Assembly: GCF_032854445.1 (NCBI RefSeq)
Contig: NC_088296.1
Coordinates: forward strand, 15,365,485-15,429,484
DNA length: 64,000 nt
Direction of reading: 5' to 3'
DNA from: Liolophura sinensis
Lineage: Eukaryota > Mollusca > Polyplacophora > Chitonida > Chitonidae
Of the stretch, positions 1-64,000 are shown one piece after another; the stretch's first letter is position 1, and every line of letters starts with the position of its first letter. A model generated the notes under the pieces. It saw only the letters and a list, made by a program, of their open reading frames with translations, was not told the origin of the DNA and made no database searches. The position numbers and the translations under genes are program-made.

Positions 1-162
1 TCTGGCCGTATGGGGGAACGTCTGTCAGCAACCTGTGCATGGTCGTGTGTTTACCCTGGGCTCTGTCAGGTTTCCTCCCACCATAATGCTGACCGCCGTC
101 ATATAAGTGAAATATTCTTGAGAACTGCGTAAAACACCAGTCAAATAAATAAATAAATAATT
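1..162 (+). repeat. tRNA-derived SINE, family A, 5'-truncated by window edge
   Basis: The body and tail of the common SINE are present: an AAGGTCTGCCAGCAACCTG-like body, the ACCATAATGCTGGCCGCC-like core, then TTCTTGAGAACTGCGTAAAA and an (AAAT)n tail. The tRNA-like head lies outside the window. The assignment to V-SINE/RUDI-type molluscan SINEs is from memory and tentative. Confidence 0.8.
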
Positions 163-651
163 CTAACACCATACAGTTAGGCATAAAGAATGTTTCACTT
201 ATAGGATGATGGTCACCGGGTTTATGAGCAAAGGAAATGATCAAGTTGCCAGCTAGTCAAATGATAGAAGAGAGTGTTTATTTGTACTGAGTGGTGAACT
301 GTATATAATTGACATTGAAGTCATGTTTGCTTTGAAATTATGGAAGCCATTTGACAGCCAAATGTAAAAGCTGTCATCATGCTGTCTGACATGTCGTGCT
401 GTGTGTACTCAGGTTGTTGACACTGCTCTTTATGAAGTTATTAGCATTGCTTGATTTTCCTGATTGCGCTCATTAAACACTTGAACTGAATACACACTCA
501 TTTATTTGTTTAGCTTGCGATTCGTGGAACTATTATTAAAGTTCTTCAGAGTTGGTCTGAAGATTATGAAGAGAAAGTGCACATTTTGTTAGTCAGTGTT
601 TGTTATGAGGATAGTGCAAGTATATAGCGTCCATTGGTTCTCATGCCTGCT

Positions 652-793
652 GGCCTCTTTCACAAGACTACAATTTTTTCGTAACCTTTTCGGTAAGAGA
701 GGTTTTCTCGGTAATAAGCAACCATAAGACAACATGGTTTATAATAAATGTTATGAAAGATTAGTTTACAAAGTTTTGTGAAATTGTTCCCAG
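652..793. mobile_element. MITE-like inverted-repeat element, family M4
   Basis: The ends read GGCCTCTTTCACAAGAC and GTTTTGTGAAATTGTTCCC, which are imperfect inverted repeats of each other. They match the better-preserved element at 16090-16227. There is no coding capacity. Confidence 0.45.
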
Positions 794-847
794 GGTTCTA
801 ACCTAGCACTGTACATGTAGAGCATGAGTGTAAGAGCGGAGTGAAAG

Positions 848-1070
848 TACTGTACATCTTCAACATTTTCACATGTTTGTTAAGGTGTTTATTCAGGCTT
901 ATTTTGAAGACATTATTCTGTCTTGACTGATAACATTATCCTTCTGATGAATCCCTGAAACTGGTCAATCTAACCACTGTAGTTTTGTTTCCAAAATCAA
1001 ATTAAAAATGTGCTGAAATTGTACTGAAAGTTGCCCTTTTATGTGTGAAAAGGCTGAGGAGTTGAGGATA
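848..1070 (+). mobile_element. MITE, family M1 (about 220 bp)
   Basis: First of nine copies in the window. The left end (TCTTCAACATTTTCACATG) and right end (TGTGTGAAAAGGCTGAGGAG) are inverted repeats. The interior carries the family-specific words GGCATTATTCTGTGTTGAC, CCAATCCAACCAATGTAG and GCACTGAAAGTTGCTC in mutated form. No transposase is encoded, so it is a non-autonomous DNA element. Confidence 0.65.
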
Positions 1071-3900
1071 CCTGCAGTTCGAAAAATGTTACAAAAATAA
1101 CAAACCTGTCTAATTTCTGTTTCATGCCAGCTAAAGGTTTCATTTGACATTTGTATTCATGTACTTCATTTTAATAGTCATTGCTTTGCTTTTCACATTA
1201 GTAACATCTGTATTATTCTACATTGTACTCACCGGTCTGAAGGTCCTGTCACTTCTTCTCTGTCTACCTTTCTTACTGATGTTTCCTTTATGTTTCATTT
1301 TGTCACAATAAACAAATTCACATCACAGGGGGAATCCCCATGAAATCCCCATTGGTACATGGATGCATGTGTAACATTTTGTCATGTCACTGGTGAACAT
1401 TGCTGCATCCAATGAATAGACAATCCTGGGTCACATAGCCAGTTAAAAATCTTCGAACACTTTCCTCACCAAATATCATCGTCCACACTGGTCCTTGAAC
1501 TTTGAAAAAACTATATATACTTTTAAGGAAAAGTCCTTGAAAGTGTTTGATTTATCGGTGTTAAATATTGTATTGCATTATTTATGTGTGAAATGGACAG
1601 ATAAATCAGGTACCAAATTAGCACCAATTAATTTCCACATCGAGGTCTGTGCTTACTGAATGGTACTTGAAATTCCTCGAAAACCATTTTCCTTCAAGGG
1701 TGGAGAGCCCTGTAGAATTCCTAATCACTGTGACACACAAGGATTTACACGTACCATGAAACACCAAGCGGAGGTTACACTGGTGTACCATCTGTGCTGA
1801 ACCCTTTGATTCCCTCCATGGAAATTAAAGTGTTTAAAAAAGTTGGAAATTCTTGGAAATTCCTAAAGCTCACAAGCTGCAGTTCTGTAATGCTTTGGTT
1901 TAAGTTGCAGACCATCACATGCAATGATATATCTTCAAATTTCTTATAAGTATCAAATATATAGTCTGATTTAAGACATGTCTGTATTGAGCGACGTGTG
2001 AGGGCTTTTACCACTTTCGTAAGTGTCTTTGGTATGGTATTGGTTTTAATACTCTATATGCTGAATATATTGTGTCTGCATATTCAGCTACTTTGGGTGC
2101 TCAGGACAATCTCTTATTTAAAAGTCTTCAAAGCAAGCATTGTATGTATTATGCCAGTCCAGTGGACAGATAGTGAACAGAATTTAATTATGGCATGTCC
2201 AACTCAGCCCTAACAACAATAGCCACAAGGAAGTTCTTAGCTGATAGAAATTTTTAAGGCCAAGCATAAAATATCATTGTTTCCATCTACCACAAACATG
2301 ACAGAGACAGTATCAAGATAGCATGAGTTGAAATGTTTTCTTGTTTTAACCACTTAGTTTCTGCTGGCAGAATGTACATGAAGATTATATGTACACCTTG
2401 GAAAAAAAAATATTGCACTTCTCAATAGACTTATAAGTTCAACAACATGAGGGTGAGTGGCACAATATATTTTTAGAATTCCGAGTCTCCAGTTTTAGAA
2501 TGTGAAATTTACCTGGATATCTGTGAACAGTAGACCCCTTGGTGAGGCACAAATTTTTGAGTTGTTATGAATGGCATAAAACAGCATTCAGTAATAAATG
2601 AATGTTAAAGTAAATCGAAACACCATTCAGTGATAAATAAATATTAAAGTAAATCAGATATGTTTCTGAGTGGCCTGAAATTTGATGGACTGAACTGTCA
2701 AGAACGGTGTAGTAATATAAACCCATGGGAAACATTTTATTAGCATTAATTAATGGATTGCTGAAGGTGAAGGTCATATGAAAGCTACTTGACTTAATGT
2801 ACAGCTAAACACTTGACTGTAGGCTTTGAACGTTCCTTTACCTGGAAGAATGAAAGGGACCTTCTTTTGTGTTGACAATAGTTTATAATACATGGTACGG
2901 TGATAGAGTAAACAGCACTGTTAGAATAACAATAGAATGTCTGGGAAGATTTCAGTCTTTGATCTTATTGTCGTATGGAAATGGTGTATTTGGATCTTGG
3001 AATTGGAGTAGCTGTACACAAAGGACAATTTGAAGTCAAGAGGAGCTTAATTCTATGGGTAAAGTAATTTTGATGCCCATGGAAAAAAATGATTGACGTT
3101 TTATACCATTTTAAATTTGTAAGCCCTGACATGTCTGAGGAAATTAAGTGAGTACATTAGGATGAGAGAGAATTTAATATACAGTTGTGTAAGTTATGGA
3201 ACATGGCCTGTTTGTTCAAAACTAGATTAAAACTTAATACTAAATTTAACTTTAAGCTAAGTGTCATAAATTTTGTACTTAGCCCCCCCCCCCCCCCTCA
3301 AAAAAAAGGTGTACCAGTGTATTAAATATTGACTAAAACTGCTGTTGTTTTACTTTGACTTTGGAGAACAGCTTTGACTGTTGTGTTTGGCTAAAATTTT
3401 AAATATAAAATATGCCTTAAAACCAGTATTAGCTAGTATACTTTTGAACGACTTGGCTCAGAAAATCGTGGGTTAAAATACATACATGCATAATGCGTAG
3501 AAATCTTTGTGTAAACTAATAAATTTTAAAAAACACACAAAAAACACAGGTACATTAACAACATGCATGCTTTGTGCGGAATTTTTTGTATGTCGTTTCC
3601 ATATTTGGGTGCAATCATGTAAAATTGTGTATAGTTTAATTGTGCAGCCATATCTAGTGTAGTTTGATGAAAGCTTATAATTGCTGGCTAAATTTTATAT
3701 GCCAGGCACATGTATGTGTGGACACCTTCTGCAATTTTAAGGTTAGCTGCACATACATTGAAAGTACATACGCATGTATGTATTTATGAAAGGTTTATAG
3801 AGCTAAAAGGTGAACATTTGAATATCACGAACTTCCAGCTTGAGGTATGATTGTATTATTCTCAAGTCAGTGGAGAATACAAGTGGTTCCTGTCCACAAC
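1071..3900. other. Upstream non-coding DNA, no gene seen
   Basis: AT-rich sequence without an open frame that looks coding. The short ORFs here have no exon-like splice context. A 14-15 base run of C lies at about 3283. I see no recognisable repeat family in most of this stretch. Confidence 0.5.
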
Positions 3901-3902
3901 TT

Positions 3903-3965
3903 CATTTATTTATTTGATTGGCATTTTATGTTGTACTCAAGAATATTTCACTTGTTTGAAGTGTA
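3903..3965 (-). repeat. SINE family A tail fragment
   Basis: Reverse-strand copy of the SINE tail: (TTTA)n, then GATTGGCATTTTATGTTGTACTCAAGAATATTTCACTTG in the + orientation. Only the 3' end of the element is present. Confidence 0.6.
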
Positions 3966-4109
3966 TGAATAAAGGTGAATAAAGAGTGAATATATGTCCT
4001 TATATAAAAATGGACAATAACGACTTATGGAGTGATAGGGACATCTTGAAATTTGGCCCCAAAGTTTGAAAGAGCTGATTCTGTTGTTTTGTGTTAAACT
4101 TTTCATCAG

Positions 4110-4450
4110 TGAGGGATTTTAAGGATCAAAACCCAGGTTTGGTCATACCAAAAACTTAAAAGTGATACTTGTTTCTGTCTCGCGTGCCACTCAGCACTGA
4201 GTGACTAGAGCAAAGAAATAGGACTGAATGGCCCGTTTCAGTATAAGGTGACTGGGTGGGGTGTCATGTCTGGTGTCTTCAGCATAATACTTTAGCGTCA
4301 GCAGCACTTTGGTGGCATGGATTTGCTCTGCCCCCCAAAAGACACCGTATATGTACACGCACCTAATGACACCTGGTCGTCATGTGAACGACAAATTGTT
4401 ACATGTAAGTACGGTGTTAAGCCCCAATCTTTTATTCATTCTAACCATTC
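4110..4450 (+). repeat. SINE family B, full-length or nearly so
   Basis: Shares GACTGGGTGGGGTGTCATGT, CTGGTGTCTTCAGCATAATA and the tail AAGTACGGTGTTAAGCCCC with the elements at about 26860 and 39115. The head contains AAAACCCAGGTTTGGTCA. The core and tail define a second SINE family, distinct from family A. Confidence 0.65.
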
Positions 4451-5396
4451 TGTGCACGCATTATAGTGATGTCCCGTTTAAACTTTGACAGCGCTTATTG
4501 GATCCAGGTGCTTATATGGTACAGGTAACTGTAAATGTCCAATGAAGTGTGAGAAGAACATGCCTTTAATATAGAATTGGTTTTTAAACATGTACTTTAA
4601 CATGCAGGTATAGTAAGCGCATGATGTGTTATTAATGCCGCAAGCAGCTATTATATACATGTAGTTACACAGTTTGCAGGAGCTAACATGCATATATTGC
4701 ACACCTGGCCTTTGATGTCTTATTATTGACAGGCAGAGGTGTGAAAAGTAACACTTCAAAGTCTAGAGTACTTTGTGATCAGTGGATGTAAAAGTGTAGT
4801 ATTTTATGAACAATATCAGCACATAAAAAGACATGAACTTGATGATAGGAGATTATAACTCCTTTAATTAAAGAATTAATCATAGAGTCAAATGCTAGTG
4901 AATTGACACCTAATCAAAAAAATCTGACTGCATATTCAGGCATGCGTGGGGTGCTTCAGAAGTTAGTGGTGTCTGATGTCAAGTTCATCACGATTGATCC
5001 TTTCTTACATATATGTACTTGGTGTGTAAGAAGTAGGTGTAAGAAATTCTTAAGACAATCTGAAAGAAAGATATGACTGGGTGATAGCTTAGGTACCACT
5101 GAGAGTGTCCCAATAATGTTTAATGTTGAAGGGGAAAGATGCAGGTTGAAAATGAAAATTGGTAAAAAGAAAGTGACATGGAAGGTATTATATAAGGTAT
5201 GTATCAGTGTATATATGCAAATATTTCCAGGTACAAATAGTTTACCACATGTCCATGTGTATCTTTCAGTGATTGCAGGCACGTGTACATGTATGTGGCA
5301 TGACATCCTAAAATTCAAAAAAAAAAAAGCACCATATGTGCCGTCCATCTCATGTATGAAGCTAATATTTCTAATTCTTTCATGTTTTTCCATGTC
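4451..5396. other. Upstream non-coding DNA, no gene seen
   Basis: AT-rich sequence with overlapping ORFs on both strands at 4956-5586 that run partly into the minisatellite. They lack splice or start context and look fortuitous. Confidence 0.45.
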
Positions 5397-5940
5397 ATCC
5401 AAACATGCCACATCCATCTCTCCATCTCATCCAAACATGCCACATCCATCTCATCCAAACATATCACATCCAACTCTCCATCTCATCCAAACATGCCACA
5501 TCCAACTCTCCATCTCATCCAAACATGCCACATCCAACTCTCCATCTGATCTAAACATGCCACATCCAACTCTCCATCTGATCTAAACATGTCACATCCA
5601 TCTCATCCAAACATGCCACATCCAACTCTCCATCTCATCCAAACATGCCACATCCATCTCTTCCAAACATGCCACATCCAACTCTCCATCTCATCCAAAC
5701 ATGCCACATCCATCTCATCCAAACATGCCACATCCATCTCATCCAAACATGCCACATCCAACTCTCCATCTCATCCAAACATGCCACATCCATCTCTTCC
5801 AAACATGCCACATCCAACTCTCCATCTCATCTAAACATGCCACATCCATCTCATCCAAACATGCCACATCCATCTCTTCCAAACATGCCACATCCAACTC
5901 TCCATCTCATCTAAACATGCCACATCCATCTCATCCAAAC
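5397..5940. repeat. Minisatellite based on CATCCAAACATGCCACATC
   Basis: About 540 bp of tandem units mixing two lengths (about 19 and about 29 bp). They are built from CATCTCATCCAAACATGCCA with or without CATCCAACTCTC. It ends about 390 bp upstream of the predicted start codon. Long ORFs on both strands are artefacts of the repeat. Confidence 0.9.
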
Positions 5941-6326
5941 ATTTTCCATGCACCTTGTGAATCTGTTCAATGGAGGACAAAGTTGAGGACCCTATATAGG
6001 ATACAAAGATTTTGGTGAATTACCAGGTGATGGGCTGATATCAATGAGAGAAGTGATAGTAAACCTCAATGTGTGCCAACATGATGAGATTGAGGGAGTA
6101 AGGATTACCTGCTGCTGCATATCTCTAATAACTCAAAGACATGGCAGTTACGAAGGTGTCATGAAGTGCTGCCTTATGAAGTAACATATGGTGATGAACT
6201 GGTGTCTTGAAAGCTAGTACACAGTTAAGCGGCACAGCTATATTTAGGCCTGCTGAGGTGACATAATTGTTGTATATGAGACCTGTACACTGCTAAAGCT
6301 GTTTATCAAAAAGACATCGAGTCATA

Positions 6327-6431
6327 ATGCTGTCAATGGAGGCCGTCCAGTGCGTGGATTTAAGACTGGCGATTGATAACACAGCTCATGTGTACAACCA
6401 CAACAACGCTCAGCAGTCAGGCACAGCAAAG
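6327..6431 (+). CDS. Exon 1 (start codon exon, residues 1-35)
   Basis: Begins ATG CTG TCA ATG GAG, with a second in-frame ATG at 6336. It ends in AAG before donor GTGAGG, phase 0. A TAA in the same frame lies at 6294-6296, and no convincing acceptor lies between it and the ATG, which favours this as the first coding exon. The peptide starts MLSMEAVQCVDLRL and ends NNAQQSGTAK. Start choice between 6327 and 6336 is open. Intron 1 (2135 bp) holds two M1 MITEs, a 48-bp tandem repeat, an M2 foldback element and a degenerate SINE tail. Confidence 0.6.
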
Positions 6432-9400
6432 GTGAGGCTTTCAGGAGACGTAAATATTGTGTGCCGACTTTAAACTATGTACTGTAATTCTTCAACCTAT
6501 TCTCATGTTAACAAGGCGTTTATTAAGCATATGCTGAAGGCATTATTCTGTGTTGACTCATAAAATTATACTTTTTATGAAGCCCTGATATTGGCCAACT
6601 GAACAAATGTAAATATGTCTCCAAAATCGAATGAAAAAAGTGCATAAACTGCACTGAAAGTTGCACTTTCATATGCGAAACAGTTGAGGAGTTAGGGTTC
6701 TGTATATAGTTGTGCTATATGTACACTGTACATTGTTGTATTCATGCATGCATGTATTACACAGGCACTGTAATTCTTTAACCTTTTCACATGTTTACCA
6801 AGTGTTTATTCAGGCATATTCTGAAGGCATCATTCTGTGTTGACTGATGAAATTATAAATTATTAAAATCCTGAAATTGGCCAATCCAACCAATGCAGTT
6901 TTGTCTCCAAAATTACATTAAAAATGTGCATAAATTGCACTAAAAGCTGCTCTTTCATATGCAAATAGGTTGGGGAATTAGAGTACACTTCATGCATGTA
7001 CTATACAGTACAGATTGCTGACATTTATAACTTGATACATTGATACTTTTTTTGTTTATTTTTTATCAGCAAATGTTCTAACAGTCAATCTGTATAACAG
7101 AATGGTGATCACTTGATGTAAACTAGTGGAAAGTTAGATGTAAATTGAAAACTGGTGAATGCCTTGAAATGTCCTTTGCTTTTTCACCATCTTAATACAC
7201 GCCCTACAGCAGTCTGATAAGTTGGCAGATAGTCCATGTATTTATAGGTGATTTAGAGGTATAGCACTAAAATTTATTTATTTATTTATTTTGATAAGTG
7301 TTTGAAAGCTATATTTATGTGTCATTCTACCAGACTGAAATGTTAATCCAGCTTGATAATTCTGGATGTTTAAATACTGGTATATAGTCTAATTAAACTG
7401 AAGATCTTGTGCCAGGATGGAAATGTAAATTTCATATTAGTTAGTGTTGTTTACAGAAATTTAAGGTAAAACCTAAACGCTGTCAGCTTCCGTTGGCCAT
7501 GGGCTTCCCCCACGCTAATTGCAGGCTGCATGCCATTGTGTAATGTGAAATACTTTTAAGTATACGATGTAAAACTCCAATCCAAAAAAATACAGATTTC
7601 TCCGAAGAGGGACAGATATGCTTTCAGTGAGTTACATCATTTTGAAAGCTTCTTTATTTTTTTATTTATTTTTTTTTTGAGCAAAATTATTTTTAATATT
7701 TTGGGATTTAAAAATTCACCAAATCACCAGGTTTACTTGAAACCCAGATTTGTTCACCATAGCACCACAAAGGGGTCATCATGTAATGATGGCGTGTATA
7801 ATCACCATAACACCACAAAGGTGTCATAATGTAATGATGCCGTGTATAATCACCATAACACCACAAAGGTGTCATTATGTAACGACGGCATATATAACCA
7901 CGGTGGCACCACATACTGACGGCATACATATGCCATCTTGGCACTTGCTAGCGTGCAATATTTTAACCACTTTGAGAAATACATCCCAGGTTTCCCTGCT
8001 CTTGGGGTCTAGGTGACAATAAGATGGGTTGACGATGCTAATTATATGTCTGCTTGTGAAATGAAGTCGTTCGTTGAAGACCAGGGCCCATATTTATCAA
8101 CAGTCTTAAGACTAAGTCAAAAATTCAAACACAACTACAAATAAAATGCTTCACTCTTTGTACACAGATTCATTACTGCAAAACAATATACTACCAGCAG
8201 TTTGAGTCTTTTGCTGGTCTGAATTTATGTTTTTAAAAGAATTAAAAACTTTTATGACTTAAGTCTTAAGCTCCTTGATAAATACGACCCCTGGTCTCGC
8301 ACTAAATTGGTGTGCATAACCGTGCGTCATATTACAGGAATGGTTCTTCAGTAATTTGCCAGCGGTCGGTGGTTTACCCTTAGCTCTCTGGTTTCCTCCA
8401 CCAGTTAAACTGACAACCATCATATATTATATAAAGTGATTAACCCTTGAGCATTGTGTAAAACTGTGTTTTACACAAGTAATTGTGTTTTACTTCAATC
8501 CGCTTTTAAATTTGCAGCTGAATACCAGTCTGTGATCGGTTGTGTGTTCATTTTATATTTTTGCAGAAAGAATTGAAAAACTGTAAAGAGAAACTTGTTC
8601 AAGACACCAGTACACATGTACATGTAGGTCCCTTTGACAGTTAGTCATTGGTTCGGTTTCCTTGCATGGATTTGTTTCTTCTAATCGACGCATGTTATTT
8701 TGTATTGTATTAAAAGTACACATATCACTATGGATTCCACTGTTTCCCTTATTATTCACATTTTTTGTTGTTTTGTACACTCTCCAGTGTTTTGATAATT
8801 GAATCTTGGGATTTTATTTACATAAATGTATGATTTTAATAAATAAATGTTTTTTTTTTTCTCTCCTTTTTTCAAGAAGTGTCCATTTGAATATGCAGTT
8901 TACAACATGTTTGAGTTCATTAAGTACCACAGTGGTTTTATAACAGAACGATGCCTATCATTTCTTGTTGTCTTATCTCCTGGCAAACATAAATTTGTAA
9001 TAGCATACTGGTCAGTTCCCAGTTAATGTTAGACACTATGGCTAAATCTCTGCTGGTCCCAACCTAATTCAGACTGTAAAACATCTTTGCTCACTACAAC
9101 TAATATAGGTCCTTAATTGACCAATGAGTTTGCTTGCTAAGATCATGCCATAGGCTACTATGTCTATACTGTATTGAAGTTAAGTTTGGTTGGTTGTTCA
9201 GATCATGCCGTAGGCTACTTTGGCTATACTGTATTGAAGTTAAGTTTGGTTGTTCAGATCATGCCACAGGCTACTATGACTATACTGTATTGAAGTTTAG
9301 TTTGGTTGAATTTCTTGCATGGATTTGTTCTCACTGTTTTATTTTTTCTTTATATAAATTAATCTGCATGTGATACTGTTTTAATTGTATTTTAAGCTCA

Positions 9401-12400
9401 TTAAAATGAGCTTTGCAAAATGGTGGCCAGTGGTATGAACCTTAGAGTCACCTGACTTGTAGTTGTTCCTGTATATTACACATTTGATGTCACTTTCAAA
9501 AGCTCCACAGAAATCTGGATGAAGGAGTATTGTAATTGCAAGATAACAATGGTGGTCCCATAATTGACATGATAGTATATAAAGATAATAACACGTAAAG
9601 GAATTTTTAAATCGCTGAATTTGCAGCCGCGAACATAATAATTAATCTTAATTTTTATACGTGCTGTCTTCCTTTCCAGCCATATGGGGGAAGGTCTGTC
9701 AGCAACCTGCAGATGATCGTGAGTTTCCTCCGTGCTCTGTCTGGTTTCCTCCCACCATAATGCTGGCCACTGTCTTATACGTGAAATTTTCTTGAGTACG
9801 GCGTAAAAGACCAATCAAATAAATAAATAACTAAATTTTATATTGTGGGTACTTGAGAAGTACACCTTTTCTCATATTTAATGCAAGCTTTTGATATTAA
9901 GTGTGTATTTTGTACGATCAAAAACAAATTTCTCTCAGATATATTTTTCTTTTCATCATATTTTGTTTTATAATCAAAATAATAATGACCATTTGTGCCC
10001 CAGGCTTTACAACTGAGGAGATGATAGAAAGACGTAGACTCTGAAAGTTGACTGATTAGGCTTTCGTTTTCACCATTATACCTCTTCTGGAGGCTTTAAT
10101 GTGGAATTTGCATAGACAGCTTGATAATAGTGAATTAAAGTCCCTAATGGCAATTCGCAGAGAAACTTAAGGGACTTATCGCAGACTCAGAACATGCTAT
10201 TATGCAAGCAGGGTCAATGCAATAAATCCTTGATGCTTTGATTTCACAAACACTTGTTAAGTCGGGCGCAAGTCAACTTGCAGTCCTGTAAGCATCTGAG
10301 TCGAACTTGACAAAGACTTGACAATCGTGACTGGCTGTGTCTGACCAGATATAGTTTGTTTTTAACGTACGTTGGCAATGACTCACAGCTTCTCCAATCC
10401 CATGCAAGCTGTGCCCAACTGAGTGCAACTTGATGCAACAGCTGGATGCTTCTGGTCGCGGAAAAGTAGGACATATTCAACTTCAAACTTGAATCACAAG
10501 CCGGGCAGAACTTCCAAGTTCCTTTATAAATCCAGTGTTGCTCCAAGCTGCTTTAAGTGGCCAAATCCCCAGTTACCATGGTTACTGCTTGTCTGACAGG
10601 CAGAACTTCCAAGTTCCTTTATAATTCCAGTGTTGCTCCAAGCTGCTTTTAGTGGCCAAAACCTCAGTTACCATGGAAATGTTGCTCCAAGCTGCTTTAA
10701 ATGGCCAAAACCCCAAGTTACCATGGTTACTGCTGCATGTCTACCATGGTTGTCTGATGGTTGGTATACACCAGGCTAAATTAGGGACTCAGTGTAAATG
10801 TCCGTGCAGAGTTTCATATAATCTACGTGAACTCACACTGCAATGTTTCAACTTTGTATTCTAGGTCTACTTTCTCCTTTCATTTCTAAAGGTTTGGCAG
10901 TTTTCAAAGTGTTTTGAATATTTGAAAAACATTATTATGTTGTCTTGCCTTTTTTCCAGGAAGAGGTTGCAGAGTATAAAGAAAAACTGGAAAATATTGA
11001 ATCTCCGGCCCGTGTAGGTTGCCAAGACAACCAGAGTTTTGCTTGTTGGTCCTTAATTTGTGTTGTTACCAATAAACATGATAAAAGCATGGTGGTTCTG
11101 GTACACTAACATAAATACAAACTTTTAAGCTATGACATTGTGGTTCTTTCTGTATTTTAATGCTTTTTTATAATTCAGCACTAATTCAATTAAAGGCTTC
11201 ATTTGATGTATTACTTTTAACAGTTTGCTGAATTTCAGTTGTTGAAAGATGACATGTTAACTCACACAGCTGCATGTTTTCTGCGCACAGTTAATTCATA
11301 CTTACGTTAGGGATTAGGGTTCCATTGAAATAAATAAACAAACTTACACGGATATTTGCTTTCAACATTATGTAAGGCTCTCCAGGCCCAATATCCACTG
11401 GTTCAAAAGTGGTGAATACAACTGAAAGCTGCAGTGGAATTCAGTTATTGGCAGGTACATGTATATTTATCAGTTTCACATATGGCCTTGCCAAGCGCGA
11501 ACAAGGGGCGTATGCCGTGTTCTGGAGGAGTGGCTTAAGACCAGAATAGACATATATCAGTGTGAATCATGCATGTCAATCTTACGATTGAACCCATTTG
11601 TACTTAGACTCTTCAAAACTTCCAAGAAAAGGCATTGACCAAGACAAAAGGTTGCATGTCAGACTACTTTCATGATCTGAAGACTAACATTGTCTGAATT
11701 CTTGTTCATTTTTGTCTAAGTAGGGTTTTGAAGTTTGTGTGATATTTACCAGTTAATATTGTAATTTTTGACTGTAACTGCTTTGTTTGATTTTAAAAAC
11801 CTGTGCAAATAGTAACCTTAATTGAGTATATCGTCAAGCAAACTACACATAGGTGTACTTTGTTTTGACATGAGATGCGTGTTCTCAGTATCACAATGTC
11901 CTTTGCGAAAAAATAAATTCCAATGCTAGTTGGAGTAATGAACTCTCTGAATATTTTTAAAAGAAAAAATCACACGGGCAGGGGATGAATAAATACATTG
12001 AAATTTTGAAACTCCCCCGAGATTTTAATAAAGAAATGCAGAAAATTCTGGAGACTTGATTTTAGCACCCCTGTGATATGAACAAATAGCATGGAAAACG
12101 TTCCCCCATTGAAATGTTAAATCGGTGATATCCTGTTTCGTATCCTTTATATAATAGACAAAGCTGTAGAAATAATTAAGAGCTTGTTTGGCATATTGAA
12201 AGAACAAAACATATAAAGCAACAATGTTATTGGAATTGGCTCTCCTTGGATGTAAACATTTAACTTTGCTTCTGCTTGGAAAGGTACAGACTACTGATTT
12301 TGTATTTTCTATTTATAAAGTGTCACCCTTAGCAAAACTTTACTTGTCTGTTATACTGAGCAGCTGACCAGAACAGCTTGAGTACGGCGTAAAACACCAA

Positions 12401-14393
12401 TCAGATAAATACATAAATACCTTACTTTTGATAGATACAGGTTTGTTTGAGCTAGTTTGTTTGAGTCCAGGCATGCATTGTTTTTATGTTTCAAGGTGAT
12501 AAAAATGATGTGATGCTGGGGAAAATGTAAGTTTAAACTCTAAAAATAAGATTTTGTGACCTTCATTTGCTGGTAAAAATGCACTTTTTCAGGTGAATAC
12601 TTCGAACAGATACATTAATTACCATTTGACATGATTTTGATACAGGGCAGTGAGTCATCCCTCTCAGGTCCAGCCGTTGACACTGTGAAGGAAACCGGCG
12701 ACCCCTCAGCCACAGGCCTTGATGACCAGTCTGTGGCTCCAGAGCCAGACGACCAGGCAAATGCCATCCCAGAGGTGCCAGATGACCAGTCTGTAAGCAG
12801 CAAGATCTCTGCCACAAGCTCTAAGGATGTAAGCAATCTCAGCTTTCTCCGTTGTCTGAATTACATTTTATAGATGTGTACAATGAGGCATTTGTATAGA
12901 GGGAGGGGGGTTTGGGGAGCCCCTCCAGTGATCAGTGGGATGGCCAAGCATCCTTGAAGTCAGATTAAGGCAAAAGGCTTAGACATTGATAATTTTGATA
13001 GTTCCTACCTTGCAAGCAAACAAAAATTATGCACAATCATAAATTACTGTAAACCTTCATTTTCATACTGAGGTTAAGTTCTTCACTGAGGTCAAAAGCC
13101 TTCAAAAATACATTTAATATTAAAGTTTGCTCGAATGTTTAGGCTTAGACTGATAATTTTCATAGTTCCTAGTTTGCAAGCAAACAAAAATGATGCACAA
13201 TCATAAATTACATGCACTGTCAATATACACTGTTTTCATGCTGAGGTTAATTTTCTTTGCTGACGTTGGGAAGCATTCAAAATTGCATCTAATATTAAAG
13301 TTTGTTTTTCTTGTTGATATTTAGCTTTCTTGTTGATGTAAATAATAATGTTATTAAATGATGCGTTTACTTACATCTACATATTGCTTGTTTAAGAGTT
13401 AATGTTGGTTTGGACTTAAATAGCTTATGGCCAATCATAAGTTAAATGATATGGCCAGTGATGACCACACCTTAGTTAGTTGAGTCCTGGTAGTCTTTGT
13501 TGTTTATAGATATATATATATATAATTGTCTACAATGTTCAACTATTTAATCACATGCTGCTTGAAAAGAAAAAGAGACGCTCTCGTTCAAAGAGATCAA
13601 AATCTCGATCCAAAAGCAGGGTAGGTATGCAAGTCAGTTTTTTGGTGTTGGTGGGTCACAATTGTAAACAGAACAATTAAAGCAGGTTAAAGGCTCTCTC
13701 CAAACAACCAGGTAGTAAGCAAGTAGCTTGCCATTGCTTTGATTGTGTAGCAGTTGAAGTTATGTACTTTTAATAATTTAATAATTGATCCTTATGTTCA
13801 AAAACCATATCATTAAAACAGATAGCAGCCTCATGATTAGTGTTATTTATTTATTTGTTTGATTGGTGTTTTACGCCGTACTCAAGAATATTTCACTTAT
13901 ACGATGCCGGTCAGCGTCATAGTGCATGGAAACTCGGTGGAGCTCGGGGGAAACCCACGACCATCCACAGGTTGCTGCCGCACTGATTAGTTTTAGTTCA
14001 CGTGTACGTCATTTCAAGCCCCAGATTCAGTTCAGTTCTTAAGTTTTCTATATGTTATTTTCTACGTTTTCCAATGAAACTGTATGCTCCTGTTCATGGA
14101 ACGTTTCGAGTACAGGTTACACAGACCCACATAAAACAATGTAAAATGCATGGAATTTCATGAATTTCCACTTGATTACAGTAAGTCTTCAATCAGTTTG
14201 ACCTTTAAATCACTGTTTTTGGTGGCACTTAAGGCATAATTATGATGAAAATGACAGCAAATATTATTTGTTGGTGTCACTAAAGATGCAAGCTTTATAA
14301 AACTGTACAAATTATTTCTCTTCACCCCATGGTTCTCTCAGATGTTTTAAAATATTGCACACAGTGGTGGTTAAAGAGGTTGAAGAATTAGGG

Positions 14394-14454
<61 letters not shown>

Positions 14455-17400
14455 TTTGTTGGTCCCATGTGCCTAGGTCCATTAGCACTCAACTCAGCTA
14501 GGTCTAACTTATGTGTCCATAGCTTCACCAGTGGATGAAAGTTTAATGCTAGAAGATCCCCTGCTATGAGTGTGCAAGTGATGAGCTAGTGGTGTGCTAA
14601 TGGCATGCAAGTAGCAGGCTACATGTAGGTGTCAACTTACGGCATGCTGTTGAGAAGCTTAAGCCTGGTTGTACTGTATATGCTGTACAGTAATTCTTCA
14701 ACTTTTTGGCATGTTCGAAAGGTGTTATTTAAGCATATTCTGAAGGCATTTTTCTGTGTTAACTGTATAAAATTATACTTTCTGTGAAGTCATAAAACAG
14801 GCCAATCCAACCAATGTAGTTTTGTCTCTAAAATGAAATTTAAAATGTGCATAAATTGCACTGAAAGTTGCTCTTTCATATGCGAAAAGGTTGAAGAATT
14901 AGTAGTTAAGCTTTGTATATTATAAATCATGGTTTGAGAATGATTATAGACCACTGGAGAAATCATTGGAACACATGCATGATTCTTTGTTCCCATACAT
15001 CACCACTGCTTTTTAAAGGGTCACTTCCTCCCAGTTCTCTAATTAGCGAGGATTTATTGATACTCAAGATTATTGATCAGGCAGTGTTTCTTTTCTCCTG
15101 CCTGGTCACTTCAATAAATTAACATATGTGTGCCATACAGCTCAAAAGTAAGCCAATAGATCTGGCACGCTCCTCACGACAAGTTACCTTGGCAACAAAG
15201 GCACCAAAGGAAAACGTGATGAGGACATTATGAGAGCTGTTGAAATTGATTTGTGTTTTGCGCTCGATACTTGACCACTTGACTTTCACCATTTGATGCA
15301 TTGCCTTTTCTCAGTTCCTTGACTGAGAGTAAACCTGGGATATCTTGTAAAAGTGAGAGCAAGAGGGATTCTTTTTTGTGGGTTTATCCTGACATGGCAG
15401 AGGAATTGACATTTTCCTGAACAAGCGTGGCTCCGCTGACATTTAGTGAAATAATTTCTGAAAGACAGCAACAATTTCGTGATCTGGGACGTGTTAAGTT
15501 TCATATCCGATAATGAGACGAAAGACCCTTAAAAAGGTATTATGGTCCTGTAATTAGTACAAAACAGATAATGTAAATTCTCCTATCGTAACTTTAGAGG
15601 TGTCGCAAGATTTTAGCTTTCAGTGTATGACTGTTTCATGATGTAATTAATCTGTGAAATGAGACAAAGTGATCAGTTACTCTTTCAGTCAATCCTGCAA
15701 ATTAGACAATGTCCTATATCAAATGGTATATTGACAGTGGCCATCTGATTGTTACACTAGGACAAAAATTCCATGAAAGCAACAATCTAACTGTTTTTTT
15801 TTTTAAGTAATGTCAATGGCTGGAAACCGTGTCATTTAGGCCGTTTAAGTGCCGCAGCAACTTAAAAATTATTTCCAAGCTTTTATGTTTGTAAAAGCTA
15901 GTGTAACTTGGTCTACAACATATACATGCATGTGAAAAGATTAATGGTAGCCATTTTAATGTTATAGTTGACAAAATTTAGTACATGATTAAGGTTTAAC
16001 TCTACACCATACTGAAGACTTTTACACTTGTGTAATGGTGGTAGGGGAACTGATTGGCGTAAACAGAAGTTCTTGGTAGAAAAAGCATTGGGGCCACTTT
16101 CACAAAACTTCGTAAATCTGTTTTTCATACGCTTTCTCGTAAATGACATCGCCTTATGGCACTTATAACCCAGACAACGTCTGTAACGAGAAGTCTATGA
16201 CTGACAAAGTTTTGCGAAGGAGCCCCTGCTCCTCGTCAGCGACATGTATCCTGTGTACCTGTTACTGAGCTAGCAAGAGAGGATTCTAGGGGAAAAATGT
16301 ACATCACTGGATTGGGACAGATTTCATTGAGTTCAAGTGAAAGCCCTTTTGTAGAAATTTATTATCTATTTTAGAGTATGTGCATTTCGTGTTTTGTTGT
16401 TGTTGTTGCAATGGATGTGAATATAGTTGTGTAGTTGTGAGGACTCTAGTTTTATTTTAGTAATTTGGTAGAATGCTATTTAGATTGATATTGTGGAGGC
16501 TTAATTTAACTGGAAAAGGTGAGAAAGTTATACCTTGATTGTAAGTGTCAATAATTCAAAATCGGGTGTTAAATGTTATGGTTTGTGAATTGTAATGTCA
16601 AATTTGTGTTGCGGTGATTTGTCAGTATACATTGTGGTACATGTATTTGAAGTTGTTATTTAATTTTATTGGTGTTTTACACCGTACTCAAAAATATTTC
16701 ACTTATACAACCGGTAATATGGTGGGAGGAAAGTTGGCAGGGCCAGTTGAACACCAATGATTATCCGCAGGTTGTTGCCAGACCCATGTCCTCATTGATT
16801 ATGTTTTCATTCCTCCTTAAATTATTCATGGCATAAACCACAATTTACACCTGTGAGCAACTGAATGTCATTAATTTACAGGAATGCCTGATCTGGGTGT
16901 CTGACTTAATTAATACAGTGATAGTTGGTCATCAGAGTTTCAGGTACTAACTAAAAGTGGATTGTAAGATCGTTTATTGTTGTATGAAACAGGAGGCTAA
17001 AACAACCGGGAGAGAGCCTCAGAGAAGCAGATCTCAGACAAGCACTTCCAGTAAGAAGAGTGGAGGAAGAGAGGTATATTAATAAATATCTGTTATGGTT
17101 CTGTTGAAGCAATGTTAAATGCTGAATTTCATATTTGCATTTTCAAGTGACATATTTAGCTTGATTCTGATTGATACATCAATCTTATAGTCAAGCTACA
17201 TAATAGGTGTTTTCTTTTTTTGTTTTTTTGGTAAAGTTTGACTTATTTTTTGTCATCAAAAGTATCATTTTAAGGCCTTTGTGTGCTTCTGAAAATGCAT
17301 TTTACTTACCACACCTCAGGTGAAATACATCTCCTACTCTCTTTCCTAGAACAACTTTGGTTGGAATTTAATATGATATGAAAGAAACGCTAGTGTGTCT

Positions 17401-20400
17401 GAGAAAAAGAACTATAATACCATGGTTCCAAATAAAAGGGACACCTGACAGTTTCTCAGTTGGTTAGCACACTAGCACAGCTTAATGACCTAGGAGCCTC
17501 TCACCAATGTGGTCGTTTTTAGTTCAGCTCGTGCTGGCTTCCTCTCGTGGGAAGGTCTTCCAGCAACCTGCGGATGGCAGTGTGTTTTCCCTCCCACCAT
17601 GATTCTGGCCACTGCCATATAAGTGAAATATTCTTGAGTATGATGTAAAACATCATTTAAATAAATAAATAAATAAATAAATCCAAATGAAAGTCCTGAA
17701 AAAGTCATGGAGTTATTTCTGAAAGGTTTCTAAAGCCATTGAATGTATCAAGTATTCATTTGTTGTGCGTGAACCCTGCATTAGACTATGCTGCACTTCT
17801 CTTTAGACACCATTGGAGTTTTGCTTGACTACAATTAATGGCCTGGCTACAGGTAACAGAAAGTGTGTCATTTTCATTTATGCTATTGAGTGTAGTTTTG
17901 CCACAAATCTCAGACAAATTGTGTAAGAAAGCAGACAGAATATTTGTTTTTTTGGAAAGGAACTGGCAATAGCTTTCATTGTAAGACAGTGATAAAATTC
18001 TGCCTTTTGCCCCTATTTACCACTGCTTTATAATCAATATAGTTATACCATCTCTTAACCATGTTAACCCTTCGTGTGCTTTGTTTCAGTCAAAACAGAG
18101 CAGTAAGACAAGTCTGAAGCAGAAGAGTGAAGGTGGAACAGGTAAATGCGTAAAGACAAAGTTACAAATATTAACTTTTCTAAGCTTAATTATCTGCTCT
18201 GTTTTTACACACTCCTTTGTTAATGCAGTGCGGTGCATCTTGATTTGCAACTTCCATCCGTGTGTGTGTGTGTGTCTGTATTACACGTACATGTGGAAAT
18301 GATTTCTCTCGTGAAAACTATTTGAACTTTAGTGCTTCCAGGTTTAGTGCAGTCACATAATCTCCACACAGTGATGACTGAACAGGATCTGATTGTATTT
18401 TGAACCTGGGAAATAAGAACAACTGAAGTATTTTACATGTGCTTACATGTATGTACATGTACTTCACACAAAATGAGGCGTCCCTTACAGACATGAGGTG
18501 TACACCTCTTTGAAGTGTATATGGGGTGAACGCCTCATGCACATCTTAGTGTGAGGTATAGATAAGGTGTACACCTCACAGGTGAGGTATAGGTGATGTG
18601 TATATGGGGTGAACGCCTCATGTACACCATAGTGTGAGGCATTGATGAGATGTACACCTCTTTGGTGAGGTGTAGGTGAGGTGTATATGGGGTGAACGCC
18701 TCATGTACACCTTAGAGTGAAGTATAGATGAGGTGTACACCTCAGTGGTGAGGTGTAGGTGATGTGTATATGGGGTGACTGCCTCATGTACACCTTATTG
18801 TTAGGTTTGGATGAGGTGTACACCCCATCTATATTATCTGAGGTGTACTGTACCGCAAGTACAGCCCTGTCATACGTCTTTACCTCATATCAGGAAAAGT
18901 CAACACTTACAAGATTACAGTTACACCTTAGGCACTTTGAAAGTTATAGAAAAACAAAAGATGTACCTCAGGTACACCTTCAGAACTTTGAGAATTTTTT
19001 TCTTTTTAGTGGTTTTTGAATACGAGCTAATTTACACCTCAGCAACTTTGAAAAAAATTAACATTCAGAAGATTTACCTCAAGTCAGGTTAGAAATTTTG
19101 AAAGCTAAAAGAAGAAAAATGATGTGCAAAAAGTACACCTTAGAAACTTTGAGAGTTTTTGATTATAATTTAGTGGTCATGTACCCCAGGTACACCTCAG
19201 CCATTTTTTTTAAGTTTTAATACTATTAAGAGATCAGATTTTGACATTTTATTTCAGACAAATGGTGAGTACAGAATTACAAATGTTATTGTGCAAAAGA
19301 AAAAATGTTTACGTAATAAATATAAGCCTTTGTCTTACCATATACTGACTTGCTATTCAGTGTGCAACTAATGACCAATCACAGAGAGTGAATATATTTG
19401 CCCCTGATTATTGTAAGATGGCTGGGCTGAAAAATGTGCAACCAGACTCTATGAAGACAGCCCAATTATGGACTGATTAATGCTTTCTGGGACAAAATTT
19501 ATACATGTTTGGGCAAATGAACAGTTCTAGAGGGCATAGAAAAGGAGTAGCACTAAATTTTGATCAAGCAGCTAGAAAGTAAATGTATATCACTGTTGAA
19601 ATTAGCTTAGATTTACAGATGCTGTAAACAAAGAACTGAGTGCACAAAGTTACTTAAATTTATCTAAATTTTTTACAGTCAATATTTAAGTGTTTTGAGC
19701 TTGTTTTCTATCAAAATAAAAGTGAAAACAGTATACATCCACCTAGCCTATCAGCATGTTCCTCAGCTATACCACAGATACACCTTATGCATCATATTTT
19801 TTACCTAATATTTACAGGGTACACCTCTACGGAGGTGTACTAGAGGTGTACTTGTACTAATTTGCATAATTGGCAGTACCACAGATACACCCTTAATACA
19901 CCTCACATACACCTTAGACGTACCTCAGCTCAGATATACTCCAATGGTACACCTCACATGTACCTCAAGTATAGTACACCTTATAAGGGCAAGGGATATA
20001 TTTAATGAACATAACACGCAGCTTCTATTTTTTTTTATTTTTCTTCTTTTCACCTTGTAAATTACCAGTCTTGGTACTTTGCTTGGTATTCTTAAGCAGG
20101 GAATTTTGAAGGTTCCCTTCCTTGCATTGTTCTTGTGGCCCTTGCTGGAATTCAGTTGTTGAACCATGTTTTTTCATGTAGTCTTACGTGACGTTCATCG
20201 GAGGCCATTGGCCTTCCACTAATGGGACGAATATGTTACACCAGGGAGAGTTTGCTAGTAACTGCAAAGAAAAGACAATACTGGATCAAATATAAATATA
20301 TATATCAATAAAGAATACTTTTAAAGTTCAAAAAAATGTTGCTTTATTTTTGTTATGTACTCTAACCGAGATATTGCAGTATGCAAGTATACAAAAATGT

Positions 20401-23400
20401 ATTGAAAATCAAACTTCTACCACCCAAGAACCCATCTGTTCCACTGTGACATTACCTATTAGTTCACCGTTTAGGTCTGTTATGACCCCATTTCCGAAAT
20501 AACTTGGGTTATGTTATTTGTTGTCTTTTATTTCAAATGGTGAAGGTCTGTGCATTCCCTCTGGCTACTCCATGTTTCTCCAGCCACTCTGTGACAAGCA
20601 TTGTATATATAAAGTGAATAATTCTTGAATGTGGCATTTGACAACAATGAAGAAGATAAATACATACTTCCTGACTTAGAACTCAGGATATAAAGGGGGA
20701 CAGACCATGCAAGCATGCATTGATGTTTCCTGCCTTCATCTTTTATGTCTGTGGAATGGCATTCCAGTGAGGCAGCACAATGATTCTCCTGTGAAGAAAC
20801 AGACTTGACCAAAATAGTGTTGAAACAGTAGTAATATTTTTAACACCAAAAGAAATCTTATATTAAACCTATCAGACTTGTACTTTTGTGGTTTCCCACA
20901 GATCCAGTGCCGTCAGGTATTAAGGAGTATGCAGATGTGGCTGTACAAGACGAGGGTGGCAACCCTGATGCTGCCACAGTCAGCTCTCATTATCTGGACA
21001 TGGTCAGAGAAGAAACAGGGGACTTCAGCAACTCCTACGATCTTCAAGATGAGGAATCCTGGGTAGGGTTGTCTACAAAGGGAAACAAAAACTAAATCCT
21101 CTAAATATTCGACTTTTATATGCAGTTTGAAAACATGCTGTACTGTATTTCAGAAGTTTACTTCTGAAAATCCAGAATTTCCTTAAAGTCTCCTTGTTTC
21201 CCCATTAAATTTGTTGCTTTCCAGTATAATCTTACATTGTGTCATACTCCTTACAGCGGATGCACCACTCTCTACCTTTCGCTTTACATCTCTGCCACCA
21301 GTAGCAAATTTTGTACAGAACTCTTGAATAACGCAGAGGTCACTGGGGTCACGGCAATGAGTCAGGAAGTGATGTCAGAAAACACACAGAATCTCTCTTA
21401 GCCCTGGCCTCCAGCGATACTTAATACACTAGCATGCCTTTTATCTAGACAATGTGCAGCATGATAACCAACACCTGAAACAGTTTTATTGATGAATGCT
21501 GATTGAATAGTTCTGGTAAGTGGGAAGGTCTGCCAGCAACCTGCGGATGGTCGTGGGCTTCCCCCGGGCTCTGCCAGGTTTCTTGCCACCATAATGCTGG
21601 TCGCCGTCGTATAAGTGAAATATTCTTGAGTACGGCATAAAATACCAATCAAATAAATAAATAAATTGAATAGCTCTGCCCGAGGACACAAGTGGTAAGG
21701 CTAATCCTAAGCAAGCCTATATATGTGCCTCTCACATGCTCCAAAGATCAGGCTTGTCTATTGGTTACAGTAATGTAAAGTGAGAGGTATCAAGCGCTGT
21801 AGAGAGTATGAGGTATATGTTTCTCAAAAGCATATTTTTTTTTTTTTCAGAAAATTCTGTTAGCCGTCAGAACTCTTCTGCTTTCATTCTTAGATTGCTA
21901 TCACAGTAGTTTAATAAGCATTGCATATTTTTTTCTTATTTCAGGCCAGTGTTCCCAAAGATCAGATGACTGGTCGATTCATGCAGTACAGAAAACTAGT
22001 AAGTATTCATCCGATTTAACAGCTACATTTTCGTGACAATGTTGTCGTCACGTTTTTGCATAATGCATATTTAATTCTGTGTGTTAAATATATTATTTAT
22101 GTTGAGTACAAATCTTTGTTCATTAATCATCAGTTTATTGCTTTAATTTTTTTTTTTTTTTTTTTTAGGAATTTAAAACATTTGCCTTTATCATTATTAG
22201 ATGTACTTCATTTTAGTGCAGTCCCTTTCCTTGATGTCATTATTACCTAATTTGCATGCAGAATTTTTCGTAATACACTATTTCACCTAAAGCATATTTT
22301 CATTGCCACATTTTGTTTTATCCTGATTGATTCACCTCCCTTACAGGGCCACTTCAGAGGTTTTTCTAAAATTTTGATTAATTTCTGATCAGAAAAGGTT
22401 CATGGTTGGCAACAAAAGTATCATTCAGAAAAGGTTCATGGTTGGCAACAAAAGTATCATTCAGAAAAGGTTCATGGTTGGCAACAAAAGTATCATTCAG
22501 AAAAGGTTCATGGTTGGCAACAAAAGTATCATATCAAAAAAAAAAAAGGGAATTTTCACACCAGTCTTTAGGTTAAATGTGCGCATTAGCCAACAATGCA
22601 ATCTCATTGGTCGGCAGCAATACACCTGTCAGGTGTCAAGTTAACCAGAAGGTTCCAATGACACGCCCTCTCACATGCATTCATACAGTTATATACTCAT
22701 GTGTACAATGCAGATACATGGTTATAAATGACAGGGATTCCTTCTTGTAAACTTTAATGAGTGGAAAGAAACACTCTTCATAATTCAGTGAATTTCCAAC
22801 ACTGAAATAACTATCTATCATGAGACGTGTGAAAATTCTGGTTCGAGCAATTAAGTCTCGAGACTTTATACCCCCATCACACAAAACAACTTCTCACAGC
22901 CTTCTTAAAATTACTGCTGAATGAACTCAAACTGCGTGCAAACGAAGTGGACGTTGTAGCAACTTTTTACGGTCTCCATACAAACCCCCGGCTCAGTCGG
23001 GAAAAGTGCTCTAGAACTTCAAACCTGCTCAAAATTTTTTGACGGCCATCCCGTTCTGTAATTAGATGGAGTGACAACATACTTTAAACGAGATGGACAC
23101 ACTACGAATGGAATTGCTGTACTTCAATCCTAGTAGGGGTGTGTTACGAGGCGGTGTAGTAGGGCGTCAATTGCAGTACATCTGCACACCCACGGGATCC
23201 GTTTGTACCTCGTTTACAGACATGCCCACTTGTCCCAACTCGTGGACTAATGCATCATATTTTAGACATCATTTAGCCAAAATTCCACGTTCTGCGCCAA
23301 CCATGGCCTGTTTTATGCCTTTCTTTAGAACGTGCAGGACGTTTTGAGAACAATTTTGCTGTGACAATAGCATTAAAGAATTTTTTAAATATTTTTCTAT

Positions 23401-26400
23401 GATACCTGTGACCTTCTTCCTATGTTCTATGTACATGTATAGCCACAGACTTCATGCTCACTTTAACATGTTCATGATTATCTGTTTATTTAGGCTTTGT
23501 ACATATGTAAGTCCTGTGCTCATTTCATCGGTCCATTCTTACACCTGTTGTTTTGTTTTCAGACACGCAAACGTCTTGCAGATTTAGAAGATCAACTGGC
23601 CACGACTGTCCGCAAAACTCACAAAAAAGTGGACACGCTGAAGGCACAGTTTCAGGAGCACAAATCCAAGTGGGAAGCTGTGAGTGTTATTCAAAGTAAA
23701 AAGAAAAGCTCTCCAGCGAAGTAACGAGTTCAAATCTGGACCACGTCATTTTTTGTGACAACTCAGACATCGTCTGTTATCTTGATTCTGACAATGAATA
23801 ATTATTCCAGTTTTCTAAAATAATTTATGTGAGTTTCAATAGTTTATTTAAAATAGGCTGATGAAGCTTTTAAAATAGGCTGATGAAGCTTTTAAAATAG
23901 GTTGATGAAGCTTTTAAAATAGGCTGATGAAGCTTTCAAAATAGGCTGATGAAGCTTTTAAAATAGGCTGATGAAGCTTTTAAAACAGGCTGATGAAGCT
24001 TTAAAACTTAACACATCGTCTTAAGAAAGTGTGTTTTTCTCTCCATGTAAAGCATACATCTTTTGTCTGAAGAACATCCTCAGACGGAATTTTTGTGATT
24101 CCTCTCTCCACTGTTCTCGAGGCTGCTCTTGGCGGCATATAGTATTTGTGAAGAAATGATAACGATGTTAGTAACATCGAAACATCCTGGTAATAAGGCA
24201 GAGTTGTATATCCATGAGAAATCTCTTGTTAGGGTTCTTTAGGTCTACTGCAGTCTCCAATGCTTGCAAGGCCGTTAGGTTGTCTTTCAATGCGTGAATG
24301 ACTCCGGAACCGCTCACAAATGCAGTCACTGTGAGTCCACCTTGGTGGGCCTCTGTGGCTCAGTTGGTTAGCACATTCGCACAGTTTTATGAACCAGAAG
24401 CCTCTCACCAATACGGTCACCGGCCATTACATGGGAAGGTGTACCAGTAACCTGCGGATGGTCGTGGGTTGCGGCTGTACCCGGATTGCTCCCACCATAA
24501 TGCTGGCCGCCGTCGTATAAGTGAGGTATTCTTGAGTACGGCGTAAAACACCAATCAAATAAATCAGTCAAGTCCACCTCATTCTGGCTTCCTGTTCAGC
24601 CATATGTGTGAAGATCTGCCATCAACATGTTGATGGTCATGGGTTTTCTCTGGCTCTGTTTGATTCTCCTGTAAAATTTTATTAGTCAGTGTTGATTTTT
24701 TGCCAAAAAAACTGGCATAAATTAATCGCTTTAATATCATGAGGGTTTTTATTAATGGTCATGACAGGTCACTGATATATGTATGTAAGTCAAGATTTAT
24801 AATGTGTGTTTTTTGTATAAATTCAGTACAACTATTCATCAAAAATGCCACTTGTACATTTGTGTTTGCATTGCCAGGAGAGAAATGTGCTTGTTCAGCA
24901 AATTGGACAGGCGATGAGGCTCCAGTCCGAGGCTGAGAATGAGGCTGACGTGGCTATGTCACAGCTGGAGGACTTCATCATTGAACAAGAGAAACTGGTC
25001 AGTATAACATCCATTTGTAATATAGGAATTTTGATTTTTGACATTATGGTGACGTCTCTTTGTGACGTATTGTCATCGCTTTGCAGCACACAATTAACAT
25101 GGGTGTGGTATATGCTGTGCATACTGACAATTATCCACAAAGGTCACTCTAATGGGAACCTATCATACGCCTGGCAGCAGACCCTTGACCCCTCATTTTA
25201 CTGACATCAAATGTTCCTTTTCCAGCTCGCCATGATGACGTCACATTGAAGTCCGTGCGACCTGACAGTAGAAACTGATACATTGTAACAGTGTAGACAT
25301 TAAGCTACAACTCATTCTTGACCTAACAATGGCTCAATGGTGTGCCTCACACCAGTGCTTCACACCAGCGCCTCACACTAGGGCTTCACACCACCACCAC
25401 ACACCAGGACCACACACCAGGGCAACACACCAGCGCCACACACCAGTGCTCCACAACAGTGTTCCACACCAGCGCCGCACACCAGTGCCACACCCCAACG
25501 TCTCACACTAGCGCCACACACAACTGCGCCTCACACCAGCGCCACACACCAGGGCCTCACACCAGTGCCACACACCAGCACTACACACCAGCCACACACA
25601 CCAGCGTGACACACCAGCTCCTCACACCAGCACCACACACCAGCACCACACACCAGGGCCTCACACCAGTGCCACACACCAGCACCACACACCAGGGCCT
25701 CACACCAGGGCCTCGCACCAGGGCCACACACCAGTTCCACACACCAGCGCCTCACACCAGCGCCACACACTAGTGCCACACACCAGGGCCTCACACCAGT
25801 GCCTCACACCAGCGCGACACACCAGCGCCTCACACCAGCACCACACACCAGCACCACACACCAGGGCCTCACACCAGTGCCACACTCCAGCGCCACACAC
25901 CTGGGCCTCGCACCAGGGCCACACACCAGCGCCACACACCAGGGCCTCGCACCAGGGCCACACACCAGTGCCCCACACCAGCGCCACACACCAGTGCTAC
26001 ACACCAGGGCCTCACACCAGTGCCTCACACCAGCACCACACAACAGCGCCTCACACCAGCACCACACACCAGCGCCTCACACCAGGGCCTCACACCAGCG
26101 CCTCACACCAGCGCCTCACACCAGCCACACACACCAGCCACACACACCAGCCACACACACCAGCATGACACAACAGCGCCTCACACCAGCACCACACAAC
26201 AGCGCCTCACACCAGCACCACACACCAGCGCCTCACACCAGCGCCACACACCAGGGCCTCACACCAGCGCCTCACACCAGCCACACACACCAGCCACACA
26301 CACCAGCCACACACACCAGCGTGACACAACAGCGCCTCACACCAACGCCTCACACCAGCGCCACACACCAGCGCCACACACCAGCGCCTCACACTAGCGC

Positions 26401-29163
26401 CACACACCAGCGCCACACACAAGTGCGCCTCACACCAGAGCCACACACCGGCGCCTCACACAACAGTGCTCCACACCAGCGCCACACACCAGCGCCACAC
26501 ACCAGCGCCACACACCAGGGTCTCACACAATGCTGTAATGATCTGAAAACTCCCATTTTTTGTCGTAGTTAGTTAATAACTATTTTTTAATAAACCCGAG
26601 TGTTCTCAACACTGTAACATTTGTTCGTACCTCAGTATCTAGATAACTCAGTCTTTCATCGGGCAACCAGATGACTCACTTTATTTTATTTATTTCGAGA
26701 TCTAATCTGAACAGCTAGCAATCAGAAATTTCCAAATTTTTAAAAGAGCTTAATCTTTGTGAGAAACACCATATCTGAATATGTGAATTTTTGAAGAAGT
26801 GATGCCTTAAGAATTTAGGTGTACAATTTACAGTTATCCATGACTGCTTTGGTGGTCAGAGCATCCATGTCAAATTCGACCCAGAATCAAACACGGGTCA
26901 GATCATACCAAAAATTTGAAAACTGGTACTTGTTGCTGCCTCACTTGATGCTCAGCGCTGAGAGGTTAAGGCAAGGAAACAGGACTGGTTGGTCTGGTGT
27001 CAGTATAATGCGACTGGGTGGGGTGTCATGTCTGGTGTCTTTGGTGTGATACTTCAGTGGTGGCAACACTTAAGTGGCATGGACTCACCCTGCTACAAAT
27101 AGACGCAATATATATACTCACAGCTAATGACTCCTTGCCATATGACTGAAAATTAGTAAGTACGACGTTAAACCCCAAGCATACAGACAGACATATCATG
27201 CGTGACAGCATCATCTTGCTTGGAAACTATGTGTTTATATTTATTGTTTTTGTTAACTTGTAGGAAAATTTAGAAGGCCAGAAACATGAAGAGTTATCAC
27301 GACAGACTACTAAACTAGCTGAAGAAGCACAGGTTAAACTGGCTGCCCAGGCTGAGGAAAGGGCCCAGAATATCACACCAGCTGATCAGACACCTGGTGG
27401 GAGAACATCAACAGCCAAGGGAGATAATGCTGACACAACACTAGAAGTGACAGCTCATCCTGAAGTCATGGAAACTAAAAGTCCGTCCAGAGGCAGTGAT
27501 AGGAAGGGTGAGCAGTCAGACGGGGAGACCGTTGACCCTGGGGATAATGCAGAACGACCCATGAGCATGTCAAAGGAAGGAGAGCCAGAACTCACCAAAC
27601 TTCTTCAGCAAACTGACGATGCTAAGGTACTAGTTCAAGGTCAAATGGGGCAAAAAGTTAGGTCTGTATTTGACCTTTTATGGAAAATCAGCTTTGGGGG
27701 GGGGGGGGGGAGAATAAAGGGTACAAACTATTACTTTAGTGCTAAAACTTGTATGTCTCCAGAAGGATATCCCCCTATAAACTTCAAAACACCTTTTTTA
27801 ATATTAATGGATCGACTCAGGAAAAGTTGTAACCTTTATAGTGATGTGTTTAATTTTACGTTAAACATAATGTTTGGAATTTTTGGAATTTACTCGAGAG
27901 GTTTCCACGTAACACCTTGACACGATAGAAAAATGGAAACATGAATAAAAAATGTATGTTTGTATAGAATGTTTTCATGGTTGAAAATCATGGACTCCAC
28001 AAGTACATGTCGAGGCCATACTCAGTTATTTGAGTTCTTCGCTGTCGGCGTTCATGGGGCCTTATTGATAATACACAATAGATGACGCCCGTGTGGCTGT
28101 TTAGGCAGTTGAGCTTTCATGATTGGCATATCTGCAAATTTATTAATTATTTGCCAAAAGGCAGTGGTTTACCAGGCTATGAAATTTGGACGGTCAGAGT
28201 GGAAGGCTAGGAACTGCATTTAGAGCATAATGGCATTGAGTTCAAGTTCAGTGAAACACTTTGCAGCATCATGGCACCAAATGACAGCTTTTGTTCACAG
28301 TCATGTTAGCGCTTGTTTTTTGCCAACGGACAAGTATTAAAACAACCTGGGAAGAGGTAGCTCTAACAACTGACACAACTTCTGTTTTGTGTGAGCTTTC
28401 GTGATATCATACCGTGAGGGTAGCTGGCACCCTTGTGTGGGTAACTCTAATATAGGCCTACCAGTTGAGCGCTACGTAGTTCAAGGGCTGCATTTGTGGG
28501 AACGTTCCAGGGAACAGATCAGCGTAACTGATTTATCATTCAGCAAAGTTACACTCCATGCGAACGAAACCAGATTTCGTGGCCAGGTTTTCCCGAACAC
28601 ACTCTGATTCTCCTCACAGATAAAACTAACACCCATGGTATATGAGAAAAATTCCTGTGTATGGTAACAACAATCAGTCACATCAAATGTCTCAGGCTGT
28701 TTACAAGTGTTGTCTTTATCTCTCAGGTACAGGAGTTGAAGCGGTCATCCACCACCTTATCTGCGGCACCCACCCTAGAGACCCCTGTAAAGGACACTGG
28801 TCCGAGATCACAGTCTGCTCAGGTAATCTGGAGAGAGAGGAACTGCTCTTGTGCAGAAACTTTTAAGGCAAGAGTTATGTCCCATGCCAGTGGAGTGTTA
28901 TCTTGTGATATGGTAGGGAAGCTGCGTACATGTAGTTTGATATAAAGTGGGGCCATGCAGCTCACAAAATGAATTGGATTTTAGATCAGTAATAAGTTCA
29001 TCAAATTTCTTGAGTCCCATTTTGTTTTAGTTTTCTTGGTTAGCATTGAGCATTGCATATGCAGAACACTTGCATAAATGAACAAACTTAAAAAATTTTT
29101 GAGAACAGGCCCTGGTATACACAAAACGGTTATCATAATCTGTATATATAAGCTACATATGTA

Positions 29164-29209
<46 letters not shown>

Positions 29210-32200
29210 CAATACAGACACCTGTGATGCAAAATGCAGGTGTAAGGAAAAACATGAGGTATTAAAGCAATGTTAAAAAGTGAGATTTACACGTAACTTA
29301 TCTTCACAGAGTATATTTGCTTAAGGGGGAGACTTTGTTGTCACAACATGGCAGCATTTTGTCTAGTTCATATAATACATATATTGGACATATAGTGGCC
29401 TCCATGGTCTGTTGGTCTGGTGGTTTGCACGCTAGTGCAGCTAGCACAGTGACCTACTAGTAGGGGCCTCTCTCCAATGTGGTCTCTGCGAGTTCAAGCA
29501 ACCTGCAGATGTTCATGGGTTTTCCTTGGGTTCTGCACGGTTTCCTTCCACCATCGTATGAGTGAAATATTTTTGAGTACAATGTAAAACATCAATCAAA
29601 TAAATATACACAAGGACATAGTCAAACTGATTTCATGAGAAATGGTTTCGAGCTAGCTTGACAGTTGCAGGTTAATGTTGCCAAGTTATGTTGCCATGTT
29701 GGTTTATAAGTGTTAAAACATCTGATAGTGTGAACGGATCAAGAGTGAAAATATTGGGTAATGAACGGTATTAAAATGTCATTGAAATTAATTTGTGGGA
29801 ATGGTATTGTCATGTCACTCTTAAAATCAATTAATGGAAGGGGGGATAACTCCCATGTGCAGGCGGCACCACTGACAGCGCTGGAGACAATAGTTCAAAA
29901 CCTAGAGAAGATGATGACCAGTGAATCAAGCCTTGAACCTCAACAAACTAAAGCTCTCACGGCTGTACGGAAGGCTGTAAAACTGTCAGCCAATGGAAGC
30001 AGCCTGTCAGCGGTTCAGGCGGCGCAAACACTGGCAATAGTCTCCCTGGCTGCCCAGCTCGCAGAGGAGTCCTTGAAACTCGGCATTAAACCTAGCTGCT
30101 TTTTCGACCTCTTCGGAAAATTAAATATGGCCGCCTTGGAGGCCAACAAACTCGCCGAAGGTGTTTCTGACATTGAAGAACAAGTTGAAGGGAATAGTAT
30201 TGATGCCGCAGACATTGTCTTGTCTGTTCCATCAGACTTTCAGCAGCCACCTACTGTTCTGGAAGACCTCCTTCAGTCTGATGAAAAGCATCAGGCTTTG
30301 GCAGAGACATTGCCGACTGTGCTCTTGTCGCGGCCATGCACTGCCCCTAAGGTTTGTGCCAGTTTTTGTGTGTGTGTTGTATCCCATGTTGTGGCACACA
30401 CTGTTACAACTCTCTCCTTTGTCACTTAAACGTCAACATTGTTTTGGTTTCTCAGAAATTCCTGCACTTAATACTAAATAGTGTTATTTTGTTACTTATA
30501 CAATGTACCTGGATGGAGCATGTATTGAATTTATATTGATTCTCTTTCTTGATTTACTATGCAAAATTTTCACACCTTTTTTGTCTTCTACACTATGCAC
30601 ATCTCTCTGTCTGTTATGACTGGAGCAATTTTTACACATGTGCCGTTCATGTTTTATGTGTGTCCATCTAAAGGACATTTGACCATTGTGTCCATTATCC
30701 CTACCCCTGTGGCATAAAGCCAAAATCATCCTTTCCTATGAGGAGACCTCCGTGGCTCAGTTGGTTAGCGCATTAGTCCAGTGTAATGACCCAGGAGCCT
30801 CTCATCAGTGCAGTCACTGTGAGTTCAAGTCCAGCTCATGCTGGCTTCCTCTCTGGCCGCAAGTGAAAAGGTCTGCCAGCAACCTGGTCGTGGGTTTCCC
30901 CTGGGTTCTGCCTGGTTTCCTCCCACCATAATGCTGGCCGCCATTGTATAAGTGAAATATTCTTGAGTACGGCGTAAAACACCAATCAAATAAATAAACT
31001 CAATAAATCCATTCATATGGAGACCAATGGATACGAGAGCTACAGCCATCACTGAGAGTCGCACTGCCTCAAGAGCATAACTGTATTTTTCTCATCATAA
31101 TTTCCAGTTCTTATGAAAATTGTTTCACAGGATAATTAGTGTAGTAAATAACAATTATAGGCCAGCAAACTTTGCGGGGCCACCGTGGCTCAGTTGGTTA
31201 GCGCACTAGCGCAGCGTAATGACCCAGGAGTCTCTCACCAATGCGGTCACTGTGAGTTCAAGTCCAGCTTATGCTGGCTTCTTCTCCGGCTGTAAAATGG
31301 GAAGGTCGTGGGTTTCCCCCGGGCTGAGCCCAATTTCCACCCATCATAATTCTGGCCGCCATCGTGTAAGTGAAATATTCTTGAGTACGGTGTAAAACAA
31401 CAATCAGATAAATAAATTGTTGGTTGTAACCATGGTTACAGCATCAGCATGTAGATATGTGAGTGTCTTCCATTAGCAAGGATCAGTATTTCTGATCATT
31501 ATCAGTATGTATGTATGGGTGTAATTTGTGATAGATGTGGATTATTCATGCTGTAGTCTATAAACTGATTATCATCCAAGTATATCCAGGTACATATTTC
31601 ATTCTTAACAAATGCAAACTCTTCCCAGAATTTGAACTATACTTTTTTAACCAGCAACCTGCGGATGGTCGTAGGTTTCCCCCGGGCGTTTCCACCCACC
31701 ATAATGCTGGCCGCCATCGTATCAGTGAAATATTCTTGAGTACGGTGTAAAACACCAATGAAATTAATAAATAAATAAACCTTAACCGATGCTTAAATTG
31801 GCACCTTCAGACCCAGACCTCCCATACGACTACCCAGTTAGGAACTTTACCCCATGTTGATGCACCCGGGGCAGACGTCATGTCTCACAAATCTTCCCAA
31901 AATGTCGCCTTTTCTGACAGCCCTGGGTATAAGGAGACGGTTGATGTATTCACCCAGTGGAATGAGCGCGATGCTCTGGGTGGCATCTCACCAGAAAGCT
32001 TGGAGGTACATCTGGACTTGTGTCTGGGTTTGGATTTATATTTGTGTGCGGGTGTATTGGCCCGTTAGCCTGCATACAGTGCAGTGAAATAAATAACATT
32101 TTCTAACCGTGTGGTCTTAGGTAATAATATCCTGTGTTGGTTATTTAATTCTCACAATAACTTTATTGTGTCACAGTATGATTCCACCTCCATTATGTCA

Positions 32201-35200
32201 CAGTTAATGACTCCAGCTTCATTTTGTCACAGTTAATGACTCCATCCTCATTTTGTCACAGTTCATGACTCCAGCTTGATTTTGTCACAGTTCATGACTC
32301 CAGCTTCATTTTGTCACAGTTCATGACTCCAGCTTCATTTTGTCACAGTTGATGACTTCAGCTTCGTCATGTCACAGTTCATGACTCCAGCTTCATTTTG
32401 TCACAGTTCATGACTCCAGCTTCATTTTGTCACAGTTCATGACTCCAGCTTCATTTTGTCACAGTTCATGACTCCAGCTTCATCATGTCACAGTTAATGA
32501 CTCCAGCTTCATCATGTCACAGTATGACTCCAGCTTCATCATGTCACAGTTCATGACTCCACCTTCATTTTGTCACAGTTCATGACTCCAGCTTCATCAT
32601 GTCACAGTTCATGACTCCAGCTTCATTTTGTCACAGTTCATGACTTCAGCTTCATCATGTCACAGTTCATGACTCCAGCTTCATTTTGTCACAGTTCATG
32701 ACTCCAGCTTCATTTTGTCACAGTTCATGACTCCAGCTTCATTTTGTCACAGTTCATGACTCCAGCTTCATTTTGTCACAGTTCATGACTCCAGCTTCAT
32801 CATGTCACAGTTAATGACTCCAGCTTCACTTTGTCACAGTTCATGACTCCAGCTTCATTTTGTCACAGTTCATTACTCCAGCTTCATCATGTCACACTTA
32901 ATGACTCCAGCTTCATTTTGTCACAGTTCATTACTCCAGCTTCATTTTGTCACAGTTCATTACTCCAGCTTCATTTTGTCACAGTTCATGACTCTAGCTT
33001 CATTTTGTCACAGTTCATTACTCCAGCTTCATTTTGTCACAGTTCATTACTTCAGCTTCATCATGTCACAGTTAATGACTCCACCTTCATTTTGTCACAG
33101 TTAATGACTCCAGCTTCATTTTGTAACAGTTCATTACTCCAGCTTCATTTTGTCACAGTTCATGGCTCCAGCTTCATTTTGTCACAGTTAATGACTTCAG
33201 CTTCATCATGTCATAGTTAATGACTCCAGCTTCACTTTGTCACAGTTCATGACTCCAGCTTCATTTTGTCACAGTTAATGACTTCAGCTTCATCATGTCA
33301 CACTTAATGACTCCAGCTTCATTTTGTCACAGTTAATGACTCCAGCTTCATCATGTCACAGTATGACTCCAGCTTCATTTTGTCACAGTCACTGCCACTT
33401 CTTTATGCCACATTCACTTCAACTTCATTATTGCAGTAGGACTCTTGCTTCATTATGTCACAGTATTACTCTCATTTCATTATGTGCCAATATGACCCCA
33501 GCTTCACAGCATGACTCTTATTCCAGTATGTCACAATATGACTTCCCACCTCATTTGTCTACAATTACACGGCTGTTGCATTATGGCTGAAATGATAGCT
33601 CAGGTTGAAGCAGAATTGACCACCGTTATCTTTCAGCCTGTATTAAGTAATATGTTATTGCCATTTGTGAAATCAGGAATCAGTGATAAACTACACAGAT
33701 TTCGTGGACTAAATTACCTCGAGTGTCGTGGGGTTTACCATCATGTGCCTATAAGGAATGGATCGGAATTTATGTGGCCTGTTTAAGGTTTATAATTCAT
33801 GTTGAGGTTAATGATTTGAATGAACAGATAACATGTTTGTACTGCATAAAATCTAATTAAAAAACTGAATTTTAACTTATGTAGTAATACCGGTATTATA
33901 GTACCATAGTACTTGTGTGTTGGTTGTTGTACAGTTACATGTAGTTGTTTGAATGGTATAAAAATTTGGATGAATATGTTCATAGATACTTTATATTACT
34001 GTAATTTTTTCAACTTTTTCACATGTTTGCAAGCTGTTTATTCAAGCATCTTCTGAAGGCATTCTTCTGTGTTAACTGATAAAATTATACTTTTTGCGAA
34101 GAGGGGAAATGGGTCAATCTATCCAATGTAAGTTAGTCTGAAAAATCAAATTAAAAATGTGCATAAATTGCATTGAAAGTTGCTCTTTCATGTGTGAAAA
34201 GGTTGAGGATTTAGAGGACTCACTGTGGTAGGTTTTTAGTTTGCAGTTAATTTATGTAACTGTCTATTATGACAACAGACTAATAGTTAACAAAATGTTT
34301 TCACAACTGAAAGCTGTTTGTTGTGTGGTAAACATGGTAACGGTGTGAATTTTGTATATCAACTGGGATTGAGCTGTGAATTGAAAATCTGTATGTGACT
34401 TACAACTGACATGAATTTACCAATGTGTAAGCCTGTTTTTAGCATATTTTTAATATTCAAGGAAATTGAAGGAAATTGAATTAAATACATGTGGGCATTT
34501 ACTTTCCAAAAAGCTATGATGACTCATTTTCTCAAGTTCAAATACAGGAGGGAGCTTCCTTGGCTCAGTTGGTTAGCGCGCTAGCAACGTAATGACCCAG
34601 GAGCCTCTCACCAATGTGGTGGCTGTGAGTTCAAGTCCAGCTCATGCTCCATAAGTGGGAAGGTCTGTCAGCAACCTGCGGATGGCCAAGGGTTTCCCCG
34701 GGCTCTACTCAGTTTCCTCCCACCATAATGCTGGCTACCGTTAAGTGAAATATTCATCAGTACAGGATAAATCACCAATAAATTGATTTATTTAATTGTA
34801 ATAAATAAATAAATAAATAAATCAAATACAGGAACTTCTTTCACTTTATGTTGTATATTATATGGAAGTGATACATTTGTTGTTCTTGCCTTTGAAAATT
34901 TTGACCTTGAAATCTTGAATTGAACATGTCGAAGGTCCCATTCCAGACCACACAGGGCTTTATTGAGAACATGACTGTACCAGCTGTAGCCCTCAAGTTA
35001 AATGTTTGAAATATATTTCTTGTGTTCACATGAGATATTAGATTTATAGATCGTCTTATTTTATATTTACTTAACAATACATTCTCTGTAATACAGTGTC
35101 AGAACTTTGATTAAAATTAAAACATTTTAAACAGACATTTTTGTCCAATGGCTGCATTACGACTGCATTGGCGTGAAGCCATGATCATTCATTCATTTCT

Positions 35201-38200
35201 TGTATAAGACTGTTTGACTGAAAATTGTGAATTTTTGTATTTAAAAATATGTTTTTATTAATTGACAGCCGACTTCAAATGAAAATCTCAATTTATCCAC
35301 TGCTTCAAATGATGAAATTCGTGAAATGATGTCAAAAAGTCGGGCATCGCTGCGCAGCGAATACAAAGCAAGACTCACGGAGACAAAGTTAGCAGTGGAG
35401 GATCGCAGATCTAAGTCCCCAGCCGTCTCCATCCCGTCCCTTCACTCATTGGATGAGGATCAGCTAATCGAAGATGACGAAGACCTGGACACATTGTTGC
35501 CAGATAATCGCAAAGGTAATTTAATACAGTACGTGGATATCTTAATATTTCTATATGGCCACTGAGGCCAAATCCAGCTCATGCTGGCTTCCTCTCCAGT
35601 CATATGGGAGAAGATTGTCGGCATCCTGCAGATGGTGGTAGGTTTCCGTGGGATCCTTCCCTGACTATACTATGTCACCATCTTTGTGAGTTATTTTTTT
35701 CTGTCACCTTTGGTGGAATAGTCCACAAGCCCTCAGTGGTTTTATTTCCTGCCGATCGTTTTATAATTTGATCAAATATTTTAAAATTTCATTTGTTTAT
35801 CGGATGAAGAAGTGAAATAAAACTAAAAATATCTTGGCATTTAAATCCTGCATTGCATGTACAGACTTAAGTAAATCCACATCATGAAGGAGGCCATGGC
35901 CAAGTGGTTAAAGGTATTGAAAACAAACCTTTTAAAACTCGTTTAACAGAATAATAATTACTGAATTTCATGTCAAGGCTGTGTTTGAAGATCATGTAAG
36001 TTATGTCAGACCACAATGTCAAACATCAACCAAGTATTAAAGGATTAATGAAAAAGTAACTCAAAAAACAAAAATTATGGTTACAATGGGATCAAAAATT
36101 ATTCCAAAAAATGAATTTTTTTATATTTGATGTCTATGCTTTTTCCCTTAATTACCCCCAGCCTCTATTTTACACTTATTTGGGTCAATGGTCAGCAAGT
36201 GTTAGAAATAGCATCAGTGTTGAACTTACAACGAATGTTTGGCTTCCAGAGCTTCATGTATATAGCACCTCCATTGATGGACTCTTAATATTACCTCAGA
36301 GTTCCTTTGACAGCGTGGCTCAGTTGGTTAGCGCACTAGCACAGCGTAATGACCCAGGAGTCTCTCACCAATGTGGTCGCTGTGAGTTCAAGTCCAGCTC
36401 ATGCTGGCTTCCTCTCCAGCCATAAGTGGGAAGGTCTGTCAGCAACCAGCAGATGGTCGTGGGTTTCCCCTGGGCTCTGCCCGCTTTTTTCCCACCATGA
36501 TGCTGGCCGCCGTCGTATAAGTGGAATATTCTTGTGTATGGCGTAAAACGCCAATCAAATAAATAAATAAATACTTTGACAGCTATACTAGTATATATGC
36601 ATCATATGAAGGCTACTGACACCATATATATCCGTATCCTGTCACTGAGTCACCATGTCATGAATTTATCCTGCAAAGACTCCTCAACTGAGTGCAAAAG
36701 ACCGACGTATAGGTGAATCACTTCAAAGATGTGACCATTGTATTCACAGCCTAACGTAAGAAGATAACCTACACAGCAGGCAGATTTGACATCTGCAGGA
36801 TGTGAGAATTTGTTTGTGCCTCACGTGACCATTGTTATCCAATGAAAAAGCAGAGTATTTTGTCTGATATGGGACAAAATCATATATTACCGTCATCACT
36901 ATACATACAATCAACAAGCTACTTAATTTCAATTCTGACCATTGGTCATTGAGTATAGGATGTGATCTGTAGCTGTCAAAATTACTTTGTTAGAGCGGAG
37001 CCCGAATTGGGGGCATTTAGCTGGTTTTGCATTCACAAACTATTCTTTTCATTGACTTTTTTTTTAATATTTCTGACCATTGACGGAAAATATGGGTGAA
37101 GAGGTGTTATTAAGAAATGTAAAATATGCCTAAAAAAAAAAATTTTTTTCTAATGTTTTTGCCGTATATTTCCTTTTTTTTGTTATACATGTTAAAACCA
37201 TAAACTTGTAAATAAATGTGTATTCATTTGTTTTCAGACAGCACAGGGTCATACACAGCCGACAAGGGTACCTCCCCACCCTCAGCCAGGAGAAATAAAC
37301 AATCTGCCTCACCCTCAGTGCGCACACCTCTCACACCCCGCACACCTTATACCCCTCGCACCCTGCAAACCCCTCAGATTCCCCATAGCCCGACTCGGGG
37401 ATCTGCTCGGGGGTCTGCTCGGGGGTCTGCTCGGGGGTCTGTTCAGGGATCTTCCTGGTCACAGCAGAGGTAAGAGTGGCTGATAATGTCCTATATGTAT
37501 ATATACATGTATATATATAGCCCCTTGTCACCATTCAGAGAACATTCTATTTCATTCAGTGCATGAAATGCCAAATATATGAGACCGAATATGACGGGAC
37601 TCAGGTGATACTAGAGTTTCCACATACCCCTTGGTCATGTCCTTGCGCAGGGATATGTAGACATGCAGACGCAAAATGTAAGCAGCATTGGAGACATTTA
37701 ACTTTTGTTTAACAAAAATTACTTTTTCTCATCTGCATTGATCATGACCCTCCCACCATAATGTTGGTGATAGTCGAAATATGAAGTGAAATAATCTTGA
37801 GCACAAAACTCTCACTGGATTAGAGTAATGAAAAATGCATTGGGAGCTTTGGAAGAGTTTCCTCCAGAGAGATCAGATGAAGTCCTAGCTAGAACAGTTT
37901 GGCCTTTGTTTGTGGCCTAAAAACAGGATTGACTGGGATGCTTACATTTGTCCCTTGAATGGCTCTGTAATTCCTAGTTAAATCCATGTCTGAAAGCTCC
38001 TGTGTCTGGACACAAATCAGTTTTGTCCCTGGCTGTTCATCACAACATCAGTGTGTTGGAAGTAAACAAGGGAACTTGACATAGTGAGTGCTGAGTGAGA
38101 TTTCCCCGCATCATGCACAGCGAAAATCGATACTATGGCATCAAAAAAAAAAAAAAACAACAAAATCACCGCAATCACAATCTTTTGTCGTGCCATTCTC

Positions 38201-41200
38201 TTCATGCCTTTCGTTTGACTTTGACCTAAATCAGCTCTTCTGTGACTCGTGCAGTGAAGTAGCTCCAAGCACTGCAATGTGGTCAACAGCTATGCATGAC
38301 AATTCTGACAGTTACATAACTGTATGATACAGTCAGTGAACATTAATATCTTTAGAAATTAACATTGATGAGAGCCTTCCTTCAGTATCAGAAGGCTCTG
38401 AATTCATTTACACAAACACACTGTAAAGATTTAAAGATTTTATTCCTGAGTACGCAGGATACATAAACGGAGACAATTCTGGAGGCAGGTGGCCTCCAAT
38501 TTTGCTCAGTGTTACATCTCAGAAATGCTCTTTATGGTGATGAGTTTGTTTACTGGCGACCTCCTGGGGGTATGTTGGTTTACAGTTGCCTGAGGTTGAT
38601 AATATTAAAATATAAAATCTACCTGTATACCCCTGGAAGGTCACAGTAAAACTGATATGGGCACCTCCATGGCAGAGGTGGCTAGTGTGCCGGCAGGTCA
38701 CGATGAACTGAGAGTCTCTCACCAATGCAGTCACTGTGAGTTCAAGCTTATCTCATGCTGGCTTCCACTCCGGCAGTACATGGAATGATTTGGCAGGAAC
38801 CTGCAGATGGTCGTGGCTTTTCCCAAGGCTCTATGGTTTCTCCTCGGTTTTTCGGGTATGGCACAGAAGTAACTAAATATAACTAATGGATGTATTGTGT
38901 GTAGGTATATAAACCCACCCTAAAGTCAGCCTTGTCTCTCTGAATGTTCGTTTCAGGAAGCCCTCAGTGGAGAAGGACGTTAACCCCATCGTGCAGGAAT
39001 ACCTGGAGAGCTACGGCGGAGTGGTCAGTTTTAAGGAGGACCTCAGCAAGCTGCTGATGGACAAAGGTATCAACACATTTATGAGAATTATACCGTATCC
39101 TTGATATCAAAATGGGGCCGCTTTGGTGGCATAATGGTATAGAGTGTCTGCCTCAAGTCAGGACCCATGTCAGGTCAGACCAGGATGGCACTACCATGCT
39201 GGGCACTAAACACTGACAGGATAGAGTAAGGAAATAGGACAGTGTAATATTGTGACTCAGTGGGGTGTCATGCCTGATGTCTTCAGCATGATACTTTAGT
39301 GTGACGGCACTTTAACGATATGGACTCGGCATTGTGTCACACGTAGTGACTCCTCGTTGTCATGGACTCAACATTGTGCCACACGTAGTGACTCCTCGTT
39401 GTCATGGACTCAACATTGTGCCACACCTAGTGACTCCTCATTGTCATGGACTCAACATTGTGCCACACCTAGTGACTCCTCGTTGTCATGGACTCAACAT
39501 TGTGCCACACCTAGTGACTCCTCGTTGTCATGGACTCAACATTGTGTCACACCTAGTGACTCCTCCTCGTCATACGATGGAAAAATGCGTTACTTCGTCA
39601 GAACGATCCAGAAACTGAACAGTACATTATAATGACCACACATTATGGTACAGCAAAACCGTGATGATACAGCATGGTACACTACTGAACAGTTCAAGCT
39701 AGACCATGCGGTACTGCTCAAAAAAGTCCAAAAACTGAATAGGACAGTACTGCCTTGTCAGAGATCATATGCTACAGCACAGCATAACCATGACTGTACA
39801 GTACACTACTGAACAGTTCAAGCTAGACCATGCAGTACTGCTCACAAAACGCTCACATACGCTACAGCACAGCATAACCATGACTGTACAGTACACAACT
39901 GAACAGTTCATGCTAGACTATGCGGTACTGCTCACAAAAGTCCAAAAACTGAACAGGACGGTGCTGCCTAGTCAGTGACCATACGCTACAGCACAACATA
40001 ACCATGACTGTACGGTACACAACTTAACAGTTCAAACTAGACCATGCAGTACTGCTCACAAAAGTCCAAAAACTGAATAGGACAGTGCTGCATAGTCAGT
40101 GATCATACGCTACAGCACAACATAACCATGACTGTACGGTACACAACTGAACAGTTCAAACTAGACCATGCAGTACTGCTCACAAAAGTCCAAAAACTGA
40201 ATAGGACAGTGCTGCAAAGTCAGTGATCATACGCTACAGCACAGCATAACCATGATTGTACGGTACACAACTGAACAGTTCAAACTAGACCATGCAGTAC
40301 TGCTCACAAAAGTCCAAAAACTGAACAGGACAGTGCTGCCTAGTCAGTGATCATATGCTACAGCACAGCATAACCATGACTGTACGGTACACAACTGAAC
40401 AGTTCAAACTAGACCATGCAGTACTGCTCACAAAAGTCCAAAAACTGAACAGGACAGTGCTGCCTAGTCAGTGATCATACGCTACAGCACAGCATAACCA
40501 TGACTGTACGGTACACAACTGAACAGTTCAAACTAGACCATGCAGTACTGCTCACAAAAGTCCAAAAACTGAATAGGACAGTGCTGCCTAGTCAGTGATC
40601 ATACGCTACAGCACAACATAACCATGACTGTACGGTACACTACTGAACAGTTCAAGCTAGACTATGCAGTACTGCTCACAAAAGTCCAAAAACTGAATAG
40701 GACGGTGCTGCCTAGTCAGTGATCATACGCTACAGCACAGCATAACCATGACTGTACAGTACACAACTGAACAGTTCAAGCTAGACCATGCAGTACTGCT
40801 CACAAAAGTCCATAGACTGAATAGTAATACAGCAGCTGAGCAGTCAGTATTGTGCTGGTCTGAGCAAAACAGCCCAATAGTGCAGCACTCACATATAAAG
40901 GCAGCCATTTTACCTTTTTCTGCTTTTTTTCTCTACTATATTGATTATTTTTGACAAAAATTATTTCCTTAAAATTTGTTAGTTTTTCCAGAAAATATAA
41001 GGAAAAAGGAAATAGTCTTTTTGAGACTCCCATTATAAGGAAGTTCTTTTTCTGTCTCATCTCTCAAAATTTATTTATTTATTTTTTTATTTAAAAGATT
41101 TATCAGTGTTGTGTCTGATACAGGCAAAGCAGCTAAATGTTAGAGTTATGATTATCACAAAATGTGGTTGTACCTTGTAGACATGATGACAACCAGCCAG

Positions 41201-44200
41201 ATGCTGACAGAGTTAGGGAGTGTTATGTCTGATAGAGACAAAGTGGCTAAATGCTAGAGTTATGATTATCACAAAATGTGGTTGTACACTGTAGACATGA
41301 TGACAGGCAGCCACATGCTGACAGAGCTTGAGAGTAGTGTTTCTGATACAGGCAAAGTGGTTAAATGTTAAGAGTTATGATTATCACAAAATGTGGTTGT
41401 ACCTTGTAGACATGATGACAGCCAGCCAGATGCTGACAGAGCTAGAGAGTGTGGCTTTCCAGCCAGAAGAAGAGGTAGAACCTCAGCTGAGGAAGATGAC
41501 CAAAAACCTTCATTACAGTATGTCACTGATTGGTTGTGGTTGTTGTGGTTGGATTGGTGTTGGTAGACTGTGCTGAAGAATAAATATTTTCACCTGATTG
41601 TGACACCTTAGCAAGATTTATGAATGTAGGAAGAAATACAATTTACTTGAAAAATACAAGGCATGAATCCTTGGCCAGTCTAATACTTTATTCATTTATT
41701 TATTTATTTTAAGTTGTACTGAAGGCCATACTCAAGAATTTTTCACTCATGCATTGGTGGTAAGTTTTTTTGGTGGAGAGAAAAGAGAGTGTCCAGAATA
41801 ATCCACTGACCTTTGGACAATTGTTGATGAACTTTCTCACGTCTGATGTACTACCATGTACACCATACTAGTGGAAGACTAATGCTGTTCTACAAAGATT
41901 AGACTGTAGAATCAGTCATATGAGTGTTGATTGTCCACCGCTTATTTAGCTGTGTAGGAAAGGCTCATGACCTGTAGCAGATATATAGTGTTTGTCTTTC
42001 AATGGCTGGGGCACACAAGGTACGGGTTCAAACCCAGGCCTGAACAAGAAATTTGTACATTCCCCTGACTCCCAGTGTCCTTGGTGTCTTGGTGACATTC
42101 GTTGAAGAACTGACATGACATGCAGGGAGGTTAATCTGATGATCCAGTTGCCAAAGTTTGGTGATAATTACCCCAGGCCCAGACACTTCATTGTGTCAAT
42201 TTCCTCCACCCATAAAATGGATCGCTGTTACATGAGTGAAAATCTCTTGAGTATGGCCACAAACAGCTATCTAATAAATAATATAGTTTTCTATTGAAAT
42301 TTTTACTATATAGTTCTATTTTTCACCAGGAGGAAAGATTGAAGGTGTCGTCTTTGTTGTTAGTCACACAAAAGATTTTAGTTTAGATCTTTAAAATCAT
42401 TTTAAATTACTTTCTATGGAAAGACAGAAACAGTGTTAATAATTTTATCCTGCAGTTTTATTTGAGATAATAGGATTAATGATGATGATGATTCATAATT
42501 AATAATAATAATTAATTAATAATATACACATGGAGAAATCATATTTTGTGGCTCTTTTTTTGGACACTTTGGGGCCTCCGTGGCCAAGGGGGGTTAGCAA
42601 GCCACCGGGGCGCAATGTCCCAGGAGCCTCTCACCAATGCAATCACTGTCAGCCCAAGTCCAGTTCTTGCTGGCTTTCTCCTTGGTGGTACGTGGGAATG
42701 CCTGTCAGTAACCTGCCAATAGTCACCGGTTTCCCCCAGGCTGTGCATAGTTTCCACCCACCCTAACACTGGCCGCTGTTGTATAAGTGAAATATTTTTG
42801 ATTATAGCATAAAACACCCATCAGATAAATAAAATGGTCACTTTTGAGGATTTAATTAGGCACTTTTGAAAAATGAGTCGTGCGAAAATATGCATGTAAT
42901 TTCATTTGGCATGCTGCTTAACACGGTGACAAATTGCTTTTACACATGTAGTTACACCTCATTTCAATTAAGGTGAAAGAAAACCCTAAAGAATACAACA
43001 GGCTATCAGCATTACCAGCGTAATGTTTGTCATCATATACATATTTGCAGTGAAAAAAAAAATAGATCAGCATGTAGTTCCCCATGGTCTTTCCAAGAAA
43101 GAGCAGAGCCAGTTGGTGTTCTGTTTCTAAATTTGCTTTCTTGGATATTTTGGTTATAATATAATTTGTTTCTCTGCAGTTCTGGATGAATTGATGACAC
43201 TATTTGGCACGATACTTGTTAGTGACAGGGTAAGTTGAGGTTAATGATGTCTTCAGTATGGAAATACAGGTACCTGAGCCCCTCGTGTGGGAAGGTCTGT
43301 CAGCAACCTGCAGATGGTTGTGAGTTTCCCGCGGCCTGTGTCCAGTTTCCTTCCCCCATAATGCTGGTTGCCTTCAGATAAGTGAACCATTGTTGTGTAA
43401 GGGGTAAAACATATCAACCAAATAAATAAATCCAGTACCTTCCAAAGCAAGCCTCCTTATCTTGTTACAGATGCTCTTGATCTTGAACTGATCCTCATTG
43501 AAGTCTGTAGTAGTGAACTGTTAGTGATGTTCGGTATGAATATGTAAATTTCTCTTCAAAAGAAAAAGGGGGCCTCCGTGGCTCATTCGGTTAGCGCGCT
43601 AGTGCAGCGTAATGACCCAGAAGCCTCTCACCAATGCGGTCACTGTGAGTTCAAGTCCAGCTCATGTTGGCTTCCTCTCCGGCCGTAAGTGGGAAGGTCT
43701 GCCAGCAACCTACGGATGGTCGTGGGTTTCCCCTGGCTCTGCCCGGTTTCCTACCACCATAATGCTGGCCGCCATCGTATAAGTGAAATATTCTTAAGTA
43801 CAGGGTAAAACACCAATCAAACAAACAAACAAATAAAAGAAAAGGTGACATAATATAAGTGTAGTTATTTCTGAAGAATGATGAGGAATGAATAAAAGAC
43901 ATGGATGATTTTTGGGGTTTTTTCTGACATGCTTGGTAACTTTAAATAATATCTTATCAATCAGTTTTAATATGCAATTCATATGGCCATGGTCGTACGT
44001 GGGAAGGTCTGCCAGAAACCTGCGGATGGTCGTGGGTTTCCGGTTTCCTCCCATCGTAATGTGGCTGCGGTCGTAAAAGTGAAATATTCTTCAGTACGAT
44101 GTAAAACACCAATCAAATAAATAAATAAGTAAATATGGCCATGGTGATAAATAAATAAATAAATCAATGAATAAAACAAACTTTCTTTGCTGTTTGCTTC

Positions 44201-47200
44201 TCAGGAACCTGTTGTCTCCTCTTTGGTGAATTATTCGCGTGAGCCGACTAGGACAAACGTGGTGACACGAGAGCAGACAGATGATTCGGGTCACGGATTC
44301 ACCCCTGTGAATGGCCGAAATCGATCCGCCGGCTCGCGACAAAGTGACAAGTGCATGGGCTGTCAGAACGAGACTGTGACAGAGTTGAGGGAGGCGTGCA
44401 CACTGCTGTTAGTATTGTAGTTGTTCCAACAATTTTGTATGTTAAAGTAGTTCGCTACATTTAACTTGTCAAACTCAGATTTTTAAAGAAATGATCCAGT
44501 GATTTGTTGTGAGAAAAAGTAATGAGGAACAGGGGTCAACAAAATACATTTTTATCCAAGGAGAATATAAAGTGCCTTCACGTTTGTCCCTTTGCTCCTG
44601 TGCTTTACACAACTATACTAGATATCACTCGGATGTATAGATGTTTGCTTAACTTCTAACACATTTGTAAAAATAATCGTGGAATAGAATATATCAAATG
44701 AAACAAGGGGTCACCAAACTACTTCCTTGGCTAACGTGAGTGCAAAATGAGTTTGTGTGAGCGAAATGGTATGCCTGTAGAAATGTAAAGTGGGACATAC
44801 ATTGCCCTTTTTAGTGATGCAACCAGCGGATGGTCGTGGAGTGAAATATTCTTGAGTACAGCGTAAAACACCAATCAAATAAATCAAATAAATAAATTTT
44901 GCATATGAAAGAGTACTTTTCAGAGAAATTTATTCACATTTTTAACAAAACAAAATTGGAGACAAAACTGCATCGATCAGATTGGTCAGTTTGAGGGTTT
45001 CACACAAAAAGTATAATTTTATTTGAATACACGGAATAATACCTTCAGAGTATGCCTGAATAAACACCTTGCAAGCATGTGAAATGGTTGAAGAATGACA
45101 GTACATACATGCACATACCTTCTAATGTTTTGCTTTTGTGTGTTTCAGTCAGTGTCAGTTGGATGTTGAGGCCAGAAAACATCAAGAACAAATAAGGTAC
45201 ATGTAATTATCTATTGATTTATCCTCTCAAAGTGCTGGTTCAAATCTGGGCTTTTGTTTAGGAATTTGTAGATTTTATTGCTGTCATGGCTTGCGACACT
45301 TTGATGGCAGTATGCGCTCAATGAGGCTTGTACGGCAGCTTGATGGCAGTAAGTGTTGAACAAGGTTTGTACGGCAGCTTGATGGCAGTAAGTGTTGAAC
45401 GAGCCTTGTACAGCAGCTTGATGGCAGTAAGCGCTCAACGAGCCTTGTACAGCAGCTTGATGGCAGTAAGCAATCAACGAGGCTTGTACAGCAGCTTGAT
45501 GGCAGTAAGCGCTCAACGAGGCTTGTACCGCAGCTTGATGGCAGTAAGCGCTCAACGAGCCTTGTACAGCAGCTTGATGGCAGTAAGCAATCAACGAGGC
45601 TTGTACAGCAGCTTGATGGCAGTAAGCACTCAACGAGGCTTGTACGGCAGCTTAATGGCAGTAAGCGCTCAATGAGGCTTGGACAGCAGCTTGATGCGCA
45701 TCCATTCATTGATATGATCGAAGACTTGTTATCGATATTGCAAGTGTGAAAGTTTGTCAGTAACTTGCCTGAGGTAGATGGTTTACTGCATGATCTCTGA
45801 TTTCCTCCATCTATAAAACTGACTGCCAATGGAGGGGAACTCATAAACCTGCTTCTGGCTTGTAACAAGGTGGTCAAGTTGTTCTTTCCTTTATTAGATC
45901 TCCATTATCGGTGTGGGCATGCTCATAAAACATATATGAAATACACACGCAAAGTGCAAATCAGTGCGTTCTACTGTCATTTGGACCTTCTGTGTCCTCG
46001 AGTCTACTGTATTGTAAAAGTGAAAAAATTAATAAATAAAACAACTGAAGCTCAATTGAAGCTTGTACACTGTATCAGTAAATACTGTAATCATTAAGCA
46101 TGATTTTGTGTTATCTCCTGCGACCTCAGGCCAGAGAGAGTTTATACTGGATGGTTCGTGATTTGGATACAACACACATTATTGTGTTACATATTTTCTT
46201 GCTTTTAATTCAGAAAAAACACACAGATGATGATGGAGATGCAGAAAACCATAGAAGAGCTCCAGAAGGAGTTAGCTGCCCTTACTAAGACTGCAGAGGG
46301 TATGAAGGAGGTAAGAACATACATGTAGTTTACATGAGTTTACGGTTTTGTGTTCGTAACATAAATATTTATTTATTTATTTGATTAGTGCTTTACACAG
46401 CACTCAAGAATATTTCACTTAGACGACAGTATCCAGGGTGCTATCTCAAAAAGTACGGGACTGCATGTTTTGAAGTCAGATTTTGCACACATGAAGGGCA
46501 CAGTAGTATGGGGGGGGGGATGTTCTTTCACTTATTCTCTGCATTCATGTTAAATACTATACATTACAAGTTGCATGACTTCAGTACTTTATGTACCGAG
46601 CTGAAGTTTTGCTTATATATGTCTTGTACAGGCCAGTTGTTTTTGGTACCCTAGCTACCAAATCTAAGATTTATATGCAGTCTCTTACATATTTTAAAGA
46701 AATGAAACTTAGTTCACTTTAATTGACATCTGTACATCCTGTGTCAGAAAGTGACTTGTTGTTGTTGTTGTTGCTGCTGTACTGGGCCCAGTTGTTCAAA
46801 GGCGTATTAGCTAATACTGGTATTAAGTCATGTTTTATAGTTAAAATTTAACGTAACTCTGCAGCCAATGTAGTTCTCCACAGTCAGAGTATAACAGCAG
46901 CAGTTTTAATTCATATTTAATACTCTGGTACACAATTTATTTTAGGCTAAGCACTAAACTGAAGACCAGTCTTAAAGTTAAACCAAGTATCAAGTGTTAA
47001 ACCAGTAGTGAACAACCGGGTCCTGGGAACCTTTCAAAAACTGCCAAAACACAGTCAGTCAGTTTACACAAGTTTTACTGTATTATAGTCATGGAAGTCT
47101 TTGTTATTGATCTTATCTCTCCCATAGCCTCCGCCAATACCAACCATCATGTTCACCAGGATGGACTCTGAAAGGAATGCTAAAATCATGAAGAAGGCTC

Positions 47201-50200
47201 TGAATGAGGATAGGCTCAACACTGACCAGTACAAGGTAATGCTGATAAGAACCATATGTTACCTAACAAAGCCTGCAAGACCAAAATATGAACGGCAAGG
47301 TTAGTGTTGCTCTCAAATGCATTATAGGGAAAACAATTTAGGCAGTTCTCTAGTATTTCTAGCTTTGTTAGAATAGGTTCAATACTGACCAATGCAAGGC
47401 AGGAGAATAACAAAGCACAAATTTGCCTTGACATCCTGCACAGAGTTCATGTTATCTAGCATACAGGCCCCATGTTAACTGAATGGCCCGTGTTGAAAGA
47501 TAGCATGCCCTAAATATGACCCAACTCACTAGTTTAGCATCACATATAATAGATGTTGAATCATGCTGAGAAACCTCATTTAAAAGAAAAACTGTTACAA
47601 TACATCATTCTGCTAGTTTTAATTTTGAACAGAAATGTTCCAGTGGTATTCGTAGAAATGTATCAGTGGGAGTTTAAAATAGGCAGTCTTAGTGCATGTA
47701 CTTCCTTATTTGGTGTTCTACATGAGGAAATTTAGAGGATATAGGAGGATTAAGTACAGTTAATTCAGTACAGCGTAGGCTAGCAAACTGTGATTTAAAG
47801 GAGCATTAGATCATTCCTGGTGTTTTCAGAATAGCATTTCATTGAGACAGCAGTGTGAATATGTCAGCTATTAGTCAGGCCTGCTGCATGTGCAATGCAA
47901 GGAGACAGGTTGTGATATTACAAGGTGTCTTCAGCTTTGCGTTTTAGTGGTGCAGCACTAGTACTGTGAATATGTCAGCACTGAGACAGGCCTGTTATAT
48001 GTACAAGGAGACACATTGTTGTGATATTACCAGATGTCCTCAGCATGGTGTTTTAGTGGTGCAGCACTAGTAGTGTGAATATGTCAGCACTGAGACAGGC
48101 CTGCTACATGTACAAGGAGACACATTGTTGTGATATTACCAGGTGTCCTCAGCATAGTGTTGTAGTGGTGACAGCACTAGTGCTGTGAATATGTCGGCAT
48201 TGAGACAGGCCTGCTACATGTACAAGGAGAGACCTTGTTGTAGTATTATATATTATAAAATAGAGTTGACAGCAATTGTAAGCCACTAAGCAATCCATCA
48301 AGCAGAAACGGACAGCCATTATGTTAAAGTTAGCCTCTTAACACAACTGTAATTCTTCAATTTTTCCGCATCTTTTCAAACCTATTCTGAAGGCATTATT
48401 CTGATAATGACATTTTTTGTGAAGCCCTGAAATTTGTCAATCCAACCAATATCATTTTGTCTCCAAAATCTAATTATAAATGTGCATAAATTGCAGTAGA
48501 GTTGCTCTTTCATGTACAGAGAGGTTGGGGTATAAGGGTATGTGATATTCTTGAGCACAAACACTGCTTTACCAAACTGTGTGCTACTCTAACTGTTATT
48601 TTCCCTTTCTCATTGCCTTTAGAGAAGTAAAGAGTGAATGATAAATGCAGGATAGATTCCTAATCTTGCCGATCCTTCCATAAATCCTTGAGCATTAAAT
48701 CTCGATCAGAGAAAATGCAATACAAATGATTGCATGCAGTATTAAGCCCGAGATCAAGGAACTGAGATTTGACCTTGGCCAGGTGCGTACACTGGCATGA
48801 CGCCAGTTCTGTATTAGTCACTGATTTGGATGAAATGATTACAGCATGGATTATGGCACCTGCAAATCCTGTATATCAGGGATCAGAGTCTTTATAGCAG
48901 CAGCTAGAGGTGCTTTACAAGGTTAAAACTGGGGGCCAGAAAGCTCTTCTCTTCCCCTCCATAAAAGAAACCATCTAGGTAGAAATCTGTTAATCTGCAG
49001 AATTTAACATACATATTCATGGGAGTTCTCTGGTGCAAGGGCTCATTAGTACTGTATTTCACCTAAGCTTAGCACTTTTTGCTTAGCATTTTTCACCTAA
49101 TCTTAGCATTTTTCAACCATCTAAGCTTAGCATTTTTCACCCTCCCAAGCTTAGCATTTTTCACCGAAGCTTAGCATTTTTCACCCTCCTAAGCTTAGCA
49201 TTTTTCACCTAAGCTTAACATTTTTCGCTTAGCATTTTTCGCCTAAGCTTAACATTTTTCACCTAAGCTTAGCATTTTTAATGTGACACATTTTGCTTGA
49301 GTCTGATTGATTCACCAACCAGTTTTTATTTTGTGGAGTTGAATGAATTTCTTATCAGACAAATTTAAGTGTTGGCATCAAAAAGATCATTTTAAGGCAT
49401 TTATGTGCCTGGTAAAGTGCATTTTCCCATACCAAATTTAGGGTCAAATACAGTATGTGTCAGTGTCATGTTGATCCTGAACCGTTAGTTCGAGACCACA
49501 CACATCTGCAGGGTGCAAAATGATCACATGTTTTGCGAACATGTAAATTATGCTTGTGATGAAATGAATAAAATCTACCTGTCATGAAAGAAATCCAGAA
49601 TACAGTCAACCATATACCAATGCCATTTTTCAGTGTTGATTTGCAAGTTTTGCAGATAACTAAAAACCAAAGAATTGGCACAGGTAACAAAAATCAGTAC
49701 CTGTCACATGTGACAGGTCAAACCAAATAAACATTTCACCCCGTGATCAGGGCACTTCACTGATCTGCACCTATGCTTTGTGGAAGACAAGATGGAAGAT
49801 AACATGAGGAGCTGTAACGAAATAAACAACAATGGAGTGAGTGAGTGAGTGAGTGCTTGGGGTTGAACGTCGTACTTAACGATTTTTCAGTAATATGACA
49901 ACAAAGGAATCCTTAGGGTGTATGTAATGTGCCTCCTTGTTGCTGGATGGATCTCCACCGCTCTTTTATCTAGTGCTGCTTCACTGAGACGACTTACTGA
50001 AGGCAAATAAGCCGCCTCACCCAAACCATTATACTCATACGGGTAAACCAGTCGTTGCACTATCCCTTTCATGCAGAACGCCAAACGAGGAAGTTACAAC
50101 TTCCTCTTTTAAAGTCTTAGGTATGACTTGACCCAGACAACAATGGAAGATAGTCTAATAACTGGGGCTTATCATAACTGGAAAGTACAGTATGTTAAGA

Positions 50201-53200
50201 CAGCAGAGGAATGTGCACAGCATACGCAAATTATGAGCTTCAAGAAGACGTATTTTTGGACTACTGTGATTCTTTAACATTTTTGCATGTTTGCTAAGGT
50301 GTTAATTCAAGCATATTCTGAAGGCATTATTCTCTGTAGACAAATAAAATTTTACTTTTTTGTAAAGCCCTGAAACTGGCCAATTCAGGAAATTTTCTTT
50401 TGTCTCTAAAATAATATTAAAGATGTGCATAAATCCCACTGAAAGTTGCTCTTTCATATGCGAAAGGTTGAGGGTAACTTCCATGTTATTTTAATATAGA
50501 CAGTATTTTACAGTGCAAGTCAAGCATGTAGGTACGAATAAAGTGGCCAATGACTGCCTATGGTTAGCAATGGTTTCTCAGTACGGTAAAGCCTAGGTGA
50601 ACTTTAGGGTATATACTGCATATCAGCTGCACGGTACTTGAGCAGGCGTGCGGTAATACATTATTTGCTGCATACCTGCAGCCACACAGGGCATGTACAT
50701 TTATTAGAATGCCCTGCAGTAATGTATAGAGTAGTGAAGAGTGGGAAATGACACAAGGAAATACAAGACCCATTATTTTGGGGTTTGTTTAAGAATTTTC
50801 CTGTACATTTGCTGTGAAGTGCCACAGTGCTCTATATATATTTGTAATTCTTCTTGTATCAGGTGTAATTCCAGGCAGTATAGTGAATGGAACAGCCAAG
50901 GTGTATATATATACATGTATGTAGTGTTAGACCCTAATCAGGCTTACACAAAACCAATACCGACATCATTAGCAACGGTAATCCAGGGGAGATAATCAGC
51001 TTTCCTGACTGACCCTTTTGTATTTGTCTCAACCTGTCTGCATTGTGTTTGTGTTTTGCTTGTGTGTGACAAGTTTCCAAGTTGGTCATTCACTGTGATG
51101 TAAGTCAGAGAGTTAACACCACAGTGTTCAGATATACCCAACATTACACAGACTGTCGCTGCTCGGCTTATGATCTGCATGTTTTGTACAGTGTGCAACA
51201 AGGCATGGACATTCTCTCAATGATGTAAGTCGGACAGTTTAATACTGCAGAGGTTTATAGGTATACCAAACTTCACACAGACCTCCAGCTTAGCTTGTGA
51301 GCTGCCATTGTTGTTATGTAGAACACTAGGAATTGGTCGACATGTATATGATGTAAGTTTGGACTTTAATTTGCCGGTACTGTGGAGAGGTATAACCAAA
51401 CGTAATATATAACTGTGTATGAGTGGCCATGTTAGGCTCAGTTGTCTGCCCCGTAGTAGAAATTGTGCAGTGTTATTCAGTGTTAGTTTTCTGTACTTGC
51501 TCCTAAAACAAACTGGATGTTGCCTGCATATACCGAATTTGTATCTGAGGTTTGACTTCATGAAAATCACAAGTTTCTTCCTGAGGTAAGCCAAATTTAG
51601 TTACAAATGGCAAATATTATAAAAATCAGGTGTGAAAGATTGTTGTTTTTTTTTTATAATGGTACATTTTATCCTTCATATGGCATGCACTCAGTGTGGG
51701 TTCACAAAGCTTATGACTCTTACACACTCATAATTCACTGACACCCTGAATATATCTGTTGCAACCATATATACACACATGTACATGTCATATGGCATGC
51801 ACTCAGTGTGGGTTCACAAAGCTTATGACTCTTACACACTCATAATTCACTGACACCCTGAATATATCTGTTGCAACCATATATACACACATGTACATGT
51901 CATATGGCATGCACTCAGTGTGGGTTCACAATGCTTATGACTCTTACACACTCATAATTCACTGACACCCTGAATATATCTGTTGCAACCATATATACAC
52001 ACATGTACATGTCATATGGCATGCACTCAGTGTGGGTTCACAATGCTTATGACTCTTACACACTCATAATTCACTGACACCCTGAATATATCTGTTGCAA
52101 CCATATATACACACATGTACATGTCATATGGCATGCACTCAGTGTGGGTTCACAATGCTTATGACTCTTACACACTCATAATTCACTGACACCCTGAATA
52201 TATCTGTTGCAACCATATATACACACATGTACATGTCATATGGCATGCACTCAGTGTGGGTTCACAATGCTTATGACTCTTACACACTCATAATTCACTG
52301 ACACCCTGAATATATCTGTTGCAACCATATATACACACATGTACATGTCATATGGCATGCACTCAGTGTGGGTTCACAATGCTTATGACTCTTACACATT
52401 CATAATTCACTGACACCCTGAATATATCTGTTGCAACCATATATACACACATGTACATGTCATATGGCATGCACTCAGTGTGGGTTCACAATGCTTATGA
52501 CTCTTACACACTCATAATTCACTGACACCCTGAATATATCTGTTGCAACCATATATACACACATGTACATGTCATATGGCATGCACTCAGTGTGGGTTCA
52601 CAATGCTTATGACTCTTACACACTCATAATTCACTGACACCCTGAATATATCTGTTGCAACCATATATACACACATGTACATGTCATATGGCATGCACTC
52701 AGTGTGGGTTCACAATGCTTATGACTCTTACACACTCATAATTCACTGACACCCTGAATATATCTGTTGCAACCATATATACACACATGTACATGTCATA
52801 TGGCATGCACTCAGTGTGGGTTCACAATGCTTATGACTCTTACACACTCATAATTCACTGACACCCTGAATATATCTGTTGCAACCATATATACACACAT
52901 GTACATGTCATATGGCATGCACTCAGTGTGGGTTCACAATGCTTATGACTCTTACACACTCATAATTCACTGACACCCTGAATATATCTGTTGCAACCAT
53001 ATATACACACATGTACATGTCATATGGCATGCACTCAGTGTGGGTTCACAAAGCTTATGACTCTTACACACTCATAATTCACTGACACCCTGAATATATC
53101 TGTTGCAACCATATATACACACATGTGCATGTTAGTCTTCAATCATTTCTCATGTTTACAAAGTCTTTAAGTATATTCTGAAGACATTTTTCTGTGTTGA

Positions 53201-56200
53201 CTGATAAAATTATACTTTTTCTGCATACATGAAATTGGCCATTCCAACCACTGTAATTTTGTTCATTTTTGGTCAAAATGGCACTGAAAGTTGCTCTTTC
53301 ATTTGCGAAAAGGTTGAGGAATTAGGGTATATTTAAAAGTTTCAACCCATCTACATTGTTACATGTAATGAGGCCATATGTTTAGGAGGCTTTTGAGAGC
53401 AGTTTAAAGTGCACATTGTAGTGAAACAACAGACGAATCAAACTATTTTAAAATTTATTCACATATATCCAAATTTTATCTGAATTGCACTTGAGTGATT
53501 TGTGTGAAGAGATTGATCATCTTTGGCCACAATGTCCAGAAGTAATCGATGTACTACGGGGTGGTGTGGAGCTCAACTAGTAGAAGAAATTTCTGCTGAT
53601 TTTGACGGGAAAGATCCTCTTCCCTATAGAATATGAATGACGTAGAATGTAATAATTCAATATACAGTGGCTGTTAATATTATGTGCAAGTAATATGCAT
53701 GGTTCGAAACCCATTCCGTCGAATTGTCTACACTAAGAGTGTAGTATCACAAAATATGAATTGTGACATGACGATGCTGACATCATGATATTGACCGTGT
53801 CTTGTTCATGGTGTTTCAGTTAGGCAGCACCATGAGTACAGAGCTTATGAATAGGTCACTGTGAATGGTCACAGGGACCATTTTGCTATTAGCTCAGAAG
53901 TTGACCATGTCCATGGATCTAATAAAAATCACTGTTCCTATCTGATCAGGAATTCATTGAAAGGTGTTTTTGTTTTTCCTAGGAGGCTGTCCGTCAGATG
54001 GACCAGTATGTGAGTCTGCCTGCTCAGAGATTGGCTCAGCTGGTGCGCAAGTATGTCCACCACAGATGCATGAAGAAGATTGAAGGTAAGATTAAAGGAC
54101 CGATCTGGCAGAACGTGCAACCTAATCATGGGTGAAATTTACCCCTAATTCTTCTATTTTTTTAGGACTGATACTAGTATTGCTGTAAGCAAAGAATTAC
54201 ATTTCTCTCACAGTTTTTTTGGAAAAGTAAAGAATTGATATGAATATGTTGTTCAGTAGATGAACTAACCATGTGAAAAAAAAATTAACATACTATTCCT
54301 ACCACAGTTACATGTATATTGGTGAAAAAGAGTAGAGCCGGTATCCCGAAAATTAGAACAATTAGGGTATGTCTAGCGTCACTGTCATCATTCATGATCA
54401 TAATGTAATATCCTGTACATGACACACCTGTCTAAACTTGATTAAAAATAAAAACGTGTATAACAGAAATTTTGCATAATTCGTAGTGCATGACTGTTAA
54501 ACCAGCATGTTTGAGGAATGTGATAACTATTTATGTATTTATTTATTTATTTACATGTATTTATTTTTGATGCTGTATATACATAGCACAGAGTTTTATA
54601 GTGCTGAGACCAGTTTGGGTCTCAACCATCATCAAAACTTCGTTACCATTACGTACATGTATAGGGCCTACTCAGAAATAACAGAAGGACTAACCGTGTA
54701 CTGACTAAGACGTATGCTATTTGGTGTCAGTGAGCAAATGTCTGTGGGTAACCTCTTCTTAATCTTAGAATTTACATATTTATTTAATTTCAAGGGAACC
54801 TATCATCTGACAGTGGTAATTCAAAACATTTTAACACTGTGCATTCACATGTTTGTTATACCAAGACTAAGTGATGCGTTGGTGTTGTCGCTGTTTGAAA
54901 ATACTCACCTTTCAATGAAATCTTTCTTCTGTGCTGCAACCTTAAGTGTCTTTGACCTTTCAACTTAAGTTTCTGTGACCTTTCAACTGTAAGTGTCTAT
55001 GACCTTTCAACTTAAGTTTCTGTGACTTTTCAACTTAAGTTTATTTGACCTTTCAACTCGTGAAGGGTCTTTTCTACGTACCTATTGTCACTCACATCCA
55101 TGTAAATAAATAAAGTGGCATTTGACAATAACAACCTGGATAGCCTGGGTAGAAAATGCCACAAGTACCGTAAATTACCTCCTTGAGTCTGATGTTACTA
55201 CTAGCAGCATTAAGCGGCTGACAGGAATGCCAATGAAGTGATTTTATTGCTGAAAAGGACCACTCACAATTTTGAACCTACAATATTCTTTTTAAATCTG
55301 CAAGTCAAGACACTACATGTAGCTACCAAATTTTCTGGATAGAACACTGACTCTGTCATTACAAGGGTTTTTGTGATCTGTTCGTAGATAATGCCCATCA
55401 TTACAAGGGTTTTTGTGATCTATTTGTAGATAATGTCCGTCATTACAAGGGTTTTTGTGATCTGTTTGTAAATAATGTCCGTCATTACAAGGGTTTTTGT
55501 GAACTATTTGTAGATAATGTCCGTTATTACTAGGGTTTTTGTGATCTATTTGTAGATAATGTCCGTCATTACAAGGGTTTTTGTGATCTATTTGTAGATA
55601 ATGTCCGTCATTACAAGGGTTTTTGTGATCTATTTGTAGATAATGTCCGTCATTACAAGGGTTTTGTGATCTATTTGTAGATAATGTCCGTCATTACAAG
55701 GGTTTTTGTGAACTATTTGTAGATAATGTCCGTCATTACAAGGGTTTTTGTGATCTATTTGTAGATAATGTCCGTCATTACAAGGGTTTTTGTGATCTAT
55801 TTGTAGATAATGTCCGTCATTACAAGGGTTTTTGTGATCTATTTGTAGATAATGTCCGTCATTACAAGGGTTTTTGTGATCTATTTGTAGATAATGTCCG
55901 TCACAGTAAAAACCTCAATGAAAATGTGTTCGAAATCCTGGACAAAATGGAGGATCTGCAGAACAAGGTGAGAATCCAGCTGAAATCAGAGGTTAAAGGT
56001 AAACTACAAAGACTTTTACGCAAAATTTACGATGTAGATAACATAAGAAATTATTACTAATATATTTTTACTGATGTCTTACATAAGGTACATGTATAAA
56101 CAATTCATGAATCTAACAACAACCTAAAAGCAATTTGCTGAATTTTTGCATCGAGTTTTGGCGGGGAGTATTTCATTCCATTTTGGTTGTAACTTTGATA

Positions 56201-59200
56201 CTTATATTTCAAAAACTACAGATTTAAATATTCTATGTGCTTCAGAGAGCTAAAGAATGGACTGACAACATGGATGCTCTGGGTGTAGAGAGATGCCGTC
56301 TGGCCAGTCTGCTCATGGAGACGCTTGATAATATAGAACAAGAGTCAGGAATTTTCCTGATAAAACCCATCTACTCCTTGAAAGGGAGGTAAGTCTGTCA
56401 CTGCCACAGTGTTGATTTTGAAAGACGTCGTCTGGCCAGTCATGGAGACGCTTGATAATATAGAACAAGAGTCAGGAATTTTCCTGATAAAACCCATCTA
56501 CTCCTTGAAACAGAGGTAAGTCAGTCACTGCCACAGTGTTGATTTTGAAAGACACCGTCTGGCCAGTCTGCTCATGGAGACGCTTGATAATATAGAACAA
56601 GAGTCAGGAATTTTCCTGATAAAACCCATCTACTCCTTGAAAGGGAGGTAAGTCAGTCACTGCCACAGTGTTGATTTTGAAAGACGCCGTCTGGCCAGTC
56701 ATGGAGACGCTTGATAATATAGAACAAGAGTCAGGAATTTTCCTGATAAAACCCATCTACTCCTTGAAACAGAGGTAAGTCTGTCACTGCCACAGTGTTG
56801 ATTTTGAAAGACGCCGTCTGGCCAGTCATGGAGACGCTTGATAATATAGAACAAGAGTCAGGAATTTTCCTGATAAAACCCATCTACTCCTTGAAAGGGA
56901 GGTAAGTCAGTCACTGCCACAGTGTTGATTTTGAAAGACACCGTCTGGCCAGTCATGGAGACGCTTGATAATATAGAACAAGAGTCAGGAATTTTCCTGA
57001 TAAAACCCATCTACTCCTTGAAAGGGAGGTAAGTCAGTCACTGCCACAGTGTTGATTTTGAAAGACGCTGTCTGGCCAGTCATGGAGACGCTTGATAATA
57101 TAGAACAGGAGTCAGGAATTTTCCTGATAAAACCCATCTACTCCTTGAAAGGGAGGTAAGTCAGTCACTGCCACAGTGTTGATTTTGAAAGACACCGTCT
57201 GGCCAGTCATGGAGACGCTTGATAATATAGAACAAGAGTCAGGAATTTTCCTGATAAAACCCATCTACTCCTTGAAAGGGAGGTAAGTCAGTCACTGCCA
57301 CCGTGTTGATTTTTGAAAGACGCCATCTGGCCAGTCTGCGCATGGAGACGCTTGATAATATAGAACAAGAGTCAGGAATTTTCCTGATAAAACCCATCTA
57401 CTCCTTGAAAGGGAGGTAAGTCAGTCACTGCCACCGTGTTGATTTTGAAAGACGCTGTCTGGCCAGTCTGCTCTTGGAGACACTTGATAATATAGAACAG
57501 GAGTCAGGAATTTTCCTGATAAAGCCCATCTACTCCTTGAAACAGAGGTAAGTCAGTCACTGCCGCAGTGTTGATTTTGAAAGACGCTGTCTGGCCAGTC
57601 TGCTCTTGGACACGCTTGATAATATAGAACAGGAGTCAGGAATTTTCCTGATAAAACCCATCTACTCCTTGAAAGGGAGGTAAGTCTGTCACTGCCACAG
57701 TGTTGATTTTGAAAGACGCCGTCTGGCCAGTCTGCTCATGGAGACGCTTGATAATATAGAACAGGAGTCAGGAATTTTCCTGATAAAACCCATCTACTCC
57801 TTGAAAGGGAGGTAAGTCTGTCACTGCCACAGTGTTGATTTTGAAAGACGCTGTCTGGCCAGTCTGCTCTTGGAGACGCTTGATAATATAGAACAGGAGT
57901 CTATACACAGTCGCTGACACAGCCTTGGATAAAAAGAGAGAAACCGTGTAGTTATTTTTCTCAAGGAGACATCTGATAGTGTTGGACATATGACAAGTTG
58001 TTGGCCTTTGAAAATATGATTAACTCCAATTGTAGTCTGCTTATAAGTGCTTGGAAGTATGTTTGTTTGCTTGAAAATCTATTTTTAGAAATATATAATA
58101 TGCCCCACAGTGTACCTTTACCCGGGCCCCAATGTCTTTTTTTACATTTTACATTTTTTTTCCTCCAGAGATTTCAAAGAGAGGTTTGGGGGTAAACTGA
58201 GCCGTTTGAACAGACCTAACCATGAACCCTCCCCAACACGGAACGGATGCCGTAGTGCCATGACTCCTGCACCCACCCCTGTCAGCAACACCCGGCCTGG
58301 GACACGTGCCTCTGATGGTGGAAGATTAGGTCATGTAAGTGACACGGCCAGAACTACCCAGTGTTTAACCCTGGTTTTTAGCAGGGTTTGAAGGACACAT
58401 GACATGCTCATAATGCTTACTTCTATTGTATATAATGTGGCATAACATACAGGTATAAAACTACAAAAAAATAGATCAGCTGTTTTCTGGGAGACTAAAA
58501 TGACTTTAATCTACAGCTTTCATAACCCAGCAGACAAAGTTATTTTATTTTTTCCCTGTCTGCCCCATGTTAAATTAATAATCCCTGCTATAGGAGAGTC
58601 TGAGACTGGTGGAACTGTCTACCTTAAGTGTACATTTAAGACTGTTCCCTGTCAGACAGCGTTTAAAGTATGGTACATGTAAAGAATGGAGAAATACACC
58701 GCATGCAGCAGCATAAAAATATATATAGCCTACTGGGATGACAAATTATTTTTTTTTAACTGCTTCAGCTACTGTATATAGGGCTTAGGTGTACAGGTAG
58801 ATAATGGGGTGGTTGATTATTTGCCCAGATAGATGACAGATATATGCAATGTATATATAGGCCTGTACACTACATGCAGTCTTAGGCTGTGCCTATTATC
58901 ATATTAGGCGGCCACCGTGACTCAGTTAGTTAGCGCACTGCGCAGCGTAATGACCCAGGAGAATCTCAACAATGCAGTCGCTGTGAGTTCAAGTCCAGCT
59001 CATGCTGGCTTCCTCTCTGGAAAGGTCTGCCAGCAATCTGCAGATGGCCGTGGGTTCTCCCAGGGCATTGCTCGGTTTTCTCCCACCAAAATACTGGCCA
59101 CCGTCGTATAAGTGAGATATTCTTGAGTAAGGCATATAAAAGTAATCAAATAAATAAACAAAGAAATGAGTGTATTGACTCTTTTTATAATTGTGTAACT

Positions 59201-62200
59201 TTTGGTTAAATTGTGCATGACTTGAGCATGTACATAGATTCAATACACTATATTTCAACTAAAGTTTGTTATGTAAGAATGAATTTTCAGAAACACACAG
59301 ACTTTAAAGTGATACTTTTGATGCCAACACTTCTGCAAGAAGTTAATTAAACTTCAAAACAAACTCAATAAGTCAGTCAGAATCAAGCAAAATGTGTTGA
59401 AATACCATATGTTCTTTGTGTTAGGAGACATGAAATGATCTATCCATACCCAGGCACAGAGCAGTGACTACTGAGATGTGCCATGGGGAACCAAGATGCC
59501 CTGTACAGATGTGTTAGATCTGGGTTTTCAGTTTTAAAAATAAACTTTTAAATTATTAAATACATGTGATATTTAAAGCTGTACTACTGTCCCAATCCCT
59601 CGGCTGATGGCCATTCTGTCTGTAACTCATTTTCAACTTTTGATTCTCATCTTTTTGGTCAGACGCAATCGGAGACAGCTCTGTTTGCCCGCCATGCTCT
59701 GTTTGAGCCAAACACAGGGGTGTCTGGGTTAGGCATGGTGTGGAGAGGAGGCCAGCCCAGACCAGTATGGAATGTAAGATATGAGACAGTGTTTTAATGA
59801 GAAACTTCTGGAAAGGATATCAAATCTCAGACGTGCTTTTCATAAATAAGTTATAAAGGTGTACAAGAATTTGTGACATCACTTCTGAAAACTTTGTTGT
59901 TTCTGATCAGAAGTATTGTATAAAAAACTATTAATTAATTCTTAATTATTATTTCAGGATTTGTGTGTAATGAAGACAACACTGTAATGGTGCTCTGATC
60001 ACTGCAAGCTTTCTACCTAACGCAGATTAGTGAATTAAATTCACCGATGGGCTTTCCATATCAATATGTTTTTCCACAGCTTGGTTCCGATTTGAGTTTT
60101 TGTGACAGAACAAGGATCAATAATGAGTTAAACACAAAAAATGGTCCCCATCAGATGTCTCTCCTTATAAATATTAGGCAGGAGATTTTTCAATTTTTAG
60201 AATTCTTTCTTTTTTCTTTTGTCTTTTGTAAAGTGCTCTGGATTTCGGTTAAAAGTGCTAAAAATATAAAAATTACGAGTTGATGTACCTCGCTGTTTTA
60301 CAACCCAATATTTGAATACTTACTAATGTGCTTCTTGTAGCTGACAGATTCTCAAGCTAAGGAGCTGTCCAATGAGAATCTCACTAGCTATGCCAACCAG
60401 AACTACAACACACCTCGCATCCTTGAGCTGGATGTAAACAGAATGCTGATTGGTCAAAACAATGTCAGGTAGGTGTCAAAGACAGTTTTAATGTGGGTAG
60501 TTGAATTATGGTTGTTTCAGGCACATACCTTTTTAAATTTAGTTTAGTTTTCATTTTCTGTTTGTAGATTTGCAGTAATACAATTTTCTCATATCATTTA
60601 TGTCCAGTTCAATAATATTTTCTTATCGTATGTTTTGGGTTTGATAATTAATTTTGTCAGTCCAGATTTCTGTAGGATTGCAGTCTTCTGTGGTGTGTCA
60701 GGGGCTGACAACTGTGTCAGCAATTTCATGTGCCTGAAGGGGAGATAATTATTACTTATTAGTATTGGGCACACTAAAGGGAAACAACTCATGTGTGCAG
60801 CCGCCTTTGTTATGTCCTCATGGTTGTAGATGTTCGTGTACAAATGATAATGCTTGGTACTGAGTAAAAAGCCAAAGTGGGCAAAGAACAGAGAAGTTTC
60901 TTTGCTTCCTTAATATAATTAGACACACAAATTTTCATCATATATCAGTCTGGAAAATTATCTGTTTGTAAAATTACTGATTCTTGTAAAAATCTTAACT
61001 TCTGGGTATTTCAAAAGTCATATATTTACAAGATGTTTACAGCTGTACATGTAGTTCACTGTAATAAGCATGTTGGCTTGTGATCTGTTTTAGAGTTTAG
61101 TTTAATGCCTCTTTTTTCTCATAAGTAAAGGATAACTTTTGACTACCCTGTTTTGCAGTACTCGTGTCAGAGCTGGCCTGACAGATGACAGATTGGTCAA
61201 TGCAGTGAAGAACTCAGTGAGGTCATATGTCACAGTGAACAGGCCTACTGTGGCTCCCGGACAAAGCAGGTTCAGTGCAGGTAAGGCTATGACAGGCTGT
61301 ATTTGTCAAATACCTGTCACAAATATTCTCTTTGCTGATGGACAAACCAGGTTTAATACAGGTAAGGCTTTGACAGGTGATATTTGTCAGTTACCTGTCA
61401 GAAATGTTCTTTTTTGCTGATGGACAAGCTAGGTTTAATTCAGGTAAGGTTTTGACAGGCAGTATTTGTCTCATACCTGTCAGAAATTTTTTTTTTTACT
61501 CATGGACAATGCAAAATTGGTGCCAGGAGGAAGCTACCAACTTTTACCTGACAAATCTCCAGACTTAATTCTTTGTCCAATACTGCCAGTGCTGGATTTG
61601 AACATCCGACCTCATTGTTCATAGGCCTGATCATTGCACTGAGCCAGCTCTTAACCATCTGATCCAGAGATCCAATTAAATAGATTTAAGGAAATTAGGA
61701 ATAAGAACTTGTAGCTGGGTTCTTGCCAATGCTTACGGAAACTTGAGGGGCGTAGAGTGTATGATACCCAGTCGTTCTGCAGTCAAATTGTTTAAGCCTG
61801 TTTAAAATGCTATCTGGTCATACTGGCTTCTAGTAATAAAGTTAAATGCAAATAGCAAGTCATTGAATTTCAATGAAAATTGTAAACATTTCCGTACTTT
61901 GAATATAAAAGTTTGAGTATGGCTTGAAATATGTGGTGAAGCAATTTTAAGTTATGCCTAGGGGGCCTCCATGGCTAAGAGGGTTAGCACGCCAGCACGG
62001 CGCAACGACCCAGGAACCTTTTGCCAATGCAGTCGCTGTGAGTTTAAGTCCAGCTCATGCTGACTTCCTCTTCGGTCGTACCTGGGCAGGTCTGCCAGCA
62101 ACCGGTGGATGGTCGGGGGTTTCCTAGGGCTCTGCCTGGTTGCCTCCCACCAAAATGCTGGCTGCTGTTGTATAAGTGAAATATTCTTGAGTATGACGTA

Positions 62201-63685: not shown

Positions 63686-64000
63686 GACACCCAAGCATAA
63701 ACCTTTTTTTTTTGAATAAGACAGGAAAGCCTTGACTGAGAATTACCCATATCTGGCAACAGGTGCTCCCAGGTGAAGCTCATTAAGAAGGTTTTGACAA
63801 TTCCTGTCAAATCTCACTATTCGACAGGAATCTGGGAATCCAATTTCCAAAATATTCCCAGAAATCAAAGCTGTGAGAATCTGGATTTCCTGAAATGAAA
63901 CAGTACAAAAAAAAAAAAAGAAATGACCATTTAAGCGTCCAGTAAGATATGTACGTGTTTAAAAAATTTGAAGTATTTATTTCAGATTCAGCTGATATTT
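63686..64000. other. Probable 3' UTR, incomplete
   Basis: AT-rich sequence with TTTGAATAAGAC at about 63712 and an A run at about 63907, but no clear polyadenylation signal. A TTTATTTCAG near the right edge resembles an acceptor but has no support. Confidence 0.4.

Follow-up and report, generated by a model that had tools for sequence, protein, structure and literature searches.

A minisatellite over an intron/exon boundary of a chiton gene repeats an acceptor splice site partly in the frame of the exon

Introduction

Minisatellites lying over splice sites go by the name of mirages, and Canestro 2002 is reportedly the first paper on them. Excerpts of PMC3087553 describe them in amphioxus, in the globin genes BflGb6 and BflGb9 and in Adh3, as minisatellites covering intron/exon boundaries on the 5′ and the 3′ side. 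According to the same excerpts, many of the units, though not all, carry AG/GT signals, and the arrays are unstable in length. They reportedly leave regular splicing intact, although the additional signals might serve as cryptic splice sites (PMC3087553). In lancelet PGBD5, likewise, imperfect 60- and 108-bp repeats lie over 5′ and 3′ splice sites and are thought to be harmless to mRNA splicing, as stated in part of PMC3902484. Potato RdRp offers a further likeness, described in the abstract of PMC4974935: a duplicate crossing the boundary carries the branch site, the polypyrimidine tract and the 3′ splice site, and this one duplication led to a new intron.

Here we describe a 42-bp minisatellite of the chiton Liolophura sinensis, together with its reading frame, its gene, the conserved join that it overlies and the other splice-site arrays in that gene. 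Coordinates refer to the window, that is, the whole stretch of 64,000 nucleotides analysed (GCF_032854445.1, contig NC_088296.1, positions 15,365,485 to 15,429,484). The array has the structure of a mirage: units of intron plus exon sequence lie over a splice site, and the signal recurs in many of them (TAG in 12 of 13). As in BflGb6, the unit takes in the 3′ end of an intron and the 5′ part of an exon; the units of BflGb9 cover the 3′ boundary of an exon (excerpts of PMC3087553). Amphioxus units measure 10–72 bp in Adh3 and 150–160 bp in the globins, against 42 bp here; the amphioxus work also covered mRNA and variation in length (PMC3087553, in part), while the chiton array is described here from its genomic sequence. 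It differs from the PGBD5 repeats in gene, phylum and periods. Unlike the single duplication of potato, it has 13 copies and gives no sign of a new intron, since the GT sites at the start of the exon (55896, 55900 and 55906) score 1.5 or less.

We found no chiton minisatellites at splice sites in the open-licence literature, where the matches to chiton minisatellites all concern Theileria parva by title; for minisatellites at mollusc splice sites the matches were the PGBD5 paper and one on introns of Conus genes. Two elements are new and set this locus apart from the amphioxus mirages: it belongs to a mollusc, and four or five boundary arrays are clustered in one gene. In addition, one of these arrays, that of 42 bp, is open in the frame of the exon.

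Results

The gene and its exons

Exon positions come from a home-made gene finder and from tblastn with six proteins, and some ends are approximate; splice sites were scored with a simple matrix of our own. The exons around the array are the following.

53983..54085, + strand: preceding exon, ending in ...CMKKIE plus one base, with the donor GAAG/gtaaga scoring 10.2 (tblastn and homolog alignment).
55891..55967, + strand: exon numbered 26 in the first-pass annotation, 77 bp, entered in phase 1 and left in phase 0, with a conserved join at 55891 and a donor scoring 10.7 (homolog alignment and tblastn).
56246..56388, + strand: following exon, RAKEWTDNM...IYSLKG, whose own donor is repeated (gene finder and tblastn).

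A first protein search gave at least 66 homologs among the best 7997 word-sharing candidates scored; from their species names we take them to be from molluscs, annelids, nemerteans, echinoderms and lancelets. PF20865, the FAM186A/B C-terminal domain, is borne by 28 of the 66. On the exon-joined piece it reaches an E-value of 3.5e-6 and 27.5 bits, below the curated cut-off of 37. Given the domain in those homologs, we treat the gene as a FAM186A/B-like relative coding for a coiled-coil protein; because of the shortfall we do not file it as a member of PF20865.

By tblastn, the Liolophura sinensis protein P0066 matches exons of the window from 8561 to 24997 at 94–100% identity, with one match at 79% that includes flanking sequence; its last matching exon is the start of a longer match running into repeats. 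Residues 1–357 have no tblastn match in the window among the matches listed, so the gene begins upstream of it and the exon number 26 is provisional. At the other end (24878–25770), P0066 runs beyond the donor of exon 24878–24997 and ends in an intronic 13-bp minisatellite (25344–26518); the deposited model is probably cut off there, past that exon. In protein searches, each over a limited length range, we found no Liolophura protein that covers the gene's downstream half or the junction at 55891. One of these searches, aimed at the junction, gave 7 matches, none of them Liolophura by name and two without an organism in the name.

A row of acceptors in the frame of the exon

The array and its two notable stretches are as follows.

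55355..55903, + strand: acceptor-side mirage minisatellite, 42 bp × 13, covering the intron's 3′ end together with 13 nt at the start of the exon (TRF and unit tables).
55681..55890, + strand: the five units nearest the exon, which run into its frame without a stop, DNVRHYKGFCDLFV × 5 with one residue different in the first copy (translation).
55640..55680, + strand: 41-bp unit with one T fewer, which throws the acceptor at its own start and those further upstream out of frame (unit table).

TRF assigns it a period of 42, 13.1 copies, 96% matches, 0% indels and a score of 1021. The first-pass annotation had reported thirteen exon-like starts spaced by 42 bp with one step of 41, and the tables bear this out: the starts lie at 55388, 55430, 55472, 55514, 55556, 55598, 55640, 55681, 55723, 55765, 55807, 55849 and 55891, with 11 of the 12 steps measuring 42 bp and that from 55640 to 55681 measuring 41 bp. 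It had also counted a TAG in front of twelve starts, correctly; the exception is 55472, preceded by TAA. The unit indeed joins an intron end to an exon start, with 29 intronic and 13 exonic nt (ATAATGTCCGTCA). This exonic 13-mer is altered at 2 of the 13 starts.

Translation agrees with the proposal that the five units before 55891 are open, in phase and 14 codons long, each giving DNVRHYKGFCDLFV or a one-residue variant; the copy starting at 55681 reads ...CELFV. The claim that another choice of acceptor would lengthen the protein by whole copies holds arithmetically: joining at 55681, 55723, 55765, 55807 or 55849 would add 5, 4, 3, 2 or 1 copies of the 14 residues in frame. As was also said, the 41-bp unit at 55640 bounds this run; all seven starts upstream of 55681 are frameshifted and meet stops.

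The frame-breaking changes (the TAA, an internal TAG and the 41-bp unit) all fall in distal units, and there is one change in the five proximal units together. This pattern is what selection for an open run would produce; recent expansion explains it equally well. Two units five places apart, 55472–55513 and 55681–55722, have a T-to-A change in common (GAACTATT), which hints at the duplication of a multi-unit block.

The 549-bp array is probably assembled correctly, since the L. sinensis assembly was made from longer HiFi reads, of 8,347 bp on average (PMC11068029, in part). Among the best candidates scored, its flanking sequence has a single full-length match in the assembly, which is the window itself; a further 12 matches are partial and all fall in the donor-side array nearby.

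The join at 55891 is the conserved one

We joined exons 53983–54085, 55891–55967 and 56246–56388 and aligned the product with 88 related proteins. The junction is spanned by 80 of them, compared as proteins and including many isoforms or close species that are not independent: 78 are gapless nearby, P0074 has a one-residue gap and P0061 a deletion. None of the 80 has a 14-residue insert at the junction. The remaining 8, including P0066, which has no match there, do not span it. A junction alignment on 82 proteins agrees, with 77 spanning, 75 gapless and no inserts. Judged from these alignments, the zero-copy join at 55891 is the conserved one, because 78 of the 80 spanning proteins are gapless and none holds the insert.

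The same comparison bears on another reading of the open frame, namely that the repeats are ordinary coding sequence, the true exon starting further upstream and taking in part of the array. The 210 bp open upstream of 55891 would fit, but the 41-bp unit closes the frame, the homologs cross the join without extra residues, and four words of the repeat peptide that we tried occur in none of the 88 related proteins. Only the faintest chance is left to this reading.

Near-equal acceptors

The acceptors from 55681 to 55891 score 5.4, with 3.9 at 55723. Among the other acceptors of the gene, 18 of 24 score higher, over a range of 3.8–11.8 with two sites left out. Over 29 nt of intron side, 55681 differs from 55891 by one T fewer and 55723 by one T-to-A change; the other three are identical to it. 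Branch-point-like UNA cores, scored for 55849 and 55891, stand 27 and 30 nt upstream, and another lies at 12 nt.

Thus no intron-side feature favours 55891 among the six in-frame acceptors, so position and exonic sequence would have to decide between them. Because the six share near-identical intron-side sequence, some use of the neighbouring in-frame acceptors is plausible.

Exon length separates the in-frame choices, which would give exons of 77–287 nt, an ordinary size, from the others, which would give 328–580 nt, long for exon definition. This length stands against the idea that the array is chiefly a splicing hazard, in which copies upstream of 55681 are often chosen and yield frameshifted mRNA and lower expression, with no diversification. 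Such copies do look usable, as 6 of the 7 have a TAG and score 3.9–5.5, and reading on from them meets stops; even so, we give a hazard of this kind a very small chance.

The place of a possible insert was located on the Tegillarca homolog P0050, whose AlphaFold2 model is modest (mean pLDDT 54.8), with the block 381–390 at 83. By residue count the junction falls after E383, five residues before the end of helix H345–388 and adjoining a loop. Since it would sit near the end of this predicted helix, an insert there is not obviously impossible.

Other arrays at splice sites of the gene

Four further arrays lie at splice sites of the same gene.

41105..41452, + strand: acceptor-side mirage, 114/115 bp × 3, spanning the acceptor of exon 41410–41517, with three acceptor copies, out of frame.
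56291..57901, + strand: donor-side mirage, 127–133 bp × 12.4, spanning the donor of exon 56246–56388 (TRF).
61259..61509, + strand: donor array, 81/82 bp × 3.1, spanning the donor of exon 61159–61280, with three donor copies.
63495..63584, + strand: edge case, 35 bp × 2.6, with three copies of the acceptor CCACCCACAG, the array ending at the acceptor before 63585, an exon of less certain placement (TRF).

The array at 56291–57901 holds 12 G/GTAAGT sites 127–133 bp apart, and reading beyond the first donor of exon 56246–56388 meets an immediate TAA. Of its 11 extra copies, 6 are missing 5 bp of exonic sequence, and because of this loss they are not kept as coding sequence. The neighbouring exons 55891–55967 and 56246–56388 therefore mirror each other, the first with a row of acceptors and the second with a row of donors. 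At 61281–61361, use of the next donor copy (61361) would add 27 open in-frame codons (81 bp); reading onward to the second meets stops. None of the three other splice-site arrays tested (41105, 56291 and 61259) is in frame throughout.

Placement and frame are consistent with chance

The 42-bp array is not itself a chance match, but arrays with periods of at least 10 make up 17.5% of the window, against 7.8% of 200 kb sampled across ten contigs of this genome, a sample in which the cover varies from 0 to 52% per 10 kb. Of 53 splice sites mapped in the gene, 4 lie strictly inside arrays, or 5 if the edge case is counted. When the arrays were moved through every circular shift, the mean was 9.3 sites (sd 3.0), with 98% of shifts yielding 4 or more and 6% yielding 4 or fewer; at the sampled genome density, 4.1 overlaps would be expected. 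Arrays thus overlap splice sites no more than chance, and perhaps less, as expected if exons resist them. We considered a special targeting of splice sites by arrays and rejected it: since the 4–5 overlaps among 53 sites do not exceed the 9.3 of random placement, no targeting mechanism is needed. An ab initio scan for boundary arrays over 20 × 10 kb and the window, in which 12 and 9 exons were called, returned none and missed the known arrays.

As a baseline for the frame we took 103 arrays from the 200-kb sample and the window, 32 of which have a period divisible by three. Read on both strands and in all frames, they give 618 readings, of which 95 (15%) combine an open frame with such a period. 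With five splice-site arrays in the gene and this baseline of about 15%, one fully in-frame case is unsurprising, and the in-frame property of the 42-bp array is most likely due to chance.

The central proposal of the first-pass annotation was a sliding acceptor that would add 0–5 copies of the 14-residue peptide. In a functional version, the in-frame acceptors would be used often enough to make a ladder of such isoforms, kept by selection. Its arithmetic and the near-equal sequence and score of the acceptors stand; its function is weakened by the homologs, which have the zero-copy form, and by a frame expected at about 15% by chance. The five open, in-phase units with frame-breaking changes confined to distal ones argue for it, as do the pyrimidine tract and TAG common to the copies, the branch-point-like cores 27 and 30 nt upstream of 55849 and 55891, the ordinary size of the resulting exons and a junction near the helix end and loop of the P0050 model, where an insert might be tolerated. 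However, no homolog has the insert, the other tested arrays of the gene are not in frame throughout, and the repeat peptide (GFC, LFV) is, judged by eye, unlike a coiled coil. We regard the selected ladder as unlikely.

Discussion

Altogether, we think it probable that the array is an acceptor-side mirage whose frame arose by chance, with splicing mainly at 55891 and minor use of upstream copies. In this repeat-rich genome it most likely came about by accident, and lancelets have already provided examples of the kind. A 42-bp piece straddling the intron/exon boundary would have been duplicated in tandem, and the array would then have grown through slippage or unequal exchange. Splicing would take place mainly at the conserved acceptor 55891, so that the main product would be the zero-copy protein. 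A minor share of transcripts probably joins an upstream copy, since the 3′ splice site is nearly complete in every unit. With one to five extra copies the protein would still be readable; acceptors upstream of 55681 would lead to a frameshift.

The same components could also work as a variable dial of protein length: unequal exchange would alter the number of in-frame acceptors, and splicing noise or regulation would turn it into isoform steps of 14 residues, or two heptads. Were this true, individuals, and perhaps cells, would differ in the isoforms that they make, the difference lying near the helix end of a coiled-coil protein. We find such a dial quite improbable.

Under the preferred reading, that of a mirage in frame by chance, boundary minisatellites, described in lancelets in excerpts of PMC3087553 and PMC3902484, occur here in a mollusc, and their number in this gene fits the general density of minisatellites. 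The row of near-identical acceptors also offers a natural experiment on the weight of position, exon length and exonic sequence in the choice of an acceptor, and the adjoining donor-side array offers the same for donors.

Large intronic minisatellites are present in the window as well, at 32161–33389 (29 bp × 42.6, 90% match) and 51676–53132 (112 bp × 13, 99%); the latter looks like a recent expansion.
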